From contig JAENYP010000010.1 of the NCBI GenBank assembly GCA_016841725.1, positions 32,971-96,970 of the forward strand: a stretch of 64,000 bases of DNA, given 5' to 3'. This document shows, one piece after another, positions 1-64,000 of the stretch. The stretch's first letter is position 1. Each line of letters begins with the position of its first letter. The notes under the pieces are model-generated. The model did not search any database. It saw nothing but the letters and a program-made list of their open reading frames with translations, and was not told the origin of the DNA. Source of the DNA: Thermincola carboxydiphila (lineage in GTDB: Bacteria; Bacillota; Thermincolia; Thermincolales; UBA2595). The position numbers and the translations under genes were made by a program.

Positions 1-79
1 CTACTCCTCCCCACAGGAGTATCAGAATCAGGAACAGGAAAAACGGGAAAGTTGCACCGCCACCAAATCCATCTGCCAT
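1..79 (-). CDS. Tiny hydrophobic coat-like protein, copy 1 (cut by window edge)
   Basis: Partial gene; its 3' end lies beyond the left edge. Translation starts at ATG 79-77 with an AAAGGGGG ribosome site just upstream. The visible 26 residues are a glycine-rich head (MADGFGGGAT) followed by a hydrophobic run (FPFFLFLILILL) and WGGV, the same as copy 2. The DNA is almost identical to positions 159-248, so the two copies arose by a recent duplication. The shape recalls the YjcZ-like tiny sporulation proteins of Firmicutes: Gly/aromatic ends around a single hydrophobic helix. Function is not known; spore coat or membrane location is inferred. Confidence 0.6.
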   Translation of the reverse strand, partial: MADGFGGGATFPFFLFLILILLWGGV

Positions 80-141
80 TTTAAATCCCCCTTTCCACAA
101 TGAATTGGTTCATGGACAGGCATTTAGTAGATGGTCACATT

Positions 142-237
142 TTACCAGAAACCGCCGTCTACTCCTCCCCACAGGAGTATCAGAATCAGGAACAGGAAAA
201 ACGGGAAAGTTGCGCCGCCACCAAATCCATCTGCCAT
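142..237 (-). CDS. Tiny hydrophobic coat-like protein, copy 2 (31 aa)
   Basis: A complete 31-codon gene, too short for normal ORF calling. ATG at 237-235 is preceded by AAAGGGGGACTT; the stop is TAA at 144-142. The protein has a Gly-rich N-terminus (MADGFGGGAT), one hydrophobic helix (FPFFLFLILILL) and a WGGVDGGFW tail. A sigma-K-like promoter lies at 289-316. Copies 3 and 4 share the hydrophobic core and the VDGGFW end but have a Trp-rich head. Similar short proteins in Bacillus (YjcZ type) are made in the mother cell and associate with the spore. Assignment to that group is by shape and context, not by alignment. Confidence 0.7.
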   Translation of the reverse strand: MADGFGGGATFPFFLFLILILLWGGVDGGFW

Positions 238-288
238 TTTAAGTCCCCCTTTGCTAAAATATTGATCTTAATTCCCGACCTCTGCTAT

Positions 289-316
289 TATAATATGAAC
301 ATATCTCCAGAGTGTT
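289..316 (-). promoter_or_regulatory. Sigma-K-like promoter for micro-gene copy 2
   Basis: Read on the minus strand: AACA, 15 nt, CATATTATA. The sigma-K consensus is mACm, about 16 nt, CATAnnnTA, so both boxes match fully with spacing one short. It lies about 50 nt upstream of the copy 2 start. The match was made by eye; no weight-matrix score is available. Confidence 0.45.
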
Positions 317-339
317 CATCAGCCTGACTCTTTAATGCA

Positions 340-363
340 GCCTGCCCCGATAACGGAGCAGGC
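340..363 (-). terminator. Hairpin between micro-gene copies 3 and 2
   Basis: GCCTGC-rich inverted repeat with 10 bp arms, one of them a wobble pair, and a 4 nt loop. It lies downstream of copy 3 and just upstream of the copy 2 promoter. There is no good T-run on either strand, so it may be a weak terminator or an mRNA-end hairpin. Confidence 0.35.
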
Positions 364-412
364 GTCTTCAGGAGTCATATTACACTTTCCCAAGCCTGTT
401 AAATAGCGATTT

Positions 413-514
413 TTACCAAAAACCACCGTCTACCCCTGCCCACAGAAGAATCAGAATCAGGAATAGGAAAAACGGTGCGGTCCATCCCCACTCTTGAGAT
501 TTCACATCAGCCAT
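413..514 (-). CDS. Tiny hydrophobic coat-like protein, copy 3 (33 aa)
   Basis: A 33-codon gene with ATG at 514-512, an AAGGGGGGG ribosome site about 10 nt upstream, and TAA at 415-413. The head is MADVKSQEWGWTA, then the shared hydrophobic core PFFLFLILILLWAG and the tail VDGGFW. It differs from copies 1 and 2 by a Trp-containing head in place of the Gly-rich one, and is nearly the same as copy 4. The four copies therefore form two sub-pairs. One membrane-spanning helix is expected. A role in the spore is inferred from family shape and the sigma-K-like promoters around it. Confidence 0.65.
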   Translation of the reverse strand: MADVKSQEWGWTAPFFLFLILILLWAGVDGGFW

Positions 515-566
515 CTAAATACCCCCCCTTCTGCTTGATATGTTCACAAATGTGTTTTGATGGTAA

Positions 567-665
567 TTACCAGAAACCACCGTCTACTCCTGCCCATAGA
601 AGAATCAGGATCAGGAATAGGAAAAACGGTGCGGTCCATCCCCACTCTTGAGTCTTAACAGACAT
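567..665 (-). CDS. Tiny hydrophobic coat-like protein, copy 4 (32 aa)
   Basis: A longer reading frame begins at 761, but ATG 665-663 is chosen because AAGGAGGG sits 8 nt upstream and the protein then matches copy 3 from its first residues (MSVKTQEWGWTA, hydrophobic core, VDGGFW). It is the promoter-proximal member of the tandem set. A sigma-K-like promoter lies at 724-752. Predicted as one transmembrane helix with aromatic and glycine-rich ends. Function unknown; spore-associated by inference. Confidence 0.68.
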   Translation of the reverse strand: MSVKTQEWGWTAPFFLFLILILLWAGVDGGFW

Positions 666-723
666 TTGGTTACCCTCCTTCTTTAAAAAGACCTGGAGTA
701 AAAGTTGATTTAACTCTTCACTA

Positions 724-752
724 AATATTATGTTAAGGTTTTTCGAAAGGTT
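724..752 (-). promoter_or_regulatory. Sigma-K-like promoter for the micro-gene array
   Basis: Minus-strand AACC, 16 nt, CATAATATT. The -35 box fits mACm fully and the -10 box matches CATAnnnTA at all but the last base. Predicted start of transcription near 717, about 50 nt before the copy 4 start codon. Supports late mother-cell expression. Confidence 0.45.
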
Positions 753-768
753 ACTTTTCAACTATGTA

Positions 769-1506
769 TTAGCATTTTTTCCTGAACACCATGCAGTATA
801 ATTCCCATTCGTCTATCTCAGTAACATTTACCGGAGATGTCTCGCGGGGTACCAAGTCCAGGGGAATACCGCTCTTTTTCTGATCTGCAATAAGGATTTT
901 TGCTCCCGGTTTAGCCACCCTGATCATTTCTCTTATGGCCCTGGGTTTATCATTAAAAAGTCTGAAACCACCTACATTAAACACACAGTTGAACACATTG
1001 TCTTTAAAGGGCAGGTATTCGGCTGCACCCAAAACCAAATCACCTGAAATGCCATATTTTTTCAAGACCCTGGCACACTGCCTGAGCATTGGGAATGAGA
1101 TGTCCACCCCATAATAATCCGCGTTTCGCGGAAGGTAAGGCAGGTTACTGCCTGTACCCACCGACACTTCCAGAACTTTATCTCCCTCACCTATCTCAAG
1201 TGGGCTGAGAATCCTTTCACGCAGTTTCTTTTCTCCACCTCTTTGGCTGCCTTGGATTTCATGCAGAATGTTGTAAAATGGCGCTATCAGGTTATAAAAT
1301 GCACGGGTCTTTTTGCCGTCCCCGTTAATCTCATCACCTTTTAATAAAAGGGGTATACCCTTCTGAACCGGGAACGTCCTACCTGTCCCACTGTCCACCA
1401 GCACCTCCCTTCCCCTTCCCCTTCCCCTGGAAACCTCATCCAGAACCAGTTGCAGTTCTTCCCCGGTCTCAGGGCTGCAGAGTATTGATAAGATATCTTT
1501 TTCCAT
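769..1506 (-). CDS. Class I SAM-dependent methyltransferase with Trm112-like N-terminus
   Basis: 245 aa. Residues 1-55 resemble a Trm112/UPF0434-type domain (start MEKDILSILCSPETGEEL), although only one cysteine of the usual zinc set is evident. The rest is a UbiE/type-11 methyltransferase: motif I is LEVSVGTGSNLPYL, followed by YYGVDISFPML and a late motif RVAKPGAKILIAD. The substrate cannot be read from sequence. The start is supported by AGAAGGGAGA upstream. It follows the radical SAM-B12 gene on the same strand with 65 nt between, so the two probably act on one pathway such as lipid or cofactor methylation; that link is inference. Confidence 0.75.
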   Translation of the reverse strand: MEKDILSILCSPETGEELQLVLDEVSRGRGRGREVLVDSGTGRTFPVQKGIPLLLKGDEINGDGKKTRAFYNLIAPFYNILHEIQGSQRGGEKKLRERILSPLEIGEGDKVLEVSVGTGSNLPYLPRNADYYGVDISFPMLRQCARVLKKYGISGDLVLGAAEYLPFKDNVFNCVFNVGGFRLFNDKPRAIREMIRVAKPGAKILIADQKKSGIPLDLVPRETSPVNVTEIDEWELYCMVFRKKC

Positions 1507-1571
1507 TCGGATCTCCCTTCTGATAATTTATCTTTTCCTCCCATAATACGAAAAAGGAGCTGAAATGCCCC

Positions 1572-2924
1572 TTATTCCGAAACAAATTTCTTAGGCTTTT
1601 CTTTGGTCCATTCCTTATCAGTTTCTCTCAGTCTTCTCCCGATTCTGGAAAAGTCTTCTTTAATCTTTATTGCACTGTAAAACAGATTCATTTGGGGGTC
1701 ATCCATTTTATAATCCAATTTCAGAGAATTCCCAGTCAAAATCCCTCTATCCTTCATGTTTTTTTCGGCATCTGTTCCGGACAGGGGAAGAAGTTTGGTT
1801 CCCAGGTCATAAAAAAGCCTGTTTTGCGGCATCAGCTTTTTAGCCTGTTCAATGAATGCCATATTCTCACTGTATTCTTGCATTGTGGTCCTATCGTCAA
1901 AGGTTATGAATCCCATATAGGTGATTAGATCCAGTTTACCTAAAGTTTCCAGGGCCTTCAGGTTTTCTTCAACTGTTACGTCCTTCTGAAACCGGTCCAG
2001 CATTGCCTGGGAACCTGATTCTATTCCAATGAATACTTTACTGAGACCCGCTCTTTTTAAGATGGTAAACAGCTCTAGGTCAATTTCATTTGGTCTGCAC
2101 TGGATTCCGAACTTTAAACCCATATTTTTGCTCAGCATTAGCTCTGCTATCTCCCGTGCCCTGCGAAAACCATGTCCCTTCCCGCCAATAAAATTGGCAT
2201 CATTAAAATCCACATTTCGAACCCTGTACTTGTTATATAGGAACTCCAACTCCTCAATTACATTGGCGCTGCTGCGCATGCGTAACGATGTACCGAATTT
2301 TTTAAAGAACGGCACAACACTGCAAAAGGTACACCTGCCATAACAGCCTCTTGAAGAGAGAACCGGTGCATGTTCCAGTTTCTCCAGTACTTCCGGCAGG
2401 GCGTCGCGTTCCGGGAATGGGACGGCATCCAGGTCCTCAATGAGGGGGCGCAATTCTGTTGTCACAATGTTTTCCTGCCCACGGAATGCTATCCCCCTTA
2501 TTTTCTTCCAGTCACTGTTCCTGATTATGGCTTCTGCCAGCTCTACTATGGTTTCTTCACCTTCACCGATAACAACCGAATCCACAACAGGAAATTGATT
2601 TAGGATCTCTTCATAAGCAAAAGAGGGGTAGATGCCACCTACCGCCACATGTGCCGTCTCAAAGCCCTCCCTTTTGAGGCGGGAAATAAAATTAAAGGCC
2701 TGTAGTGCACTCCTCTGAAATGGAATACTAATACCTACCAGCTTGCAGGAATACTTTTTAACTTCCTGTAAGGCCCGGGGGGCCATCCAATGAGGCATAT
2801 TCAGAATTTTAACATCAATATTCTGTTTTCTGAGGCAGGCTGCCAGATAGCCTAAGCCAAGGTGTTCATAAAACTCTCTTTGCCTTGACGGCGGATTAAT
2901 CAGTAAAACATCATGATATGACAT
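1572..2924 (-). CDS. B12-binding radical SAM protein
   Basis: 450 aa. The N-terminal third is a cobalamin-binding Rossmann-like domain (LLINPPSR start; IGEGEETIVELAEAI is typical of this group). The radical SAM core follows with the 4Fe-4S motif CYGRCTFC after SSRG, and later FIGIESGSQAMLDRF, typical of the TIM-barrel part. Members are methylases, cyclases or oxidoreductases; the substrate is not evident. The DXHH-type B12 motif is not seen, so the corrin may bind base-off or weakly. Start ATG at 2924 has GAGGTG upstream. Likely cotranscribed with the downstream methyltransferase. Confidence 0.8.
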   Translation of the reverse strand: MSYHDVLLINPPSRQREFYEHLGLGYLAACLRKQNIDVKILNMPHWMAPRALQEVKKYSCKLVGISIPFQRSALQAFNFISRLKREGFETAHVAVGGIYPSFAYEEILNQFPVVDSVVIGEGEETIVELAEAIIRNSDWKKIRGIAFRGQENIVTTELRPLIEDLDAVPFPERDALPEVLEKLEHAPVLSSRGCYGRCTFCSVVPFFKKFGTSLRMRSSANVIEELEFLYNKYRVRNVDFNDANFIGGKGHGFRRAREIAELMLSKNMGLKFGIQCRPNEIDLELFTILKRAGLSKVFIGIESGSQAMLDRFQKDVTVEENLKALETLGKLDLITYMGFITFDDRTTMQEYSENMAFIEQAKKLMPQNRLFYDLGTKLLPLSGTDAEKNMKDRGILTGNSLKLDYKMDDPQMNLFYSAIKIKEDFSRIGRRLRETDKEWTKEKPKKFVSE

Positions 2925-3007
2925 AGTTACACCTCTAAAACAATGAATTTTGCTTTACATATATAGTTTATGCAGTCTCAAAACAGAAGGTAACTCAAAT
3001 AATGTTC

Positions 3008-3038
3008 AGAGCGCCAATTTACATAGAATTGGCGCTCT
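3008..3038. repeat. 12-bp perfect inverted repeat in divergent promoter region
   Basis: AGAGCGCCAATT and AATTGGCGCTCT separated by 7 nt, in the space between the divergent genes starting at 2924 and 3146. No T-run follows on either side. It may be a regulator site or the remains of a terminator; neither can be decided here. Confidence 0.5.
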
Positions 3039-3145
3039 CTTGGTTGAACAGGACGAAACATGTGGTGAAACAAATGTAGGGAAAAAAACGTCATAAAAGA
3101 AATTATGTTTCTGAGAGGCTTAGGAAATTTAAGGGAGGGATTTAA

Positions 3146-5194
3146 ATGAACAAAGTACTGCTGCGAATTTACCCTGCACTGGTGATGCTGGTGTTTCTGA
3201 TGTTCACCGCAACCCTGACAAATGCCGGAGACCGGCCTGACCCGCCGGTAGAAGAACCTGCTGCCGAGGTGACTCCACTCCCTGTGGTAGGGTCACTGGA
3301 AAACCTCAGGGAACTCCTCAAAGATAAGCGGACTTTCAGCGATTATTTTTATAATGGCATGAAGAGTATGAGGATGAGCATTTCAGATGATGCAATGCAG
3401 AGTACAGTGGCTGCGGTTCAGGAAGAGAGCGTAAATAAGGAGTATTCCGGTACCAATGTCCAGGTCCGGGGAGTGGATGAGGCAGACGTCATTAAAACCG
3501 ACGGGGAATATATTTACCAGGTCAATAACCAAAGGATAATAATTGCCCATGCTTACCCTGCAGATGAAATGAAAATAGTTAACACGGTAAACTTCGATGA
3601 TGAGAATTTTATGCCCCAGGAACTCTATGTGGATGACAGGCATATGGTGGTCATCGGCCATACACAATATCTGATACCGTTTCCTGAAGGACAGCCACAG
3701 GCCGATAAGCCTATTGACGCAAATTCGTCAAAAAGGAAGGCTGTCACAGGAATAGCTCCGCCCGAGACAGTCTACCCTCCTGTACAGCCATATAACACAG
3801 TAAAAACTATAATTTACGATATCAGTGACCGGAAAAATATTCAGGAACTCCGGGAAACAGAACTTGAAGGCCATTATATCTCTTCCCGGAAAATTGGTCC
3901 CGCCCTTTACCTGGTGGTCAACAAACAAATTGACTATTACTACATCATGGAACAGCAGGAAGCAAACCAGGATGCTAATTATCTGACTCCTGCTTACCGG
4001 GATTCTGCGGGCACTGACAAGCTTACAAGTATAGATTTTCCCGATATTAGGTACTTTCCGGAAGAACCGCAGCCCAATTACCTTATGGTTGCCGGAATGA
4101 ACCTGGATGAACCTGACAGGGAAATGGAGGTCTCCACCTACCTGGGGAGCGGTGAAAATATTTATGCCTCTGATAAAAACCTTTATGTTGCCATAACCCG
4201 CTCATCCCGGAACCAAAACAAGGTGAATGAATTGGGGACAATGGTCTACAAGTTCCAATTAAATGACGGGCACACAGAATACCTGGGCAAAGGTGAAGTA
4301 CCGGGCACTATTCTCAACCAGTTTTCCATGGACGAACACAATGGTTATTTCCGCATCGCCACAACAAAGGGAGAAGTCTGGCGGAATGATGAATATACCT
4401 CGAAAAATAACCTGTATATCCTGGATGAAGGCCTTCAGGTAACAGGGAAAATTGAGGATATTGCCCCCGGGGAAAGAATTTATTCCGTCAGGTTTATGGG
4501 AGACCGTGCTTATATGGTAACATTCAAGAAAGTAGACCCGCTCTTTGTGATCGATCTGAAAGAACCACAGTCGCCTTCGATTCTGGGAGCCTTGAAAATA
4601 CCGGGCTACAGCGACTACCTCCACCCCTATGATGAAAATCACATTATCGGATTCGGAAAAGATACCGTGGAAATGGGGATGAAAGACTCAAATGGAACTG
4701 AAACAAATACCACGGCTTTTTACCAGGGCATGAAAATAGCCGTTTTTGATGTCACTGATGTGGCCCACCCGGTGGAAAAATTCAAGGAAATAATCGGTGA
4801 CCGGGGTACTGACTCCGAACTGCTCAGAAATCATAAAGCCCTGATGTTTTCCAGGGAAAGAAACCTGCTCGCATTTCCGGTGACCGTTATGGAACTGGAT
4901 AACACCGGTTCAGTTTCAAATAGGAAAAACGGTTGGCCCGAATATGGCCAGTTCACCTTCCAGGGCGCCTATGTGTATAACCTTGATCTGGTCAACGGGT
5001 TTACGCTAAAAGGGAAAATAACCCATCTTCCCGAAGCCGAAATCATTAAATCAGGACACGGATGGTATGACAGTGAGTACAACGTGGAACGCGCCATATA
5101 TATCGGCAACACCATGTACACCATCTCTAAGGCAGTTATTAAGGCACATGACCTGAGTTCTTTGGAGGAAATCAACGCCCTGAAGATTAATTAA
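3146..5194 (+). CDS. Secreted beta-propeller domain protein
   Basis: 682 aa. A signal peptide is clear (MNKVLLRIYPALVMLVFLMF, cleavage near TNA-GD). From about residue 105 it carries the hallmark VRGVDEADVIKTDGEYIY of the secreted beta-propeller family (PF09826 type, distantly WD40-like), and blade-like repeats run to the C-terminus. These proteins sit outside the membrane and their function is not established. SD AGGGAGGG precedes ATG 3146. It is transcribed alone, ending in a strong terminator at 5209-5253. No anchor or sorting motif is visible at the C-terminus. Confidence 0.82.
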   Translation: MNKVLLRIYPALVMLVFLMFTATLTNAGDRPDPPVEEPAAEVTPLPVVGSLENLRELLKDKRTFSDYFYNGMKSMRMSISDDAMQSTVAAVQEESVNKEYSGTNVQVRGVDEADVIKTDGEYIYQVNNQRIIIAHAYPADEMKIVNTVNFDDENFMPQELYVDDRHMVVIGHTQYLIPFPEGQPQADKPIDANSSKRKAVTGIAPPETVYPPVQPYNTVKTIIYDISDRKNIQELRETELEGHYISSRKIGPALYLVVNKQIDYYYIMEQQEANQDANYLTPAYRDSAGTDKLTSIDFPDIRYFPEEPQPNYLMVAGMNLDEPDREMEVSTYLGSGENIYASDKNLYVAITRSSRNQNKVNELGTMVYKFQLNDGHTEYLGKGEVPGTILNQFSMDEHNGYFRIATTKGEVWRNDEYTSKNNLYILDEGLQVTGKIEDIAPGERIYSVRFMGDRAYMVTFKKVDPLFVIDLKEPQSPSILGALKIPGYSDYLHPYDENHIIGFGKDTVEMGMKDSNGTETNTTAFYQGMKIAVFDVTDVAHPVEKFKEIIGDRGTDSELLRNHKALMFSRERNLLAFPVTVMELDNTGSVSNRKNGWPEYGQFTFQGAYVYNLDLVNGFTLKGKITHLPEAEIIKSGHGWYDSEYNVERAIYIGNTMYTISKAVIKAHDLSSLEEINALKIN

Positions 5195-5208
5195 TCTGAA
5201 AGGATTTA

Positions 5209-5253
5209 AACCTCCTTTGCTGCGTTAAAACAAGCAGCAAAGGAGGTTTTTTT
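5209..5253 (+). terminator. Strong rho-independent terminator
   Basis: 15-bp perfect stem (CCTCCTTTGCTGC and its complement plus flanking A-T pairs), 10 nt loop, followed by seven T. Ends the beta-propeller gene; it also lies at the 3' side of the convergent gene ending at 5281. Confidence 0.92.
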
Positions 5254-5280
5254 CATCTGCCGGCTATTTTTACTTTATAA

Positions 5281-6351
5281 TCAATCATAAAACCCAAAAT
5301 CACGCAGGGCTTTCATCATGTAATACATGTTAACCGGCGGGGCCAGTACAGGTACTTCACACCCGGCCATGAGGACAAACCCGCTGGGTGAATCTTTGCC
5401 TTCAATAATGCATTGTTTGGTAACTTCATATACTTCCTCCGGTGTCCCCATCTGGATTATAGTTGTGTTAATATTACCGGCAACCACATTTTTATCACCA
5501 AACATTTTTTTGGCAGTTTCCAGGCTTACTTCATGACCGACACTGACTATGCCCGGGGCGCCGCAGTTAACCTTCTGCCAGTGGGGCAGGTTCAGGTTCT
5601 GTTCCCCGCAGATATGGGTAAAGAAATGCCTTACCCCCATAGCGATTGCCTTATCGTGAATTTCCGCCACATATGGCAGGGCAAATTCCTCAAACTGCTT
5701 GGGGGAGATCAACTGGTTGGCCTCAGTCGGTCCCCCGTCAAAGGCCATCATTTTTTCCGCCCCGTAGCGTTTCACGTACAACTCTATTACTTTGAGCAGG
5801 AAATCGGTAACCTTCCTGAGGACCAGGTGAACCAACTGCGGCTCTTTCCGCATCCATTTGAGCATGGTTTCTTCACCAATCGCTGCACCGGCACAGGTGA
5901 AAGGGGTTCCAGCCTGCACGATTACCGGCATCCCATACTGGGCCTGAAGGTCAGAAAAACGAAGCATCAGCGGTACCGCGCCACACTGGCTGACATCATC
6001 AGGAACACGGTAACTTTCTATTGCTTCCGGAGTACTTAAAGGATGCCGGGTTACATTTGGGGCCTGCTCATACTTGCCATAAGGAAAATGTATATCACCA
6101 CCAAGCTCCCAGCCTCCGAAGGATGCATAACCATAGAGTGGTGAGCCGTCATAACCAAACATTTCCTGGGTCAGCAACTGGGCGCGAAAGCTCTTCTCCG
6201 GCTCTGCATAAATATCACCCACCTTGTACCCCGTTGTCACAGCAGTATAGCCAAACAAAAATGGAATAAAGGGAACCCTGTCAAGTTTTTGCCCGGTAAG
6301 CAGCGCCTGCATCCGTTCCGGAGGGGACATAACATCCTGGCGTGCTGTCAT
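5281..6351 (-). CDS. Uroporphyrinogen decarboxylase-family (MtaA/CmuA-like) protein
   Basis: 356 aa, the usual length for the URO-D fold. The zinc-type motifs of the MtaA methyltransferase branch are visible: HICGEQ in the middle of the C-terminal half and MAGCEVP near the end. The heme-enzyme motif at the N-terminus is not the classical one (here LDRVPFIPFLFGY). This points to a methyl-group transfer role between corrinoid protein and thiol or pterin rather than heme synthesis. No corrinoid protein is encoded next to it, so the partner is unknown. SD GGAAGG precedes ATG 6351. Stands alone, with a possible promoter at 6588-6616 and a leader of over 200 nt. Confidence 0.75.
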   Translation of the reverse strand: MTARQDVMSPPERMQALLTGQKLDRVPFIPFLFGYTAVTTGYKVGDIYAEPEKSFRAQLLTQEMFGYDGSPLYGYASFGGWELGGDIHFPYGKYEQAPNVTRHPLSTPEAIESYRVPDDVSQCGAVPLMLRFSDLQAQYGMPVIVQAGTPFTCAGAAIGEETMLKWMRKEPQLVHLVLRKVTDFLLKVIELYVKRYGAEKMMAFDGGPTEANQLISPKQFEEFALPYVAEIHDKAIAMGVRHFFTHICGEQNLNLPHWQKVNCGAPGIVSVGHEVSLETAKKMFGDKNVVAGNINTTIIQMGTPEEVYEVTKQCIIEGKDSPSGFVLMAGCEVPVLAPPVNMYYMMKALRDFGFYD

Positions 6352-6587
6352 AGAAACACCTTCCTTCCTAACATTCTAATTAAGTTTAGTGAATCAGCCT
6401 GCCCCCCCTCCTTGTTTTTTTAACTCCTCTCCACAAAAAAACAAAAAAAGGACCAGCATAATGTGCAAGTCCATTTTATCGAAAAGTTGCCTGTTTTTTT
6501 GCTTTTTGACTGGCAACCCTAGTATGTACTAGTAGATAACTTTTGCATAAAAACCTATATAATTTTTCCATATCTAGAATAATACTT

Positions 6588-6616
6588 ATTATACCATATT
6601 CGGGCTTGCCTTTAAA
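6588..6616 (-). promoter_or_regulatory. Possible sigma-A promoter with palindrome in the leader
   Basis: In the 286-nt gap 6352-6637, minus-strand TTTAAA, 17 nt, TATAAT could drive the URO-D-family gene. Between promoter and gene, 6519-6532 is a CTAGTA-TG-TACTAG palindrome that might be a regulator site. No gene is seen in the gap. Confidence 0.3.
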
Positions 6617-6637
6617 TAGCATCAACCCAAAATGCAT

Positions 6638-7453
6638 TTAATTAATCAGCCTGTTTTTCACCATCACCAGGGGAACTCTTAGGGGCAGCAGGGCAAATGC
6701 CGTCAACACTCCCAGATGTACCAGCATGGCTGTGGTCAATTTGCCCAGGATAAGCGGGCGGACAACTTCGACAGCATGAAAGAGCGGAGTTGCCCAGGCC
6801 ACATACCGGACTCCTGCCGGCAGGCTTTCCACAGGGAAGAATACTCCTGAGAAAAGAAACATCGGGGAAATGAACAGGGTGAAGAAATATCCAAAGGAAT
6901 CATAACTCGGGGCCACACTGGTCCAGATCAGGGAAAGGACGGAAAAAGTAAGGGCCAGGAGTATCAGCGGCACCGGCAGTAACAGCGCAAAGGGTGATTG
7001 TACCAAACCAAACAGGAAGGTCACTGAAAAAAATACCCCACCGTACAGGAGCCCTTTAAAGGTCCCGAAAATCATCTCTCCCATGACCACATCATCCATG
7101 CCCACCGGTGTGGCCACCATAGCATGAAAGGTCTTGTGGTAGTTCATCCTGGTAAAGCTGTCATAGGTCATTTCATAAGAGACGGCAAACATAGTGGAAG
7201 AAGCAACAAGCCCGGCAGCCAAAAACTGTATATAGGGCAAGCCCTGGATATCAGTGACATAAACCCCCAGCCCGAAGCCCATGGCCCAGAGGTAAAGGAC
7301 CGGCTCAATGAAATGAAACATGATATTTGTCTTCCAGGTTTTCCGGAATACCTTGAAGTTCCGGTAAAAAACCCGTCCTACCAGGGGCCAGGAAATATCA
7401 GGAGCAGTGAACAGGCCTTTAAGCAAACGCCTAATTTTCTTCAAAGCTGCCAC
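6638..7453 (-). CDS. ABC-2 type transporter permease
   Basis: 271 aa from GTG 7453, chosen over the ATG at 7522 because the latter would overlap the ATPase gene by 92 nt; GGAGGGGAAGGA lies directly upstream of the GTG. Six hydrophobic segments and the NodJ/DrrB-like ABC-2 layout are visible (WKTNIMFHFIEPVLYLWAMG near the start; FFPVESLPAGVRYVAWATPL near the end). Pairs with the ATPase encoded just upstream (23 nt overlap) as an exporter of drug-, lipid- or oligosaccharide-like substrate. The substrate cannot be told from sequence. Confidence 0.82.
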   Translation of the reverse strand: MAALKKIRRLLKGLFTAPDISWPLVGRVFYRNFKVFRKTWKTNIMFHFIEPVLYLWAMGFGLGVYVTDIQGLPYIQFLAAGLVASSTMFAVSYEMTYDSFTRMNYHKTFHAMVATPVGMDDVVMGEMIFGTFKGLLYGGVFFSVTFLFGLVQSPFALLLPVPLILLALTFSVLSLIWTSVAPSYDSFGYFFTLFISPMFLFSGVFFPVESLPAGVRYVAWATPLFHAVEVVRPLILGKLTTAMLVHLGVLTAFALLPLRVPLVMVKNRLIN

Positions 7454-8459
7454 TCTCCTTCCCCTCCAGAGACCCTTTCCCCTCCAGGGTCTCACCGGTA
7501 AGTTTGAGGAACACATCTTCAAGGTTGGAGGGTCTCAGCCGGCTGTAAAACAGCGGAATATTCATCACAGCGGCTTTTAGGGGAACCTGTTCAGCCAGTT
7601 CCTTGCCCCTGTTGGTAAACAGGAGGAGACTGTCACCGAGGATATGGTGGTCCTTAATCAAATTTCCGGCAATCTCAAGTATGATTTTCCGCCATTCTGC
7701 CCTGACCTCTATTTCCATTACTTCTTTGCCCACATGAAGGTCAATCAGCTCCTGAGGAGCGCCCTCCTCAAGAATTTTACCCCTGTGGAGAATAACCAGC
7801 CGGTCACACAACTGGCTGGCTTCCTCGAGGTAATGGGTCGTCAGGAGCATCGTGGTCCCTGAGTCCCGCAGCCTCCTGAGACGCTGCCACAAAAGATGGC
7901 GGGCATAGGGGTCCAGACCGGTGGTAGGTTCATCAAGGATAATCAGATCAGGGCTGTTTATCAGAGCCCTCCCCATGGTGAGCCGTCTTTTTAAACCTCC
8001 GGACAGTTTACTGACCTCCGTATCGGCCTTGTCGCTCAGTTCCATAAACTCAAGGATCTCATCTGCCCGCTTCCGGGCCTCATCCTTCTTTAAGCGAAAA
8101 TAACCGGCATATATAATCAGGTTTTCTTTAACCGAAAGTTCAGGGTCAAGGTTATCCTCCTGTGGGACCACCCCGATTTGGGATTTAATCTGCCTGGCGC
8201 CGCCGGCCACATCCCGCCCGAAAATCTGCAGCTCTCCGGAGGTCACCGGAGAAAACCCGTAGATCATCTTTACTATTGAAGTCTTCCCGGCTCCGTTTGG
8301 GCCCAGCAGACCAAAGCACTCGCCACGGTTTATGGAAAAACTGACTCCCCTGACAGCTTCAAAATCATCAAACTTCTTCACCAGGTCCCGGGCTGTGATA
8401 ACGGTACTGTTATGCTCGGAACTGACCCCAACAAAATTATTCAATGTATCACTGTTCAT
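7431..8459 (-). CDS. ABC transporter ATP-binding protein (NodI/DrrA type)
   Basis: 342 aa. Walker A GPNGAGKTS, signature LSGGLKRRL, Walker B LIILDEPTTGLD and the switch histidine (LTTHYLEEA) are all present, so an active ATPase is expected. The C-terminal 100 residues form the accessory domain common in DrrA-like proteins, ending NLEDVFLKLTGETLEG. Translationally coupled to the permease gene downstream. Probable export system; neighbours give no hint of substrate. Confidence 0.87.
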   Translation of the reverse strand: MNSDTLNNFVGVSSEHNSTVITARDLVKKFDDFEAVRGVSFSINRGECFGLLGPNGAGKTSIVKMIYGFSPVTSGELQIFGRDVAGGARQIKSQIGVVPQEDNLDPELSVKENLIIYAGYFRLKKDEARKRADEILEFMELSDKADTEVSKLSGGLKRRLTMGRALINSPDLIILDEPTTGLDPYARHLLWQRLRRLRDSGTTMLLTTHYLEEASQLCDRLVILHRGKILEEGAPQELIDLHVGKEVMEIEVRAEWRKIILEIAGNLIKDHHILGDSLLLFTNRGKELAEQVPLKAAVMNIPLFYSRLRPSNLEDVFLKLTGETLEGKGSLEGKESGSFEEN

Positions 8460-8549
8460 TTTTACCTCTCAATATTTAAAAGTTATGTTAACTTAAAAGC
8501 CCATACAATGCTATATTATTATATCACACCTATTGCTGCGAAAATACCT

Positions 8550-8598
8550 AAAAAGACCGGTTAATGAGCCAGAATTCTCTTCGCTCACTAACCGGTCT
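8550..8598 (-). terminator. Terminator of the dpp operon
   Basis: Minus-strand stem AGACCGGTTA with complement, continued by GAGC/GCTC after a bulge, then TTTTT. Located right after the last gene of the peptide transporter operon and before the ABC-2 exporter genes. Confidence 0.85.
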
Positions 8599-8608
8599 AA
8601 TCATGTCT

Positions 8609-9520
8609 TTACTGTTTCAGGCGCGGGTCAAGGGCGTCACGCAGCCCGTCACCCAACAGGTTGAAACCGAGGACAACAAACATGATAGCCACACCGGGAA
8701 ACAGCATCACATGCGGAGCCTTCTGGAGGTAGCTCTTGCCATCACTGAGCATGGCCCCCCATTCAGGGTCCGGAGGCTGGGCTCCGAGGCCCAGGAAACT
8801 CAAAGCTGCCGCATCCAGGATCGCCGTACCTACACTGAGTGTCGACTGAACGATAATTGGCGCAATACAATTTGGCAGCACATGACGCATGATTATCCTC
8901 AGGTCACTGCACCCAATCGCCCGGGCAGCCTCAATATACTCCGTTGCCTTTACACTGAGGACGGTGGAACGGACAATCCGCGCAAAATGAGGAGTATAAA
9001 CTATACCTATCGCTATCATGGCATTTCTCAGTTCAGGCCCCAGCACCGCCGTAATGGCGATAGCCAGCAGGACACTGGGAAAAGCCAGCAGGATATCCAT
9101 CAGCCTCATAATGATGCCATCAAGCCACTTGCCATAGTATCCGGCAAGCGCACCCAGGGTTACCCCCAGAATCAGGGCAAACCCCACCGAAATCACACCT
9201 ATTTTTACCGAGATCCTGGCACCGTAAACAATCCGGCTGAAGACATCCCTGCCCTGGCTGTCACGTCCCATAATATGGTCATTACTGGGCGCCTCCAGTC
9301 TTTTGACCAGGTCACTATCGCTAATAGGGTCATAAGGCGCTATCACAGGAGCAAACAGGGCCACCAGCAGAAAGACCGCCACTATTATCAGGCCCAGCAG
9401 TGATATTTTGCTCTTGACGATGCGCTTCAGAGCATCAGCCCATAACCCTTTACTTTCTTTGTCATTAATTTGGGGCTGCGGTCCATTTGCCTTTAGTTGT
9501 AATGATGCTGTGTCACTCAT
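8609..9520 (-). CDS. dppC: Peptide ABC transporter permease (DppC/OppC)
   Basis: 303 aa inner-membrane permease. The N-terminal tail and first helix (LLGLIIVAVFLLVALFAPVI) are followed by the DppC hallmark MGRDSQGRDVFSRIVYGAR and the EAA loop ARAIGCSDLRIIMRHVLPN, which contacts the ATPases. The final part ALSFLGLGAQPPDPEWG is diagnostic. Last gene of the order dppD, dppF, dppA, dppB, dppC; 11 nt after dppB. Imports di- or oligopeptides, or nickel-like complexes; exact specificity cannot be set. Confidence 0.9.
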   Translation of the reverse strand: MSDTASLQLKANGPQPQINDKESKGLWADALKRIVKSKISLLGLIIVAVFLLVALFAPVIAPYDPISDSDLVKRLEAPSNDHIMGRDSQGRDVFSRIVYGARISVKIGVISVGFALILGVTLGALAGYYGKWLDGIIMRLMDILLAFPSVLLAIAITAVLGPELRNAMIAIGIVYTPHFARIVRSTVLSVKATEYIEAARAIGCSDLRIIMRHVLPNCIAPIIVQSTLSVGTAILDAAALSFLGLGAQPPDPEWGAMLSDGKSYLQKAPHVMLFPGVAIMFVVLGFNLLGDGLRDALDPRLKQ

Positions 9521-9531
9521 GTCCTAACCCC

Positions 9532-10536
9532 CTATTCCAGCCTGATTCGCGGGTCAACAAAACTGTAAAGGATATCCACAATCAGGTTAATAAATACAAA
9601 TATCAGTGAAATTATCAGAATACCGTTCTGCACCACGGGAAAATCCCGCTGCATAATTGCTTCATACATCAGCCGCCCTATCCCGGGCCAGGAAAATATG
9701 GTCTCTGTAAGTACCGCTCCTCCCATCAGGGTCCCAAACTGGAGTCCCATAACAGTCAGAATGGGCAAAAAGGCATTTTTCAGGGCATGCTTGAAGATCA
9801 CGGTATTGTTCTTAAGTCCCTTGGCCCTGGCAGTCCGGATATAGTCCTGCTTAAGGACCTCAAGCATGCTGGACCGGGTCATCCGGGCAATAATAGCCAT
9901 GGGAATGGTGGCCAGAGCAAAACTGGGCATAACCAAATGCCTCAGGGTATCTTTCAGGGCCGCCCAGTTCCCTGTAATCAGGGAATCCAGAACATAAAAA
10001 TTTGTAATCGGATCAAGGCTGATTCCCACACTAAGCCGGGCCGAAGCATCCAGAAGACCCAGTTTAAATGCAAACAGCCACTGCATCATCAGTCCCAGCC
10101 AGAAGATAGGCAGGGATACCCCGATTAAAGCGCCGACCATACTTACATTATCAAAGACCGAGTACTGCCGGACGGCACTGATAACCCCTGCCAGAATACC
10201 CACAACAACTGCAATCAGCATTGCGGCAACTGAGAGTTCCAGTGTAGCGGGAAACCTTGCGGCAAATTCCTCAATTACCGGGGAATTGGTAATCACAGAG
10301 CGCCCGAAATCACCCTGCAGAATTTGTCCCATAAACCGGCCATACTGAACATGCAGAGGGTCATTCAGGCCAAGCTGCTCCCGAAGGGAATTAAGGGCCT
10401 GCTCAGTCGCCCGCTCCCCCAGTATCGCCCTTGCCGGGTCACCGGGAATCAGGTGGATAAGTAAAAAGGCAATTATGGAAACTCCTATGATAACCGGTAT
10501 AAGTCCTATGAGTCGTTTGATAATATATCTGGTCAT
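9532..10536 (-). CDS. dppB: Peptide ABC transporter permease (DppB/OppB)
   Basis: 334 aa, six transmembrane helices. Typical DppB features: start MTRYIIKRLIGLIPVIIGVS, then LIHLIPGDPARAILGE, EAA loop RTARAKGLKNNTVIFKHALK and the end ILYSFVDPRIRLE. Forms the translocation pore with DppC. It is separated from the upstream dppA by 110 nt holding a hairpin at 10581-10610, so permease levels are probably lower than those of the binding protein. Confidence 0.9.
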   Translation of the reverse strand: MTRYIIKRLIGLIPVIIGVSIIAFLLIHLIPGDPARAILGERATEQALNSLREQLGLNDPLHVQYGRFMGQILQGDFGRSVITNSPVIEEFAARFPATLELSVAAMLIAVVVGILAGVISAVRQYSVFDNVSMVGALIGVSLPIFWLGLMMQWLFAFKLGLLDASARLSVGISLDPITNFYVLDSLITGNWAALKDTLRHLVMPSFALATIPMAIIARMTRSSMLEVLKQDYIRTARAKGLKNNTVIFKHALKNAFLPILTVMGLQFGTLMGGAVLTETIFSWPGIGRLMYEAIMQRDFPVVQNGILIISLIFVFINLIVDILYSFVDPRIRLE

Positions 10537-10580
10537 TTAAGGCGTACCCTCCTCAAAGCTCGGGGCAAAACTTATGATTA

Positions 10581-10610
10581 AGCGGAACCGGGCCTACCCC
10601 CGGCTCCGCT
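10581..10610 (-). terminator. Intra-operon hairpin after the binding-protein gene
   Basis: GC-rich stem AGCGGA/TCCGCT extended by CCGG pairs after a single mismatch, 7 nt loop. No T-run on the minus strand. Such hairpins after binding-protein genes usually stabilise the upstream mRNA or act as partial terminators, raising DppA over DppBC; that role is inferred. Confidence 0.6.
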
Positions 10611-10646
10611 CGTTTTAATTCCTAACATCTAACCAAACCATTGCTG

Positions 10647-12254
10647 TTATTCAGCCTTGTCAACACCTACGAAACACTCGGTTCCGGTAGCATGGGGCAG
10701 CCATCCGCTGATTGATTTCTTGGCTGCAATGGGTGGTGTTGAGTGTACCAGGGGTACCCAGGGGGCATCTTCATTGATAAGAACCTGGGCATCCTTATAC
10801 AGTTTATCTCTCTTAGACTGGTCACTTTCCTTCTGGGCATCAACCAGCAGTGAAGAAACCCGATCATTTTTATAGAAGGCCACATTACCTGCGGAACCTT
10901 TAACCGTGTTGCTCTTATCCAGGAGAACATAGAGGAAGTTGTCCGGGTCGCCGTTGTCCCCTGTCCATCCAAAGAGGTAAAGGTCATGTTCCGCGTTTTC
11001 GCCTTTTTCAATATAGGTCTGCCAGTCATAGGTAACGATTTTTGTGGTAATCCCTACCTTGGCCAGGTCCTGCTGGATAGCCTGGGCAATTTCCTTGGGC
11101 TGGGGCATATAAGGCCTGGCTACAGGCATTGCCCACAGTGTTGTCTCAAAACCGTCGGGATATCCGGCCTCTGCCAGCAGCGCTTTTGCCTTGGCAGGGT
11201 CATATTCATAGCCCTTCACTTCATCATTGTATCCCCACAGTGAGGGAGGCATTGGGTTCTTGGCAGGCTTGGCCAGTCCTGCATAAAAGGCGTCAATAAG
11301 GGCCTGCTTATTAACTGCATGGTTAATGGCCTGGCGGATTTTTTGTTCCTTGAGGAAGTCTTTTTCGGTGTTCATTGCCAGGTAGCCGACATTCATACTG
11401 GGTCTCATGAGCAGCTGGAGGTTGGCATCATTCTTGATGGTCTCTACATCATCAGGGTTTAACCCGATCATACCGTCAATGGTGCCTGACTGAAGCTCCA
11501 TCAGGCGGGCAGAGTTATCCGGGATAGTCCTGAAAACAATCTTGTCAACCTTGGCTTTTTCACCCCAGTATGCGGCGTTTTTCTCAACAACCACCTGCTG
11601 GTCTTTCTCCCACTTGACAAACTTGAAGGGTCCGGTGCCAACAGGGTTCTTGAAGTAGTCTTCCCCGTGCTGCTTAACTGCCTCGGGACTGGAAATCCCG
11701 AAGGTAGCCATGGCCAGGTTGGCCAAAAACGGCGCCTGGGGCTGAGTCAGGACGAATTTTACGGTATACTCATCAACTGCAGCCACATCCTGAATAATTC
11801 CGGGGAAACCGCCAAACATGTAGGTATAGTAGCTGAAGTCCCCCTGGTGATTGGGGTGTTTCTCATCACGCCAGCGGTCAAAATTGAATTTTACCGCCTC
11901 AGCATTAAAGGGAGTGCCATCGTGGAACTTAACACCCTCCCTCAGTTTAAGGGTCCATTCCTTCCCATCCTTGGCGCTTTCCCATTCTGTGGCCAGTCCG
12001 GGCTGGAGATCTGTGCTGTCATCTGCGTACTCCAAAAGTGTGTCAAAAATCTGCTGGGTCACATAAAGACTCTCACCATCGGTAACATTAATGGGGTCCA
12101 GGCCTGAAGCGTCACCACTCCTGGCAAACACAAAGATTTTTTCTTTGTCTCCCCCTGCATCTTTTGCCGCATTATCCCCGCCGCCACAGCCAACGATGTT
12201 AACCATCATGGCAAGGACAAGGAAAAGTGCAGCAGCCAGTCTTTTCACTTTCAC
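10647..12254 (-). CDS. dppA: Peptide-binding lipoprotein (DppA/OppA family, SBP family 5)
   Basis: 535 aa. Lipoprotein signal ending in IVGC, so the mature protein is anchored outside the membrane. SBP_bac_5 features: DPINVTDGESLYVTQQIFD, LREGVKFHDGTPFNAEAV and the RQAINHAVNKQALIDAFYAG region. Delivers substrate to the DppBC-DF transporter. It is encoded between the ATPase genes and the permease genes. The family binds peptides, but some members take nickel chelates or heme; the ligand is unknown. Confidence 0.88.
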   Translation of the reverse strand: MKVKRLAAALFLVLAMMVNIVGCGGGDNAAKDAGGDKEKIFVFARSGDASGLDPINVTDGESLYVTQQIFDTLLEYADDSTDLQPGLATEWESAKDGKEWTLKLREGVKFHDGTPFNAEAVKFNFDRWRDEKHPNHQGDFSYYTYMFGGFPGIIQDVAAVDEYTVKFVLTQPQAPFLANLAMATFGISSPEAVKQHGEDYFKNPVGTGPFKFVKWEKDQQVVVEKNAAYWGEKAKVDKIVFRTIPDNSARLMELQSGTIDGMIGLNPDDVETIKNDANLQLLMRPSMNVGYLAMNTEKDFLKEQKIRQAINHAVNKQALIDAFYAGLAKPAKNPMPPSLWGYNDEVKGYEYDPAKAKALLAEAGYPDGFETTLWAMPVARPYMPQPKEIAQAIQQDLAKVGITTKIVTYDWQTYIEKGENAEHDLYLFGWTGDNGDPDNFLYVLLDKSNTVKGSAGNVAFYKNDRVSSLLVDAQKESDQSKRDKLYKDAQVLINEDAPWVPLVHSTPPIAAKKSISGWLPHATGTECFVGVDKAE

Positions 12255-12332
12255 CTCGTAAACCTCCCTAATTTAGAATTTTTATTTGTATGGTAACTCC
12301 CGCAGGAATTCATACCAGGATAACCAGAACTC

Positions 12333-13304
12333 TTATGGGTTAACCAGATGGCAGGCAGCGCTGTGTCCTGTCCCCATCTCCTTTAGTTCAGGAGCCTCCT
12401 CCCGGCACCGGGGGACAGCATAGGGACACCGGGTATGAAAGTTACAGCCCGGAGGCGGGTTCAGTGGGCTGATAACATCACCCTTAAGCATAATTTTTTC
12501 TTTTTTTGCATTGGGGTCAGGAACCGGAATTGCTGAAAGAAGGGCTTTGGTATAAGGGTGACGCGGGTTTTGATAAAGTTCCCGGTAGCCCGCCATTTCC
12601 ACAATCCTGCCCAGGTACATTACGGCAACCCTGTCACTGATATGGTGTACCACACTCAGGTCATGAGCAATAAAAATAAAGGTCAGGTCAAATTGTTCCT
12701 GCAGGTCTTCCATCAGGTTGATGACCTGTGCCTGGATGCTGACATCCAGCGCCGAAACGGGTTCATCACAGACAATCAATTTGGGTTCCACAGCCAGGGC
12801 CCTGGCAATACCGATTCTCTGCCTCTGCCCGCCGCTGAATTCATGGGCATAACGCTCGGCATGGTAGCCGGCAAGCCCGACCACATCCAGGAGCTCGTTT
12901 ACCCTCTCCCTGGCTTCTTTTCCCCTGGCAATCCCGTGCAGCAGGATAGGCTCCATAATAATGTCCCCTACCTTCATCCTCGGGTTCAGGGATGCATAGG
13001 GATCCTGAAAAACCATCTGCATATCCTTGCGGATGCGTCTCATAGCCCGGCTGTCAAGTGTTCTCACATTTACCCCGTCAAAGTGCACTTCACCTTCAGT
13101 TGGTTCAATCAGCCTCAGAATACACCTGCCGGTGGTACTTTTGCCACAGCCGCTCTCCCCTACAAGCCCCAGTGTTTCTCCCTTATAAACATCAAAGCCG
13201 ACACCGTCAACTGCCTTGACCAAGCCAACCTGTTTTTCTCTTATGATTCCCTTGGTAACAGGGAAGTGTTTTTTCAGATTTCTTACTTTGAGTAGTGCTT
13301 CCAT
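12333..13304 (-). CDS. dppF: Peptide ABC transporter ATPase (DppF/OppF)
   Basis: 323 aa cytoplasmic ATPase. Walker [10 protein letters not shown], signature [15 protein letters not shown], Walker [13 protein letters not shown], and the OppF C-terminal Cys-containing extension ([18 protein letters not shown]), which in homologues can hold an iron-sulfur centre. Starts 7 nt after dppD. Works as a heterodimer with DppD. Confidence 0.9.
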
Positions 13305-13311
13305 CAGTTTA

Positions 13312-14298
13312 TCACCTGCTTAGTTTGCTGCCGGTCAAATGGCAGGCAACAGAATGTCCCTGAACAATTTCCCTGCTGACAGGCTGCTCCCGGAAACATA
13401 TCTCCACAGCCTTCGGGCACCTCGGGGCAAATGGGCACCCCGGGGGCATATTCCTCAGGTCAGGGGGGAGCCCCTCAATAGCCTCCAGGCGCTGCCTGTT
13501 CTCTCCCTCAACCTTGGGAAGTGAAGCCAGAAGTCCCCATGTATAAGGATGCTGCGGAGAGGCGAAGATGGTCTCCACATCCGCATATTCCACAGGTTTA
13601 CCGGCATACATCACTACAACATCATCACATATCTCTGCTATGACACCCAGGTCGTGGGTAATCATCATAATAGACGTATTCAGCTTTTCCTTCAGGTCAT
13701 TCATGAGTTCCAGAATTTGTGCCTGGATAGTCACATCAAGAGCGGTGGTAGGCTCATCAGCTATCAAAAGCTTCGGGTTACAGGACAGGGCCATAGCAAT
13801 CATGGCTCTCTGTCTCATCCCGCCGCTGAATTCATGGGGATAGGCTTTGAGGCGTTTGTCGGGATCAGAAATCCCAACAAGGCCCAGCATCTCGGCAGCT
13901 TTTTCCCGGGCTGCCTTTTCGTCCAGTTTCTGGTGCAGTACAATTACTTCAATTAGCTGTTCCCCTACTGTCAGGACCGGGTTCAGGGATGTCATCGGGT
14001 CCTGGAATATCATTGAAATTTCATTGCCCCGGATTTTCCTGATTTCCTCAGGAGTCTTTTCCAGCAGGTTTACACCTTCAAACATTATCCTGCCGCCTGC
14101 AATCCGCCCCGGAGGTGATGGAATCAGCTGCAGAATGGACATGGCTGTAATAGATTTACCGGAACCGGACTCACCGACAACTCCCAGGGTCTTGCCTTTC
14201 TCAATACTGAAACTGACCCCGTCAACTGCCTTGACCACACCGGCTTCCGTATAAAAGTATGTTCTTAAATCTTCAATTGAAAGTAAAGTCTCTGCCAC
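13312..14298 (-). CDS. dppD: Peptide ABC transporter ATPase (DppD/OppD)
   Basis: 328 aa. Walker [10 protein letters not shown], signature [15 protein letters not shown], Walker [14 protein letters not shown]-terminal extension with [17 protein letters not shown]. First gene of the dpp operon; it begins 87 nt downstream of the response regulator gene on the same strand, so read-through from the two-component genes or regulation by them is plausible. Confidence 0.9.
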
Positions 14299-14385
14299 TT
14301 TTTATCCCCCTGTCAAGCCTGCTCTTTTATTTTAACCGTACATAATGTAAAATCCTATTTTATCTCATATTTCTCTTGAAAGCTT

Positions 14386-14997
14386 CTAAACAAGCCGGTA
14401 ACGATTCTTCGGCCGCCCTACCTTCCCGTAGTCACATACTGTAATAACTCTGCCTTCCCTGACCATGTTCATCAGATACCGGTGTACGGTCTGATAGGCG
14501 AGTTCCACACCCTCGGTAATCTCTTCAATGGTCAGCGGCTCACCTTGTTGTTTCATGAATTCGATGATAATTTTCTGGGTAGCCCCGCTGATTCCCTTAA
14601 CATTGTCTTCCGCCAGACCGGACTCTATTTTGAGCAGCTGGGCAATTCTCAGATTTACTTTGATGCGGGCTATCAGGTCAGGAGCCTTGATTGGTTTTAG
14701 CGCAAAATCTGTGGCCCCTATTGCCAGGAACTCATCAGCTATCTCCTGACGCTCATCTACGGTGAGCACAATGATGGGAACCTTCCGGTCAGTTTTCCTG
14801 ATCTGTTCAATAGTCTCCATGCCATCCAGCATGGGCATATGGTAATCAACAACCACAAGATCGGGTTTCTCTGACTTAAAAAGTTCCGCCCCCTCAAACC
14901 CGTTACCGGCCGTTACCGGGGTCCAGCCTGCAAAGTCACATATCTCACTGACAGTAAACCTGATATCCTCATTGTCATCGATTATCAGTACTTTCAT
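14386..14997 (-). CDS. Response regulator, CheY-like receiver plus winged-helix output
   Basis: 203 aa. Receiver domain 1-120: acidic pair D7-D8, phospho-acceptor D51 (VVVDYHMPMLDG), T79 and K101 (ALKPIKAPD) all present. The C-terminal 70 residues look like a small winged helix (PLTIEEITEGVELAYQTVHRYL, then GRPKNRYRL), as in CitB/DcuR-like regulators of carboxylate or nutrient uptake. Its start overlaps the kinase gene by 23 nt, so the two are translationally coupled. The nearest downstream unit is the dpp transporter, a likely target by position. Confidence 0.88.
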   Translation of the reverse strand: MKVLIIDDNEDIRFTVSEICDFAGWTPVTAGNGFEGAELFKSEKPDLVVVDYHMPMLDGMETIEQIRKTDRKVPIIVLTVDERQEIADEFLAIGATDFALKPIKAPDLIARIKVNLRIAQLLKIESGLAEDNVKGISGATQKIIIEFMKQQGEPLTIEEITEGVELAYQTVHRYLMNMVREGRVITVCDYGKVGRPKNRYRLV

Positions 14998-16354
14998 CGT
15001 CCCCTGCCCCCTTTAAGCTGATTGTTACCGTGGTCCCGGCGCATTCGGAGCTGCTGATTTCAACAGTCCCATGGTGATTTTTCACTATCTGTCTCACAAA
15101 AGCCAGTCCCAGACCGGCAGAATTCCCCCTGGTACTGTAGCCCCAGTTCCAGACATTTTCCAACTGCCCGGCAGGAATACCCCTGCCATTGTCGCTGACC
15201 TCAAAAAAGACCGTATCCCCGTTTTTGGCATAAACCCTGATGGTAATTCGGGCATCCCTGACCCCTGCTGTTGCCGTAAATGCATTTTCGATTATATTAA
15301 TCAGTACCCGGCTCATCCGGATAACATTTATCTCCAGTAAAGGCATCCCTTCCGCAATATCGAAGATGACCTCCTGCCCGGTCTTTTTTACCAGGACATG
15401 GGCTCTGACGTAAGTAATCAGTTCTTCTACCGCAATTTTCTTGCGCACTTCATCATACAGGATTTCGGAAACCATTGCATTGACTTTGTCCACAGAGCCG
15501 TCAATTCTGCGGCAGTATTCCACAACCTTCTCATTGGCAGCGCTCATTTCCACCAGTGAGTTGAGACCTCTGATGGTCATCAGGGGGGTTTTCAGGTCAT
15601 GGACCAGTGTATGCATTTCCTGAAGCACCCTGGCCTGCCTGGCCTGAATCTCCATCTCCTGAAGTTTCATTTCCTTGACCTTGTTTTCCTCCACCAGGCC
15701 GATCCGCCTGAGATATACTGATATAAGCAGTGTAATCACCAAACTGATGAACATAAAGAAAACCGAAAAAAACAGTCCCAGGTTAAGCACACTTTCACCC
15801 TGCAGGAAACCTGCGGCAAGTTTTATCCCGACATCCAGATCCCCGTGGCTGATGGGTATAAAAGAAAACGCCGGAACAATATTCAACCAGTTAACAGCCA
15901 TTCCCAGCCCAAATACAACCAGTGCCACGGCAGCAAAACTTTCCCTGGCTTCACCCATTTCGATCACAGCCAGGACAGCCAGTGTTATCACAATAAACCC
16001 TCCGATAAAACTGTAGCCAGACCCCTGCAGAGCAAGTACCAGGTGAATTACAGCTACCCAGGGCAGTACCAGGAAGTAATTTACCCACCACCTGAAGGGC
16101 AAACAGGTGCGCCATACGTCTATAAGGAGAAACCCGCTTAAAATCCCCGGAACCAGCCACAGGGTATCCAAGACTACCAGTTCAAAAGACGCCAGGACCA
16201 AAAGCCCGGTATCTCCTCTGGTTACGGCTGCCTCCAGCAGTCCCCCAATTACCCCGAAGGATTCCAAACGGTAAATTCCGTCATATGCGCTGATACCTGC
16301 CAAAATAAGGGCACAAGCAGAATAGATAATTTTTTTTGTTTCTGTGCTGCTCAT
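14975..16354 (-). CDS. Membrane sensor histidine kinase
   Basis: 459 aa. The N-terminal 220 residues hold about seven hydrophobic helices with no large extracytoplasmic domain. The H-box is LVHDLKTPLMTIRGL with phospho-acceptor His at residue 252, followed by N-box IENAFTA, G1 DNGRGIP and G2 GNSAGLGLAF, so all ATP-binding motifs of HATPase_c are intact. Partner of the overlapping response regulator. The small secreted protein encoded 13 nt upstream may act as its signal-sensing accessory; this is inference from order. Confidence 0.87.
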   Translation of the reverse strand: MSSTETKKIIYSACALILAGISAYDGIYRLESFGVIGGLLEAAVTRGDTGLLVLASFELVVLDTLWLVPGILSGFLLIDVWRTCLPFRWWVNYFLVLPWVAVIHLVLALQGSGYSFIGGFIVITLAVLAVIEMGEARESFAAVALVVFGLGMAVNWLNIVPAFSFIPISHGDLDVGIKLAAGFLQGESVLNLGLFFSVFFMFISLVITLLISVYLRRIGLVEENKVKEMKLQEMEIQARQARVLQEMHTLVHDLKTPLMTIRGLNSLVEMSAANEKVVEYCRRIDGSVDKVNAMVSEILYDEVRKKIAVEELITYVRAHVLVKKTGQEVIFDIAEGMPLLEINVIRMSRVLINIIENAFTATAGVRDARITIRVYAKNGDTVFFEVSDNGRGIPAGQLENVWNWGYSTRGNSAGLGLAFVRQIVKNHHGTVEISSSECAGTTVTISLKGAGDDESTDNR

Positions 16355-16367
16355 AGTATGGGTCCTC

Positions 16368-16955
16368 CTATCTAAACACCGAGTTCAGAGGCACTTTTAC
16401 TAATGTCACTCCCTTGACCACCGTTACCGGTATGTTATTATCGGTCGCCAACCCGGTAAAAAACCCGTCCCTTTCACCATCCTGGGTAACAATTATATAG
16501 TCCGCCGCAGCAGCCAGGATCTCTGCCAGGGCGTCGTTTACAGCGCCCCTGCGATCCGGTCCGCCCAGATGAATCAGGACAACAGGAATATTTTGCTGCT
16601 CCGCAGCCTGCACCAGTTGGCTGACCCGTGCAATTTCCTCTTCCTCTTCTTTATGCAGTGAGTACAGCCCCTGTTTGCTGAATCCCAGGGCAATAATCAG
16701 GCTGCTGAAACCCTGCAGGTCCTGCGGCTCAGCCCAGTACATAAAACTATTGTCAATGTTCAGGGTATCACAGATTTCGCTTACAATCAGTCCCTCCGGC
16801 CCCTGCCCGGCTGGAGTAACCAGGGCCTTTTCCGCCGCAATAGGGGCCGGAAGGTGGGGCATTAGTGACCTGACCCTGCGGTCCTGCGGGAAAGAAGTCA
16901 GCCCAAGTATTACAACTATAATTAGAAGCAGGTATCCAATAACTCTCTTTTTCAT
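16368..16955 (-). CDS. Small membrane-anchored extracytoplasmic protein (DUF6305-like)
   Basis: 195 aa. N-terminal signal/anchor MKKRVIGYLLLIIVVILGL, then a domain of about 150 residues with alternating strands and helices (EKALVTPAGQGPEGLIVSEI; SSLIIALGFSKQGLYS; IPVVLIHLGGPDRRGAV; DYIIVTQDGERDGFF). I believe it resembles DUF6305 proteins but could not align it. First gene of a three-gene unit with the kinase and regulator, so a role in sensing is likely. SD GAGAGGAT precedes ATG 16955. Confidence 0.6.
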   Translation of the reverse strand: MKKRVIGYLLLIIVVILGLTSFPQDRRVRSLMPHLPAPIAAEKALVTPAGQGPEGLIVSEICDTLNIDNSFMYWAEPQDLQGFSSLIIALGFSKQGLYSLHKEEEEEIARVSQLVQAAEQQNIPVVLIHLGGPDRRGAVNDALAEILAAAADYIIVTQDGERDGFFTGLATDNNIPVTVVKGVTLVKVPLNSVFR

Positions 16956-17090
16956 ATCCTCTCATCATTCCTTATGTTTTTCAGATTCCTGATATTTTTC
17001 CACATATTTTTTTCAACACAATTACTTCGCTGCCAGAGCCCGCTTAACCTTCTGTTGAAAGCTAACAGGAGCAGGTATTATTTAGTCTGC

Positions 17091-17124
17091 TGCACAGATA
17101 ATATAAGTGCACAGATAATATAAG
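17091..17124. repeat. 17-bp perfect tandem duplication
   Basis: TGCACAGATAATATAAG occurs twice head to tail in the divergent region between the sensor genes (minus) and the MarR gene (plus). It could be a pair of regulator sites or a chance slippage duplication. Confidence 0.8.
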
Positions 17125-17154
17125 TTGACCTGAACCAAATTAATTGCTAAAATA

Positions 17155-17176
17155 TAATCAGTACACTGATGATTAT
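17155..17176 (+). promoter_or_regulatory. Imperfect palindrome upstream of marR, probable operator
   Basis: TAATCAGT-AC-ACTGATgATTA, an inverted repeat with one extra base, overlapping a TATAAT box at 17153-17158 and about 20 nt before the MarR start codon. MarR proteins commonly bind such palindromes over their own promoter, so autorepression is likely. Confidence 0.5.
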
Positions 17177-17197
17177 TTAATTGTACCGTTAAGGGTG

Positions 17198-17650
17198 ATG
17201 TGTTTGTTTGATATTGAGGAATGGCTTCCTTTCCTGCTTGCCAAAAGCCACCAGGAAGCCCACGGCATGATGAAAGACGCAGTGGCTGATTTCGGCCTGA
17301 CACCACCACAGTTTGCCACCCTGGCTTTTCTCTGGAAGTGTGACGGCTTCAACCAGCATGAACTGGGCTGCCTGATGCGGGTCGACCGGACCACTATCGG
17401 AGGAATTATTGACAGGCTGGAAAAACTGGGATACATCAGGCGGGAACCTGACCCTCAGGACCGCCGTTCCTATGTATTGTTTGTCACCCCCAGAGGAAAA
17501 CTGGTTCGCGATGATATCCTCAGTTCCCTGGAAACAGTTGGCAGTATTATTGACGGGAGACTTACCCGGGAGGAGCAGCAGCAGTTGTATGTTCTGCTGC
17601 GCAAATTCAGGATGCCAAATCCTAAAGAGGAGGAAAAAAATGATTTGTGA
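17198..17650 (+). CDS. MarR-family transcriptional regulator
   Basis: 150 aa from ATG 17198. The upstream part of the open frame starts at TTG 17144 within the presumed promoter and is rejected; TTG 17204 with AAGGGTG at a better distance is an alternative start. Winged-helix features: LTPPQFATLAFLWK, HELGCLMRVDRTTIGGIIDRLEKLGYI, and the wing EPDPQDRRSYVLFVTPRG, which is the MarR signature. Binds DNA as a dimer, usually releasing on ligand binding. Overlaps the next gene by 11 nt. Confidence 0.85.
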   Translation: MCLFDIEEWLPFLLAKSHQEAHGMMKDAVADFGLTPPQFATLAFLWKCDGFNQHELGCLMRVDRTTIGGIIDRLEKLGYIRREPDPQDRRSYVLFVTPRGKLVRDDILSSLETVGSIIDGRLTREEQQQLYVLLRKFRMPNPKEEEKNDL

Positions 17651-18041
17651 CAGGTGTAAAGAGACAATTCCCGATGGTGAAAAATGTGAACACATGGGCC
17701 AGAACTTGTGTGAGGATTGCTATATTGAAGCAATCGAACCCCCGCGCACATGTGATGTCACCGCAGTTTACAGCGCCAAGGTGGCTCGTAAAATGGCCGG
17801 CCAGACAGGCACTGAGGGGCTTACGGAACTGCAGACAGATATCTATAACTACGTAAAACAGGATGGCCCCGTTACTCATGAACAAATTATGAAAAAGTTC
17901 CGCCTCCCCAAGTGGCAGCTTGATAAACAGTTCGCTACTCTGAGACACTGTGAACTGATGCGGGGTTTTAAAGGTGAGGACGGAAAAATCTATGTTACCG
18001 TATGGGAAGAAGGCGCGCCCGGTGAATTGAAAACCAACTAG
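17640..18041 (+). CDS. Zinc-ribbon / winged-helix small protein
   Basis: 133 aa from ATG 17640, preceded by AAAGAGGAGG inside the end of marR; the longer frame from 17409 is a shadow of marR. The N-terminus has a zinc-ribbon pattern CDRCKETIPDGEKC followed by LCEDC. The rest (ELQTDIYNYVKQDGPVTHEQ, FRLPKWQLDKQFATLRHCEL) looks like a winged helix. Probably a DNA- or protein-binding regulator. Translationally coupled to marR and followed by the terminator at 18050-18100, which also covers the start of ablA. Confidence 0.65.
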   Translation: MICDRCKETIPDGEKCEHMGQNLCEDCYIEAIEPPRTCDVTAVYSAKVARKMAGQTGTEGLTELQTDIYNYVKQDGPVTHEQIMKKFRLPKWQLDKQFATLRHCELMRGFKGEDGKIYVTVWEEGAPGELKTN

Positions 18042-18049
18042 GATAAAAT

Positions 18050-18100
18050 CTCCCCTGCTTTGAGAAAATAAGTAAAAAAGCAGGGGAGGTTTTCTTTTTT
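18050..18100 (+). terminator. Terminator whose 3' arm is the ribosome site of ablA
   Basis: 12-bp stem CTCCCCTGCTTT/AAAGCAGGGGAG with a 15 nt loop, followed by TTTTCTTTTTT. The 3' arm supplies AGGGGAGG, the only ribosome site 9 nt before the TTG start of the aminomutase gene, and the T-run touches that start codon. Termination, or hiding of the ribosome site, would therefore control ablA. Confidence 0.8.
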
Positions 18101-19358
18101 GCGCAGCTACCGTGAAATACCAATGTGGCAGGACGTAACAGATAACCAGTGGAACGACTGGCACTGGCAGGTTGCCAACCGGATTACCGAGATAGACCAG
18201 CTCAAGCACTTAGTGAATTTGACAGGTGAAGAGGAAGAAGGTATCAGAAACTGCCTGAAAACCCTGAGAATGGCCATCACACCCTATTATGCCCTGCTCA
18301 TGGACCCGGCTGACCCGGAATGCCCCATTCGTAAGCAGGCTGTCCCCGTCACCTGGGAGCTGGATGAAAGCCCGTGTGACTTGGCAGACCCGCTTTCAGA
18401 AGATGTGGATTCCCCGGTCCCCGGACTTACCCACAGGTATCCCGACCGGGTTCTGTTTCTAATTACAGACCAGTGTTCCATGTACTGCCGTCACTGTACC
18501 AGGCGCCGCCTGGCAGGAAGCACCGATATGTCAATGCCCAAAGATGCTGTTGAACAGTCTCTGGACTACATAGCCCGGACGCCTGCTGTCAGAGATGTCC
18601 TGATTTCCGGCGGAGATGCCCTGCTGGTAGATAATGAACGCCTGGAGTACCTGCTCTACCGGCTGCGGCAGATACCACATGTGGAAATAATCCGCTTCGG
18701 GACCAGGACCCCGGTAGTCCTGCCACAGCGCATCACTGAAGACTTGTGCCGACTGCTCCGGCGTTTTCACCCGATTTGGCTGAATACACATTTCAACCAT
18801 CCCAAAGAAATTACCCCAGAGGCAGAACTCGCCTGCAGCATGCTGGCTGATGCCGGAATCCCATTGGGCAACCAAACCGTCCTGCTAAAGGGGGTCAATG
18901 ACTGCCCGTATGTGATCAGGAAATTAGTCCATCAACTAGTGAAGATGAGGGTACGTCCCTATTACCTGTACCAGTGCGACCTCTCCGAGGGGTTGGAACA
19001 CCTGCGGACTTCAGTTGCCAAAGGCATCGAAATAATAGAAATGCTCAGGGGTCACACCTCCGGACTGGCGGTTCCCACTTATGTCGTGGATGCTCCCGGC
19101 GGTGGCGGTAAAATTCCGGTTGCACCCCAATACCTGATATCCATGTCTGACGAAAAAGTAATCCTGCGTAACTATGAGGGTGTAATCTGTGCCTATACGG
19201 AGCCGGAGGACCGCAGCAGCAGCTGCATGGAATGCGGGATTTGTGAAGACCAAATACCCATCAGATCAGGGTTGGCAAAGCTGTTTGGCAATCGAAAAAT
19301 CAGCCTGGTCCCCAAGGGGAATATCAGGGAAAACAGGAGAAAAGACTATATTCAATAA
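18099..19358 (+). CDS. ablA: Lysine 2,3-aminomutase
   Basis: 419 aa. Radical SAM, PLP enzyme that turns L-lysine into L-beta-lysine. Family opening [20 protein letters not shown] is present, so TTG 18099 is taken as start with AGGGGAGG upstream. Cluster motif [11 protein letters not shown] lysine region [13 protein letters not shown], and C-terminal cysteines CMECGIC that bind zinc in the clostridial enzyme. Next to a beta-lysine acetyltransferase, which marks it as ablA of the N-epsilon-acetyl-beta-lysine osmolyte pathway rather than a lysine-fermentation kamA. Confidence 0.9.
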
Positions 19359-19370
19359 AGGAGTCTGAAT

Positions 19371-20288
19371 ATGCAGATAGCTGAAATTACCTTTGACAGG
19401 GAAACAACCACAACTATCTATGGGACTATCTATGGCCTGTCTTATCTAAAGGAAAAAGAAGATTTTACGGTTGAGGTGTTTATCGACTGTACTAATGAAA
19501 GAATCAAGGTTCTTGACTATCAGGGCACAAATGTTCCGACAATGGCCGAATACCTCAATTACCTGGCCAGGGAAAACGGATTTGGCAAGGTTGTCCTGGT
19601 CTCCAGGGAAGCAGACTGGGAGACCTTCCTTTCGCGCGGGTACGTCCTGGAAGGGTTTATCAAAAACTATTTCAGTGGAAAAACCGGTTACTGCCTGTCC
19701 CGGTTTTTTGGGCAAGAGCGCCGCATCAGCCAATTCGTTGAAGATGAAGACGAAATACTGCAGCAGATATTGACCCAGCCTCCTTCAGTCAACTTGAAAA
19801 AACTGCCTTCGGACAGCTGTCTGCGTTCAGCAGGGATTGAGGATATTCCCGCATTGGTAGAACTTTTCACAGCTGTTTTCCCAAGTTACCCTACACCGTT
19901 AAACAGGCCTGAATACCTGGAGCAGGTTATCGGGAAAAAAGCACATTTTAAAGTGATTGAACACCAGGGCAAGATAATCAGCGCGGCTTCGGCAGAAATC
20001 AACCGGACCAATATGGCCGTGGAGATGACCGATTGTGCCACCCTTCCTGATTACAGGGGGCACGGACTGATGTCCATCCTCATTAATGCCCTTGAAGATG
20101 AAATGAAAAAGGAGCAGATGCAGACACTCTACTCCCTGTCGCGGGCCCTTTCCCACGGCATCAACCTGGTGTTTCACCGCCACGGGTACACCTATGGAGG
20201 GCGGCTGCTAAACAACTGCAATATCATGAACAAATTTGAGGACATGAATCTCTGGGTCAAGCACCTCGATACCACGCCACTAAACTAA
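19371..20288 (+). CDS. ablB: Beta-lysine N-acetyltransferase
   Basis: 305 aa, somewhat longer than the usual 270-290. The C-terminal half is a GNAT domain with the acetyl-CoA loop LPDYRGHGLMSILINALED. Family text ARENGFGKVVLVSRE and EGFIKNYFSGKTGYCLSRFF match the AblB type. Acetylates beta-lysine on N6, giving the compatible solute N-epsilon-acetyl-beta-lysine known from methanogens and some bacteria. SD AAAGGAG, 12 nt after ablA; one operon. Osmoprotection is inferred from the pair. Confidence 0.85.
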   Translation: MQIAEITFDRETTTTIYGTIYGLSYLKEKEDFTVEVFIDCTNERIKVLDYQGTNVPTMAEYLNYLARENGFGKVVLVSREADWETFLSRGYVLEGFIKNYFSGKTGYCLSRFFGQERRISQFVEDEDEILQQILTQPPSVNLKKLPSDSCLRSAGIEDIPALVELFTAVFPSYPTPLNRPEYLEQVIGKKAHFKVIEHQGKIISAASAEINRTNMAVEMTDCATLPDYRGHGLMSILINALEDEMKKEQMQTLYSLSRALSHGINLVFHRHGYTYGGRLLNNCNIMNKFEDMNLWVKHLDTTPLN

Positions 20289-20356
20289 TCATACAGGGCA
20301 GCACTAATTGTGCAGACAACACTAATTGTGCAGACAACATTAATTATACAGGACAC
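20284..20356. repeat. Four degenerate 18-bp tandem repeats
   Basis: The unit ACTAATTGTGCAGACAAC is present twice exactly (20303-20320, 20321-20338), flanked by two diverged copies (20284-20302, one base longer, and 20339-20356). They lie at the end of the alcohol dehydrogenase remnant and yield a repeated VVCTIS tail when read on the minus strand; the first overlaps the ablB stop. Confidence 0.8.
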
Positions 20357-20714
20357 CTTAACACAGTTGTCCTTTTTGGCATCAAAAATCTCATAACCAT
20401 GCTCCGCCTTATCTAAAGGCAGTCTGTGTGTAATAATGTCGGTTGGATCAATTTTTTCTTCTGCAATCAACTGAAACAAAGGACGGGTATACGAATGTAC
20501 CGGGCACTGCCCCATTTTCAGATTAATATTGCGGGTAAAAAAATCACCCAGGGGGAACTGGTTATACCTGGCCCCATAAACCCCCACCAGTATAACCGTG
20601 CCTCCCTTGCGTACTGCCTGAGCAGCCATAACTATTGCCGACATGGCGCCCCCCTGAAGTTTGGCAGCAGTTTCTACCGTTTCCATGACACACCTGGTAG
20701 GTCAGTGCTTTCAT
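20285..20714 (-). pseudogene. Remnant of a zinc-dependent alcohol dehydrogenase
   Basis: ATG 20714 with GGAG upstream begins MKALTYQV, the usual start of threonine-dehydrogenase/formaldehyde-dehydrogenase-like ADHs. The frame then runs into other sequence. In another frame from 20686 the C-terminal NAD-domain of such an enzyme follows (AAQAVRKGGTVILVGVYG; EKIDPTDIITHRLPLDKAEHGYEIFD). The catalytic zinc domain, about 240 residues, is missing, so an internal deletion with frameshift has joined the two ends. The C-terminus is extended by tandem repeats. Not expected to be functional. Confidence 0.8.
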
Positions 20715-20849
20715 CGGTGTCACTCCTGACAATTAAATATTTTGTTAATAAGTTTATCCGCAGAATTGGCCCCCTATTCTGCGGTTGACCTCCATCAATA
20801 AAGCTGCCGGGCAGCCCTGAGAAGGCAAGCCTGGCAGGACATTCCCCGG

Positions 20850-20878
20850 TACATTAACCTTAATATTAACATAATATA
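20850..20878 (+). promoter_or_regulatory. Sigma-K-like promoter of the glycine-rich protein gene
   Basis: TACA, 16 nt, CATAATATA: the -10 box is a full match to CATAnnnTA and the -35 box has the conserved ACA. Predicted start near 20885, leaving a 40 nt leader with AAGGAGG before ATG 20925. Confidence 0.5.
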
Positions 20879-20924
20879 GATGGAGAATGACCTTGACCCA
20901 GATTATGAAGGAGGTAAATGATAC

Positions 20925-21332
20925 ATGAATTACGGCAGTACCGGTTTCTTTGGTCCGGGTTCCGGCAAGAAGCAAGGTTCTGGTAAAAAGCCGGGTTTTA
21001 ATTTTGGCAAAAAGCGGCCCCCCGGCTTTGGCGGAGGACTATTCGGTCCCGGTTTTGGCGGCGGCTTTGGTAAGGGTTTTGGTAAGGGTTTTGGCGGCGG
21101 GCTTTTCGATCCCGGCTTTTGGGGCGGACTCCTGGGCCCTGGGTTTGGCGGTGGTTCCGGTGGCGGGCTGTTTGGCCCCGGTTTCGGTAAGGGCTTGGGA
21201 GGCAGGTTATTCAGCCCGGCCTTTGGAGAGTTTTTAGGAAGTCTCCTGGGCGGCCTGTTTGGTGTCAAACCGAACAAAAACCGGGCCAGGTATAATGCCC
21301 GGAGGATACCCGGAAGGAACCGGCGCTATTAA
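20925..21332 (+). CDS. Glycine-rich repeat protein, probable spore coat component
   Basis: 135 aa with about six imperfect repeats of the type GFGGGLFGPGFGKG from residue 35 to 100, a Lys/Gly-rich head and a strongly basic tail (KPNKNRARYNARRIPGRNRR). No signal peptide. Low complexity makes family assignment impossible. Start ATG 20925 is supported by AAGGAGG. The sigma-K-like promoter and the neighbouring CotJC-type catalase suggest an outer spore layer. The reverse strand is also open for much of this length, but that Pro-rich frame is a shadow. Confidence 0.7.
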   Translation: MNYGSTGFFGPGSGKKQGSGKKPGFNFGKKRPPGFGGGLFGPGFGGGFGKGFGKGFGGGLFDPGFWGGLLGPGFGGGSGGGLFGPGFGKGLGGRLFSPAFGEFLGSLLGGLFGVKPNKNRARYNARRIPGRNRRY

Positions 21333-21359
21333 CCTGTAATTACCAACTATGATTCATAA

Positions 21360-21400
21360 GGTGCGCACCCGATTGTTTCGGGATGTGCACCATTCTTTTT
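21360..21400 (+). terminator. Terminator after the glycine-rich gene
   Basis: GGTGCGCACCCG pairs with CGGGATGTGCACC across a short loop with one mismatch, followed by ATTCTTTTT. Confidence 0.8.
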
Positions 21401-21529
21401 CTCCGATACTTTTGATATTGCCATTACTTACCTGCTTTCACCTGTATATGAGTCAGGCATTATATAGCTGAGATTGTAAATACTAGAATAGATACTGTTG
21501 CAATATAAAAATAAACGGAGGGGACAAAT

Positions 21530-22219
21530 ATGTTCAGACACGAAAAACAGTTGCTGCAGATGGTTCGGGTGGAACGTCCCAACCCAAATTACGCTGCAAT
21601 GCTTCAGGAACAGCTGGGTGGTCCCCAGGGTGAGCTAAAAGCAGCCCTGCAATACATTTCCCAGAGTTTCCGAATCAAGGACCAGGCAATTAGGGATGTC
21701 TTTTTGGATATCGCCGCAGAGGAACTGAGCCACATGGAGATGGTGGCCACCGCGATTACCCTGCTTAACGGGCATGACCCGATGGCTAATCAGGCAACAA
21801 TTGGAAATATTGAAGCCCATGTACTGACAGGGTTGAACCCTATGCTGACTAATGCTTCCGGCCAATTATGGACGGCAGCCTATGTAAATGTAACCGGAGA
21901 CCTGCCTGCAGACCTTCTTTCAAATATTGCCGCTGAACAGAGGGCAAAGGTCGTTTATGAATATCTGCACAGGCAGATAAATGACCAGTATGTCAGGCAG
22001 ATGATTGACTTTCTGCTGAATCGGGAGGAGGCTCACAATACCATGTTCCGGGAGTGCCTGCAGAGAGTCCAGGATACCGGATCAAACCGTGACTGGGGTG
22101 TGGACAAGGATTCCCGGCTTTACTTCAACCTCTCCACACCAGGCAATTATGTGGGTTCTCAACTGCATAATCCCAGTCCGCCGCAGTTTCAGAACCCGCA
22201 GCACCCGTCACAGCACTAA
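21530..22219 (+). CDS. cotJC: Manganese catalase family protein (CotJC-like)
   Basis: 229 aa, ferritin-like four-helix bundle. Metal-site motifs EELSHMEMVATAI and LNREEAHNTMF are present, along with LGGPQGELKAALQYISQSF at the start and the NLSTPGNYV tail of Mn catalases. CotJC of Bacillus is a spore coat protein of this family; the enzyme breaks down hydrogen peroxide without heme, useful for an anaerobe's spores. SD ACGGAGGGG. Monocistronic, without the cotJA/cotJB genes that accompany it in Bacillus, so the symbol is by similarity only. Confidence 0.82.
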   Translation: MFRHEKQLLQMVRVERPNPNYAAMLQEQLGGPQGELKAALQYISQSFRIKDQAIRDVFLDIAAEELSHMEMVATAITLLNGHDPMANQATIGNIEAHVLTGLNPMLTNASGQLWTAAYVNVTGDLPADLLSNIAAEQRAKVVYEYLHRQINDQYVRQMIDFLLNREEAHNTMFRECLQRVQDTGSNRDWGVDKDSRLYFNLSTPGNYVGSQLHNPSPPQFQNPQHPSQH

Positions 22220-22238
22220 AACAACGTATACATTAACT

Positions 22239-22263
22239 GAGAGGGGAATTTTCTTCCCCTCTC
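22239..22263 (+). terminator. Hairpin between convergent genes
   Basis: 10-bp perfect stem GAGAGGGGAA/TTCCCCTCTC with a 5 nt loop, between the catalase gene and the convergent stalk-domain gene. T-run is poor on both strands. Confidence 0.65.
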
Positions 22264-22273
22264 TCACATTAAC

Positions 22274-23140
22274 CTATGACGAATAGTTAAACATACTTGT
22301 TATTATATATCTGAACATCTTTTCATCTTCTATACTCCAGCCCGACTTTTCCCAGGTATATACTTCATTGTCTATCTTCATGACATAGATTTCATATAGC
22401 CACCCTTCCAAGTCGTTTGCTCCGTAAATTCTGGTTCCCTCGACAAATCCCAGGGATTCTTTGGTATATAATTCCCAATAGATCCCATCAAATGGCTTCA
22501 TTTTTTCCTGTACCAGGGTTTCCATAGCCTTTGTCTGGCTTTTAAGCTCCACACTGGTATCATTGGGTGTATTAAATATTATACCGGATTCGTCTTGAGT
22601 AATCACTGTCCATTCCGAAGGATACGATAGAGTCAGACCATTGCCCGTATAAGTCTGCCATTTGTCTTTATATGGATAAATTATTGCTATTGATTTTGTA
22701 TCAGCTTCATATTGTACTGCTGCCCCCAGGCTTTCACTTATAAACCTTAGGGGAACAAAAGTCCGACCGCTTTTTATCTCCGGTGGAACATCCAGTTTGA
22801 CTTCACTGGGTAATGAATTCTGAATTAGCTGCGCACTTTCTCTACCTATGAAAACCCGTACTTCCCTGTCATAAGTTTTCACTGTAACCATTCTATTTTC
22901 AGCATCCCAGGAAACCTCAGCGTTGAGTGCTTTTTCCATGAACCTTAACGGGATCAGGGTCCGGCCATCTTTGATATAGGGGGCAACATCTATGAACTCA
23001 TCTTCATCATTAACATAGGTATACGTATCACCGATAGTTAACCGGGAACATATGTATGACGTTGTATTGGCATAAGCAAATCCGGCAAAGAAACATACAC
23101 TTAAAATAACCAGCGTTAATCTAAAAATGTTTTTTTTCAT
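22274..23140 (-). CDS. Secreted protein with copper amine oxidase-like N-terminal (stalk) domain
   Basis: 288 aa. Signal peptide MKKNIFRLTLVILSVCFFAG, then two tandem stalk modules (KDGRTLIPLRFMEKALNAEV and KSGRTFVPLRFISESLGAAV; PF07833 type, about residues 40-150). The C-terminal half is PsbP- or DUF-like (LTLSYPSEWTVI). The stalk domain is common in Firmicute surface proteins and is not itself an oxidase. Function unknown. SD GGAGAGAAG precedes ATG 23140. Confidence 0.78.
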   Translation of the reverse strand: MKKNIFRLTLVILSVCFFAGFAYANTTSYICSRLTIGDTYTYVNDEDEFIDVAPYIKDGRTLIPLRFMEKALNAEVSWDAENRMVTVKTYDREVRVFIGRESAQLIQNSLPSEVKLDVPPEIKSGRTFVPLRFISESLGAAVQYEADTKSIAIIYPYKDKWQTYTGNGLTLSYPSEWTVITQDESGIIFNTPNDTSVELKSQTKAMETLVQEKMKPFDGIYWELYTKESLGFVEGTRIYGANDLEGWLYEIYVMKIDNEVYTWEKSGWSIEDEKMFRYIITSMFNYSS

Positions 23141-23428
23141 TTCTTCTCTCCTTTATGATTTATTTTCCACTATCATAATTTCCTTTACACTTACGCTGAC
23201 ATTCATATTTGCATTTGCATTTCCGTATCACTTCCCTCCGCCATATGGATTTATTTCGACATTTATCTATAGTATTCGACATCAAAATCATATTTCCTGC
23301 TTTTGGTATTATTGTAAAATAGAAGTGAAAAAGCGTAAGTGTGAATTTCTTTGGTAATTTTGCCAATACAAAAAGATACATATAATCCTTACTTTTAATA
23401 CAACATATATTGAGAGGAGGTTAACAAC

Positions 23429-23938
23429 ATGAGTGATATTGGTATTGTCAGAAGGATGGATGACCTCGGAAGGATGGTAATTCCCAAGGAGATACGAAGA
23501 AATCTGAGATTCAAAAATGGTGACCCTCTGGAAATCTTCATTGACAAAAATGCTATTGTATTTCGCAAGTACGATCCCACTCCCGACCCGCTGGGCAACC
23601 AGGCAGATAATATTGCCAAAGTCCTTGCCGAAACCCTTGGAGGTGAAGCCGTAGTAACCAGGGAGGATGTGGTGATATCCGCCCCCGGTAACAAGTCCCT
23701 GCTTAAGAAGAGTCTTTCAGAGGATATCCATGATAAAATTAAAAACGGGGAATCTTATTTCGGGCGTAAAGGTGAGGAACTTATGGAAGGATGGGATAGC
23801 AAGTCCAATTTCATCTGTACCCCGTTAACCCATGAAGGAAACGTTGTCGGCTCAGTAATTCTGTTTAAGGAAAAACCAACCAATGTGGAAGAAAAAGTTA
23901 TGCTGGCAATGACAGCCTTCCTTGAGAAACAGTATTGA
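23429..23938 (+). CDS. spoVT: SpoVT-like AbrB-family transcription regulator
   Basis: 169 aa. N-terminal AbrB swapped-hairpin domain (GIVRRMDDLGRMVIPKEIRR, GDPLEIFID) and a C-terminal GAF domain. This layout and length fit SpoVT, a forespore regulator that modulates sigma-G genes in Bacillus. Strong SD GAGAGGAGG. The GAF half is more diverged than the DNA-binding half, so a paralogue of SpoVT is possible. Confidence 0.82.
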   Translation: MSDIGIVRRMDDLGRMVIPKEIRRNLRFKNGDPLEIFIDKNAIVFRKYDPTPDPLGNQADNIAKVLAETLGGEAVVTREDVVISAPGNKSLLKKSLSEDIHDKIKNGESYFGRKGEELMEGWDSKSNFICTPLTHEGNVVGSVILFKEKPTNVEEKVMLAMTAFLEKQY

Positions 23939-24027
23939 CAAGGCATTTAAACACAGAACATATGTTTTTAGACAGCAAAAGGGAGCAGTCCTCTGTGAAC
24001 CGGAACTGAATCAAACCCAGTTTCACC

Positions 24028-24050
24028 AAAGGAGCCGCTCCTTTTTTTTT
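24028..24050 (+). terminator. Terminator after spoVT
   Basis: AAAGGAG-CCG-CTCCTTT followed by a run of T to 24050. Lies between the convergent spoVT-like and menG genes. Confidence 0.85.
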
Positions 24051-24076
24051 GGCTGTTATTCCCATCCCAGGCTGTT

Positions 24077-24805
24077 CTAATCCTGTGGTTTCCGCCCCTC
24101 AACCACAGCCACAATACCGCCGGCCAGGTTTTGGTAACCTGTTTCCGTAAGTCCTGCCCGGCTAAATATCCCGGCCAGTTCCCACTGGGGCGGGAAAACC
24201 TTTGCCGAATCATGAAGATAGCCATAGGCCCCCTTATTTCCTGCCCACAGCCTACCCATGGCAGGAATTATTTTTTCAAAGCAAAGCCAGTAACACTGCT
24301 TAAAAACAAGGGCCGTAGGCTGAGCCATATCAAGTGAAACAACTTTTCCCCCGGGCCTGACGACCCGGGTCATTTCTTTAACAACCGCCAGTATATCAGG
24401 CACATTTCTGAGTCCCCAGCCCACAGTGACACAGTCAAAACTGTTATCATCGAAAGGAAGTTCCATGGCATTCCCCTGAATAAACCGGATATTTTCCCTG
24501 AGTCTAAATTCCTTTATATTCTCCCTGGCAATTGCCAGCATATTTTCCGAAAAGTCCAGGCCCGTTACCCTGCCCTCAGGCCCCGCAGCCCTTGCCTGTT
24601 CCATTGTAATCATTCCGGTCCCACAGCACACATCAAGGCCGTGACCGCCCGGCTTCAGTTCCGCACGCTTAACGGTATATTTCCGCCAGGACCTGTCCAT
24701 CCCCGCTGTCATCAATGTATTCATCAGGTCATAGCGCCGGGCAATAGAATTGAACATGTCCCGGACAAACCTTTCCTTGTTCTCCTTTGAAGGCAGATCA
24801 GCCAA
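24077..24805 (-). CDS. menG: Demethylmenaquinone methyltransferase
   Basis: 242 aa, UbiE/MenG family. Diagnostic start KERFVRDMFNSIARRYDLMN, SAM motif I LDVCCGTGMI, GLDFSENMLAIAR, and the ubiE signature GWGLRNVPDI near the middle. Transfers a methyl group to demethylmenaquinone in the last step of menaquinone synthesis, implying a quinone-based respiratory chain. Other men genes are not in the window. Monocistronic. Confidence 0.9.
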   Translation of the reverse strand: MADLPSKENKERFVRDMFNSIARRYDLMNTLMTAGMDRSWRKYTVKRAELKPGGHGLDVCCGTGMITMEQARAAGPEGRVTGLDFSENMLAIARENIKEFRLRENIRFIQGNAMELPFDDNSFDCVTVGWGLRNVPDILAVVKEMTRVVRPGGKVVSLDMAQPTALVFKQCYWLCFEKIIPAMGRLWAGNKGAYGYLHDSAKVFPPQWELAGIFSRAGLTETGYQNLAGGIVAVVEGRKPQD

Positions 24806-25038
24806 TTTAGTTTCCTCCCAATATTTGCTTATTGTCAGCCAATACCTCTATTTTACCCTAAAAAAGCTGTTTTGCCCAATGTAATTTCAGCAAGTCCGCT
24901 GCACCTTCCTGCCATCATACATAATCCAGTGTCCCGGTGAACATTATAGATTGTAGAATCAGAAATTTAATTTTTATAATTAACAGCAATTAGTTCTGAC
25001 ATTGATAATCTGACTCAGTAGGAAAGCGAGACCAATCA

Positions 25039-26232
25039 ATGATCAAGTTCCTGAAAACCCGATCCCTTAATAAAAGGCTTAGAGACCCAAAAACAGGTCC
25101 GGATAACCTCTCAGGCGAACAGAGTCCCTGTAACCCTGAAGACTTCCCCAAAGTGTTTTTTGTGGATGCAGCCCCCCGGGACAGCCAGCAGGTATTGAAA
25201 GGCAGCAAAAAACGCTTTCACGAAAATCCGGAATATAACCTGTCCCTGCTGGCGGAGAGAATTCCAAATCCCCAGCTTATCTGTGAAAAATTTACCATTG
25301 GTTCTCTGGCGCCAAAAAAAGTAACGGCAGTTTACCTGAAAAATCGGACAAACCCGGAAATCATAGCAGAAGTGAGAAAGCGCCTCCTGGCCATCAGGGC
25401 AGAAACGGTCCTGGACTCCAGCTACATAGAACGCAACATCGAAAACTCGTCATGGAGCCCTTTTCCCCAGGTGGAAATAAGCGATAAGCCTGATATTGCC
25501 GAATCAGCCCTGCTGCAGGGCAGGGTTGTAATTATTACGGATGGCAGTCCCCAGGTCCTGCTGGCGCCGGTCACCTTTTTTGACCTTATGGACACCCGTG
25601 ACGATACATATATGAGGTGGTTTGTGGCAGCAAACTTTTTCCGGCTGGCCCGTTATGTAATGTTTATTTTTGCCGTTTCCCTGCCGGCTTTTTATATTGC
25701 CCTGACCTCTTATAACCCGGAACTACTTCCCACCAGGCTGCTTTACCTGATTCTGGCCGCCCGGGAAAACACGCCTTTCCCGGTCTATTTTGAAGCTTTC
25801 TTTTTGATGGGGATCATTGAAGCTGTACGCATGATGATGGTCAGGATGCCGTCACAGGTTGGGACAACGATTGCATTGATGTCGGGGATTACTCTGGTTA
25901 TTGCAGGATTATGGTCAAATATATTGGCAGCGCCAATTATAATCGTCGTGACCCTGACAATGATTTCATCATTTGGGATTCCCAACTATGACCTGAGACT
26001 CGCCGTAAGGATCCTGCAGTTCTTCACTATGGTAATGGCATCTTTTTTTGGGATTTTTGGATTTGCGGCTGCTTTCTTCTACATTGGGATCCACCTGGTG
26101 ACCTTAAAGTCCTTTGGGATTCCGTATATGGCCCCGGTAGCCCCGACGGATACCGGCAGCATGGGACATACCGTGTTCAGAGAAAATACGCCTGTGATGG
26201 CTAAAGATAATACCTATAAACCGCAAAAATAA
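25039..26232 (+). CDS. Spore germination receptor A subunit (GerAA family), short form
   Basis: 397 aa, about 80-120 shorter than usual GerA A subunits, the shortfall being in the cytoplasmic N-terminal domain. Kept parts: KVTAVYLKNRTNPEIIAEVR, QGRVVIITDGSPQVLLAPVTFF and four to five membrane helices with MRMPSQVG-type text at their start. Inner-membrane subunit of a germinant receptor. First gene of the A-B-C operon, 15 nt before the B gene. The N-terminal reduction may change partner contacts. Start ATG 25039 has a moderate ribosome site (AGGAAAG). Confidence 0.83.
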   Translation: MIKFLKTRSLNKRLRDPKTGPDNLSGEQSPCNPEDFPKVFFVDAAPRDSQQVLKGSKKRFHENPEYNLSLLAERIPNPQLICEKFTIGSLAPKKVTAVYLKNRTNPEIIAEVRKRLLAIRAETVLDSSYIERNIENSSWSPFPQVEISDKPDIAESALLQGRVVIITDGSPQVLLAPVTFFDLMDTRDDTYMRWFVAANFFRLARYVMFIFAVSLPAFYIALTSYNPELLPTRLLYLILAARENTPFPVYFEAFFLMGIIEAVRMMMVRMPSQVGTTIALMSGITLVIAGLWSNILAAPIIIVVTLTMISSFGIPNYDLRLAVRILQFFTMVMASFFGIFGFAAAFFYIGIHLVTLKSFGIPYMAPVAPTDTGSMGHTVFRENTPVMAKDNTYKPQK

Positions 26233-26247
26233 TGAAGGATGATATAG

Positions 26248-27372
26248 ATGAATGCATTTGGAGATAACTCCGGAGATGACTCCAAACACAAACTGGATCC
26301 AAGAGTATTAACTGCCGGGCTTATCGTAGGCATAATAGAATTTGAACTCTTTTCCCTGGTTGATGGGATTATCCGTATTGCCAAGCAGGATGCCTGGATT
26401 TGTATAATTTTGGGGAGCCTGATAATCAGCGCGGCGGCATACCTGCTTATCAGACTGGCAGCAAGGTTCCCCGGGGAATCCCCATTCCAGTACGGCAAAA
26501 AAATCTGGGGAAAGCCAATCGCATTTCTTTTGGGTATACTATACCTTCTATACTGGGGTGGATTCCTGGCCCTGATTTCCCAGGATGCCAGTATGGCCAA
26601 CCGGGCATTTTTTCTTAAAAGCACTCCCCCGGGTATCCCCATGCTCATCCTGGGCATCGCCGCAGTATGGCTGGCAGCTTATGGCCTGACAGCCATAATC
26701 AGGTTTTTTCAGTTAAACCTGCTATTCCTGATTCTGCCGCTAATCCTTGTTTTTTTAATGGCCATCAGGAATATAGACCTGCACAATTTCCAGCCTGTCC
26801 TGGCCAATGGGGTCATGCCTGTAATTAAAGGAACCCTGTATTATCTTGGGGCCATGCAGGGCTTTGAGATTATCTTATTTTTGGGTCCGTTCCTGAAGAA
26901 TGTGAGAGCTGCCGTTAAACCGGCCCTGGCAGGTATTTATACCATCATTGTCCTAAGCCTGGTACAGCTGCTTACGGTGGTAGGAATTATGGGGACAGAA
27001 AATGTCGAGGCAGCTATTTGGCCGGGAATCAGCGCCATATCTGTGATCCAACTCCCGGGCTTTCCGGTGGAACGGTTCGAGCTGTTCCTGACAGTCCCCT
27101 GGATAATCGGTGTTTTTACCACAATATGCCTGTATACATATTTTCTGGTCTCCGGGATAACAGGGATTCTTGGCATAAAAAAAGGGCGGGGAATATCATA
27201 TTTCGCCGCTGCTATCATTACCCTGGCGGCATACATGTTTCCCAGTTATGCTGCCGTCCTCCAGATCAGGAGCTACTATAATGCGGTAACCCCCGTTTTT
27301 CTGTATCTTCTGCCCATAGCCGCATTATTAACAGCCTTCTTAAGAAAAAAGAGAGGTGGCAGGAATGGGTAA
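26248..27372 (+). CDS. Spore germination receptor B subunit (GerAB family permease)
   Basis: 374 aa, ten hydrophobic helices, APC-superfamily fold of GerAB/spore permease proteins (LTAGLIVGIIEFELFS start; YLLYWGGFLALISQ; MQGFEIILFLGPFLKN). The B subunit binds the germinant, usually an amino acid, in the spore inner membrane. AAGGATGAT ribosome site. Overlaps the C-subunit gene by 8 nt. Confidence 0.87.
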   Translation: MNAFGDNSGDDSKHKLDPRVLTAGLIVGIIEFELFSLVDGIIRIAKQDAWICIILGSLIISAAAYLLIRLAARFPGESPFQYGKKIWGKPIAFLLGILYLLYWGGFLALISQDASMANRAFFLKSTPPGIPMLILGIAAVWLAAYGLTAIIRFFQLNLLFLILPLILVFLMAIRNIDLHNFQPVLANGVMPVIKGTLYYLGAMQGFEIILFLGPFLKNVRAAVKPALAGIYTIIVLSLVQLLTVVGIMGTENVEAAIWPGISAISVIQLPGFPVERFELFLTVPWIIGVFTTICLYTYFLVSGITGILGIKKGRGISYFAAAIITLAAYMFPSYAAVLQIRSYYNAVTPVFLYLLPIAALLTAFLRKKRGGRNG

Positions 27373-28504
27373 AAAATTGGCATCATTAGGGCTTTTGCTG
27401 CTTTTCATGTTAATACCTACAGGCTGTTGGGATGTAAAGGATATCAGCAACCAGGCCTTTATAACCTCTATCGGGCTGGACGCCGTAAGTGACCCTGATC
27501 TAAAGGGCTCCCAATATGAGGCCAAATATAAGGTAACATTTGAAATCATAAACCAGGCAAAATTAGCCGGCCCTCCCGGTGAGCCGGCAACTATAATAGA
27601 AACAATCGAAGCGCCCAGTATCGGAAAGGCTGTTGAAGCTCTCCAGGCCAGGATATCAAAACAGCTCACCCTGTCACACCTGAGGGTACTGCTGGTAGGA
27701 GATAAATTGGCCCGGGGAAAAAACTTTATGGAACCGGCAAGCTTTTTTGAGAAAAGCACCGAAGTGGCGCTCCGTATCCAACTAATGTTCGTTCAGGATA
27801 AAGAGGCCCGTGATGTACTTAAAATCAAACCCCGGCTGGGAAAATCCATGTCAGATGAACTGGTTGCCCTGACAGAGATTGAGACTAATTCCTCACTGGC
27901 ACGCGAAAACCCTTTTAATAGCTTCCTGCTGGATTTGAGGAATACCGGCGGCCGGGCTCTGGGAAGCAGGGTTATAGTCCATAAAGACAGGCAAATTCTG
28001 ATTCGCAATGGAAGTGCCATTTTTAACAACTGGAAACTGGCAGGCTGGCTTGGCTGTGTAGAGACACAGGATGCCAACTGGGTAACTCAAGAGGCGCCGG
28101 CTGTGGTTCAGGGCCAAACAGAGGATTTATTTTTCACCTACCAAACAGAAAAGGTGAAAACTGAGATTATGCCGGAAATCAAACAAGGTAAACCGGCATT
28201 CAGGCTTACTATTAAAATGACAGGGAGAGTCATGGAAGAACAGGGGAAATTTATGGATCTGACACGTCCTGAAAGTATGGAAAAAATTACACAGACAATT
28301 TCAGAAGTGGTTAAACAAAACGCTGCCAGAGCGATATCCAAATCTCAGAAGGAACTGGGTATTGATTACCTGGGTTTGGGACAGTCGCTGCAAAGACGTT
28401 ATCCCAAGGAATATGAGAAAATGAACTGGGAAAAGGTTTACCCTGGTGTGCCGGTGGAGGTTAACGTAAAATGTACTTTTGGCAGGTCGGGACTGGCAAG
28501 GTAA
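27365..28504 (+). CDS. Spore germination receptor C subunit (Ger(x)C lipoprotein)
   Basis: 379 aa from ATG 27365; GTG 27356 in the same frame is less likely because the GAGAGG ribosome site sits best for the ATG. Lipobox LIPTGC gives an anchored lipoprotein. GerC features: CWDVKDISNQAFITSIGLD and the C-terminal YPKEYEKMNWEKVYPG. Completes the germinant receptor outside the inner membrane. Final gene of the operon. Confidence 0.9.
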   Translation: MGKKLASLGLLLLFMLIPTGCWDVKDISNQAFITSIGLDAVSDPDLKGSQYEAKYKVTFEIINQAKLAGPPGEPATIIETIEAPSIGKAVEALQARISKQLTLSHLRVLLVGDKLARGKNFMEPASFFEKSTEVALRIQLMFVQDKEARDVLKIKPRLGKSMSDELVALTEIETNSSLARENPFNSFLLDLRNTGGRALGSRVIVHKDRQILIRNGSAIFNNWKLAGWLGCVETQDANWVTQEAPAVVQGQTEDLFFTYQTEKVKTEIMPEIKQGKPAFRLTIKMTGRVMEEQGKFMDLTRPESMEKITQTISEVVKQNAARAISKSQKELGIDYLGLGQSLQRRYPKEYEKMNWEKVYPGVPVEVNVKCTFGRSGLAR

Positions 28505-28529
28505 GCGGAAGTGGAAAAGGTATCACAAT

Positions 28530-28785
28530 TAAATGGGCCAGAAGATAGCCCCAGCTTCTCGACAAACCCTATGATTTTTGATTATAAAGTGTATTATGGA
28601 CAGGGGTAGATGAATTCCTCGGGCGGGCTACATCTCCGCCGGCATCCGCTCCCGCTTTGCGGTCGCGGGCCGGACGGACGACAGACTCCGCCCTCCGAAA
28701 CACATCTACCCCTGTCTTAAACATTCTTATAGTTCAATATTGTTGACTTTGTCAAAAACCCGGGGCCAGAAGATGGCCCATTCAA
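28530..28785. repeat. Nested inverted-repeat element (MITE-like or large structured RNA)
   Basis: The gap 28505-28800 has no gene. Its core is a perfect 14-bp inverted repeat, GACAGGGGTAGATG at 28599-28612 and its complement at 28703-28716, around a GC-rich 90 nt stretch in an AT-rich setting. Weaker complementarity extends outwards on both sides. At both ends lies GGGCCAGAAGAT-(A/G)-GCCC (28535-28551 and 28763-28779), itself a small hairpin, in direct orientation. It could be a miniature mobile element or a folded transcript. Confidence 0.6.
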
Positions 28786-28800
28786 TTTCGAGCTTACACA

Positions 28801-29337
28801 CTACCTTGTTAACTTATTTATCAGGAGGATGGAACCCCCGAACACAGCTACCAGCACTATCACTCCTACAACATAGCTGACTCCCAGGAGGCTGTGCACA
28901 GTCATATTGCCGAGATTAACGGGTGCAATAAACATCTTATCCATTGCCGGATATATATGTGCATAAACCGCGGTTCCCAGCAATCCGCCAAGTATACCGT
29001 ACCAGGAGTCCTTTTTACCTTCACCGAAGGATACCAGTACCGTGCCCGGGCAAGCTCCCAGCAGGGCAAAACCAACTCCGAAAATGAGTCCTCCGGCTGC
29101 CAGCCTGAGTATCTGTGCCGGTGCAATATAGATGACACCATCCATCAGGAAAATCCCCACTGAAGCAACCATTACAGCAGTCATCATAAACTTAAGCAGG
29201 CCGAAATCCTTCAGGCGCAGCATATTAAGGATATTTTCATAACGGGATGCCCCATACTTAAAAATAACAAAACCAAAAGCAATACCTGTAATAAGTCCAA
29301 GAAACAATACACTAAAAGGACTACCCACTAATTCCAT
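28801..29337 (-). CDS. YeeE/YedE-family half transporter
   Basis: 178 aa, about five membrane helices. Conserved cysteine motif GACPGTVLVSFGEGKKDSWYG matches the sulfur-carrying YeeE/YedE family, whose structurally known member takes up thiosulfate by cysteine relay. Half the size of the one-chain transporter. It starts 3 nt after its sister gene and ribosome site GGAGGG overlaps that gene's end, so the two likely pair in the membrane. Sulfur substrate (thiosulfate, polysulfide or similar) is inferred. Confidence 0.8.
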   Translation of the reverse strand: MELVGSPFSVLFLGLITGIAFGFVIFKYGASRYENILNMLRLKDFGLLKFMMTAVMVASVGIFLMDGVIYIAPAQILRLAAGGLIFGVGFALLGACPGTVLVSFGEGKKDSWYGILGGLLGTAVYAHIYPAMDKMFIAPVNLGNMTVHSLLGVSYVVGVIVLVAVFGGSILLINKLTR

Positions 29338-29340
29338 TAT

Positions 29341-29862
29341 TTAGTCCCTCCCTCTGAAAAGAAGTTTGGCGGTTACAATTCCGGAAGCAAACATTGCACC
29401 GGCAAAAATAAGCGCTGCTATTGCCAGCTGACTGCCCCCGCTGATAAACAGACCACTGGTGCAGCCACCGGCGAGGCGTGAACCGAACAGCAACAGGAAA
29501 CCCCCGATAAATGAGACCACAAATCTCTTGGCAGTGCTGCTGCCAAAGACCTCAGCCCACATTTCCGGTACATCCTCACCCTTGTGTTTCACAACCAGGA
29601 AGCGGCCGATGACCCCGGAAAGCAGCATCCCGATAACAAAAAGTGTCTGCCATTCGGCAACAGGTGCGGCTTCCTTGAAGTAGTGGACAGTGCCGGCAAC
29701 GTATTCCGGGGAGAAGAACTGAAGAATGTGCCCCGTTATACGTTCATAAGTAGTAGCTGTCCCCACAGGATGGCCGGTAAAAAAGGAGAAAATCACCACT
29801 AATCCCAGCAGCGCCCCTCCAATGTACCAATGCCGGTCACTTTTTGCGTTTTTTCCATTCAT
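29341..29862 (-). CDS. YeeE/YedE-family half transporter, first gene
   Basis: 173 aa with four to five helices and the motif GSRLAGGCTSGLFISGGSQL, holding the conserved cysteine of the family. First gene of the two-gene operon driven by the promoter at 29914-29942. Together with the 178 aa protein it would make one full YeeE-like unit with two cysteines. A cytoplasmic N-terminal tail rich in Lys and Asn precedes the first helix. Confidence 0.8.
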   Translation of the reverse strand: MNGKNAKSDRHWYIGGALLGLVVIFSFFTGHPVGTATTYERITGHILQFFSPEYVAGTVHYFKEAAPVAEWQTLFVIGMLLSGVIGRFLVVKHKGEDVPEMWAEVFGSSTAKRFVVSFIGGFLLLFGSRLAGGCTSGLFISGGSQLAIAALIFAGAMFASGIVTAKLLFRGRD

Positions 29863-29880
29863 GCTGGTTTACCCCTTTCT

Positions 29881-29942
29881 ATACCCCTTACGGGTATTAG
29901 TATGATAAATTGTATTATACCCGGGTAGGGTATTTTTGTCAA
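29881..29942 (-). promoter_or_regulatory. Consensus sigma-A promoter with two CsoR/CstR-type operators
   Basis: On the minus strand TTGACA (29942-29937), 17 nt, TATAAT (29919-29914), a perfect consensus. Two 17-bp sites with ATACCC-N5-GGGTAT arms lie at 29917-29933, within the spacer and overlapping the -10, and at 29881-29897, just after the predicted start; centres are 36 bp apart. This arm sequence is that of CsoR-family operators, including the persulfide sensor CstR. A strong promoter held off by a repressor is expected. No csoR-like gene is in the window. Confidence 0.8.
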
Positions 29943-30038
29943 TAGAATTTTGGTGGGAATCAGACAACTGCTGTATCGTGGTTAACTAAACGTGAAGAAG
30001 TAAAAAATAATAATAAATCTTTTGGGAGGTCTGGTCAA

Positions 30039-31463
30039 ATGAGCATACAGAGAGAATCTCCTGTAACCGCCGTATTAACAGGAGCTGGATTACGCGGTCG
30101 GGAAGTATATGGCGAATACGCCCTAAAGAACCCCGGTAAATTGAAGTTTCTTGCAGTTGCCGACCCTGACTTGGAAAGGCGCCGGGCCTTTCAACATGCC
30201 CATAACATTCCGGACAGCCTGGCCTTTGAGTCCTGGGAGACACTGTTTTCTCCTGAAAACGGCAAGCTTACCGATGCGGCCTTTATCTGTACCCAGGACA
30301 ATTTGCATTACCGGCCTGCTCTGGCTGCTTTAAAAAAAGGCTATCACCTGGTACTCGAGAAGCCAATCTCACCCAGCCTGGACGAATGCCGTGCGATAGC
30401 AGCGATGGCAGAAAAAGAACGCCGCAAAATCCAAGTCTGCCATGTACTGCGCTTCACCGCCTTCTGGCGCAAAATCAAGGAACTGGTAGATTCCGGACAG
30501 ATTGGCCGGGTAATTCATTATGACCACTCAGAGAATGTTTCTTACTGGCATTTCGGTCATTCCTATGTACGGGGCAATTATAAAAATGAGGCCTCCTCTT
30601 CCCCGGTTATACTTGCGAAATCATGTCATGACCTGGACCTGATGTACTGGGTTATTGGTGACAAACCCCTTTCCGTCCAGTCCATGGGGGACTTGACCCA
30701 TTACCGTCCCGAAAATGCCCCTGCAGGAGCTCCCGAAAGATGTACCGACGGGTGTCCCGAAGCAGAAGCCTGCCCCTGGTATGCGCCCCGGATGTACATG
30801 ACAGGAGAACCCCTGCTGCGTATTGGGCTTCATGCCCCCTCGCGGCTGACACGTTTACTGGCAAATTTCAGCCTGAACCACAGAAGGACTCTCGGCTTGT
30901 CCAGCCGTTTCAGCAAAAGTCTACAGGGTATTCTTAACTGGGACCGCTTTCCGGCTTCTGTTATCACCACAGACCTGTCCCCTGAGGGAAAAATGAAGGC
31001 TCTCAGGGAGGGACCCTATGGAAGGTGTATCTATAAAAGCGGGAATGATGTCCTGGACCACCAGATAACCACCTACAAATTTCCCGGCGGGACAACAGGC
31101 ACACTTACCCTGCATGGGGTTTCGGAATTGGAGGGAAGGGAAATCCGTATATTTGGCACAAAAGGTACTATCCGTGGTTACTTCCGCTACAATGGAGAAC
31201 AGATAACAGTGACAGGTTTTCGTTATACCAAGTCACGTATTGTATACAGGGCCGGGCTGTCAATGGGAGGCCACGGCGGGGGCGACTTCGGCCTGATTGA
31301 TTCTTTTATAAAGGTCATGAGAGGTGAGACAAGCCCTCATGAAGCCGGAGCCGATATCGATAATGCATTGGAAGCCCACTATATGTCCTTCGCAGCCGAA
31401 GCTGCCCGCATCGGGCAAAGGGAAGTGCCGCTGGAGAAGTACCGGGAGACTCTATCCCCCTGA
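30039..31463 (+). CDS. Gfo/Idh/MocA-family oxidoreductase
   Basis: 474 aa. N-terminal Rossmann domain (VLTGAGLRGREVYG, then VADPDLERRRAF) and the family EKP motif (LVLEKPIS). Substrate domain with KSCHDLDLMYW and a cysteine cluster CTDGCPEAEAC seen in a subgroup of these proteins. Uses NAD(P) to oxidise or reduce a sugar or cyclitol; substrate unknown. SD TGGGAGG before ATG 30039. Monocistronic. Confidence 0.82.
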   Translation: MSIQRESPVTAVLTGAGLRGREVYGEYALKNPGKLKFLAVADPDLERRRAFQHAHNIPDSLAFESWETLFSPENGKLTDAAFICTQDNLHYRPALAALKKGYHLVLEKPISPSLDECRAIAAMAEKERRKIQVCHVLRFTAFWRKIKELVDSGQIGRVIHYDHSENVSYWHFGHSYVRGNYKNEASSSPVILAKSCHDLDLMYWVIGDKPLSVQSMGDLTHYRPENAPAGAPERCTDGCPEAEACPWYAPRMYMTGEPLLRIGLHAPSRLTRLLANFSLNHRRTLGLSSRFSKSLQGILNWDRFPASVITTDLSPEGKMKALREGPYGRCIYKSGNDVLDHQITTYKFPGGTTGTLTLHGVSELEGREIRIFGTKGTIRGYFRYNGEQITVTGFRYTKSRIVYRAGLSMGGHGGGDFGLIDSFIKVMRGETSPHEAGADIDNALEAHYMSFAAEAARIGQREVPLEKYRETLSP

Positions 31464-31591
31464 ACACTTAAACCCCAGGTAAACCATCGCATATTAATTG
31501 GTACAAATAACCATGCAAAATTGGCAGGAATAGAGATATTTTCCGTTGAAGTAATGGTTTGTCGAATTTTGTCGAAGGGGGTTGCACTCAA

Positions 31592-32941
31592 GTGTTTAAA
31601 AAGTTAATCCATAGCAAGAGGGCTGTTATTATTGGCATAATTTTCGCCCTTTTAATTTCTTTCTTTTGGTATCAAAAAGCCGTTGAAGCTTATGATGTGG
31701 TCATTGACGGTAAAGTTGTTGCACAGGTAAAGGATGGCGAGGAATTTTGGGACGCCGTGGCCGAATATCAGGATAGTGTCGGTAAAGAACTGGGCCACTC
31801 GGTTAAAAACCTGAGTAATATTGAACTTCAGAAGACCCGCCTGAACTCAAAACTTCTGGAAACAGACTTCAAAAAACTGGCCAAGAATGCAAATCTTGCC
31901 ATTGAAGGTTACAGGCTTTTAATTGACGGCAAACAGTTATGCGCAGTCTATGATAAGTCTGAGCTGGAAAAGCTCCTGGAAGAATATAAAAATGGTTTTG
32001 TTAAAGGGATTGACGAAAATGCCAGCGTAAAAAGTATTGGTTTTAAACAGAAAACAGAAATAAAAAAAGGCCTTGTCGAGATAGCAGATCTTGTTGACAG
32101 TAAGAGAGCCGGGGAACTACTTGATGAAAAGGAGCAAGAGGCAGCGGTCGTTGAAGTAAAAGAGGGGGAAAATGCCTGGACTATTGCGCAAAACCATGAT
32201 ATCAGTATTGTCGCCCTGGAAAAAATGAACCCCCAGGTGGTTATGGAAAAGCTTTTTCCCGGGGACAAGTTAGTTGTCAGCCCGTTTAAATCAAGGCTGG
32301 ATGTGATAATTAATCTTGAAAACTCCGTTGTGGAATCAATACCTTTTAAGACCGAGACAATTAAAGATAATCAGATGTACAGCAACCAGAAAAAAGTAAC
32401 CAAGCCAGGGATACCCGGTGAAAAAAAGGTAACATATGACATCGTCCTGGAGAACGGTTTACAGGTTTCCATGAACACAGCAAAAACAGAAATAATTAAA
32501 GACCCGGTCAACCGGGTAGTCAGAATAGGCGCCAAAACAACGGTTTCCCGCGGCGGTTCCCGTAATTACGGTGTTGTGTCAGGCAAAAGGGTCTCCAGCA
32601 ATTTTGGCTGGCGGACTCACCCCATTTCAGGTAAAAAATCCTTTCATGACGGTGTTGATATTGCTGCAAGTCATGGAACAGGTGTCTATGCCTATTCGGC
32701 GGGAACAGTATCTTTTGCCGGATGGAACGGAGGCTACGGCAAAGTAGTCTATATTGACCATGGAAACGGATTACAGACCCGTTATGCTCACATGTCGGCA
32801 ATTTCTGTAAGAGTAGGCCAAAGAGTTTCTGCAGGAAAAAAGATAGGAGCTGTAGGCTCCACGGGAAACAGTACAGGCGCTCACCTGCATTTTGAAGTTT
32901 TGAAATATGGTTCCCTGAAAAATCCCTTCAATTACATATAA
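31592..32941 (+). CDS. M23 metallopeptidase with LysM and G5 domains
   Basis: 449 aa from GTG 31592 (AAGGGGG 10 nt upstream); the frame also opens at TTG 31559. Single N-terminal anchor helix (AVIIGIIFALLISFFW), a repeat region, LysM (VKEGENAWTIAQNHD), G5-like domain (TKPGIPGEKKVTYDIVLENG), and a C-terminal M23 lysostaphin-type domain with SNFGWRTHP, HDGVDIAA and HLHFEV zinc/catalytic motifs. Cell-wall endopeptidase at the outer face of the membrane, in growth or spore formation. Its last codons are part of a 23-bp tandem duplication. Confidence 0.88.
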   Translation: MFKKLIHSKRAVIIGIIFALLISFFWYQKAVEAYDVVIDGKVVAQVKDGEEFWDAVAEYQDSVGKELGHSVKNLSNIELQKTRLNSKLLETDFKKLAKNANLAIEGYRLLIDGKQLCAVYDKSELEKLLEEYKNGFVKGIDENASVKSIGFKQKTEIKKGLVEIADLVDSKRAGELLDEKEQEAAVVEVKEGENAWTIAQNHDISIVALEKMNPQVVMEKLFPGDKLVVSPFKSRLDVIINLENSVVESIPFKTETIKDNQMYSNQKKVTKPGIPGEKKVTYDIVLENGLQVSMNTAKTEIIKDPVNRVVRIGAKTTVSRGGSRNYGVVSGKRVSSNFGWRTHPISGKKSFHDGVDIAASHGTGVYAYSAGTVSFAGWNGGYGKVVYIDHGNGLQTRYAHMSAISVRVGQRVSAGKKIGAVGSTGNSTGAHLHFEVLKYGSLKNPFNYI

Positions 32942-32978
32942 GTTTTCCACACTTCTACATATAAGTTTTCCACACTTC
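32933..32978. repeat. 23-bp perfect tandem duplication over the M23 stop codon
   Basis: TACATATAAGTTTTCCACACTTC head to tail twice; the first copy holds the last two codons and stop of the peptidase gene. No terminator follows, so it is likely a slippage duplication without function. Confidence 0.9.
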
Positions 32979-33117
32979 GGCATGATTGTCTCCTGTGATT
33001 CCAGGTTCGATTCCTTTCCATAATATTTGTATCTTTTTACTGCCAATTTTCACTGCAGTTTTAAATCACATGTAGTGTAAAATTAAGGTAAAAGACTTAT
33101 ATTCGGAGGTAGTAACC

Positions 33118-33825
33118 GTGAGGGACCCGGAAGTTAAAAAACTGGTGAGTGTGACAAGCTATGAACTGATCAATTTTGTGTATAACAACTTACAGGAATG
33201 TGGCTGGAAGTCTACATTTAATTATTCTAGGAGCACCCCCACAAAATTCATGGCTAAAACTCTGGAAATCCCCAAAGGAAGCGTTTCCGGCTTTACAAAA
33301 TATGTTGATTACTGTTATCTGCTTTCCAAAAACTTTACCGAAAAAGACGAGGCCGCCAGATACAGTGAAAAACATGGGACAAGCATCTATTTTTCTGTGG
33401 TCCTCTATTGGCTCCTCGTTTATTTTGGTATCCTGAATGAAAAGAGGCTGCAGTTATGCCAGGGTTATTTCCGCTACAAAACGCGTGAAGACAAGGTCCC
33501 TGAACCCAAATACCGGGCAGGTCTCCATGCCTGGCTGAGCTATAATGATTCAGTTATAGATGTAACCATTTGGCAGCAGGAGGAACTTTTTGACTTCGAG
33601 AAACGCGGCTTTAAGATTCCTGTGATAACAGGTAATATTCCCGAAGGCATGACACTTATCGGATTTGAAGAAGACCGTATCCTGGCTAAAGAATATGCCC
33701 GCAAGTTTGCCAAGGATTCAGAACTCACCTTCTGTGAATGGGTCAATTACCACGGGCAGCAGGCAGACCTGCTTCATAATGCCCGCAGACTGGAACAGGA
33801 GACAAAAAATTCTGAGGCAGTGTAA
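33118..33825 (+). CDS. Uncharacterised protein with transglutaminase-like pattern
   Basis: 235 aa; start GTG 33118 with GGAGGTAG. Not recognised as a named family. The stretch HGTSIYFSVVLYWLL, then QLCQGYFRYK, HAWLSYNDSVIDVT resembles the transglutaminase-like/papain fold layout, where Cys, His and Asp form the triad. Here His137 and Asp148 are in place but the expected Cys aligns with Ser89 of the HGTS stretch. If so, it is a non-peptidase member or a Ser variant. No signal peptide and no linked gene. Confidence 0.5.
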   Translation: MRDPEVKKLVSVTSYELINFVYNNLQECGWKSTFNYSRSTPTKFMAKTLEIPKGSVSGFTKYVDYCYLLSKNFTEKDEAARYSEKHGTSIYFSVVLYWLLVYFGILNEKRLQLCQGYFRYKTREDKVPEPKYRAGLHAWLSYNDSVIDVTIWQQEELFDFEKRGFKIPVITGNIPEGMTLIGFEEDRILAKEYARKFAKDSELTFCEWVNYHGQQADLLHNARRLEQETKNSEAV

Positions 33826-34094
33826 AACTTGGGAGAAGTGAAGGGTTAGTATGAATAAATTTCGTTAATATTGGGTATTCTGCAATGGAACTGATTTTCC
33901 TCCAGGGAACAGGGTAATGATGGTAGACAATAATACTTTACTTTTGGTTTGACAGGTGCTAAAATTAATTCAAAGCTCAAGTTAACAGGTTTAGTGAGAT
34001 TCATTTTTCCCTTCTCAGCTGCCTTGAATGGGTGAAGGAGAAAGAGAGTGTATCCCTATTCCATTCTGGGCCAAAATTAAGAGGAGGATTCATT

Positions 34095-34397
34095 ATGTTT
34101 GAAGACAAGAACCTAACCTGTAAGGACTGTGGAGCTGAATTCGTCTTTTCAGCCTCAGAACAAGAATTCTATGCTGAAAAAGGATTTGCCAATGAACCAG
34201 GACGCTGCCCTTCATGCAGAGCATCCCGTAAGCAGCAAAACCGCGGCGGCGGCTTTGGACGCGGCTCCCGCCCGCAGAGAGAAATGCATGAAACCACATG
34301 TTCCGCCTGTGGCGTAACTACCCAGGTACCGTTTCGTCCGAGCGGTGACCGCCCGGTTTATTGCAGCGACTGTTTCAGCAAAAACAGAGGATACTAA
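34095..34397 (+). CDS. Zinc-ribbon protein (PF13451-type) with RG-rich linker
   Basis: 100 aa from ATG 34095 with AGAGGAGGATT upstream; the longer frame from 34032 is not used. Two zinc ribbons: TCKDCGAEFVFSASEQEFY with RCPSC, typical of the small zf-trcl family, and TCSACGVTTQVPF with VYCSDC. A Gly/Arg-rich linker (RGGGFGRGSR) suggests nucleic-acid contact. Widespread in anaerobes, function not established. Ends in a strong terminator. Confidence 0.82.
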   Translation: MFEDKNLTCKDCGAEFVFSASEQEFYAEKGFANEPGRCPSCRASRKQQNRGGGFGRGSRPQREMHETTCSACGVTTQVPFRPSGDRPVYCSDCFSKNRGY

Positions 34398-34413
34398 TTT
34401 ACAAAAAACAATG

Positions 34414-34445
34414 GAGTACCCCATTATTGTGGGGTACTCTTTTTT
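34414..34445 (+). terminator. Terminator after the zinc-ribbon gene
   Basis: GAGTACCCC/GGGGTACTC stem, 8 nt loop, then TTTTTT. Confidence 0.92.
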
Positions 34446-34636
34446 GTTTTAACCTATGAAAGTAGGGGGAGGGCCGGAAAATATTCTGCCCCTCCCTAAT
34501 TCATGGGCTAAAAAAATAGTGCCCCATATTAATTATGGAACACTCCATTTTGTTTTGGCAAATATTAGCCTAATAGCGTGCAATTTTTCACATACTCAGC
34601 AATTTTTTGCATGTAATTATTTTCACATTTATGTCG

Positions 34637-35188
34637 CTAATGAATAATCTCTGAATTAATTTCTTTTAAGATATTTTTCATCAGGCCCAAAGAATATCGC
34701 TGGTCTATCCTGTAAGGATGATAGAGCATTCTAATTTGGTTAACCTCGGGATCTTTCATAAAAAAACCGAGGTCCAGAGGAATACTTCCCTGTCTCAGAA
34801 AGAACCTCTTCCTCTCCAGGAAATTGGCTTCATCCTGGCACATTTCCAGGACATGGCCAATACACTCGGGGTGTTTTTCCCTTAACATTTCAATCATATT
34901 CCAATAAAGTTCCGCTCCAATGCCCTGATTACGGAACTCGTCCATAACCACCAGGGCTTCCAGGAATCCTACCTTGTTTTGAGGGTAGTAGCAAAAAATA
35001 ATAAATCCGGCCATCTCTCCAAGGCACTCGGCATAAATGACATGTGATTCCAGCTTTTGATCCTCACCACCCAGCAGCTTGCCTACCAGGGATTCTACAT
35101 CCTTTCTGGAGTAATGAAAAATATCCCTGCAGTACTCAGCCAGTGTCATAAGCGACTCCCTGTTATGAAGTTCATGAATTTTTAACAT
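34637..35188 (-). CDS. GNAT-family N-acetyltransferase
   Basis: 183 aa. GNAT core with acetyl-CoA loop VVMDEFRNQGIGAELY and the preceding strand NKVGFLEALVV. Substrate cannot be told. Transcribed alone, in the same direction as the spoVA operon and downstream of it by about 140 nt. Start ATG 35188 has a GGGGGGAGCAGG ribosome site. Confidence 0.78.
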   Translation of the reverse strand: MLKIHELHNRESLMTLAEYCRDIFHYSRKDVESLVGKLLGGEDQKLESHVIYAECLGEMAGFIIFCYYPQNKVGFLEALVVMDEFRNQGIGAELYWNMIEMLREKHPECIGHVLEMCQDEANFLERKRFFLRQGSIPLDLGFFMKDPEVNQIRMLYHPYRIDQRYSLGLMKNILKEINSEIIH

Positions 35189-35324
35189 CCTGCTCCCCCC
35201 AAGAACTGTTTTGGCTTTATATTAATTACATATGCAATTTACGTGCCAACTTTTGCATATCTGAAAATGGGGGATAGTGTTTGTGGTCACCTTCACTAAA
35301 ACTATGAGGTTTTCACTGGTGAGA

Positions 35325-35678
35325 TTACCCTTTAGGTTTAAACAATAAAGAACCTAGAAACCCGAAAATAATAGCTGCCGAAACACCCGCACTGGTCACT
35401 TCAAATATTCCGGTAAGCACCCCGATGACACCGGTGTTTTTGGCTTCCATCAAAGCTCCCTTGACCAGTGAATTACCGAAACTGCTGATAGGGACGGTGG
35501 CCCCTGCACCGGCAAATTTTATCAGCGGTTCATAGAGTCCCAGCCCGCCCAGTACGGCACCGGCCACAACCAGAGTGCTCATGGTGTGTGCCGGGGTCAG
35601 TTTGAGAACATCAAACATCAATTGACCGATGACACATATGCCGCCACCTATTATAAAGGCCAAAATGAATTTTTCCAA
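35325..35678 (-). CDS. spoVAE: Stage V sporulation protein AE
   Basis: 117 aa, four hydrophobic helices, SpoVAE family (ICVIGQLMFDVLKLTPAHT; LIKFAGAGATVPISSFGNSL). Spore inner membrane protein of the channel that moves dipicolinic acid. Last gene of the operon DUF1657, YetF-like, spoVAC, spoVAD, spoVAE; its ribosome site GGAGTGA follows spoVAD by 27 nt. Confidence 0.9.
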   Translation of the reverse strand: MEKFILAFIIGGGICVIGQLMFDVLKLTPAHTMSTLVVAGAVLGGLGLYEPLIKFAGAGATVPISSFGNSLVKGALMEAKNTGVIGVLTGIFEVTSAGVSAAIIFGFLGSLLFKPKG

Positions 35679-35705
35679 ATTTAGTCACTCCTTCTTTCTC
35701 CCCTG

Positions 35706-36710
35706 CTATATTTCTATGGATACAGCATGGGCAATACCGGGTATAGTCTCTTTTTGCTGATAGGACAGCGGTGACAATAAGGCGCCGGTGGCGACAATCA
35801 GAATTCTCGCTAATTCACCTTTCTGCATCCGCTTGAGGAAATGCCCGTAAGTAACCGTTGCCGAACAGGCACAACCGCTGCCTCCGGCCTGTACGGGCTG
35901 GTCTTCTTTATATATCAGTATTCCACAGTCGGTAAATATTTCCGGCGGAATTTTGATTTCATGCTTATTTAAGAGGTCGCCCGCAATTTTGTGTCCCACA
36001 CGGCCCAAATCTCCCGTTGCAATCAGGTCATAATACTCAGGTTCCCTTTTCAAATCCCGTAAATGGGCCTGAAGGGTATCAACTGCCGCCGGGGCCATAG
36101 CAGTACCCATGTTAAAAGGGTCTGAAATTCCCATATCTATTACTCTTCCAATAGTGGCCGAAGTTACCCGGGGTCCCTCTCCTTCCCTGGAAACCACAGC
36201 AGCCCCTGCTCCGGTTACCGTCCATTGTGCTGTTGGAGGCTTCTGTCCCCCATATTCAGTAGGATACCTGAACTGTTTTTCTGCTGCCACATTATGGCTT
36301 GATGCCGCTGCCAAAGCATTATCTGCCGCTCCTGTATGGACCAGCAAGGAGGCCAGAGCAAGCCCCAGCATGGACGTGGAACATGCGCCGAATATTCCCA
36401 GATATGGCATCCCCAGCGTACGTGCCGCAAAGCTGCTGGAAATAATCTGGTCCATCAAATCCCCGCTAAGGAGAAACTGAATATCTTCTTTCTTCGTTCC
36501 CGCCTTATCGATGGCTTTTTCACAGGCCTGTTCCAACAGTTTTTTCTCAGCTTTTTCGAAACTGTCCTGTCCCAGCCATACATCTTCATGGAGAATATCA
36601 AAATCATCAGCTAAAGCCCCTTTGGCCTCGAACGGGCCGCCAACAGCTGCCGAGGAACGGATTACCGGCTTAGAGTCAAATACCCAGGTTTGATGGCCTT
36701 TTAACATCAT
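35706..36710 (-). CDS. spoVAD: Stage V sporulation protein AD
   Basis: 334 aa, thiolase-like fold without signal peptide. Features: GHQTWVFDSKPVIRSSAAV, IFGACSTSMLGLALAS and GGSGCACSATVTYGHFL. SpoVAD binds dipicolinic acid and works with SpoVAC and SpoVAE in its uptake into the forespore and release at germination. Overlaps spoVAC by 4 nt; the second Met codon at 36707 is an alternative start. Confidence 0.92.
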   Translation of the reverse strand: MMLKGHQTWVFDSKPVIRSSAAVGGPFEAKGALADDFDILHEDVWLGQDSFEKAEKKLLEQACEKAIDKAGTKKEDIQFLLSGDLMDQIISSSFAARTLGMPYLGIFGACSTSMLGLALASLLVHTGAADNALAAASSHNVAAEKQFRYPTEYGGQKPPTAQWTVTGAGAAVVSREGEGPRVTSATIGRVIDMGISDPFNMGTAMAPAAVDTLQAHLRDLKREPEYYDLIATGDLGRVGHKIAGDLLNKHEIKIPPEIFTDCGILIYKEDQPVQAGGSGCACSATVTYGHFLKRMQKGELARILIVATGALLSPLSYQQKETIPGIAHAVSIEI

Positions 36711-37198
36711 ATTCCCCCCAGCGCCTGGATTGTTATTTTTATCAAAGCGACGATAAATGCCGAAAAAACTCCATACGCGATTACAGAACCGGCCAGTTTG
36801 AACATATTGCCGCCAACACCCAGGACATAGCCCTCAGTACGGTGCTCTATAGCTGCAGATGCCACAGTGTTGGCGAACCCGGTTACCGGAACAGCAGTTC
36901 CGGCTCCGGCCCACTGGGCAATATGATCATATACTCCCAACCCGGTTAACAAAACCGAAAGCATTATCAGTACCGCAACTGTGGGATTACCGGCAGTAAC
37001 CTCTGTAAATCCAAAATACGTCATAAACAGCCATTGCAGCCCCTGACCTATTGTGCAAATAATTCCCCCGGCGATAAAGGCCCTTACACAGTTTAAAAGC
37101 ACCGGACGGTTAGGCACCCTGACCTTGGCAAACTCTTTATATTCCTGCTGTGTAAGACTGAGTTTTTTTGTTTTCATATTGGACATTTTCCAGGTCAC
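36707..37198 (-). CDS. spoVAC: Stage V sporulation protein AC
   Basis: 163 aa. Cytoplasmic start (KLSLTQQEYKEFAKVRVPNR) then four membrane helices (FIAGGIICTIGQGLQWLF). SpoVAC acts as a mechanosensitive channel component for dipicolinate. Homologous to SpoVAE in the window (shared ICxIGQ, GAGxxVPxxxFxN). It ends in the start of spoVAD and begins directly after the YetF-like gene. Confidence 0.91.
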   Translation of the reverse strand: MTWKMSNMKTKKLSLTQQEYKEFAKVRVPNRPVLLNCVRAFIAGGIICTIGQGLQWLFMTYFGFTEVTAGNPTVAVLIMLSVLLTGLGVYDHIAQWAGAGTAVPVTGFANTVASAAIEHRTEGYVLGVGGNMFKLAGSVIAYGVFSAFIVALIKITIQALGGI

Positions 37199-37199
37199 C

Positions 37200-38060
37200 T
37201 CATCTTAAAAGGTATGGTTCTAATTTCTTTGTTACCTGCTTTAATTTTTGGGCATTGTTCAAGTATATATATTTTGCTTCCCCATTTTTTGTATCCAAAG
37301 CAAAACTCGTGAGATCAACCTGACATTTTTCAAGGTTCGCATAAAGCAGTTCTTTCACTTTTGGCTGTGGTACCTGGATGGCATCATCATAAAGATCCAC
37401 ATAGAGTTCTCCTGAGCCATCCACCTGACCGATAAAAACATTGTCTTGGGATACCCCCAGGTTGTCCAGCTGAACCTTGAGCCAATCCCTGTTAAGACCC
37501 AGATTTGAAAGCGGCTCATTGAGGATATTGCCGTCAAGGATAACTGTCTGGGGTTCTGGCTGTGGAGATACCTGTTTACCCAAATCATGAGGGGTTACCG
37601 GCTTTTTTTCTGATTTCAGGAAAACATTGATGTCCCCTGTTGTTTCCATTACAGCAAATTCAACATCAGCCATATTAAACACATTTTTGGAGCGCAGATC
37701 CCTCAATAGTTCTTCCCCTGTATATCTCACCTGTAACAGGTTTTCTTCCATAACCTTACCGTCTTTCATGAGTATTGTTGCCTTACCGTTAATCAGGTCA
37801 TGAACCCATTTGCTCTTTAGCGCCAGGTAATCCAAGGCAATGGATAGAAAAACCCAAACACCTAAAGCGATTAACCCCAATGCTAGATCCCTGATTATCT
37901 TAATGGAAATCAGGGCTGAAATCATGGCAATAACGATATAGTTCACAAAAGTAAACGGACTCATTCTTGATGGCTGTCTTCTCCCCATTACCCTTATCAA
38001 AAACAGGGCCAAAAAAAATAGCCCTCCGGACCTCAGTAATATTTCAGTCCACTCCCTCAT
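37200..38060 (-). CDS. DUF421/YetF-like membrane protein of the spoVA operon
   Basis: 286 aa from ATG 38060 (AGAGGGTGG upstream), preferred over ATG 38102, which overlaps the previous gene. Three N-terminal helices (GGLFFLALFLIRVMGRRQPS; NYIVIAMISALISIKIIRD) and a cytoplasmic YetF domain (MKDGKVMEENLLQVRYT; DVEFAVMETTGDINVFL). YetF-like genes sit in the spoVA2mob operon of heat-resistant Bacillus spores, with DUF1657 genes, as here. Exact role unknown. Confidence 0.83.
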   Translation of the reverse strand: MREWTEILLRSGGLFFLALFLIRVMGRRQPSRMSPFTFVNYIVIAMISALISIKIIRDLALGLIALGVWVFLSIALDYLALKSKWVHDLINGKATILMKDGKVMEENLLQVRYTGEELLRDLRSKNVFNMADVEFAVMETTGDINVFLKSEKKPVTPHDLGKQVSPQPEPQTVILDGNILNEPLSNLGLNRDWLKVQLDNLGVSQDNVFIGQVDGSGELYVDLYDDAIQVPQPKVKELLYANLEKCQVDLTSFALDTKNGEAKYIYLNNAQKLKQVTKKLEPYLLR

Positions 38061-38073
38061 CGGCACCACCCTC

Positions 38074-38280
38074 TCATAACCCTCTGTATTCCGGCTCTTC
38101 AAATTCCAGGGTCTTTAATCTCTTTTCCAAGTCACTGGCAGTTTCACTGACAACCCGAGACCCTTCCTGATAAGCAGATGCTGCTTCTTCATCCTGACAT
38201 TGAGCAGCATAAATTTCCAGCGTGCTTTTTATCCCCTGCAAAGTCGCTATAGTCTGTTTAACCTTCGAAGCAACAGTCAT
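38074..38280 (-). CDS. DUF1657 family small protein
   Basis: 68 aa helical protein (MTVASKVKQTIATLQGIKST; EAASAYQEGSRVVSETASDL). DUF1657 proteins are found next to spoVA genes in spore formers. First gene of the operon, with GGAGGATAATC before ATG 38280 and the sigma-G-like promoter at 38369-38398. Cytoplasmic forespore protein by inference. Confidence 0.85.
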   Translation of the reverse strand: MTVASKVKQTIATLQGIKSTLEIYAAQCQDEEAASAYQEGSRVVSETASDLEKRLKTLEFEEPEYRGL

Positions 38281-38368
38281 GATTATCCTCCATAAATAAG
38301 TAAATAAAGCTTAGTAGTAAAGCTTAATACATTTACAGCGTGCTTTTAGAATACCCCCAAAATTTCTA

Positions 38369-38398
38369 GAGTATGTAATTAGAAACTACTCGTATACA
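38369..38398 (-). promoter_or_regulatory. Sigma-G-like promoter of the spoVA operon
   Basis: Minus-strand TGTATA, 17 nt, CATACTC, against the sigma-G consensus TGAATA and CATACTA (one mismatch each). It lies about 90 nt upstream of the DUF1657 gene, fitting forespore expression of spoVA. Confidence 0.6.
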
Positions 38399-38421
38399 GG
38401 TAATTTCTTCGGCATGGCTGC

Positions 38422-38453
38422 AAAAAAAAGGCTACCGGTTGCCAGCCGGTAGC
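38422..38453 (-). terminator. Terminator after acsB
   Basis: Minus-strand GCTACCGG/CCGGTAGC stem, 7 nt loop, followed by eight T. Ends the CODH-ACS operon ahead of the spoVA promoter. Between it and acsB is an AT-rich stretch with repeated TTTAAATCAT palindromes. Confidence 0.9.
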
Positions 38454-38541
38454 TTAAGGAGGTTAAAAACAATTTAAATCACATTTAATCATTACTTAAA
38501 TGATGATTTAAATCATTATTTTAATCATCATAAACATTAAC

Positions 38542-40746
38542 TTACATCAGTGGATCCATTGCCAGTGCGGGGTGTCCCTTTTCTTCCAGGAATGGAAGAA
38601 TCTCTTCACCGGATACGCCAACACTTTCATCAGCAATCTTATCTACGAAGTCACGACCGAGTCCGTCCTCTTCTGCTCTCTCTTCGAGAATTTGGCGGAG
38701 CGATTCCTTGAGGGCTTTCGGCATCCATACAAGACGGCCCAAACCACCGTCTGCCTTGATAAATTTCCGGGAACCAAAGTATGCTTTACCAATTCCCATG
38801 AATCCGGGCATCTGGGCGCCACCGCCGCAGGTACCGGCCAGGGTTGAGAAGTTCATCCCACAGGGAGTCATCCCGGAGTGTTCGCGGTTAACTACCATGA
38901 AGCCATTGGCTTCGGGAACCATTGTCATGATAACCTCAAAACATCCGCAGGAAGTCATCGGGTTATCCATAATGGTATAGAAGTTAACTGCCTCAACAGT
39001 TCTCTGGGAGTTCTGATAAATAAACTCATTGAAGGATTTCCACTGACCATTAACCTCGTCAAGACATTCGCCCTTGAGTATGGGTACGTTGGCACCGTGG
39101 GGATTGATCTCATATGCTGCCTTGGCATCAAGCCAGGATACGGCACCACAGAGACCCACCCGCTCAGGAGCAACAACACAGACGTGGGTCGGGGCAAATG
39201 ACTGGCACAGGGTGCAGGAATAGAATTCTTCAACACCTTCATCAGTCAGTTCGCGGAGACGGGCATCACGCGCATTGTACTTCTCACGGGCAAACTCACG
39301 GCGCTTGATAACTTCTTCCTCATCTGTGATCAGGTCTATCTGCACCCGGTCAACAATGGCCGGGAACTCAGCCTTAAACTTGGCATAAAGCAATCTTCCC
39401 AGGTGTTCCATGCGGAAACCCTTGCCCACTGCATCCTTGGTAAAGCGCAGCCAGTTCAGGTCACGCTGGGCAACGTGCCAGATACCCTCACCATAGTTGG
39501 TGAAATAGTGAATCCGGCGCTCCAGAACAGGCTCGAAGTCTGACTGCATCTTGCGTCCGTAAATCCTGACATGGATTCCGAGGGGCAGCCTGCCGCCATC
39601 TTCACCCAGTGTGTCAATATCAGGACCAATAACTGTAATCTTACCGTCTTCGATATCGTCTCCAACCATTTCAACCAATTCGAAGCCGGGGGTACGACCG
39701 CCGCCAAATTCGCAGTACATATCGCCCTTACGGACAGTCTCACCCTCAAAGGCGGGACCGTGGTTGATGGGGATGTCAATATCAATGTTGGTAAGCTTAA
39801 CTCCCCGGACTTCAAGAGCGACCTGAATAATTTTCTCATAATCAGGTTCCGATATGAACCAATCGGGAATCTGCTCATCTTCGGCCAACTCCTGGTCAGT
39901 GATAACCGGGAATCCGGTATAAATCGCACCGGCACAGGCCGCATCCTTAACAAAGTCTTGCTCACCCAGGTAGAGAACAAAGGCGAGAACACGACGACGC
40001 TGGTAATCTCTCTGGGCATCGGTCATGCCCGGCTTAATCCCACCGAACATCATCCCGGCCCGGAGAGCATAGTTGGCAGCATGGACAACCTGGGTAAAGT
40101 TGCCCAGTGGGTAAGCAATATAATCCAGACCCAGCTTAACATTTTCTTCAAGCAATTGTTCAATAATCTCGTCACTAAGGAAAATCATCATACCTTTACT
40201 CATCAGGTCAGCAACAATTTTAGCTGCCAGTTTGCTGTCTTTTGCCCGGCCAACAATAACAGCTTCTCCGGGGATGGTCCAGTCAACCATCTTGATACCA
40301 AAGGAACGGACAACAGGGTCACCGATAAATCCGGTCCACGGTTCAGGAAATCTTGGAGTGGTTTCATCATAACCTATGTACTGAATTGCCTCAATAATTT
40401 CGGCAGCATACCATGTTGACATACCGTTTAAACGGTATTGTTCAAAGGTCAGCGCCTCTGAGATCTGGTTGCGCATCCTGTTGAGGATAGGTATCAGTTC
40501 ACCCAAAGTAGTAACTTTTTCACCGCTCCAGCAGCGAATTACCGGAAGGAAGTAAGCGGTGTTGGGATAACCTATTTTTTGATCCCTTCCCTGAGTACGG
40601 ATTGCCCTCGTTAAAAGAATTTCTGCATAGCTAACCGCAGTAATGGCGCCTTTATATGCCCTTCTGAACATTTTAACGGGTTCTTTGCCTTCTATAGCCT
40701 TTTTAGCATCTGCATATATTTGATCAAAGTTGAGTTGCTCTGACAT
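38542..40746 (-). CDS. acsB: Acetyl-CoA synthase (CODH/ACS beta subunit)
   Basis: 734 aa, full length for bacterial ACS. A-cluster ligands are in order: CTLCQSF, HVCVV and VGLCG, then MTSCGCFE with the Cys-Gly-Cys that holds the distal nickel. Joins CO, a methyl group from the corrinoid protein and CoA into acetyl-CoA. Encoded 33 nt after the CODH gene with a good ribosome site (AAAGGAGGAAAAAG). The corrinoid protein, methyltransferase and cooC genes normally nearby are not present; a terminator follows. Confidence 0.95.
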   Translation of the reverse strand: MSEQLNFDQIYADAKKAIEGKEPVKMFRRAYKGAITAVSYAEILLTRAIRTQGRDQKIGYPNTAYFLPVIRCWSGEKVTTLGELIPILNRMRNQISEALTFEQYRLNGMSTWYAAEIIEAIQYIGYDETTPRFPEPWTGFIGDPVVRSFGIKMVDWTIPGEAVIVGRAKDSKLAAKIVADLMSKGMMIFLSDEIIEQLLEENVKLGLDYIAYPLGNFTQVVHAANYALRAGMMFGGIKPGMTDAQRDYQRRRVLAFVLYLGEQDFVKDAACAGAIYTGFPVITDQELAEDEQIPDWFISEPDYEKIIQVALEVRGVKLTNIDIDIPINHGPAFEGETVRKGDMYCEFGGGRTPGFELVEMVGDDIEDGKITVIGPDIDTLGEDGGRLPLGIHVRIYGRKMQSDFEPVLERRIHYFTNYGEGIWHVAQRDLNWLRFTKDAVGKGFRMEHLGRLLYAKFKAEFPAIVDRVQIDLITDEEEVIKRREFAREKYNARDARLRELTDEGVEEFYSCTLCQSFAPTHVCVVAPERVGLCGAVSWLDAKAAYEINPHGANVPILKGECLDEVNGQWKSFNEFIYQNSQRTVEAVNFYTIMDNPMTSCGCFEVIMTMVPEANGFMVVNREHSGMTPCGMNFSTLAGTCGGGAQMPGFMGIGKAYFGSRKFIKADGGLGRLVWMPKALKESLRQILEERAEEDGLGRDFVDKIADESVGVSGEEILPFLEEKGHPALAMDPLM

Positions 40747-40779
40747 TCTTTTTCCTCCTTTCGAATTGGGAAATCAGAA

Positions 40780-42792
40780 TTAATAATTCTGGCACAGTTT
40801 AGTTTCGAATTTTTCAGCAGTCTTCTTGTGAACCCCTAATTTCCAGGTTCTATATTCAAGAGCACTCAAAATCTTTTGTGCTGCAAGCTTGGGGTCCATT
40901 TCAAATATGAAGTATCCGCCATAGACATCACTGGCAATCTGAGTAGTAATACTGTAGAACAGATCACTACCTTCAACAGGAGGCATTGTGCCAACATGAA
41001 CGGGCGCTCCTAAAGTTACATAATGGGTACCGATAGAAACCGCTTTACCACTCATAGCTTCGGGAGCAGATGCTACAAACGGTACTTTAGGAGTATCTAC
41101 GCCCATATAATTAGCCATATCCATGAAAAGGTCAGAGCAACGTGTATTATCAACACAGGAACCCATGTGGAATGTTGCCGGCAGTGCAATACCGGATTTT
41201 TCTTCCAATGTATCCAGGAAAGCATTTAGTCCGTCTCCACAGAGGTCCTTCCTGTTGGCAGGATTCATAATGCCAAACTTGGCCATATCCTGAGCAGAGC
41301 ATCCGGTAGCTATAATAAAGACATCATTTTTCAGGAGTTCCTTGGTAATGGTAATGTGGGCCTCGTTTTGAATTGTCTTCAGGTTTTCACAGCCGCATAA
41401 CAAAGCAACACCTCTAATTTGTCCTGCTTCAATAGCATCAACAAGGGCGCCGACAGGTTTATCTGCCTTAACTTTGCCCAATATATCGTACATAGCTTCA
41501 AGACTGAAGCCGGCAACAACTTTCTCTTTATACTGCGGAATTTTAACAGCTCTGTCTTTACGCTCTTTATATGAATCAATAGCAATTCTTACTATTTCTT
41601 TAGCATCATACATAGCTGAATCTACATTAAAGGGCACATGCATCGAACCAGGAAGCTTAACGATATCCTGGGTTGATATAATCTTGGTATGGAAACATTT
41701 GGCTACCTGTACGATTCCAGGCATAATACATTGAACGTCAACAACCATGGCATCAACAGCTCCGGTTGTAATAGCAAGTTCCTGGGACGAGAAAGATGTA
41801 CAAATTGGCACACCCTGTCTCATAAGTACTTCGTTTCCTGTACAGCAGATACCGGATAACTGGATTCCGGCAGCGCCTGCTTCTTTTGCTTCTCCGTCTA
41901 ATTCTCTGGCAGCGGCAACAATCATCTCACTTAGAATTGGGTTATGTCCGTGAAGAATTATATTTACATGGTCTGCCTTCATTACACCCATGTTGGCTTC
42001 GGAAACAACAGGCTCCGGAACTCCGAAGATAACATCCGACAGGTCTGTCGCAATCTTCATACCTGTGACATCCGCTAATGCGGCCCGCAGAGCGCTGAAT
42101 GTAATGTTAACAGGGTCATTATCCTGTCCAACATGTGCTTGTGCAAGAAGGTCTGCCATAGCTGACTGGATTCCATTAGGCATAATATTGCAAGCCCTGT
42201 ATTTTTCCTTTCGGCCTTCAGTGACCATAGTTGTTGTCCATGTACATTCGCCCCTGCCCGGCAGGAGTTCAAAGTCTTTTAAGGCCAGTTCTGCCACTTC
42301 TTTAGCAAGCTCCAGATCAGACTTACCTTCAATTTCAATACCTACTTTGGCAGCAACACTTTTCAGTTTTTCAGGGCTGGTAATTTTATAATCAGGGGCT
42401 TTCCCTTCTGAAAGTTCTAACAGGGAATGGGCAATATGCCGGCCATGTTCACAGTGTGCCGCACACCCTGTCAGCAGCATTGTACCGGTGCTTCTGGCCG
42501 CAATGGTCCATGCATCGGCGCCGCAAATACCTTTACTCTTGGGTCCGGTATCGGCAGTAAGCCGGCAGGGACCCATCATGCAAAACCTGCAGCAAATCCC
42601 TTTGTAACCAAACTGACATTGAGGCTGCTGCGCTAAAAACCGGTCGAAAGTTGTCTGGATACCTTCTTCCTGAGCCTTGTCAATCATCTCCAAAGCGGCT
42701 GGGTCAATAGAACGTTTAACATTTTTGGGGTCAACAACTCTCGGGAAATCTGACGGTTTGCAGGTGTGGTTTGGGTCTTTAAATCTTGGCAT
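40780..42792 (-). CDS. acsA: Carbon monoxide dehydrogenase catalytic subunit
   Basis: 670 aa, Ni-Fe CODH. N-terminal B/D-cluster cysteines (CRFCMMGPCRL) and C-cluster region residues (HGHNPILSEM, SGICCTGNE, ATGCSAQDMAKFG, HMGSCVDNTRC) are visible. Reduces carbon dioxide to CO for the neighbouring acetyl-CoA synthase, or oxidises CO. Because it is linked to acsB it is named acsA rather than a respiratory cooS. Leader of about 260 nt upstream, promoter at 43060-43088. Confidence 0.94.
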   Translation of the reverse strand: MPRFKDPNHTCKPSDFPRVVDPKNVKRSIDPAALEMIDKAQEEGIQTTFDRFLAQQPQCQFGYKGICCRFCMMGPCRLTADTGPKSKGICGADAWTIAARSTGTMLLTGCAAHCEHGRHIAHSLLELSEGKAPDYKITSPEKLKSVAAKVGIEIEGKSDLELAKEVAELALKDFELLPGRGECTWTTTMVTEGRKEKYRACNIMPNGIQSAMADLLAQAHVGQDNDPVNITFSALRAALADVTGMKIATDLSDVIFGVPEPVVSEANMGVMKADHVNIILHGHNPILSEMIVAAARELDGEAKEAGAAGIQLSGICCTGNEVLMRQGVPICTSFSSQELAITTGAVDAMVVDVQCIMPGIVQVAKCFHTKIISTQDIVKLPGSMHVPFNVDSAMYDAKEIVRIAIDSYKERKDRAVKIPQYKEKVVAGFSLEAMYDILGKVKADKPVGALVDAIEAGQIRGVALLCGCENLKTIQNEAHITITKELLKNDVFIIATGCSAQDMAKFGIMNPANRKDLCGDGLNAFLDTLEEKSGIALPATFHMGSCVDNTRCSDLFMDMANYMGVDTPKVPFVASAPEAMSGKAVSIGTHYVTLGAPVHVGTMPPVEGSDLFYSITTQIASDVYGGYFIFEMDPKLAAQKILSALEYRTWKLGVHKKTAEKFETKLCQNY

Positions 42793-42844
42793 TAACTTAA
42801 CCCTCCTTAAAATAGTGTATTTCTCTAATTAATTCTCTTGGAAT

Positions 42845-43052
42845 TCAAACCAGGTTTTCATTTTCAAAAAGTAATGTAATATCCTCTCCCCTGGACATTT
42901 AAGCAAATGTCCTCTATACCACCACCTCCTGCAGTAATTTTAGTGAACATTTATATATTTGAATACCTGGTTTTTGGGCTGTCGGTTTTCGGGGTAAAAG
43001 GTTAGAAATAAAGTAAAAAAGCGAAGAAATGGTTTGTTTCGGGCATAAGCCC
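42845..43052 (-). promoter_or_regulatory. Long leader of the CODH-ACS operon with two palindromes
   Basis: Part of the 454-nt gap 42793-43246. The predicted transcript carries GGGC-TTAT-GCCC near its 5' end (43041-43052) and an 8-bp perfect hairpin GGACATTT-GCTT-AAATGTCC (42893-42912). A 17-codon frame starts inside the second hairpin (42898-42845). Control by structure or by a DNA-binding regulator is possible; no known riboswitch was recognised. Confidence 0.35.
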
Positions 43053-43059
43053 ACTTATT

Positions 43060-43088
43060 ATAATAAACCAAATTTAGGTTTTAGTCAA
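43060..43088 (-). promoter_or_regulatory. Sigma-A promoter of the CODH-ACS operon
   Basis: Minus-strand TTGACT, 17 nt, TATTAT (overlapping TATAAT three bases on). Predicted start near 43053. Confidence 0.6.
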
Positions 43089-43246
43089 ATGCCCATAACC
43101 ATTTTATTATAAAATAATTAGCAATTATAGTAATTAACTACTTTCGGATTAACATAAACCGGTCTAAAGTAACCATCCTCTGCCCTCCGGAATATACTGT
43201 TTACAGTCATATGTTTATAGTCATATATTAATAAGGAGGTTTTGCA

Positions 43247-46200
43247 ATGAGTAACGGTAACCCCCTCCTTACAGTTCAAGTGAAGGATGTTAAAATAAAC
43301 CAGCCACTGAGCAACTTCAGGTTTATTGTCAATGAAAACAATGTAGGTAACCCCTTTGACCCTGACCCTGATAACTGGCCATCCCTGAAGCCGGGAGCCA
43401 GTCACAGTCCGGTAATTGCCGTGGGTGATTCATCTGCCCCGACAGTGGCAGTACCGGAGGGCAGTTATTTGGTCTCAGTCCTTGCCCCCGGTTACAAGCT
43501 GGGCGGACAGCACATCAGTGTTTCTGCCGACTTGACCGTGACCATAAGACTCTACCCTGACCCCCTTCCCCTCTCCAAGATCAGGATCCATGTTTTCCAG
43601 GACAACAGCCCGGTCAATGGTGAAGATGATGTTCCGCTGGAACAGGGACTGGAGGGATTCAGGATAGTGATCGGTGATGTGGTAGGAGAAGTGACTACCG
43701 ATTACTTCGGTAATGCCCTCGGGATTATCCTGACTGATGCCAATGGAGATGCCGTTATCGAAAACCTGGCCCCGGGCAAATATGAAGTGCAGGCCATTCC
43801 ACCCGACGGAACCGATTGGATTCAGACCACCACTATCGAAGGAACCCACATAATAGATGCCTGGATTGAAGAGGGCAATGACGGGTACAGTCCGCGGGAA
43901 GGCTTCAAAGCCCCCCTGGTCTGGATAGGTTTTGTACAGCCCATGGAGTTTCCCCTGCCGGGGCCGGGAGAAACTACGGGAACAATCACCACCCAGGTAA
44001 AAACAACCATTGAATTTGTCCCCCCAACCAAACCCCTGACCCTTGGTGACCCTGTAAACCGTCCCTGGGTAGCCCTGACCGATGTGGGACGCACCGATAA
44101 ACAGGTTTATACCGGCCGTGGCGATAGCAGCGGCAATGTCTCCATCCCAAATGTACCGGCAGGGGTATACCAGATGGCTGTCTGGGATGAACCTCTTGAT
44201 TACATTATTTCTTTCAGGACAGTGCAAATACCCGACCCGGTAACCGGCAGCTGGAACGTGGTTGTCACAGACGATCCGGCCAGATATCCCGGTCAAATAG
44301 GTATCCCGCGCTGGTATGGATGGATTCTGGGAACAGTATTCTGTGACAGCAATGGAAATGGGATTTTTGAACCCGGACTGGGAGAAGAAGGTATCCCCAA
44401 TGTTGCCGTAGGGACCAGGTTTAAGGACGGCAGCATCCAGTACAGCGCTGTCACAGACATGATGGGCAATTACTCATTGGATGAGGTCTTTGAACTGGAG
44501 CGTTTCAATGTTTCCGAAGTAGGATTTACCCGGTTTGGAAGAACCACGGCCACAGCCACACCCGACTACCAGAATCCTGACCAGAAGCCCACTACCGTCT
44601 ATGATGGCGACCTGACCCTGGCCACCCTGACCTGGGCGGCAAAAAAGAACCGTATCGACTGGGGCAAAAAAGAATACCCCCTGCCCGGAGCAGACGGTAT
44701 ATTGGGAACTGCTGATGACACCACAAATGGCGGCATATCGGGAATGATATATTATGCCACCATGCGCAACGAACTGGACCCGCGCTATGCCGTAGCCGAA
44801 GGTTATGAGCCGGGAGTCCCCAATGTTGTGGTTAACCTGTATGCCACTACAGTTGACCCGGTAACAGGTGAAATCCAACGGGGACCCAAAATTAATTCCA
44901 TAACCTCAGATGCCTGGGAACACCCCCGGAATACTGACGGAGACCCGGTCCTTGAAGTTCCCGGGACCGGAAACTATATCGCCAGAGGGGTATTTGACGG
45001 CGGGTACGCCTTTGAGTCTCTGGCTGAAGGGGTCTATATCGTTGAAGTTGAAGTACCTGACGGATATAAAATACTGGATGAATCTTCAATAAATACAGGG
45101 GAAGGCGATATCTTTATCCCGGCCGAAAATTTTAGCGTCCAGCTTGCTCCCCCGCCATATGAAGGTTCTTCCCGGACTGCTAAAATTGTAACTTTGACCT
45201 GGGGACAGAATGCCGCTGCCGACTTCTTCATTTATACCGATGTCCCGGTTCCGGGCAGGATAGTTGGTTTCCTGCTGGATGATGTCAATATAGAAACAGA
45301 CCCCGCCAGAATCTACTATGGAGAGAAACGGGGTATTCCCCTGGCACCGGTGGGAATCAGGGATTTTACCGGCCGCCTGATTACAACGGTCCATTCAGAC
45401 CTTAACGGGATTTTTGAAGTCATCCTGCCATCAACCTATACAGCTAATATCCCCTCTCCCTCCGGAGTTGCTCCGGGGATGTACCAGGTAATCGGCAATG
45501 ACCCCGGAGACCCTGAGGCCCCTAACGAGAATTTTAACCCCAACTATCAAACCCTGAAATTGGTCTTTGATGTTTGGCCCGGTAAAACAACTTATGCCGA
45601 TGTGGCCTTGTTCCCCATTACCGCCTTTGTGGAAGCTCCCGGCAGCCAGTTCGCCCAGCCGCCGCTGTGTAAAGTAAAGCCCGGGACCCCGCAAATCAGC
45701 AGGGTCAACAGGGTTTATTTCACCCGCACCGGCACAAGGACACTGGTTATTGACGGCACAGACCTGGGGAACCGGATTGGTTATGTTACCTTGAACGACA
45801 AATTCCTGCCCATCGGCAGGTGGAGAAATAACCGGGTCACCTGTGCTATTCCCAGGAATTTCCCCAGCGGGGCCTGGCAGCTACTGCTATATAATTCCAA
45901 CGGTCTGGCAGCACCAACCGGACTGACCATCCATATCCTTGGCACCTATTATAATCCGGCAATAGTGATTGTTCCGGCAGGCGGTTCTATCCAGTCAGCC
46001 ATAGACAACGCAGCAAATAAAAGCCTGATCATTGTTGAGCCGGGTACTTATTATGAAAGTCCCATCCTCTATAACAATGTTAAGGTTCAGGGGTATGGAC
46101 CGGAAGTTACCAGAATTGACGGGCGCTTTTTCCTGAGCTATCTTGAGCAATGGGTCCAGAAACTTGACAGCATTGAATTCGACGGTAACCAGGAAATCCC

Positions 46201-47677
46201 GCGGGGACAGGTAATTACCGTTATAGCCAAAGACGGTGTATTTAATAGAAATTTCCACACCCAGCTTGACGGTTTCTATATTACAGGCTCCAGGGGTGAG
46301 GAAGGCGGCGGGCTGTATATCAATGCTTACTGCCGCTACCTGGAAATCAGCAACAACATAGTCCGGAGCAACGGCGGCGGTTTCGGCGGCGCTATTACCG
46401 TCGGGAAGGCCTATATTGGAGATAATCATAATGAACGTATCAGAATTTATTACAACAGGATTCTCAACAATGGCGGCATCAGCCTGGCCGGGGCTGTCGG
46501 CATCTTTAACGGCGCCCACTATTATGAAATTGACCATAACGAAATATGCGGCAATTATTCTGCCGAATATGGCGGCGGTATTTCACACTTTGGCCTGAGC
46601 AGGTTTGGCAAAATTCACCGTAACTGTGTATCATTCAATGCCTCCTTTGATGAAGGAGCAGGCATCTTCATCGGCGGCGAACAGCCGGTTCCCCCGGCAG
46701 TGCTTTCGGCAGGTTCCGGTGAAGTAGAGATATACAATAACTGTATCCAGGGAAATGTTGCCAATGATGACGGCGGTGGTATCAGGCTCCTGCAGCCGGG
46801 TACCTACCTGATTAAAATCTACAACAACATGATTGTAAACAATATCTCTACAGACGTGGGCGGCGCTATAGCCCTGGATGATGCCGCCAATGTGGTTATT
46901 TACAACAATACCATCGCCAAAAATATCACCACAGCCACAGCCGAGGACAGTGACGGCAATCCCCATGGCGCCGGTTTGGTCAGTGAAATGAACAGTTCCG
47001 CTTTCCAGGCGGTGCTGCCTCCCGGCTCTCCGGTCTTCAGTGACCCGGTGCTGTTTAATAACCTGTTCTGGGATAACCGGGCTTATCATTTTGATATCAA
47101 TACCGGAAAGCTCTCCAAAGACTACCGGCGGATTGACCTGGAGGTCTTCGGTACGGCCACACCCCTGTATATGACTCCTGATTACTGTTACCTGACTGTC
47201 CCTTACGGTTCCGGGACACATAACATAGTATATAACGGACATAATTCTCCTAGATTTAAGAAAATCTATGATACCAAACTCAGTGTAATAGCATTCACCA
47301 CTGAACCGACCTTTAAATCAGTTAAAATTGTCACCGTAACTCCGGAAGCAGAAGGGGATTACCACCTCAGGCGGAACTCTCCGGCCGTGAACCGCGGCAC
47401 CAAATACTATACCGCCGGGGGCACAACCTGGCAGGCCCCGGATTTCAGTTTTGACGACCTGCCCAGGCCCTGGCAGAGATATGACATCGGGGCAGATGAA
47501 TACTGGCCAATACCCCTACCCTATCCCGTGCTGAAAATCTTTGACACGGTATCCGGTATGCTGAAGAAAAAGGGGATTAATTTCCCATCTCCTTTCATCG
47601 GCCGCACCCCTGCCCTGATGACTGTAAAGACGGCGGAAGAGCCGGAAAGGGGCGATAAAAATGGCTGTAATCAATAA
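43247..47677 (+). CDS. Giant scaffold-like protein: Carboxypeptidase-regulatory/SdrD-like repeats, IPT and beta-helix
   Basis: 1476 aa, no signal peptide or anchor. From N to C: four or five Ig-like modules of the SdrD-B/carboxypeptidase-regulatory type (GTVFCDSNGNGIFEPGLGEE, about 360; GGISGMIYYATM, about 495; GRIVGFLLDDVNIE, about 670), an IPT/TIG-like domain (VYFTRTGTRTLVIDGTDLG, about 830-900), then a right-handed parallel beta-helix (SIQSAIDNAANKSLIIVEPG onwards to about 1300) with Asn/Gly-rich coils, and a tail ending YDIGADEYW. Strong SD AAGGAGG. It overlaps the first cupredoxin gene by 17 nt, so it probably organises or localises those oxidase-like proteins on an outer layer such as the spore surface. 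Confidence 0.75.
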   Translation: MSNGNPLLTVQVKDVKINQPLSNFRFIVNENNVGNPFDPDPDNWPSLKPGASHSPVIAVGDSSAPTVAVPEGSYLVSVLAPGYKLGGQHISVSADLTVTIRLYPDPLPLSKIRIHVFQDNSPVNGEDDVPLEQGLEGFRIVIGDVVGEVTTDYFGNALGIILTDANGDAVIENLAPGKYEVQAIPPDGTDWIQTTTIEGTHIIDAWIEEGNDGYSPREGFKAPLVWIGFVQPMEFPLPGPGETTGTITTQVKTTIEFVPPTKPLTLGDPVNRPWVALTDVGRTDKQVYTGRGDSSGNVSIPNVPAGVYQMAVWDEPLDYIISFRTVQIPDPVTGSWNVVVTDDPARYPGQIGIPRWYGWILGTVFCDSNGNGIFEPGLGEEGIPNVAVGTRFKDGSIQYSAVTDMMGNYSLDEVFELERFNVSEVGFTRFGRTTATATPDYQNPDQKPTTVYDGDLTLATLTWAAKKNRIDWGKKEYPLPGADGILGTADDTTNGGISGMIYYATMRNELDPRYAVAEGYEPGVPNVVVNLYATTVDPVTGEIQRGPKINSITSDAWEHPRNTDGDPVLEVPGTGNYIARGVFDGGYAFESLAEGVYIVEVEVPDGYKILDESSINTGEGDIFIPAENFSVQLAPPPYEGSSRTAKIVTLTWGQNAAADFFIYTDVPVPGRIVGFLLDDVNIETDPARIYYGEKRGIPLAPVGIRDFTGRLITTVHSDLNGIFEVILPSTYTANIPSPSGVAPGMYQVIGNDPGDPEAPNENFNPNYQTLKLVFDVWPGKTTYADVALFPITAFVEAPGSQFAQPPLCKVKPGTPQISRVNRVYFTRTGTRTLVIDGTDLGNRIGYVTLNDKFLPIGRWRNNRVTCAIPRNFPSGAWQLLLYNSNGLAAPTGLTIHILGTYYNPAIVIVPAGGSIQSAIDNAANKSLIIVEPGTYYESPILYNNVKVQGYGPEVTRIDGRFFLSYLEQWVQKLDSIEFDGNQEIPRGQVITVIAKDGVFNRNFHTQLDGFYITGSRGEEGGGLYINAYCRYLEISNNIVRSNGGGFGGAITVGKAYIGDNHNERIRIYYNRILNNGGISLAGAVGIFNGAHYYEIDHNEICGNYSAEYGGGISHFGLSRFGKIHRNCVSFNASFDEGAGIFIGGEQPVPPAVLSAGSGEVEIYNNCIQGNVANDDGGGIRLLQPGTYLIKIYNNMIVNNISTDVGGAIALDDAANVVIYNNTIAKNITTATAEDSDGNPHGAGLVSEMNSSAFQAVLPPGSPVFSDPVLFNNLFWDNRAYHFDINTGKLSKDYRRIDLEVFGTATPLYMTPDYCYLTVPYGSGTHNIVYNGHNSPRFKKIYDTKLSVIAFTTEPTFKSVKIVTVTPEAEGDYHLRRNSPAVNRGTKYYTAGGTTWQAPDFSFDDLPRPWQRYDIGADEYWPIPLPYPVLKIFDTVSGMLKKKGINFPSPFIGRTPALMTVKTAEEPERGDKNGCNQ

Positions 47678-48692
47678 GCGTTTTGGGGCCACCGATGGTT
47701 ACATTACAATGCCCGACGGTTCTGAGCATTACATTTTTGGCTGGGTTGACCTAACCGGAATTCCCGACAGTGAAATATTTTCCTACCGGGGGAAAGCCCA
47801 GCTGCTGGGGCCTCTTTTGGAAGCAAAAGTCGGGGATGAAGTATACCTGACACTGACTAACCTGGGCATGCCGGTCAGGCCCGATCTTGATGACTCCCAT
47901 ACGATCCACTGGCATGGTTTCCCCAACCAGATAGCCCTCTATGACGGTGTCCCGGAAGCCTCGATATCGGTACCGGTAGGGCGGGATTTTGTATACTACT
48001 ATAAACCTCTGGACCCGGGTACTTATATCTACCACTGCCATTTCGAACCTGTGGAACATATCCAGATGGGCATGGTCGGGCCCCTGTTGGTGCGGCCTGC
48101 AGATTATGACCCCGATAATCCGGCATATAAAACGGCTTATGGCTATGCGACCGGGACCGAATTCGACCGTGAATACTTTGTATTCCTGACTGAACTGGAC
48201 AGTGCCGCTCACCATCAGGTGGCTGTTGTGCAGGAATATGACTGGACGGAGTTTTCTCCTGATTACTGGTTACTTAACGGCAGATCCTATCCCGATACTG
48301 TCAAATCCGGCGCAGACCTCCCTGAACAGCCATTTTCAGCTTTAGTTAAAGCAAATTCCGGGGAAACAGTCCTGCTCCGCTATATTAACCTTGGCTACCA
48401 GCAGCATTCCATAGAAATCCTGGGTATCCCTGTCCGGATAGTGGGTCAGGATGCCGTCAGGCCCCTGGGAATGAACGGTGAAAACCTGGCCTACTGGAAG
48501 AACTGCAATTATTTTGCCGCCGGGCAGACCCTTGATGGAATATTTACCGCACCCGCCCCAGGGACGTATCCCGTACTAAACCGGGATTGCTATAAAAATG
48601 CCAATGCCGGAGTGACGCCTGGAGGCATGGTTTCGGAAGTACAGGTATTTACTGCCGGGACCCTGCCTCCCCAGGCCGGCCCAGGGCAGTAA
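47661..48692 (+). CDS. Two-domain multicopper oxidase-like protein A (domain 1 copper ligands)
   Basis: 343 aa, two cupredoxin domains, no signal peptide. Domain 1 keeps a complete ligand set: HTIHWHG (His80, His83, His85) and YHCHFEPVEHIQMGM (His125, Cys126, His127, His133, Met136/138), that is, a type 1 copper site plus two HxH pairs for the trinuclear centre. In domain 2 the matching site reads HSIEILG and the last site NRDCYKN, so its HxH pairs are lost. Active only if another chain provides the other two HxH pairs; protein B does have them. Overlaps the scaffold gene. Confidence 0.8.
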   Translation: MAVINKRFGATDGYITMPDGSEHYIFGWVDLTGIPDSEIFSYRGKAQLLGPLLEAKVGDEVYLTLTNLGMPVRPDLDDSHTIHWHGFPNQIALYDGVPEASISVPVGRDFVYYYKPLDPGTYIYHCHFEPVEHIQMGMVGPLLVRPADYDPDNPAYKTAYGYATGTEFDREYFVFLTELDSAAHHQVAVVQEYDWTEFSPDYWLLNGRSYPDTVKSGADLPEQPFSALVKANSGETVLLRYINLGYQQHSIEILGIPVRIVGQDAVRPLGMNGENLAYWKNCNYFAAGQTLDGIFTAPAPGTYPVLNRDCYKNANAGVTPGGMVSEVQVFTAGTLPPQAGPGQ

Positions 48693-48705
48693 AGGTGGGA
48701 TTAAA

Positions 48706-49902
48706 ATGACAGTTAACATTGAATTGTGGGCTACTGATGGTTATATGAGCACACCTGACGGAAACAGTATTTATATCTGGGGGTTTAGTGATGCCGCCGG
48801 AAAAAAAGCCCAACTGCCCGGACCCAGAATTGTGGTCACCCAGGGGGATGTTGTCAGCATCACAGTCAACAATATCCTTCCCGAAGCCACCTCTCTTTTA
48901 TTTCCCGGCCAGTCAGGCGTATTGGCTGATACCGGCACAGGGCCGCACCTTGCGCAGCCACAATTTGACGGCAGCGGCAATTTAGTATCTCTGACGGATT
49001 TTGCTGATTATCCCGGAAACCCGGACACCAACCCTGCCAGCATTAAATATACCTTTACAGCCGGAAATCCGGGAACATACCTTTATGAAAGCGGTACCAA
49101 TCCCCATAAACAGGTCCCCATGGGCCTTTACGGAGCAATAATCGTAAGGCCTGCCGACTATGACCCGGCGATACCCACCAGAAAAACCGCCTATGGAGAA
49201 AACACCGGAACCGAATTTGACCGGGAATACCTGATAGTTGTCTCTGAAATCGACCCCGCCCTGCACAGCGCGGTAGAAAAGGGAACAGAGTACAAAATAC
49301 GGGAATTCAAACCCCGGTACTGGACTATGAACGGCCGCTGCGCTCCTGACACCATGTTTGCCGACGGTATGGGCTGCCTGCCCAACCAGCCCTATGGGGC
49401 CATGATTATGGCAGAACCCGGCGAAAAAATCCTGATCCGTTATGCAGGCTCCGGGATTGAGAACCACCCCCTGCACCTCCACGGAAACCATACCAGAATT
49501 GTTGCTGAGGATGGCCGCCTGCTTAAGAACGGCGCCACTGATTTATCCTACAAACGGTTCACGGTACTCACCGGGTCAGGCCAGACTTATGACCAAATCT
49601 TTACCTGGTCCGGCCTGGGTTATAGTCCGGCTGACCCGATTCCCACCACTGTACCCAATCTGCGCAACCTGGGCGTGGGAGATGCCGGGTGGACTTTGTG
49701 GAGCGGCAGCCCTTACCTGGGAGAAAAAGGAGATATTCCGGTGGGTGTTACCTCCTTTAATGGGATTGGGGAGTATTACTTTATGCTGCACTCCCATGAA
49801 GAGATGCAGATTACCAACTGGGGCGAGTTTCCGGGAGGGATGATGAGTATGCTGGCAATATTCCCTGCCGGCACGCTCGGAGATACAGGAATAATAGAAT
49901 AA
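48706..49902 (+). CDS. Two-domain multicopper oxidase-like protein B (domain 2 copper ligands)
   Basis: 398 aa, two cupredoxin domains, no signal peptide. Domain 1 has lost its ligands: the HxxHxHG site of protein A aligns with TSLLFPG and HCH with ESG in LYESGTNPHKQVPMGL. Domain 2 has NHPLHLHGN (His254, His257, His259) and MLHSHEEM (His362, His364), giving two HxH pairs, but Ser replaces the type 1 Cys. Exactly complementary to protein A. Follows it by 13 nt with AAGGTGGGA as ribosome site. Longest of the three owing to an insert of about 45 residues before the last motif. Confidence 0.8.
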   Translation: MTVNIELWATDGYMSTPDGNSIYIWGFSDAAGKKAQLPGPRIVVTQGDVVSITVNNILPEATSLLFPGQSGVLADTGTGPHLAQPQFDGSGNLVSLTDFADYPGNPDTNPASIKYTFTAGNPGTYLYESGTNPHKQVPMGLYGAIIVRPADYDPAIPTRKTAYGENTGTEFDREYLIVVSEIDPALHSAVEKGTEYKIREFKPRYWTMNGRCAPDTMFADGMGCLPNQPYGAMIMAEPGEKILIRYAGSGIENHPLHLHGNHTRIVAEDGRLLKNGATDLSYKRFTVLTGSGQTYDQIFTWSGLGYSPADPIPTTVPNLRNLGVGDAGWTLWSGSPYLGEKGDIPVGVTSFNGIGEYYFMLHSHEEMQITNWGEFPGGMMSMLAIFPAGTLGDTGIIE

Positions 49903-49937
49903 TTCCCCCTTTAGGGAACTGAAAGGAGGAATAAGTT

Positions 49938-50876
49938 TTGACAGTAAATATTAACCTGTGGGCCAAAACAGGCAGTTTATCCTTGCCTGGAGCCGGCACA
50001 GTGCCCTTTTGGGGGTTTGCTGGTGCAGCAGCAGGGCCTGCCCAACTGCCGGGACCCCTGTTGGAAGTACCCCAGGGAGAGAATGTTGAGATTTCCCTGA
50101 CAAATGACCTCACCTTTGGTGTTTCTCTTGTCTTCCCCGGACAGGATTTTATTCCCCAGCCGGTAAAAAATCCGGACGGAGCATTCGTGTCTTACAACCT
50201 GGAAACCGCACCCGGAGGCAGCTTAATTTACTCCCTGACCGCGAGCCGTCCCGGTATATTCCTTTACGAAAGCGGCACCGCCCCGGAAAAACAGATTCAA
50301 ATGGGCTTATATGGCGCCATGGTTGTCCGCCCTCCGGGGTTTGACCCCGGTAATCCGGCGACATGGACGGCTTATGGCCCCGGTACCGGAACCGAATTTG
50401 ACGTGGAAAAAATTCTGGTTATCAGTGAAGTGGATACAGCCATACACCAGGCCCTGGCATCAGGTGATGACCCGGCAGCCTATAATCTGGATTATTTTTT
50501 AATCAATGGGCGCAGCTTCCCGGATACGTTAAACCCTGACGACAGCGGGACCCAGCCCTATAGCGGCAAGATCACAGCAAATTCAGGGCAGCGGGTTTTG
50601 TTACGGATTATCAATGCCGGGTTTATGAACCATAATATCCGGCTTCAGGGTATTGATATCAAGGTAGCAGCAGGTGACAGCCGGCCGCTGATAACACCCG
50701 GCCTCGATAAATCGTATCTGAAGCATACAGTTACAATAGGTTCCGGTCAGTCATATGATATCCTGTTTACTGCTCCGGCTGCAGGGAACTACATCCTTTA
50801 TGACCGCAATCTGAATTGCTGTGTCAATGGAAACAATTTTCCGGGCGGGATACTGACTATGGTCGGGATAATTTAG
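49938..50876 (+). CDS. Two-domain cupredoxin protein C (no copper ligands)
   Basis: 312 aa, closely related to protein B in both domains (LYESGTAPEKQIQMGLYGA; TGTEFDVEKILVISEVD). All copper motifs are gone: VSLVFPG, ESG, HNIRLQG and NLNCCVNG. It can only be structural, for instance filling the third two-domain position in a six-domain ring like that of ceruloplasmin or MnxG. SD GAAAGGAGG. Last gene of the four-gene operon, followed by a strong hairpin. Confidence 0.78.
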   Translation: MTVNINLWAKTGSLSLPGAGTVPFWGFAGAAAGPAQLPGPLLEVPQGENVEISLTNDLTFGVSLVFPGQDFIPQPVKNPDGAFVSYNLETAPGGSLIYSLTASRPGIFLYESGTAPEKQIQMGLYGAMVVRPPGFDPGNPATWTAYGPGTGTEFDVEKILVISEVDTAIHQALASGDDPAAYNLDYFLINGRSFPDTLNPDDSGTQPYSGKITANSGQRVLLRIINAGFMNHNIRLQGIDIKVAAGDSRPLITPGLDKSYLKHTVTIGSGQSYDILFTAPAAGNYILYDRNLNCCVNGNNFPGGILTMVGII

Positions 50877-50901
50877 ATTAATTAAAAATTATTTGGCGCT
50901 A

Positions 50902-50941
50902 TTAGATTAATTCCCCCTGTAAAAAGGGGGAATTAATCTAA
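50902..50941. terminator. Bidirectional terminator between cupredoxin operon and acr3
   Basis: 16-bp perfect inverted repeat TTAGATTAATTCCCCC around an 8 nt loop; its right arm covers the stop codon of the convergent acr3. A run of A/T pairs at the base serves both strands. Confidence 0.8.
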
Positions 50942-52011
50942 GTCATCCCAATTCGTTCCGCCTCACCCTCTCTGGTGAAATACTTCTTACCCCAGTTGAG
51001 AGCTACATTAACCAGGGCTATCATAACCGGCACTTCGATAAGAGGACCAATTACCGCAGCAAAAGCCTGACCCGATTCGATACCAAATACGGCTACGGCA
51101 ACCGCTATTGCCAGCTCGAAGTTATTGCTGGCCGCAGTGAAGGATAGGCTGGTGGTTTGGCCATAGTTAATACCCATCTTCTTGCTGAGGAAGAAAGACA
51201 CCGTAAACATCACCACGAAATAAATCAGCAGCGGGATGGCGATACGCACCACATCGACCGGCAGCTGTACTATCAACTGCCCTTTATAGGAAAACATTAC
51301 TACAATGGTAAAGAGCAGCGCAATCAGGGCCAGGGGACTGATCTTGGGTACAAAGGTCTTTTCATACCACTCCTTCCCTTTGGCCGGTTCCAGAAAAAGC
51401 CTGGTCAGCATGCCGGCAGCAAAAGGAATCCCGAGATAGATAGCAACGCTTTTGGCCACCTCACCCATGCTAATATCAACTTCCATTCCCCTGAGTCCCA
51501 GCCATTCCGGCAGCACCGTGATAAAAATATAGGCATAGACCGAGTAGAAAATTACCTGGAATATTGAGTTAAAGGCCACCAGGGCAGCGGCATATTCGGT
51601 ATCGCCTTTAGCCAGAGAATTCCAGACAATAACCATAGCGATACACCGGGCCAGTCCGATTAAAATGAGACCAACCATATATTCAGGATAATCCTGCAAA
51701 AATACTACCGCCAGCACAAACATCAGGATAGGTCCGATAATCCAGTTTTGCACCAGAGATAATCCCAGCACCCGGGTATTTCGGAAAACCTTGCCCAGTT
51801 CCCGGTAATTTACTTTAGCCAGGGGCGGGTACATCATAATAATCAGACCTACCGCAATTGGTATTGAGGTAGTCCCCACAGACAACCTGTCTAAGAGATC
51901 AGCCACCCCGGGGAAAATGTACCCGATGCCAACCCCAATAGCCATTGCCAGAAAGATCCAGAGAGTCAGCAGTCTGTCCAGCACAGACAATTTTGCCTCT
52001 TTTTGCGCCAT
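50938..52011 (-). CDS. acr3: Arsenite efflux permease Acr3
   Basis: 357 aa, ten membrane helices. Acr3 features: [19 protein letters not shown], the essential cysteine of helix 4 in [15 protein letters not shown], and [15 protein letters not shown]. Expels arsenite (or antimonite) using the proton gradient. Second gene of an arsR-acr3 operon, 42 nt downstream of arsR; SD AAGGAGG. Confidence 0.93.
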
Positions 52012-52053
52012 TCCAGTTTACCTCCTTGATATCATTATCTGTTAGTCTGACTG

Positions 52054-52416
52054 TCAGTTTTTCGCAGTTAATTTTTCACAAACAGCCGGGTCAGTTCTTA
52101 CCTGGGAAGGCGGCAGATTTTCCAGTTTCTTTAGGATAGGTTCCGCATAACACCGGACTGTTTCCGCCGCTTCATCCGTAAAAATCTCCTGAAAAACACT
52201 GCCATTCAAGGAATAGTATATCCATTTCCCTTCTTTGCTGTCTTTTACTAACCCAGCCTGCCTCAGGATTTTCAGGTGGTGGGAAACAGCAGGCTGAGAT
52301 ATGTCGAGTTTATCGAAGATTTCACAAACACACATCTCCTGTTCTGACAGCATATTTAGTATTTTTAATCTGATTTCATCTCCTAAAGCCTTATAGAATT
52401 CTGCAATTTTTTTCAT
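52054..52416 (-). CDS. arsR: ArsR-family metalloregulator
   Basis: 120 aa winged helix. Metal-binding motif EMCVCEIFD in helix 3 and recognition helix QPAVSHHLKILRQAGLV. Represses the operon and leaves the DNA on binding arsenite. Promoter region upstream is very AT-rich and holds a palindrome at 52453-52478. Confidence 0.9.
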   Translation of the reverse strand: MKKIAEFYKALGDEIRLKILNMLSEQEMCVCEIFDKLDISQPAVSHHLKILRQAGLVKDSKEGKWIYYSLNGSVFQEIFTDEAAETVRCYAEPILKKLENLPPSQVRTDPAVCEKLTAKN

Positions 52417-52452
52417 GTATTACTCCCTTCCGTATAATGTTTAAATATATTT

Positions 52453-52478
52453 AATATTATTTATATGTTTATAATATA
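52453..52478 (-). promoter_or_regulatory. Likely ArsR operator
   Basis: AATATTAT-N10-ATAATATA imperfect inverted repeat, in the AT-rich promoter region 40-60 nt upstream of arsR. Confidence 0.4.
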
Positions 52479-52809
52479 TAATCTTATGCTAAAAAGCAAT
52501 ATTTGGAGTGAATTTATTTGACACATCCCTGCTCGTAAGATTTAAAATTTAAAAAGGATTTAAGAAAATACAGGAAGAATTATTAAATATTGATTAGCAA
52601 TGATTATCATTATTTGACTGGTATTTTTATGGATATTAAGCGCCTTTTCAGCAGCTGCTTGAATGTCTGCCTTCTTATAACAGGCTGAAAACGGTAACCT
52701 CAAAAAAGAACCAGTTCATGGGAAAACTGTCTTCAGGGAAGAGAATTACCAAAAAAATATTTCTGGGAGCTAATGCTGAAATTTCTTATCAATTAGGAGG
52801 GGTATTGAG
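52479..52809. other. Gene-less gap with a Fur-box-like palindrome
   Basis: About 330 nt without a credible gene on either strand. At 52599-52611 is AATGAT-T-ATCATT, which equals the core of the classical Fur box apart from the central base. No open frame with ribosome site follows it, so it may be what is left of a lost iron-controlled gene, or chance in AT-rich DNA. Confidence 0.35.
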
Positions 52810-52835
52810 AAAAGGCTCCACGCCTGGAGCCTTTT
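52810..52835 (-). terminator. Terminator after the permease gene
   Basis: AAAAGGCTCCA-CGCC-TGGAGCCTTTT, an 11-bp perfect stem with T on both ends, so it can act on either strand; it lies 12 nt after the permease stop codon. Confidence 0.88.
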
Positions 52836-52847
52836 CTTGCTGCTCAA

Positions 52848-53864
52848 CTATCCCAAAAGATATGATGTTGCATTAAAAAAGTAACCCATAACAACAATTC
52901 CAACCGCTACTATCGCGAAGAAGACTGCCAGGAGTTTGGGTTTGACCACCTTTTTCAGCATAATCATAGAGGGCAGCGATAAGGCTGTAACCGCCATCAT
53001 GAAGGACATTACTGTTCCTACTCCAACCCCTTTGGCTAATAATGCTTCGGCTATCGGCAAAGTGCCAAAGATATCGGCATACATGGGAATGCCTACTACT
53101 GTTGCGAGTATCACCGCAAATGGATTATTATCACCAACCACATTTTCTATAATTGACTGGGGAATCCAGTTGTGAATTACCGCTCCTATCCCGACACCAA
53201 CCAGGACGTAGAGCCACACTCTTTTGATAATGTCTCTGACCTGATCCCTGGCAAAGGCTATTCTTTCTTCACGTGTCTTCTCAACAACTACAGAGTCGAC
53301 ATTTTCAATTTCTCTGACATAACCTTCCACATACTTTTCCAGACCTAACTTGTCAATAAATGTGCCGCCGACAACTGCCAAAACCAAACCGACAATAACA
53401 TAGGCAATGGCAATTTTAGCTCCGAAAAATGACATTAATATCAATATTGATGCCAAATCTACAAGTGGTGAGGATATCAGGAATGAAAAGGTAATTCCCA
53501 ACGGCAGACCTGCCGAGGTAAAACCGATAAATATCGGTATACTGGAGCAGCTTCAGAATGGGGTAATTGTTCCCAATAATGCGCCAAGAATATTACCTTT
53601 GATACCTCCCATCCTGCCCAGAATTTTTTTGGTCCTTTCAGGCGGGAAATAGCTTTGAATGTACGATATGCCAAAAATAAGCACAGACAATAAGATGAAA
53701 ATCTTGATCGTATCATAGATAAAAAACTGGATACTCCCCCCAAGTCTCTCCTGGACAGACAAACCAAATACCTTTTCCACCAACAGGCTTACCGATTCTG
53801 AAAGCCATGTCATTCTTAGAAGTTGGTCGTTGAGCCAAATAAATATCTGAGTTAAAATCTGCAT
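52848..53864 (-). CDS. Permease (ArsP/YraQ, DUF318 family) with in-frame UGA, candidate selenoprotein
   Basis: Read through one TGA codon at 53555-53553, the frame gives 338 aa, the normal length of this eight-helix permease family. The text around it is GTITPF-(UGA)-SCSSIPIF, where relatives have FCSCSS, so UGA sits exactly on the first Cys of the conserved Cys-Ser-Cys. Codon 104 would be selenocysteine and codon 106 is Cys. Everything downstream is intact and in frame, unlike a decayed gene. A hairpin ACCGAT-ATTT-ATCGGT lies 14 nt after UGA. The family moves arsenic, copper or zinc species or thiol compounds; third gene after arsR and a CxxC protein. Confidence 0.75.
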
Positions 53865-53932
53865 AAAACTTCACCACTCTGTCTGATATATTTATCCGAA
53901 TACCTAACCACAGCTAATACTTCCACTCTTAG

Positions 53933-54178
53933 TTAGCCTTTGGCAGCTTCTGTGATAACTTCTGTCAGCTTTACTTTAGAAGGCACACCACCCGACAATT
54001 TTACCTGGCCGTCAATTACCAGAGCAGGGGTTGACATAACACCAAAAGACATTATTTCCTTGAAATCTGTTATATGAGTGACACTGGCATCCAAATTCTG
54101 TTCTGCCAGCACATTAAAAACCATCTGCTCAAGTTTGTTGCAGTTAGCACACCCAGCACCCAATACTTTAATATCCAA
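53933..54178 (-). CDS. Small thioredoxin-like redox protein (CxxC)
   Basis: 81 aa from TTG 54178, since AAAGGAGGTG lies 6 nt upstream and would be overlapped by the GTG at 54187. Thioredoxin fold with GAGCANCNKLE (Cys10, Cys13) and the cis-Pro region MSTPALVIDGQV. Belongs to the redox-active disulfide protein 2 type. Placed between arsR and the permease, a common trio. It may reduce the Sec/Cys pair of the permease or hand over thiol-bound metalloid; inferred. Confidence 0.85.
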   Translation of the reverse strand: MDIKVLGAGCANCNKLEQMVFNVLAEQNLDASVTHITDFKEIMSFGVMSTPALVIDGQVKLSGGVPSKVKLTEVITEAAKG

Positions 54179-54183
54179 GCCAA

Positions 54184-54522
54184 TCACCTCCTTTTGCTTT
54201 TTGCTTTCTTACTTAATAGCTCTAAAGTCTCATTGACCTGGGTAACAAGTATCTCTTCCACCAAATCCAGTATTTCAAAAACCTGGGGATAGATTACCGA
54301 ATATATGACCTTTAGACCTTCTTTCCGGCTGGCCACAATATTTTGTTTGCGCAGAATTGCCAGGTGCTGGGACATGTTTGACTGCTCCACATCCAAGTCC
54401 TCGGTAAACTCACAAACACATTTCTCTCCATCCATCAGGTGCTTTAATATACGTACCCTGGTCGGATGAGCAAGGGCCTTAAAAAAATCGGCTTCCATTC
54501 CGAACAACCTTTCATTCATCAT
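54184..54522 (-). CDS. ArsR-family metalloregulator, second copy
   Basis: 112 aa. Metal motif EKCVCEFTEDL and recognition helix QSNMSQHLAILRKQNIV, so thiol-based metalloid sensing is expected. First gene of the arsR, thioredoxin-like, permease operon. ATG 54522 or 54519 with AAGGGGTGA. A 22-bp perfect palindrome lies 60 nt upstream. Confidence 0.88.
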   Translation of the reverse strand: MMNERLFGMEADFFKALAHPTRVRILKHLMDGEKCVCEFTEDLDVEQSNMSQHLAILRKQNIVASRKEGLKVIYSVIYPQVFEILDLVEEILVTQVNETLELLSKKAKSKRR

Positions 54523-54580
54523 ATCACCCCTTGTCTTAATTAGTTTTTCGGAGGCTAAATTAAAAGTATTTATATTACAT

Positions 54581-54602
54581 TATATTATAATCTTATAATA
54601 TA
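54581..54602 (-). promoter_or_regulatory. Operator palindrome of the second arsR operon
   Basis: TATATTATAA-TC-TTATAATATA, perfect 10-bp arms, the size and AT-rich type bound by ArsR/SmtB dimers. Confidence 0.6.
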
Positions 54603-54732
54603 ACTATAACTGCTCACTGTTATCAAGTCAATATTTTTGTATAATAATTGTTGACAATTAAAAAAGTAAACGCTATTATATTATTAAACAGTGTTCAATA
54701 AATTTAACTCAGTTAAAACGGAAGGTGTTGTT

Positions 54733-55371
54733 ATGGGATCTAAAGAACGTAAAGAACGGGAGCGCAGGGAAAAACAGGAACTCATCCTAAACACAGCAGC
54801 TGAGATTATGAAAGAGGACGGTATTGATAATATCTCCATTAGGAAAATTGCATCCAGAATAGAATACTCACCGGCAATTATCTACCATTATTTTAAGGAT
54901 AAAGATGAAATATTAAACCATCTGATGCAAAGAGGTTACCGGAAAATACTGGATGGATTGGCTGCGGCGCTGGATACCACAGATGACCCAAGAGAAAAAC
55001 TCAGGCAAATGACGCGAAATTATATTGAGGTATCTCTGCAAATGTCTGACGAATACAAGGCTGTACAGCTTAACAGCACGCCCGGGGTTGTAGCCCAAAC
55101 TGCCTCTCTATTCAAAGGTGCCGCCGCAAAAAAACCGGCCCTGAAAATTCTTTTCCAGGGCCTCAAAGAAATTTACAAAGACAGAGACATAGATGACAGT
55201 GTTATTGAACTGACGGCTCAGATCATCGCCGCAAGTACCTTTGGCCTGATTATACGCCTGATTATGGAACAGGACCTGATTTCTGAGGAACAAAAAACTA
55301 ACCTTATTGATCAATTCATAAGAATTACTGTTGATGGAATGGTATTGGGAAACACTCTGGATAGGGGGTGA
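54733..55371 (+). CDS. TetR-family transcriptional regulator
   Basis: 212 aa from ATG 54733 (GGAAGGTG upstream); the frame opens earlier at GTG 54691 but without ribosome site. N-terminal HTH: LILNTAAEIMKEDGIDNISI, then RKIASRIEYSPAIIYHYFKDK. C-terminal ligand domain is of the TetR_C_33 kind. Four nt before the DUF6544-like gene, which it probably controls. Confidence 0.88.
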   Translation: MGSKERKERERREKQELILNTAAEIMKEDGIDNISIRKIASRIEYSPAIIYHYFKDKDEILNHLMQRGYRKILDGLAAALDTTDDPREKLRQMTRNYIEVSLQMSDEYKAVQLNSTPGVVAQTASLFKGAAAKKPALKILFQGLKEIYKDRDIDDSVIELTAQIIAASTFGLIIRLIMEQDLISEEQKTNLIDQFIRITVDGMVLGNTLDRG

Positions 55372-55375
55372 TGAA

Positions 55376-56221
55376 ATGCCTAAAGTAATCAAGTTTGTCC
55401 TTGCACTTGTTGTGGCTATACCGGTCCTGCTTCTGATGGCGTCATTTATTGCTAATTACCTGTTCACCCTTAACGCAGAAAAAGAGGTCATAGCACTGTT
55501 TGATAACATCGACGATAAAAAAGAAATTGTCCGCAAAGAGGACCTTGAAGGGCTGCCGGGCACTGTCCAAAAATGGCTGGAACACTCTCAGGTAATCGGC
55601 AAAGAGAGAATCAAAACAGTTCACCTGAAACAAAAAGGCCTTATGCGAACCACTGAAGATGGAAAATGGATGCCCGCCGAAGCAGAACAGTACTTTAGAG
55701 TAGACGAACCAGGCTTTGTATGGACAGCCAAAATTAAAATAGCACCCGCCGCCTACCTGGCAGGAAGGGATAAGTATTATGAAGGAAAAGGCCACATGCT
55801 GATTAAACTCCTTTCACTGATACCTGTCGCAGATTCCAGGGGAGAAGAAATAGACCAGGGTACGCTCTTGCGATACATGGCTGAAATGCCCTGGTTTCCA
55901 ACAGCAGCCTTAAACGATTACATCGAATGGGAAGAAATTGACTCTAACAGAGCCAGAGCAACCATGAGCTATGGAGGCGTAACCGCTTCAGGGATATATG
56001 AATTTAACGAAGAGGGTGAGGTTGTCAGCTTCATCGCCAACAGATACCGGGAAGTAAATGGGAGGTATGTGCTTCAGGACTGGGGGGGTATTACGAGGGA
56101 ATACCGGGAATTTAACGGTATCAGAATTCCTAATAAAACCGATGTCATCTGGAAACCGGAAACAGGAGATTTCACCTGGTATAAGTTGGAGATTACCGGA
56201 ATTGAATATAATAAAACATGA
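55376..56221 (+). CDS. DUF6544-like membrane-anchored protein
   Basis: 281 aa from ATG 55376 with AGGGGGTGATG. One N-terminal helix (FVLALVVAIPVLLLMASF), then a domain with RTTEDGKWMPAEAEQYFR, YYEGKGHMLIKLLSLIPV, LRYMAEMPWFPTAAL and WGGITREYREFNGIRIPNK, all typical of the DUF6544/DUF6920 group. Function unknown. Partner of the TetR gene in one operon. Confidence 0.78.
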   Translation: MPKVIKFVLALVVAIPVLLLMASFIANYLFTLNAEKEVIALFDNIDDKKEIVRKEDLEGLPGTVQKWLEHSQVIGKERIKTVHLKQKGLMRTTEDGKWMPAEAEQYFRVDEPGFVWTAKIKIAPAAYLAGRDKYYEGKGHMLIKLLSLIPVADSRGEEIDQGTLLRYMAEMPWFPTAALNDYIEWEEIDSNRARATMSYGGVTASGIYEFNEEGEVVSFIANRYREVNGRYVLQDWGGITREYREFNGIRIPNKTDVIWKPETGDFTWYKLEITGIEYNKT

Positions 56222-56233
56222 GGAGGTAAGCCC

Positions 56234-56317
56234 ATGAAAACTAAAGAAAAGGCTGCCAGCCTGACTGCTCTGCGACTGCTCTTATCAATAATAATACCGG
56301 GATATTCAGTAGTTTAA
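56234..56317 (+). CDS. 27-codon frame after the DUF6544-like gene, probable gene remnant
   Basis: AGGAGG precedes ATG 56234, giving MKTKEKAASLTALRLLLSII then PGYSVV and stop. The strong ribosome site and the start of a membrane helix suggest the 5' end of a longer membrane-protein gene lost by deletion. Its stop abuts the convergent ynfA end. Confidence 0.4.
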   Translation: MKTKEKAASLTALRLLLSIIIPGYSVV

Positions 56318-56318
56318 G

Positions 56319-56645
56319 TTAATGCCTGGGCGCCCACAGAATAACCGTCACACCCGCCAGACAAATTACCGCTCCAACCCAGTCATAAAGGTCGGGAGGC
56401 TTTTTGTCAATTCCCCAACCCCATAATAAAGAGAGGATGATAAACACCCCTCCATAAGCCGCATAAACCCTGCCAAAACTGGGGAATTTCTGCAATGTGG
56501 GAATAATCCCATAAAAAACCAGAATAATTCCTCCGACGAGTCCATACCATGCCGGCCTCGCTTCACGAAGCCATAACCAGACAAGATACCCTCCGCCTAT
56601 TTCCGCCAGACCGGCAAGTATAAAGAGAGTCACTGCGTGTATCAT
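56319..56645 (-). CDS. ynfA: YnfA-family small membrane protein (UPF0060)
   Basis: 108 aa from ATG 56645, the standard YnfA length, with GGAAGGGGGAAG upstream. Four helices; family text [39 protein letters not shown] and [16 protein letters not shown]. Related in fold to small multidrug exporters; role not established. Confidence 0.9.
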
Positions 56646-56860
56646 ACCACTTCCCCCTTCCAAGACTTATTTTATCTGTTAGACTTTGCTCTTATGTGCT
56701 ACGTTTTGTAGTATTTCATTATATACCCCACTCCTTGGAAAAGTCAACAAATTAAGCAAAACGTCCCACCAAAATGTGGTGTAATTTTTGGAGACTGGTA
56801 ACCAGTGTTCATATAGTTCATATTATAAATTGATAGATGTAACTTCGAGGTGTATAATAA

Positions 56861-57406
56861 ATGGCTAAAAATAAACAGCATCTTGTGCGATTGAATAATA
56901 TGGCCAAACTGCCAATATTGGGCAAAGGTAAATATGGAATAGTATATAAGATAGATGACAGAATCTGTGTTAAGATTAATAAAGATCCGGAGATTAATAT
57001 GAAAGAAGTGGAGTTATACAGGATATACAGAGACTGTCCATTATTCCCAAAATACTATGGCTGTGGTGAAAACTATATAGTGATGGAATTAATAAAAGGG
57101 GAATCGTTAAAAAGTTATTTAGATAAAGGTGCCATTTTAACTCGTAATATCCTAAGGCAGTTAGTTATGATGTTTGAAGAAGGGGCTAAAGCGGGATTAA
57201 ATCTTAACCCCAATGCCAGGCATATTATTTTAACTTCCAGAAAATACGCAAGGTTAGTAGACATTGAAGATATAATAAAATTTTCCTCGGCCAAACCCTT
57301 TATGTTGATGAACCGGTTGAATAAATACGCACAGAAACAAGCTTTCCTGGATTATGTAAACCATAACAGTAAATGGCTAATGGCTCAATGGGAAGTGAAA
57401 ATTTAG
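56861..57406 (+). CDS. Small protein-kinase-like protein
   Basis: 181 aa, low in GC compared with neighbours. N-lobe of a protein kinase: glycine loop LGKGKYGIVY (21-29), lysine CVKINK (Lys38), helix-C glutamate EVELY and hinge VMELIKGESL. The C-lobe is short: the HRD-N region reads LNPNARHIIL and the DFG position reads LVDIEDI. Asn and Asp for metal binding may remain. Single-domain mini-kinases of this form occur in Firmicutes, substrate unknown. Ribosome site GAGGTG is weak. Possibly acquired. Confidence 0.65.
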   Translation: MAKNKQHLVRLNNMAKLPILGKGKYGIVYKIDDRICVKINKDPEINMKEVELYRIYRDCPLFPKYYGCGENYIVMELIKGESLKSYLDKGAILTRNILRQLVMMFEEGAKAGLNLNPNARHIILTSRKYARLVDIEDIIKFSSAKPFMLMNRLNKYAQKQAFLDYVNHNSKWLMAQWEVKI

Positions 57407-57412
57407 GATCAG

Positions 57413-57446
57413 CGCCGCTTGTATGCATTTCAGCATATAAGCGGCG
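57413..57446. terminator. Strong hairpin between convergent genes
   Basis: CGCCGCTTGTATGC pairs with GCATATAAGCGGCG over a 6 nt loop with one mismatch. No long T-run. It ends the kinase-like gene and lies beyond the cysN stop. Confidence 0.6.
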
Positions 57447-57469
57447 TAACTCAATGGCGAAAACCGGTT

Positions 57470-59236
57470 CTATAATAAAACAGCCTTGGCATCTGCTAAC
57501 ATTTTTTTCACCTGAAGATACATACTCTCTGTCGTTTCATTTTCGTCAATATGCAAATCGATGGGCATATTATGGTCGTCTTTTTCTCCGATCCATACCA
57601 ATTTTGTATCCTGGACACCAATCAGGGAATTAATTATGTTAAGATCACGGTGTCCCAAATCGTCAGAGGTTGTGATGACAATATTCCCTGCATTCAACAA
57701 TATATTGGATGCCTCAGCCACTTTTCCCCAAAATGCTGCTCGGTCTTTTATGGCATCGTCTGCCCCCAGGTCAAGATTGTATACTACCCTACCCTCAATA
57801 AAAAGCCCTCTTTCAAGATAACCTGCAAGGTTTTTCTTTTCTATATCCCTTTTCCCGGAAATAAGAATCAGCATCTGTTTTTGCGCAAATCTGACTGCTC
57901 TTTCCTCTCTTGTAACAGCGCTCCCGCTCCAACCGGCCTTGATTCCGCTTAGTTTTTCCCCTGGCCGGTTGTGTCCGTCTTCCAGAGTATCTACAACAAT
58001 CCCGCCACCGGATATTTCGTAGTTGTCAACCAGGACAAAGCGTGAGGTTTCTATTAAATTCTCTGCTTTGTCCAGGGCAATCTCTTTTCCCAGATTAAAA
58101 ATGACTTCAGCAACTTCATGCCTTTGTACATACTGCCTGGTTGCAGTAGCTAATGTGGAGGCATCAAGAACTGTGATCACTTCGTCAAGTTCGGCTGCTG
58201 CCTTTTGAGTTCCGATCTTGATATGGTATCTCCTATCTTTATTTAAATCCTTTTTCCCCAGCCAAAACAGCTTTGTCTTAATCCTGGTGGAAACCTCCGG
58301 CTTGGCTTCTCCCGTTATACAGGCCAGTTCCCCTCTGGTTAAATAAACCTGTTCTTCAAGAGTAAACCCGGTTGCACTCCCGGCTAAATCCTCATCCGGT
58401 TCAGGACCATTAAATCTCTCGATTGACTTCACTCTGGACTTTTTTCCACTGGGATAGAAGGCCACCTCATCTCCAACCTTTACCCTTCCTGAATCGATGG
58501 TCCCCGCAACGATCCTCCTGTCATCTCCGCCGGCAGTAAATTTATATACGCCTTGTACAGGCATTCTGAAAACCTGATTTTGTGCTTCCTTCTTATTATC
58601 CAGTAAATCTAATTTCTCTAATACGGTTTCGCCCTGATACCAGGGCATTTTATCGGAAGCTGCCGCAACAAGGTCCCCCATGAAGCCGCTAACAGGGATA
58701 AATGAATTGGCTTCCAGACCAATTTCTGAGAGAAAAGCTTTATACTCCGCTGCAATTTGTTCATATCTGGCCTGACTATAATCAATAAGGTCCATTTTGT
58801 TCACCAAAACGACAACCTGTTTTATGCCCAGCATGGATAACAGATAGCCGTGCCTTTTGGAATTTTCCATCACGCCTTCATGGGCATCAATGACCAGCAG
58901 GGCAGCTTCAGCCCTGGCGGCACCGGTAACCATGTTTTTCAGAAACTCAATGTGCCCCGGGGCATCAATAATAATATACTTTCTTTTGGGAGTTTTGAAA
59001 AATACTCTGGCAGCATCTATGGTAATTCCCTGTGCCTGCTCCTCTTTTAAAGCATCCAGCAAAAAAGCATATTCAAAAGGTTTTGCATTTCTCCGGCAGG
59101 TTTCCTTTACCTGCTCTAATTTTCCTTCAGGTAATGAATTGGTATCTGCCAACAGCCGGCCAATAATGGTGCTTTTCCCATGATCCACGTGACCTACGAT
59201 AACGATGTTCATATTGTCAAAGTTGTTCTTCACCAT
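57470..59236 (-). CDS. cysN: Sulfate adenylyltransferase subunit 1 (CysN) with vestigial APS-kinase domain
   Basis: 588 aa from ATG 59236, which has AAGAGGG at the right distance (the ATG at 59245 does not). EF-Tu-like GTPase: [18 protein letters not shown]. Residues 1-410 cover the CysN part. From about 430 the chain follows the outline of APS kinase, but where the P-loop should be it reads [15 protein letters not shown], so that domain looks dead. Couples GTP hydrolysis to APS formation by CysD. Last gene of the operon. Confidence 0.88.
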
Positions 59237-59258
59237 TAATCCCATCCCTCTTATGATA

Positions 59259-60140
59259 TTACATATATCCGGCTTTTCTCAATTCTTCCAATCCGCCGCC
59301 ATCTTCTCGATCCTGTGCTCTTCCACTTCTTTCAGCAATGTTGGCAAACTTACCTGATCTTAATTCCTCAACAATTTCTGCTGCAGTAGCTGCATTGGAG
59401 TCAACCGGATGAGTACATGGCCAGCAGCCCAGTGACCGATATCTTTTTCCCTCTCCCTGATCAAAGTATAGAGATACCATCGGGATATTTTCTCTCTGAA
59501 TATATTCCCAAAGGTCCAGTTCGGTCCAATCAAGAAGAGGATGAATCCTGACATGGGTGCCTGGTGCAAAATCAGTTTTATACTGATTCCAGAATTCCGG
59601 CGGCTGTTCTCCAATATGCCAATCATTTTTCTGATCCCTCGGTGAAAAATATCTCTCTTTCGATCTTGACCCTTCCTCGTCAGACCTTACCCCAACAATA
59701 ATTCCCGTAAAAGCAGCGGGATTTTTGTCCAACTCGTATTCGCCTGTTTCATGGTTCATTCGGTATCTCGGACCCGTTCCACTAAGTGTCGCCCTCAGGG
59801 CTTCAGTTTTCAACAGCCGGCAGCATTCTAACCGGGTACAGTTGCCATCAGGAAAAGTCATTTTGGATTTCAGGGCTTTAGTGTTTTCTCCATAAATCAT
59901 ATCAAGCTTCCATTGCCTGGCATAATTATCTCTGTATTGGATCATCTCAGGGATTTTAAAATTAGTGTCTATATGAATCAAAGGAAATGGGACATGCCCA
60001 AAAAAGGCCTTGCGGGCAAGGTGAACTAGAACTGTGCTGTCTTTACCTATAGACCAGAGCATCCCCAAATCTTTAAAATTGGCATATGCTTCCCGGAGTA
60101 TATGAATTGATCTGTTTTCCAGCTTAGTCAGGTGGTCCAT
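59259..60140 (-). CDS. cysD: Sulfate adenylyltransferase subunit 2 (CysD)
   Basis: 293 aa, PP-loop ATP pyrophosphatase: [35 protein letters not shown], and the C-terminal [14 protein letters not shown]. Forms adenosine phosphosulfate from ATP and sulfate together with CysN, 13-22 nt downstream. SD GGGGGAG. Cytoplasmic. Confidence 0.94.
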
Positions 60141-60152
60141 TTTGTCTCCCCC

Positions 60153-60467
60153 TCAATATCTGTTTGATTCTTTTTTGCTGATTTTAATCTGATACTTGGT
60201 GCCGTCCGCACTTACAATGAACCAGTCTGTGTGGTCACTGTGATTCCCGGTAAACAGGTAACCACCCCTGCCGCCTATATCTGCACCTAAATAGTATCTG
60301 ACAGCGCCTGCCGGGCACTCTTTCAGACAGGCCGTACAGCCCCAGCATTCTGAAGGATATTTCATTACAGCCTTGCCAGCCTCATCTGTTTCAATCAGAT
60401 TACCCGGACAGATATTGCGGCACCTGCCACATGAAATACACTTATCCCGGTCAATTTTTATGCTCAT
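60153..60467 (-). CDS. aprB: Adenylylsulfate reductase beta-like ferredoxin (AprB-like)
   Basis: 104 aa with two 4Fe-4S sets (CISCGRCRNICPGNLI; CWGCTACLKECPAGAV) and a short C-terminal tail. Dissimilatory AprB is longer, near 150 aa with a tail that wraps AprA, so this is the short form seen with assimilatory-type AprA. Passes electrons to the flavin subunit. Overlaps aprA by 17 nt. Confidence 0.85.
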   Translation of the reverse strand: MSIKIDRDKCISCGRCRNICPGNLIETDEAGKAVMKYPSECWGCTACLKECPAGAVRYYLGADIGGRGGYLFTGNHSDHTDWFIVSADGTKYQIKISKKESNRY

Positions 60468-62148
60468 AGACTGCGTCCCTCCCCACCAGCTCCCGGAAGA
60501 TAATTTCTACATTCCCGTCTTTAAACACTGAATTAACATATTTCTGCCAGTTCTTATCATCTTTTTGCGGATAATCAATATTTTCCTGGTAACATCTCCA
60601 CCGTGTTTCCCGTCTGGCTTCCAAATGTCTTATCAGTACCTTGCAGACATATAGACGGTCAATTATTTCAAATATTGCTAATAGCTGCCGCAGATTACTG
60701 GCTTTCAAGGTATCTGCTATTATCAGAAGTTCGTCAATGCGCCTGGCTGCTATACCGAGTTTAGCACTGCTGTATCCATAAGCCGAAGCAATCCCCCCGG
60801 CGTATTCGTCCATCACTTTCTGCATCGCTTCTTCAACCTCTGTAATGGGATGTAGAGACCCGTTATTCTCAAGAAAGCGTGAGAGATATTTAACCTGCTC
60901 TTTTATCCGGTTATCATCCCGTTTGATGATTTGCGCAACTTTAATGTCCTCCAATATTGACAGGGCGGCTATCTGACCTTCCGCCAGACACCCGGTCACA
61001 TACTTCTTAGGGCTGCCGCCCGCCGCATCGCCGATGGCATACAGGTTTTTCAGGGTAGTCCTGCGGTGATGGTCTACCCAATAACCGCCGGCAGTGTGTC
61101 CTCCTACGATATAGGGTTCAGTTCCCTCAATCTCAACATTTTCCCGCCCGGGTCCGGTGTTTCTTTCCAGCCATTTTAAAGTCTGCGCAGGAGCCATATT
61201 TAGGTACGCTTTAAATAGTTCCATCTGCTGCTCATCTGTTATGCCCTCTGTTTTTAAAAAACAAGGGCCGTTACCCTTACGGTTTTCCATTACAGTGGCA
61301 TAAAGCCTGATATGAGTGGAGGGCCTGCCGTATTGCTCAACATACTCCTCACCCCCGGCATTAACCTGTACTGTTTTGATTCCTTGAGCAATAGTACCCG
61401 TAGGGGCGATGGTGTCTTTACACCTGAGGGCAATAAATCTCATTTCAAAAGAGGTCATTTCAGCGCCTGCCCTGATACCTATGGCATATCCGGCACCGGT
61501 GTTAAAGGGGCTGTACCACATTTTATGTTTCGAAAAAGTTGGGTTGTTGGGTTTATAAAGACCTGCCGCCCCGCCGGCGGCACATACGGTCTTTTTGGCG
61601 TATATCTGATAAATCCTGTTCCCTCTCAATGAAAAACCGAGTGCACCGATAACACAACCATCCCTAACCAAATAATCCACTATATTAACATGATTCAAGA
61701 CGGTGATATTGTCTTTTTCAGCCGCTGCCTGAGCCAGTATGGGCTTGATGTTTTCCCCGTTAATTTTGATACTTCTTTTGCCTCTGGGCACATAATCACC
61801 ATTTTTATCTTTTAGAATTGTCAGTCCCAGGTCTTCAAGCTTTTCCGTCACAATATTGAGGCGTTTTGCTATGCTATAAACAAGATCCTCACGAATAATG
61901 CCTTCAGAGTCCCGCTTCACGTAGTCTACGAAGGATTCAGGGGTTTCCCCCCGGCCGATATAGGCATTCAGTGCATTAACACCGGCAGCCAGACACCCGC
62001 TCCTTTTAATGTTGGCTTTCTCGGCAATAACGACTTGCAAATTGGAATTTTCCGAAATGGTAAGGGCACAAAAACATCCCGCCGTCCCCCCGCCGATAAT
62101 CAGCACATCTGTTTCTACAGTTTGAATAGCTAGCTTCAAGCCCGTCAC
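60451..62148 (-). CDS. aprA: Adenylylsulfate reductase alpha-like flavoprotein (AprA-like)
   Basis: 565 aa, FAD enzyme of the fumarate-reductase/AprA family: IIGGGTAGCFCALTI at the N-terminus, EKANIKRSGCLAAGVNALN, and HTAGGYWVDHHRRTTLKNLY with AIGDAAGGSPKKYVTG for FAD binding. About 100 residues shorter than dissimilatory AprA. Reduces APS to sulfite and AMP with the AprB-like ferredoxin. GTG start at 62148, 4 nt after cysC. In context this serves sulfate assimilation; a dissimilatory role is not supported as no dsr genes are seen. Confidence 0.85.
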   Translation of the reverse strand: MTGLKLAIQTVETDVLIIGGGTAGCFCALTISENSNLQVVIAEKANIKRSGCLAAGVNALNAYIGRGETPESFVDYVKRDSEGIIREDLVYSIAKRLNIVTEKLEDLGLTILKDKNGDYVPRGKRSIKINGENIKPILAQAAAEKDNITVLNHVNIVDYLVRDGCVIGALGFSLRGNRIYQIYAKKTVCAAGGAAGLYKPNNPTFSKHKMWYSPFNTGAGYAIGIRAGAEMTSFEMRFIALRCKDTIAPTGTIAQGIKTVQVNAGGEEYVEQYGRPSTHIRLYATVMENRKGNGPCFLKTEGITDEQQMELFKAYLNMAPAQTLKWLERNTGPGRENVEIEGTEPYIVGGHTAGGYWVDHHRRTTLKNLYAIGDAAGGSPKKYVTGCLAEGQIAALSILEDIKVAQIIKRDDNRIKEQVKYLSRFLENNGSLHPITEVEEAMQKVMDEYAGGIASAYGYSSAKLGIAARRIDELLIIADTLKASNLRQLLAIFEIIDRLYVCKVLIRHLEARRETRWRCYQENIDYPQKDDKNWQKYVNSVFKDGNVEIIFRELVGRDAVYEHKN

Positions 62149-62152
62149 CCAC

Positions 62153-62752
62153 TTATTCCAAAAATCCCCTGGCCGTCAGGTATGCGATTATTTTATCTGC
62201 ACAGTCATCAACACTTCCGGTATCCGTATGGACTGTGATTTCAGGATTGACCGGTTTTTCATAAGGGGAATCTATTCCGGTGAAATTTTTTATTTCCCCG
62301 GTCCCTGCTTTTTTATAAAGTCCTTTCGGGTCTCTGCTTTTGCAGACATCCAAAGAACAGTCCACAAATATCTCGATAAACCTATCGTCCAGGAGCTGCC
62401 TGACATTGTTTCTGTCTTGGCAAAAAGGCGAAATAAATGCAGTCAGGATAATAACTCCGGCATCTGCAAAAAGTTTACTTACTTCAGCAATTCTTCTTAT
62501 ATTTTCAATACGGTCAGTTATCCCAAACCCTAAATCTTTATTCAGACCATGCCTGATATTATCGCCATCCAGCAAATAGGTAAGCTTACCTGCTTCAGCG
62601 AGTTTCTTTTCAACGGCATTGGCAGCAGTAGACTTGCCCGAACCGGATAAACCGGTAAACCACAGAACTGCACCTTTTTGCTTCAATAATTTTTCCCTGT
62701 CAGCTCTTGTTATGGTTGTGGAATGCCAAACTATGTATTTATCGCTGCCCAT
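62153..62752 (-). CDS. cysC: Adenylylsulfate kinase
   Basis: 199 aa. P-loop [26 protein letters not shown], and [16 protein letters not shown], all intact, in contrast with the dead copy fused to CysN. Makes PAPS from APS. As the operon also has an APS reductase, PAPS is not needed for sulfite formation and may feed sulfation or pool control. SD TAGGAGG. Confidence 0.93.
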
Positions 62753-62762
62753 GTTTTTCCTC

Positions 62763-64000
62763 CTAATAGATACCGATTATGCGCCAGTAAGTTAACGCAA
62801 ATACCAGAACCACTGCCAAACACAGAATACATAAGATAAACCCCTTCGCTGCTGTCTCCCCCATTTTTATGAACCCGGAAGAATACGCTATAGCGTTGGG
62901 AGGTGAGCTCATAGGAAACATAAAAGCCAATCCTGATGGCACAGCTACTAAATAAACCGCAAGTGTTGGCGGAAGATTCATGCTGATTGCGGTTTTCATT
63001 ACCACCGGAAGCAGGATAACAACAACTGCAGCATTGGAAACACCCTCTGTAAGAAATACACTAAGGGAGAACACTACGATTATAAAGGTCAGGGTAGAAA
63101 AATTCATTTTAGAAATATAGCTTTGATTGATATATTCAAGTAAACCTGTTTGTTCTAAAGCTGTTCCTAAGGCAATCGCTCCCCCGTACATTAAGATTGC
63201 GCCCCAGTTAATTTCTTTTTTGGCATCCTCCCAATTGGTCACATTTAATACAAAAAAGAGGGCTGCACTGATAAGAGCCACATTGGCAATTCCAATTCTC
63301 CCACTTTCAAAAACCCACAAAAAGATTGTTCCTGCAAGTATAAGCAAGGCCTTTATTTCTTTAAATTGTACCTTGCCTATCCTTTCCCCACCCTCCGAAA
63401 ACACGTCTTTCAGAATTTGCATATCTTTTGTTGATGCCCGCACTTCCCTGGCAACATAAATGGCCACCAATATAATAACCAGGTAAACAGGTGGAGCAAC
63501 TGTAATCATCCAGTCCAGGAAGCCAATGGTTTGACCGGTAGATTGCTCCAGAATACCTATGGCGAGGGGGTTTCTTGCTCCACCCAGAAATGTTACCACA
63601 CCGCCCAGAACACTGCCCCAGGCGAGGGCATAGAAAATGTATTTTCCCAAAACCGAGTCTTTTTTTAAATTAAGTCTTTTGCATATTGACATTAAAATGG
63701 GAAAGAGCATGGCCGCTACTGCATACTCCGGCATAAAATGTGCCAAAGCCGCAGACAGGAAAAAAACCGCCAGAACCAGTCTATGAGGTTTATCCCCGAA
63801 CTTTGCCAAAATATAATAGGAAATCCTTTTATTTAACCCCGAACCGGAAATACCGGCTGCTATAATAAAAGCCCCAATGATAAAAAATAGCGACTTGTTC
63901 CCAAAAAAGGAAAATATCTTCTCATCCGGAAGAACTTCAAATGTTGCTAAAAGCCCCATAACCATTAAACTCGTAATAGCCAGAGGGATGACGTTTGAGA
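62763..64000 (-). CDS. SLC13/DASS-family anion transporter (start beyond window)
   Basis: The frame runs off the right edge upstream of Met 63965 without a stop ([18 protein letters not shown]), so the N-terminus is missing. At least 412 aa with ten or so helices. DASS features: [20 protein letters not shown] and [25 protein letters not shown]. First visible gene of the sulfate operon, so sulfate uptake coupled to sodium is the likely job; the family also carries dicarboxylates. Confidence 0.85.

Follow-up and report, generated by a model that had tools for sequence, protein, structure and literature searches.

What do three adjacent genes for copper oxidase-like proteins, each with a partial or empty set of copper ligands and none with an export signal, accomplish behind the gene of a very large scaffold-like protein? 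This question is raised by a locus of Thermincola carboxydiphila (contig JAENYP010000010.1 of assembly GCA_016841725.1) in a stretch of 64,000 nt, which was analysed as a whole and is referred to below as the window. A first-pass annotation had described a four-gene operon at this place, and the operon is real: the open reading frames (ORF) of P1 to P4 lie on the + strand as described, and their order recurs in other genera. The ORF list gives the following genes.

43247..47677, + strand: P1, scaffold-like protein of 1476 aa
47661..48692, + strand: P2, two-domain cupredoxin protein of 343 aa
48706..49902, + strand: P3, two-domain cupredoxin protein of 398 aa
49938..50876, + strand: P4, two-domain cupredoxin protein of 312 aa, TTG start

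The start of P2 lies inside the end of P1, with an overlap of 17 nt. The ATG of P1 is preceded by a ribosome-binding motif.

43233..43239, + strand: AAGGAGG, Shine-Dalgarno sequence of P1

Upstream of this ATG the frame is open for 4 codons only, and in none of the four genes does a start bearing a Shine-Dalgarno sequence precede a hydrophobic stretch. The earlier statement that all four proteins lack an export signal is thereby confirmed. Within the Bacillota, this set of four, in unchanged order, was found in Thermincola, Moorella (three named species), Desulfoscipio geothermicus, Desulfallas, Tepidibacillus decaturensis, Candidatus Fermentithermobacillaceae and many metagenome-assembled genomes (MAGs); the same-genus genome (G001) corresponds to L052, which is a contig of a T. 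ferriacetica MAG. Since the orthologous operons in other genera keep this order at identities of 58-92%, the four-gene set is not a product of chance.

P2, P3 and P4 each match Cu-oxidase families above the cut-off in profile searches, in agreement with their previous description as cupredoxin oxidase-like. The copper ligand motifs are located as follows; the histidine-by-histidine assignment to the coppers in P2 and P3 is one which we take from established knowledge of the family.

47898..47915, + strand: P2 motif HTIHWH, with H80 (type 1) and H83 and H85 (cluster)
48033..48074, + strand: P2 motif HCHFEPVEHIQMGM, with H125 and H127 (cluster) and C126, H133 and M138 (type 1)
49465..49482, + strand: P3 motif HPLHLH, with H254, H257 and H259
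49789..49797, + strand: P3 motif HSH, with H362 and H364 (cluster); S363 replaces the type 1 cysteine

In the alignment of the three proteins, domain 1 of P2 (HTIHWHG and HCHFEPVEHIQMGM) contains a type 1 site (H80, C126, H133 and M138) together with four of the eight histidines of a trinuclear cluster (H83, H85, H125 and H127), and the ligand pairs are absent from domain 2. P3 shows the reverse arrangement: domain 2 (HPLHxHG and HSH) provides the other four histidines (H257, H259, H362 and H364) and has no type 1 site, and domain 1 is devoid of ligands, with FPG and YESG at the motif positions. P4 has ligand pairs in neither domain. The halves on P2 and P3 thus sum to exactly eight trinuclear-cluster histidines. 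This partition was found again in about 40 loci. Over 41 rows of P2, no change occurs at H80, H125, C126, H133 or M138, and H83, H85 and H127 persist in 39-40; over 39 rows of P3, H257, H259 and H364 never vary, and H362 persists in 38. The exceptions include a replacement of H83 by P in an acidobacterium and of H362 by N in Desulfocucumis. At the corresponding alignment positions, the other subunits almost never have a ligand pair. The first-pass annotation had made no mention of a division of ligands between P2 and P3.

It is quite probable from these alignments that P2, P3 and P4 are paralogous subunits of a single multicopper oxidase, a heteromer derived from the type C two-domain kind and having a shared active site, in which P4 is presumed to be a structural subunit. 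The three proteins would probably form a ring of three like their homotrimeric relatives, with a single full active site at the contact between P2 domain 1 and P3 domain 2 and with P4 closing the ring. Such a contact is suggested because the two halves are complementary and because the relatives build their cluster from two protomers. Electrons from the substrate would enter at the type 1 copper of P2 and pass to the shared cluster, where O2 would be reduced to water; O2 chemistry is proposed because the set of copper ligands matches the oxidase kind. Single-chain models of P2 and P3 keep the two-domain fold in each, and they are weakest near the ligand loops (residues 84-101 of P2; 305-353 and 369-378 of P3).

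P1 had been described as a protein of Ig-like, IPT and parallel beta-helix parts. Profile searches identified SdrD_B, CarboxypepD_reg, fn3_3 and SpaA-type sandwich domains; the TIG/IPT-like match remains below its cut-off, and the beta-helix (Beta_helix, PF13229) is significant in one of five P1 orthologues (2.3e-5).

44333..44659, + strand: P1 SdrD_B domain, aa 363-471 (E 1.2e-17 for the whole protein)
45689..45898, + strand: P1 TIG/IPT-like domain, aa 815-884 (18.0 bits against a cut-off of 20.9)
45959..47146, + strand: P1 presumed right-handed beta-helix, aa ~905-1300, from sequence repeats, limits approximate

A comparison of P1 with solved structures gave no match. The domains found are typical of surface proteins, and we infer that P1 is a scaffold holding the enzyme.

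The location of the four proteins is the second part of the question. Leaderless proteins had been proposed to reach the spore surface from the mother cell, and several lines of evidence bear on this proposal. Within the sporulating Bacillota clade, leader-like starts were found in 0/29 P1, 0/29 P2, 0/28 P3 and 0/29 P4 genes (0/115 in total). In relatives elsewhere, from genomes without the spore genes tested, 23 of 28 have a leader-like start. The test was a home-made hydrophobicity test on starts with a Shine-Dalgarno sequence, not SignalP, and the contrast goes back to a single deep divergence between two groups, not to 29 independent events. SpoIVA or SpoVAD is present in 15 of the 16 named genomes with a leaderless operon and in 0 of 8 with leadered operons. 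Occurrence of the operon in non-spore-formers had been named beforehand as an observation against a spore role; what was found there are the leadered versions, and this fits the spore reading. An 'actinobacterial' MAG with a leaderless operon (L074) contains SpoIVA, and its label is doubtful for this reason. The sole leaderless genome without the spore genes tested is that of Desulfocucumis palustris (L068), which lacks SpoIVA, SpoVAD and SpoVAC; its operon is decaying, with P1 missing and Asn in place of H362 in P3. Inside the phylum the survey of co-occurrence does not discriminate: a SigK family match occurs in all 20 operon genomes (18 whole, 2 split), and SpoIVA in 19/20 carriers versus 317/378 other genomes. 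Co-occurrence with SpoIVA within the phylum was therefore rejected as evidence for a spore role.

Promoter searches gave a further indication. A sigma-K-like motif, AC-N16/17-CATAnnnTA, precedes P1 in 5 of 24 loci, compared with 0.18 expected from shuffles and with 2/147 control genes of the same loci (score comparison p = 9e-6, shuffle-corrected 4e-5), and none of 119 permuted motifs was as frequent. The exact site is absent from most loci. Among the other patterns scanned upstream of P1 in these loci, sigma-E was weaker than sigma-K, sigma-G was absent and sigma-A was not above shuffles. Of the sigma-E or sigma-K boxes that had been named as a check, sigma-K-like ones are enriched across loci, and in Thermincola itself the following match was found.

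43203..43230, + strand: sigma-K-like match ACAGTCATATGTTTATAGTCATATATTA, 16 nt before the ATG of P1

It overlaps the ribosome-binding region and has no counterpart in the sister species. Being too close to the start and missing in that species, it is not convincing as a sigma-K site.

The genomic neighbours contribute in part. As previously stated, the region contains spore genes: GerA, Spore_permease, SpoVAD and SpoVAC were detected near the operon, and a CotJC-type manganese catalase (21530-22219 of the window) is 77% identical to the one beside the operon of Moorella. AcsB and CooS lie upstream of the operon in the window, and arsenic-resistance genes lie downstream. A comparison of the neighbours between loci revealed no flanking gene that is conserved across genera, so the neighbourhood of the window, which had been read as pointing to a spore role, is in itself no evidence for it, and the position of CODH/ACS and spore genes beside the operon is probably coincidental. 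More specific neighbours occur in a few genera only. The Moorella operon follows the CotJC-type manganese catalase, and in one genome (G029) sigK is disrupted by a ~20-kb element that includes what we take, from its sequence, to be a serine recombinase; the operon there begins 270 bp after the 3′ portion of sigK. CotJC is a spore coat gene, and T. ferriacetica forms spores (PMC3533761).

A copper oxidase had also been called unexpected in a CODH/ACS anaerobe. This objection is weakened by COX1-family and cytochrome bd genes in the same Thermincola genome. Neither type of gene occurs in 12 of the 20 operon genomes, and for this reason the enzyme would in many carriers meet O2 mainly as part of a spore.

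Taken together, the leader contrast, the sigma-K enrichment, the sigK and CotJC neighbours and the decay in Desulfocucumis speak for delivery from the mother cell to the spore surface, and the neighbourhood of the window and the putative sigma-K site of Thermincola do not. P1 to P4 are, on this basis, probably deposited on the spore surface. Sigma-K (or sigma-E) would direct the late synthesis of the four leaderless proteins in the mother cell, P1 would anchor the enzyme on the spore surface after lysis of the mother cell, and the enzyme would act once the spores meet air.

The alternative that survives best keeps the shared-site oxidase and places it in the cytoplasm of vegetative cells, in a response to O2, Cu(I) or metal stress unrelated to spores. 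Leaderless proteins do remain inside the cell unless another route is available, and the O2-reducing oxidases of the window genome and the arsenic-resistance genes downstream of the operon would suit such a role. We nevertheless regard it as unlikely. The relatives beyond the sporulating clade are mostly leadered, which argues that the family is extracytoplasmic elsewhere, and neither the surface-protein domains of P1, the enrichment of sigma-K-like sites nor the decay of the operon in the one leaderless genome without the spore genes tested would be expected of a cytoplasmic enzyme.

A second alternative, to which we give rather little credence, accepts no shared cluster: P2, P3 and P4 would be separate homotrimers, with P2 as a one-copper electron carrier and P3 as another metal-binding protein. 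Each protein has the two-domain fold, and one genome (G051) lacks the P3 gene and has P2 and P4 alone. Yet the same genome argues against separate homotrimers, because the loss of P3 coincides there with the loss of cluster ligands in P2: H83, H85 and H127 are gone (HTIYWEG, HCY), and the type 1 ligands H80, C126, H133 and M138 are kept, a co-loss seen in this single genome (n=1). Furthermore, the partial sets complement each other to eight histidines, and each set persists between very distantly related organisms. Outside the phylum, relatives of P1 to P4 are adjacent in Myxococcus, two Deltaproteobacteria MAGs, a Ramlibacter MAG and an Actinomycetes MAG, and relatives of P2 and P3 (with P4 where the contig extends far enough) occur in Gallionellaceae, Gammaproteobacteria and Acidobacteria MAGs; in every complete set, the genes stand side by side. 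Finally, a second lineage is split in the same way. In Dictyobacter (L091, L092), one of two neighbouring genes encodes the domain 2 ligands only and the other the domain 1 ligands only, and related Ktedonobacteria have both halves in a single gene. In the tree, P2, P3 and P4 each form one clade covering all phyla, and the Dictyobacter genes are nested among the single-gene Ktedonobacteria in a fully supported clade apart from them. Because the Dictyobacter genes group with single-gene relatives and away from P2, P3 and P4, the split of the active site appears to have arisen at least twice. The whole combination, that is, one trinuclear cluster built from two gene products, accompanied by an empty paralogue and by P1, placed on the spores of anaerobes as a machine that uses O2, and with at least two origins of the split, is one towards which we lean by a small measure.

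The distribution could also be taken to mean that the operon is a cassette which spreads horizontally, is of marginal value and resides in spore formers by chance. A sample of 398 genomes of the phylum yielded P2 relatives in 20, broken copies exist in two genomes (G172 and G370), and the cassette is a self-contained unit, since no flanking gene is conserved across genera. Marginal value is improbable all the same: from Thermincola to Moorella, Desulfallas and Tepidibacillus, the operon has kept its gene order, its ligands and the lengths of its proteins, which implies selection. NirK, the copper nitrite reductase, is a two-domain trimer with the type 1 site in domain 1 and needs three histidines. 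That P2 to P4 form a NirK-like enzyme rather than an O2-reducing oxidase is highly improbable, for although NirK structures appear among the fold matches and TIGR02376 gives a weak match, its scores are 41.2, 28.8 and 27.6 bits against a cut-off of 296.3, the HxH and HCH of P2 and the HxH pairs of P3 make an eight-histidine set as is usual for trinuclear clusters, and the nearest structures are multicopper oxidases.

The best explanation overall is a heteromeric oxidase with a shared site, held by the P1 scaffold on the spore surface, to which we assign a probability of roughly 0.65 from the sequence comparisons. As for what the enzyme oxidises, a metal in its reduced form, Fe(II) or Mn(II), is the likeliest, still tentative candidate at somewhat less than even odds, followed by phenols or tyrosines of the coat as a rather unlikely one. 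Metal oxidation or cross-linking, as put forward in the first-pass annotation, is a guess at this chemistry. Two-domain copper oxidases are the supposed bridge from simple cupredoxins to the six-domain ceruloplasmins with one site. Ligands that are split among paralogues, with undivided relatives still alive, would illustrate one path from a homotrimer with three sites to an obligate heteromer with one. The better known spore oxidases CotA and MnxG are from aerobic Bacillus, and the operon described here provides a candidate surface oxidase for anaerobic, metal-reducing and acetogenic spore formers. Cultured carriers in Moorella, Desulfoscipio and Tepidibacillus allow a direct test.

In the open-access papers that were searched, we found neither a multicopper oxidase described as split or heteromeric nor an account of this operon. 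Among known spore oxidases, CotA is a leaderless, three-domain single chain, and we know of no scaffold protein encoded alongside its gene. P2 to P4 are not CotA, having two domains per chain and a partial or empty ligand set. The CotA laccase belongs to the outer spore coat of Bacillus subtilis (PMC7036934). The manganese oxidase MnxEFG of marine Bacillus spores is likewise spore-borne and a complex of several proteins (PMC5622069); there, MnxG alone is the multicopper oxidase, and MnxE and MnxF have no known homologues. An identity with MnxG was rejected (NF041487, 10.6 bits against a cut-off of 3100). As would be expected of spore-surface proteins, P1 to P4 are leaderless and encoded in genomes with spore genes, with the exception of Desulfocucumis, where the operon has decayed. 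Ceruloplasmin-type oxidases have six cupredoxin domains and one trinuclear cluster. The same layout would be reached by P2, P3 and P4 with three chains instead of a single one; six-domain oxidases are monomeric single chains (PMC13151041). The Dictyobacter pair (L091/L092) shows the same division of domain 1 and domain 2 ligands between neighbours as P2 and P3, and differs in its leaders, in the absence of P4 and of a P1 match, and in its independent origin.

The closest likeness is to type C enzymes. Homotrimeric two-domain oxidases draw their cluster ligands from two protomers, and type C is distinguished by an N-terminal domain that carries the type 1 copper (PMC13151041). By sequence as well as by fold, P2 and P3 both match best to two type C enzymes, 3g5w (blue copper oxidase of Nitrosomonas europaea) and 2zwn (metagenomic two-domain laccase). 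Their domain 1 carries the type 1 copper, with HTIHWHG and HCH...EH..MxGM, like P2, and their domain 2 carries HxxHxHG and HxH without the type 1 cysteine, like P3, the latter motif being HDH in these enzymes and HSH in P3. In type C oxidases, each of three identical chains contains both halves, giving three sites. P2 has its type 1 ligands in domain 1 throughout the 41 rows, as in type C, whereas none of P2, P3 and P4 has both cluster halves: the halves lie on two chains, the third chain is empty, and one site per heterotrimer is expected. The oxidase is therefore best described, as judged from its ligands, as one derived from type C, yet without both halves in every chain.

Division of the oxidase active site between adjoining genes apparently also occurs in Dictyobacter, where two loci each carry a pair of two-domain copper oxidase genes:

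L091, 8654-10945: adjoining gene pair, Dictyobacter
L092, 8633-10966: adjoining gene pair, Dictyobacter

The ligand losses are complementary between the two genes, and the pair apparently represents an independent division of the same active site as in the cupredoxin proteins P2 and P3. Leaderless single-gene relatives occur in the spore formers Fictibacillus, Clostridium sp. CX1 and a Bacillota MAG (L083, L087, L089); among these, only Fictibacillus retains both ligand halves, the CX1 protein shows an HCQ motif, and the MAG protein has lost the domain 1 pairs.

Two genomes harbor broken copies of the P1-P4 operon:

L076/L106, 779-6040: genome G172, P1 and P2 split, P3 missing
L100, 8316-11201: Moorella-clade genome G370, reduced to P4 and part of P1

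Two further genes were noted in the window:

20925-21332, +: glycine-rich GFGKGFG repeat protein (135 aa) of coat-protein-like composition, adjoining the CotJC-type Mn-catalase gene
52848-53864, -: gene for an ArsP-type permease, interrupted by an in-frame stop and located among arsenic-resistance genes; either a pseudogene or a sequencing error

In genome G029, the operon directly follows an interrupted sigK:

L108, 1458-3324, and L028, 5679-6068: interrupted sigK

The inserted element of about 20 kb, with a large serine recombinase at its edge, resembles the skin element of B. subtilis.

Follow-up and report, generated by a model that had tools for sequence, protein, structure and literature searches.

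A cupredoxin gene trio of Thermincola carboxydiphila with a divided copper site, probably encoding a heterotrimeric multicopper oxidase

Three consecutive genes of Thermincola carboxydiphila, here called A, B and C, encode two-domain cupredoxins over which the copper ligands of one multicopper oxidase (MCO) are divided. The four HxH pairs and the type 1 Cys-His-His(-Met) site of such an enzyme are supplied by A and B jointly, and by neither of them singly. The three proteins are quite probably the subunits of a heterotrimeric MCO that arose when the gene of a homotrimeric type C two-domain oxidase was triplicated, and would form a 1:1:1 ring that reduces O2.

Genes of the cassette and division of the copper ligands

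The three genes lie on the + strand of the window (the whole 64-kb stretch of DNA that was analysed), separated by gaps of 13 and 35 nt. Gene A (47661-48692, ATG start) encodes 343 aa, gene B (48706-49902, ATG) 398 aa, and gene C (49938-50876, TTG) a protein of 312 aa with zero copper ligands. The 5' end of A overlaps the 3' end of a 1476-aa ORF (43247-47677). The ORF calls, together with Pfam multicopper-oxidase domains that exceeded the curated cut-off in A, B and C alike, bore out the initial annotation of these adjacent genes as two-domain cupredoxins. In the trio loci examined, A, B and C were separate ORFs, each with its own start site and stop, and none of the three combines six cupredoxin domains in one polypeptide, as a six-domain MCO does. 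An Rfam search of positions 42800-51500 found nothing.

Domain 1 of A contains a complete type 1 copper site and half of a trinuclear site. The codons of H80 (type 1) and of H83 and H85 (trinuclear), in the motif HTIHWH, are located at 47898-47915 (+ strand), and those of H125, C126, H127, H133 and M138, in HCHFEPVEHIQMGM, at 48033-48074 (+ strand). In the latter motif H125 and H127 are the trinuclear ligands, and C126, H133 and M138 belong to the type 1 site; this stretch aligns with the corresponding motifs of 3g5w. Domain 2 of A is dead, with HSIEILG at the HxH position, and so is domain 1 of B, which reads TSLLFPG and ESG. The other trinuclear half is found in domain 2 of B, which has no Cys. 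It consists of H257 and H259, the HLH of HPLHLHG (codons 49474-49482, + strand; conserved in 39 of 39 sequences), and of H362 and H364 in HSH (49789-49797, + strand; conserved in 38 of 38 sequences plus one gap). No HxH occurs in either domain of C. The motifs were thus confirmed as they had been read initially: those of A in domain 1 only, those of B in domain 2 only, and no copper motif in C.

Ligand conservation was scored over 46 A, 39 B and 37 C sequences. In A, C126, H125 and H133 were present in all 46 sequences, H127 and H80 in 45, and H83 and H85 in 44, the departures being one gapped row and one genome that lacks B (G051). All eight trinuclear histidines were kept in every intact trio, across three phyla, and at no dead site had an HxH been regained in any of the 46 A, 39 B and 37 C sequences. 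As the ligands show almost no variation and missing HxH pairs are not refilled, the split pattern goes beyond chance. Type 1 copper is confined to an N-terminal domain, that of A, and B and C are without the type 1 Cys. No single chain has all four HxH pairs, which are divided between domain 1 of A and domain 2 of B. A homologous B or C holding all four pairs had been named as the case that would speak against a shared site; none was present among the 39 B and 37 C sequences.

Phylogeny, domain pairing and proposed assembly

The trio was found in the same order, 3' of the same gene of ~1500 aa, in Bacillota, Chloroflexota and Actinomycetota, and the expected recurrence of an identical trio with an identical ligand split in many genomes was observed. 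The order A-B-C and the fourth gene are shared by 28 loci, and no further neighbour is widely conserved. A, B and C each form one clade (SH-aLRT 99, 99 and 96), and each clade divides alike into Bacillota versus Chloroflexota/Actinomycetota, indicating an old triplication that was inherited as a unit. Mean pairwise identity was 66.7% in domain 1 of A versus 53.4% in its domain 2, and 59.8% in domain 2 of B versus 56.1% in its domain 1; both domains of C showed 46%.

One Chloroflexota ORF (L142:575-2866) joins a half of A type and a half of B type in a single chain, in which both remaining sites are dead. This fusion branches among ordinary two-domain oxidases, and the split is therefore independent there. 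Two other apparent fusions were rejected. A 1086-aa frame in G310, which seemed to fuse A to the large gene, is an overlapping GC-rich frame, and a 1051-aa C-like ORF in L042, considered as a fused trio, is C with a long tail.

In the mirror-tree analysis the highest partial correlation was that of A domain 1 with B domain 2 (0.76), followed by B domain 1 with C domain 2 (0.42), values that can also come from shared constraint instead of contact. On resampling, B domain 2 was the best partner of A domain 1 in 295 of 300 cases, and the ring direction A1-B2, B1-C2, C1-A2 beat the reverse in 290 of 300. Within the Bacillota only, the signal was weaker (222/300 for the best partner and 146/300 for the ring direction). 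The face between A domain 1 and B domain 2, proposed from the outset as the shared one, is the best-supported face, by its complementary ligands and by this co-variation.

The solved structures closest to the A and B profiles, by sequence matches, were 3g5w and 2zwn. Type C two-domain oxidases are trimers in which domain 1 of one protomer and domain 2 of its neighbour have a trinuclear centre between them (PMC13151041), and because these closest relatives are of this trimer-forming type, a six-domain heterotrimer is the natural reading. AlphaFold2 gave a poor model for the A-B-C chain of L037 read through its stops (14 rows; pLDDT 59, pTM 0.36) and a moderate one for its A-B chain (23 rows; pLDDT 73.5, pTM 0.57). 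MAFFT alignments that put B-only or C-only rows onto the A part of fused queries were left out. The best Foldseek matches of the A-B model were four-domain stretches of ceruloplasmin and factor VIII (TM 0.45-0.49), which, if anything, points to domains packed in chain order (A2-B1) because the linker of the model forces them to. The result places the four cupredoxin domains in the ring family, and is compatible with an A1-B2 face or with its absence.

In the proposed assembly the ancestral homotrimer would have had three equal faces between domain 1 and the neighbouring domain 2, each with a trinuclear copper centre. Only the A domain 1/B domain 2 face would have retained its ligands, leaving the B1-C2 and C1-A2 faces structural, and C would complete the ring. 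The trinuclear ligands of A (H83, H85, H125, H127) and of B (H257, H259, H362, H364) would converge at one site. The type 1 copper of A domain 1 (H80, C126, H133, M138) would take up electrons from the substrate and pass them by the usual Cys-His path to this centre, where O2 would be reduced to water.

The presence of ligands in A and B only, and the natural A-B type fusion of L142, which has no C-like neighbour, would also fit an enzyme made of A and B alone, for instance in pairs or in rings with another stoichiometry, with C as a separate structural or regulatory protein. This is unlikely, as nearly all complete loci have C beside A and B, and C evolves under purifying selection (dN/dS 0.17 and 0.11) and is a homologue with the same two-domain fold. 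Moreover, the pairing of B domain 1 with C domain 2 ranks second in co-variation, and it takes three two-domain units to close rings of the cupredoxin fold (PMC13151041).

Only one full-length A comes from a genome, G051, in which no B was found genome-wide. This A has lost three of its four trinuclear histidines (H83 to Y, H85 to E, H127 to Y) and kept the type 1 ligands, a natural experiment that speaks for a site shared with B. It also means that a role based on type 1 copper only exists at least there. Combined with the largely anaerobic nature of the hosts, this would suit a system without oxidase activity, in which A serves independently in electron transfer (as a blue copper protein) or copper storage and B binds copper as a separate partner. 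Such a system is improbable for the trio, given the retention of the eight histidines in all intact loci, and exactly complementary half-sites would not be expected of independent copper proteins.

Copper nitrite reductase likewise has a two-domain fold and carries its type 1 copper in domain 1, and weak matches to this family were obtained. The shared site might accordingly be thought to hold a single type 2 copper and not three coppers. The type 2 site of nitrite reductases retains just three histidines, whereas both HxH of each half are invariant in the trio. The nearest structures are two-domain oxidases and not nitrite reductases, and the TIGR02376 score (41 bits against a cut-off of 296) places the trio, as does the number of histidines, outside the nitrite reductase family, making this possibility very improbable. 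Finally, broken loci exist (G172/L041 and G371/L100, and a C fragment in G095), but decay of an oxidase with B and C as its relics is ruled out for the intact loci by open frames across three phyla, dN/dS values of 0.05-0.17 for all three genes and the conservation of the ligands.

The fourth gene, sporulation and export

The 1476-aa gene that precedes A (43247-47677, + strand) has SdrD_B/CarboxypepD_reg-like, TIG-like and beta-helix regions, and 415 of its positions are at least 95% conserved (21 rows). This co-conserved protein of ~1500 aa is probably a surface scaffold or partner. Its leader (43200-43246, + strand) contains the sigma-E/K -10-like motifs CATATGTTTA/CATATATTA and the ribosome site AAGGAGG. 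Sigma-K-like promoters were found in 4 of 18 upstream regions versus 0.33 expected, and CATANNNT in 12 of 18 versus 4.7 expected, an enrichment that is a property of the 18-locus set and not of the site 43200-43246 alone. A simple promoter scan also gave sigma-70-like sites.

Outside the Bacillota, a hydrophobic N-terminal signal was present in 12/12 B and 14/14 C proteins, and a Tat motif in 10 of 15 A proteins; this set would be exported, A by Tat and B and C by Sec. Inside the Bacillota the hydrophobic signal was found in 1 of 27 B, 0 of 30 C and none of 32 A proteins. Spo0A was present in 18 of 20 Bacillota hosts versus 0 of 12 other hosts, and gerABC-like and spoVA genes share the window with the trio. 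In spore-forming Bacillota the mother cell is the probable place of synthesis and the spore surface the probable destination, and the enzyme may thus be a spore-coat oxidase located like CotA or MnxG. Several of the hosts are strict anaerobes, and O2 is therefore not an obvious acceptor during growth.

Relation to known multicopper oxidases

Like the type C two-domain oxidases (3g5w, 2zwn), the trio has two-domain chains, type 1 copper in domain 1 with HTIHWHG and HCH, and, as proposed here, a trinuclear site between domain 1 and a neighbour's domain 2. Those enzymes consist of identical chains with all four HxH pairs and have three active sites per trimer, whereas the trio has three different chains, one shared site and a dead third chain. 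With ceruloplasmin and hephaestin it shares six cupredoxin domains and the keeping of one of three potential trinuclear sites, which in those proteins lies between domains 1 and 6 (PMC3600357). They differ in being single fused chains whose type 1 sites sit in even-numbered domains (type B-like); the trio consists of unfused, type C-like chains.

Bacillus MnxG (MnxE3F3G complex; PDB 9bxa) is, as the trio may be, a spore-linked MCO with six cupredoxin domains and one trinuclear site, but is one chain of 1217 aa with the unrelated small partners MnxE and MnxF (PMC5622069). The initial annotation had put its trinuclear centre between the first and last domains; this is contradicted by a published comparison, where bacterial six-domain oxidases, MnxG among them, have this centre between domains 2 and 3 and their type 1 copper in domain 2 (PMC3600357). 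MnxG was absent among the best 60 PDB sequences listed for the A or B profile, and the score with the Pseudomonas-type MnxG family NF041487 was 10.6 bits against a cut-off of 3100, outside that family. Coagulation factors V and VIII are also heteromeric six-domain cupredoxin rings with partly lost copper sites, formed by processing; they are known to be eukaryotic, derived from a fused chain and not oxidases (PMC3600357).

No heterotrimeric or split MCO was found in the literature, which, given the open-access scope of the search, is weak evidence of absence. POXA3-type heterodimeric fungal laccases combine a laccase with a second subunit, and this small subunit is not known to contribute ligands to the active site.

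There is a good chance that the trio is an obligate heterotrimeric MCO, with a trinuclear site built from two gene products and a dead third subunit, and thereby the unfused counterpart of six-domain oxidases with one active site. If so, two of three active sites can be lost before, or without, gene fusion; as the four fused domains of the L142 chain, from a separate lineage, are partitioned in the same way, this route would have been taken at least twice. Schemes for the origin of ceruloplasmin-type oxidases start from a six-domain ancestor in which two of three trinuclear sites were later lost, and they have no stage at which two of the sites are already gone from a heterotrimer that is still unfused (PMC3600357). 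The trio seems to represent, in extant and unfused form, the stage believed to precede six-domain oxidases such as ceruloplasmin. It would also be a natural case of a four-electron O2-reducing copper site dependent on hetero-assembly, and metal loading could therefore be controlled per subunit, as in the exported versions with A on the Tat and B and C on the Sec route. For spore-forming anaerobes such as Thermincola, Moorella and Desulfallas, the trio points to an uncharacterised oxidase apparatus.

Copper ligands of the cupredoxin cassette

Three adjacent forward-strand genes each encode a two-domain cupredoxin: A (47661-48692, 343 aa), B (48706-49902, 398 aa) and C (49938-50876, 312 aa). Each product exceeds the Pfam multicopper-oxidase cut-offs. 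Spacings of 13 nt (A/B) and 35 nt (B/C), and the overlap of the start of A with the 3' end of a 1476-aa ORF (43247-47677), suggest a single four-gene operon, hereafter the cassette. The large gene is always found ahead of the trio; its product, a protein of about 1500 aa, combines SdrD_B-type repeats with a TIG-like stretch and a beta-helix region. Conservation of this protein is very high, reaching at least 95% at 415 positions across 21 rows; a signal peptide is present in Thermoflexus and Ilumatobacter and absent in the window copy.

Domain 1 of A carries HTIHWHG and HCHFEPVEHIQMGM, and its domain 2 reads HSIEILG. In B, HPLHLHG and HSH are found in domain 2 and TSLLFPG and ESGT in domain 1, while C has VSLVFPG/ESGT and HNIRLQG. 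Re-reading of the window ORFs bore out these residues and their numbering in the initial annotation, which had proposed a trinuclear copper site split over A and B with C as a dead homolog. Among 46 distinct A sequences the type 1 ligands H80, C126, H133 and M138 (one Leu) were nearly invariant, as were the trinuclear ligands H83, H85, H125 and H127 of A and, in 39 distinct B sequences, H257, H259, H362 and H364. In the same comparison, the equivalent sites in domain 2 of A, domain 1 of B and either domain of C formed no HxH pairs. In no homologous B or C were all four pairs present, a pattern that the initial annotation had named as a refutation of its proposal. Jointly, A and B show the hallmarks of the multicopper oxidase superfamily.

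Distribution and evolution of the trio

A search of other genomes, as the initial annotation had suggested, showed that the trio recurs in Bacillota (Moorella, Desulfallas, Tepidibacillus and many uncultured members), in Thermoflexus and other Chloroflexota, in Ilumatobacter and other Actinomycetota, and on one Dormibacterota contig. A Thermincola ferriacetica MAG, of the same genus as the window genome, has a 92% identical A. The same large gene preceded the trio in 28 loci, and comparison of neighbors between loci revealed no other widely conserved neighbor. B-like genes (at least 60% identity) were present in 17 of 398 Bacillota genomes sampled across the phylum, indicating that the cassette is sparse but widespread.

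In a tree of 75 modules, A, B and C formed one clade each, with a like division between Bacillota and Chloroflexota/Actinomycetota in all three; the triplication is therefore old, and the genes have been inherited together. The dN/dS values of A, B, C and the large gene were 0.05-0.17 (window versus two relatives); the "dead" C is therefore under purifying selection. Domain 1 of A was much better conserved than domain 2 (mean identity 66.7% versus 53.4%) and domain 2 of B somewhat better than domain 1 (59.8% versus 56.1%); both C domains averaged 46%.

Partial correlation of distances between two domains, controlling for the other four, was strongest for A domain 1 and B domain 2 (partial r 0.76), followed by B domain 1 and C domain 2 (0.42), and was also positive for C domain 1 and A domain 2 (0.30). 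Together these three pairs make up the faces of a ring running in one direction (A1-B2, B1-C2, C1-A2). In 300 resamplings over genomes and columns, this direction outscored its reverse 290 times. Since support within Bacillota alone drops to 222 of 300, co-variation is taken as supporting rather than decisive evidence.

The draft genome G051 (L044:7613-9688) has A and C; the large gene is missing and B was not found anywhere in this draft. Its A, with the motifs HTIYWEG and YHCYF, has lost three of the four trinuclear histidines and retains H80, C126, H133 and M138, i.e. it is a type 1-only derivative. This pattern, a single case from a draft, is as expected if the trinuclear half of A is useful only with B. 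Degraded cassettes were also seen at L100 in G371 (large gene truncated, A and B gone, C kept), L053/L041 in G172 (A broken) and L055 in G095 (a C fragment alone).

A Chloroflexota MAG (G588, L142:575-2866, minus strand), the sole genome found with such an arrangement, encodes four cupredoxin domains in one ORF of 764 aa. Module 1 retains the domain 1 sites (HTIHLHG, HCH) and module 2 the domain 2 sites (HAMHLHG, HDH); both other sites are dead, and the chain continues with a plastocyanin-like domain. The ORF upstream encodes a tandem plastocyanin-like protein. In the 75-module tree these modules cluster with ordinary two-domain oxidases (L115, L116), apart from A and B, so this ligand partition apparently evolved on at least two occasions. 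Bacillota two-domain oxidases of 510-554 aa (L013, L014, L015, L078 and relatives), with all four HxH pairs per chain and a domain 1 about 50% identical to that of A, are possible homotrimeric cousins of the trio.

Export signals and genomic context

Outside Bacillota, hydrophobic N-terminal signals were found in 12 of 12 B and 14 of 14 C proteins, and a twin-arginine motif in 10 of 15 A proteins, several of the remainder coming from cut loci. Such N-terminal signals were absent from Bacillota copies, save one doubtful B frame. Spo0A was present in 18 of 20 Bacillota hosts versus none of 12 others. Among 18 upstream regions from Bacillota cassettes, some closely related, a sigma-E/K-like -10 element CATANNNT occurred in 12 (4.7 expected) and a sigma-K-like promoter in four (0.33 expected), the latter number being reached in none of 200 shuffles. 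The best available reading is that the Bacillota complexes would be spore-surface enzymes, as are CotA and MnxG.

The window also contains germination receptor genes (GerA, spore permease, GerAC) and spoVAC/spoVAD (25039-28504 and 35706-37198), so the host carries spore genes. On the opposite strand, directly 3' of the trio (50938-54522), lies an arsenic-type cluster conserved in the same genus only, comprising an SBF/ACR3-type transporter, two ArsR-like regulators, an ArsP-type permease and a small thioredoxin-like protein. Upstream of the cassette, also on the opposite strand (38542-42792), genes for the acetyl-CoA synthase beta subunit and CO dehydrogenase point to anaerobic CO/acetyl-CoA metabolism.

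Proposed assembly and relation to known oxidases

Two-domain oxidases are trimers in which one protomer contributes its domain 1, and the neighboring protomer its domain 2, to the coordination of the trinuclear center, and in type C the type 1 copper lies in domain 1 (PMC13151041). Among the PDB matches listed, the solved structures closest to the A and B profiles were 3g5w and 2zwn, both of the type C two-domain class. With A, B and C in place of three equal chains, one face (A1-B2) would be complete and two would be empty. The resulting ring would have 1:1:1 stoichiometry and a single copper site each of the type 1 and trinuclear kinds. Electrons would pass by the standard route from the type 1 copper through Cys126 and the adjoining histidines to the trinuclear site, and O2 would probably be the acceptor.

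Structure prediction gave a poor fold for a read-through A-B-C chain (locus L037) and a moderate fold for an A-B chain. Foldseek matches of the A-B model were ceruloplasmin and factor VIII, which confirm cupredoxin-ring folds but not the A1-B2 face; they may reflect chain-order packing imposed by the linker.

The trio is not a copper nitrite reductase. It differs from homotrimeric type C oxidases, which have four HxH pairs per chain, and from six-domain oxidases, which are one chain rather than three ORFs. It would work like a type C trimer cut down to one site, and ceruloplasmin likewise has one site out of three. MnxG, which the initial annotation had described with a trinuclear center between its first and last domains, is reported to have it between domains 2 and 3 (PMC3600357). 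Searches of the open-access literature turned up no heterotrimeric or split multicopper oxidase. In published schemes, fusion to a six-domain protein comes first and the loss of two sites follows (PMC3600357); in contrast to that order, the cassette represents loss of two sites without fusion.

Follow-up and report, generated by a model that had tools for sequence, protein, structure and literature searches.

Results

Organization of the permease locus

The window analyzed here is a stretch of 64,000 nucleotides from Thermincola carboxydiphila, whose genome assembly comprises 3.88 Mb. It contains a compact operon in which an ArsR-type regulator is followed by a thioredoxin-like CxxC protein and, as the last gene, a permease (Table 1). 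The first-pass annotation of this DNA, made from the sequence alone, had proposed an arsR regulator and a CxxC thioredoxin-like gene upstream of the permease, and the Pfam and family profile matches bear out both assignments. The ArsR/SmtB-type gene shares 4 nt with the thioredoxin gene and terminates at a TGA codon that is used as a stop (54186-54184), and the CxxC motif of the Thioredoxin_3 protein (MTH895/ArsE family) reads CANC. An arsR-acr3 unit adjoins the permease operon. The stem-loop that lies just 3' of the permease stop codon, which is absent from the list of the consensus scan, is a possible terminator of the operon. Beside the arsenic genes are two adjacent and similar multicopper-oxidase-like proteins (48706-49902 and 49938-50876, plus strand), and a TetR-type regulator is followed by a DUF6544/DUF6920 protein (55331-56221, plus strand) that runs divergently to the arsR operon. 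The nearest named relative is a metagenome-assembled genome labelled Thermincola ferriacetica, the permease of which is 93% identical.

Table 1. Positions of the genes and RNA features of the locus within the window.
Feature	Position	Strand	Basis
ArsP_1-family permease gene, 338 aa with predicted Sec104	52848..53864	-	PF03773 and dN/dS
In-frame UGA, codon 104, predicted to be read as selenocysteine	53553..53555	-	12 TGA copies, Cys in other homologues
SECIS-like stem-loop, 41 nt	53510..53550	-	fold energy, covariation, shuffle tests
Thioredoxin-like CxxC protein (MTH895/ArsE family), next upstream of permease	53933..54187	-	PF13192, TIGR00412 over cut-off
ArsR/SmtB-type regulator, CVC motif, first operon gene	54184..54522	-	PF01022, NF033788 over cut-off
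Stem-loop just 3' of permease stop	52808..52842	-	seen directly in sequence
Second ArsR-type regulator, upstream of acr3	52054..52416	-	PF01022
Acr3 arsenite efflux transporter, neighbouring transcription unit	50938..52011	-	TIGR00832, 470 bits vs cut-off 283

An in-frame UGA at an invariant cysteine

Translation of the minus strand from 53864 to 52848, with TGA read as U, yields a frame of 338 residues that is interrupted by a single TGA at codon 104. As had been proposed, 103 codons precede this TGA and 234 codons follow it. The surrounding residues are ...GTITPF-U-SCSSIPIF..., which places the UGA at the first Cys position of the invariant F-C-S-C-S motif, again as previously described. The joined frame matches the PF03773 ArsP_1 profile with an E-value of 4e-68 and a score of 230 bits against a gathering cut-off of 32, and this match extends from residue 44 to 331 and covers profile positions 5-293 of 294. 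The joined parts therefore have the full length of the family, as the first-pass annotation had claimed.

Long frames that a TGA joins number 11 in the window, the ten besides the permease having been judged by eye only, so such frames alone are common. The permease is distinct from the others in its family match across the TGA, in the location of the TGA at an invariant Cys, and in the conservation of the TGA in relatives whose identity is 93-96%, 84% and about 50%. Furthermore, comparisons with three UGA relatives and one Cys relative (L024, L025, L027, L026) give dN/dS values of 0.02-0.07 before the UGA and 0.05-0.09 after it, indicating that both flanks are under strong purifying selection. 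A plain stop at codon 104 would have freed the downstream part from selection, so the low downstream dN/dS speaks against such a stop.

Distribution of UGA and Cys codons among homologues

We read codon 104 in 30 relatives from 61 genomes and in 80 loci from named genomes. In all of these, the codon is TGC, TGT or TGA; a residue other than Cys or UGA was not seen, so the site described in the first-pass annotation as a conserved Cys never carries a random residue. TGA is present in the window genome (G000) and in G001, G002, G005 and L067 at 79-96% identity, and also in the remoter G009 and G036 at 49-50% identity. A search of 398 genomes of the phylum for the pattern P-F-UGA-S-C produced 14 matches, compared with 2 for the reversed control pattern. 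Reading of the loci left 11 genuine permeases, which extended the set by G248, G152 (two copies), G342 and G382, whereas three matches, two in G313 and one in G025, are not permeases and were dropped. With L067 included, UGA is found in 12 copies in 11 genomes. The arsR-thioredoxin-permease order is found again in most of these loci, and the codon that follows, codon 105, is AGC in 11 of the 12 UGA copies versus 20 of 98 Cys copies. Both copies in G152 (L146 and L158) have acr3 close downstream.

Mapping Sec on a tree of 110 permeases takes 7 changes, at least 5 of which are forced by well-supported branches of what is a quick tree with SH-aLRT support only. Thus, Sec and Cys have been exchanged repeatedly, as they have been in other selenoprotein families. 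Since G004, which has selB, carries the Cys form in a close relative of the window gene that is 85% identical to it, Sec is not essential to the clade. One UGA copy, L150 of G382, belongs to a remote branch of the permeases; its UGA stands at the same place in the motif and is followed by a different stem-loop, which suggests that Sec entered the ArsP_1 superfamily more than once.

A SECIS-like stem-loop follows the UGA

The 41-nt stem-loop begins two bases after the UGA. Its lower stem pairs nt 3-7 with nt 39-43 after the UGA, a middle stem is also present, and its upper stem of 6 bp pairs nt 15-20 with nt 25-30 around the loop AUUU (nt 21-24). The short hairpin that had been noticed 14 nt after the UGA is this upper part, ACCGAU-AUUU-AUCGGU. 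The 46 nt from the UGA on have a minimum free energy of -13.8 kcal/mol (z = -3.0). Standard criteria for bacterial SECIS elements are a loop of 3-9 nt, an upper stem of 4-16 bp, a spacing of 16-37 nt and a minimum free energy of -7.5 kcal/mol or lower, and the window stem-loop, with a 4-nt loop, 6 bp, 20 nt from UGA to loop and the energy given above, lies within all of these ranges. The standard model, as given in the cited part of a 2026 catalogue of prokaryotic selenoproteins, also has a G within the first two positions of the apical loop (PMC13188914). The AUUU loop of the window copy lacks a G there, which is the sole departure from the criteria. The doubt that had been expressed about a conserved loop G was therefore justified, though the stem is conserved by compensatory change. 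The loop is GUUC in L045, L146, L158 and L148. The same part of the catalogue describes some putative bacterial SECIS elements as failing the standard model (PMC13188914), and the permease stem-loop offers a test case for elements outside the loop rule. Nothing over threshold was found in Rfam around the permease gene.

Because the I-P-I-F-I-G sequence itself favours a hairpin (CCN...NGG), we compared the UGA copies with Cys homologues and with synonymous shuffles. All six upper pairs are formed in 11 of 12 UGA copies versus 12 of 98 Cys copies (Fisher p = 3e-8), and the mean z score over synonymous shuffles is -2.2 for UGA copies versus -0.24 for Cys copies (p = 1e-6); these p-values treat related sequences as independent and overstate significance, since some copies are close relatives and the UGA copies amount to roughly 4-6 lineages, of which at least 4 separate ones contribute. 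Upper and lower stems are both complete in 9 of 12 UGA copies and in 4 of 98 Cys copies. In the upper stem, 98.5% of cells are paired, and none of 500 shuffles attains so high a covariation score. Depending on the lineage, the outermost of the upper pairs is A-U, C-G, G-C or G-U, and both of its partners are third codon positions, so that A-U, C-G and G-C are exchanged in a compensatory manner between two wobble positions.

Selenocysteine machinery

Selenocysteine is a rare selenium-containing amino acid. A search for selA, selB, selC and selD, which had been suggested as a check, found them all: profile searches of the window genome identify selA (631 bits), selB (358 bits) and two selD genes over curated cut-offs, and the genome also encodes a tRNA-Sec whose anticodon is UCA. 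Each of the 11 UGA genomes has selB, and the 4 of 37 tested genomes that lack selB all have the Cys form. As selB is likewise found in most genomes with the Cys form, the association fits Sec decoding without being strong evidence for it. Both selD genes (L010 and L011, on C37 and C25 of G000) have an in-frame TGA near the N-terminus with a hairpin behind it, the hairpin loops being GGA or GGC, and one of the two genes lies directly after selA.

Discussion

Decoding of UGA104

Given that a UGA at the invariant Cys and the hairpin behind it recur in ten other genomes, we conclude from these sequence comparisons that UGA104 is almost certainly decoded as selenocysteine. The probability that the TGA arose instead from a sequencing error or by recent nonsense mutation, in a gene that is then a pseudogene or encodes a Cys protein, is negligible. 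TGA is only one base away from TGC and TGT, but the same codon is TGA in copies that include several of about 50% identity or less, it is conserved across genera, the sequence downstream of it remains under selection, and the stem-loop is enriched behind TGA copies only. Sequencing error, raised as a concern in the first-pass annotation, is excluded in practice because ten further genomes have the same TGA. If the UGA were a real stop, the permease would be split into a chain of 103 aa and a second chain re-initiated at 53501 or nearby, and there is indeed a downstream TTG-started ORF of 217 aa. However, the frame breaks precisely at the Cys of the motif, and a start at 53501, 17 residues after the UGA, loses the whole SCSS motif. 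Moreover, TAA or TAG was seen at codon 104 in no copy, the Cys homologues are single chains, and all UGA genomes have selB, which together make a split permease extremely improbable.

UGA recoding to Trp or Gly, near-cognate suppression, and Cys insertion via tRNA-Sec are known from other organisms, and the non-canonical SECIS loop leaves some room for read-through of such a kind here. Against this, UGA serves as the stop of arsR in the same operon, the replaced residue is always Cys, as expected for Sec, and the genome has the canonical Sec machinery together with selD genes of the Sec type; we regard read-through of this kind as highly unlikely. It is also unlikely, given Sec insertion, that the functional SECIS element is a second hairpin with the loop GGUC at nt 43-46. 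This loop is that of E. coli fdhF, and the hairpin is strong in the window copy, L027, L047 and L149, but in L146, L158 and L045 it is either weak or missing. Its loop starts 42 nt after the UGA, beyond the usual 16-37 nt, the GG in the loop is forced by the invariant Gly119, the shuffle test gives a z of only -0.8 (p = 0.04), and its formation competes with that of the first element's lower stem. We therefore rank it below the first stem-loop as SECIS element. Under the preferred reading, SelA, SelB, SelC and SelD would decode UGA104, directed by the 41-nt stem-loop immediately downstream, and such permeases would come out split or truncated from gene callers that treat UGA as a stop.

Predicted structure and function

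The product would be a full-length ArsP_1 permease in which the invariant C-x-C is turned into U-x-C (U104-S-C106). In a structure model (pLDDT 78.7), residues 101-104 form an unwound stretch between two predicted membrane helices, with U104 inside it and C106 beyond it, and model confidence there is about 65. Structural comparison gives VIA Z scores of 11.6-14.0 to INDY-type chains and ArsB (10tp), at 4.2-5.4 A over about 270-280 residues, whereas the best Foldseek match has an E of 0.07 and none is below 0.001; a solved homologue was not found by sequence. The model depicts a helical membrane protein, and its likeness to elevator-type ion transporters (INDY, ArsB, the TRAP membrane domain) is only suggestive.

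The ArsR protein and thioredoxin-like protein of the operon and the neighbouring acr3 suggest a metalloid substrate. The permease would most likely export a soft metalloid in the trivalent state, for instance an organoarsenical, its operon being induced through its own ArsR protein, and a role in organoarsenical or metalloid efflux has, in our judgment, about an even chance of being correct. At the substrate site, Sec104 may serve as a ligand or relay that has high affinity and is easily reduced, with the adjacent CxxC thioredoxin-like protein keeping the U-x-C pair reduced. The Sec104-Cys106 pair might bind the soft metalloid, or might cycle via a selenenylsulfide that the thioredoxin-like partner reduces. 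The substrate and the redox role are drawn here from the protein family and the operon, and expression, the direction of transport and the part played by the thioredoxin-like partner are likewise predicted. A more far-reaching and rather doubtful proposal is that the selenol of a Sec metalloid efflux permease binds the substrate directly within the membrane, and that the stem-loop represents a class of SECIS elements whose R-U-U-Y apical loop lacks a conserved G, which would imply a different SelB-RNA contact.

Comparison with known permeases

The gene had been called a likely new selenoprotein. The conservation of UGA and Cys and the presence of the machinery uphold the selenoprotein part of this claim, but "new" has to be qualified, since the cited part of the 2026 catalogue already lists, from GenBank annotation, a UxC motif in a Cu/Zn efflux transporter of the SO_0444 family (PMC13188914). 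SO_0444 (NF033936, WP_014809615.1) is a remote branch of the same superfamily; the window protein matches NF033936 with 110 bits, far from the cut-off of 300, and is not a member. The Sec position of WP_014809615.1 is taken from the published UxC motif and a non-Sec SO_0444 member, L159, and because L159 has CSC at the position aligned with the U-x-C of the window protein, the listed UxC is probably at the same site as U104. The SO_0444 motif in L159 continues as CSCGVVP, whereas the window-type motif is CSCSSIP, and, unlike SO_0444, the window permease shares its operon with arsR and the gene of a thioredoxin-like protein. SaoE (NF040736) is likewise a homologous permease of which the window protein is not a member (117 bits versus a cut-off of 325). 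Sao proteins are linked to selenium; the cited part of the catalogue ties them to metal or metalloid resistance, and the Sec proteins of the Sao system named there are SaoB, SaoC, SaoL, SaoP, SaoT and SaoX, without SaoE (PMC13188914). The related Sec and Cys forms that we scanned are also far below the SO_0444 and SaoE cut-offs.

The namesake of PF03773 is ArsP of Campylobacter jejuni, an efflux permease for methylarsenite and trivalent roxarsone. ArsP exports trivalent organoarsenicals and occurs in ars operons beside acr3 (PMC6205960), a neighbourhood that resembles the window locus by description. Unlike the predicted product of the window gene, characterised ArsP is not described as a selenoprotein. 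Among open-licence literature we found no paper on a Sec-type DUF318/COG0701/PF03773 permease, and our literature search found no earlier report of the arsR-thioredoxin-linked Sec branch. Since these permeases are homologous to SO_0444 and SaoE yet far below the cut-offs of both, they are a new selenoprotein subfamily, not a new mechanism, in a superfamily in which Sec has already been annotated once. Few transporters are predicted to hold selenocysteine. According to the cited part of the catalogue, their roles in metal detoxification need further study (PMC13188914).

The Cys homologues of Clostridia (Clostridium, Thermoanaerobacterium, Tepidanaerobacter) are 60-85% identical and have the same motif with Cys, encoded by TGC or TGT at codon 104. 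A thioredoxin-like gene lies near most of them, and they are mostly without the complete stem-loop. Because the window gene and its Cys counterpart in G004 are so similar and come from one bacterial family, the effect of Sec on metalloid transport could be compared with that of a natural Cys form.
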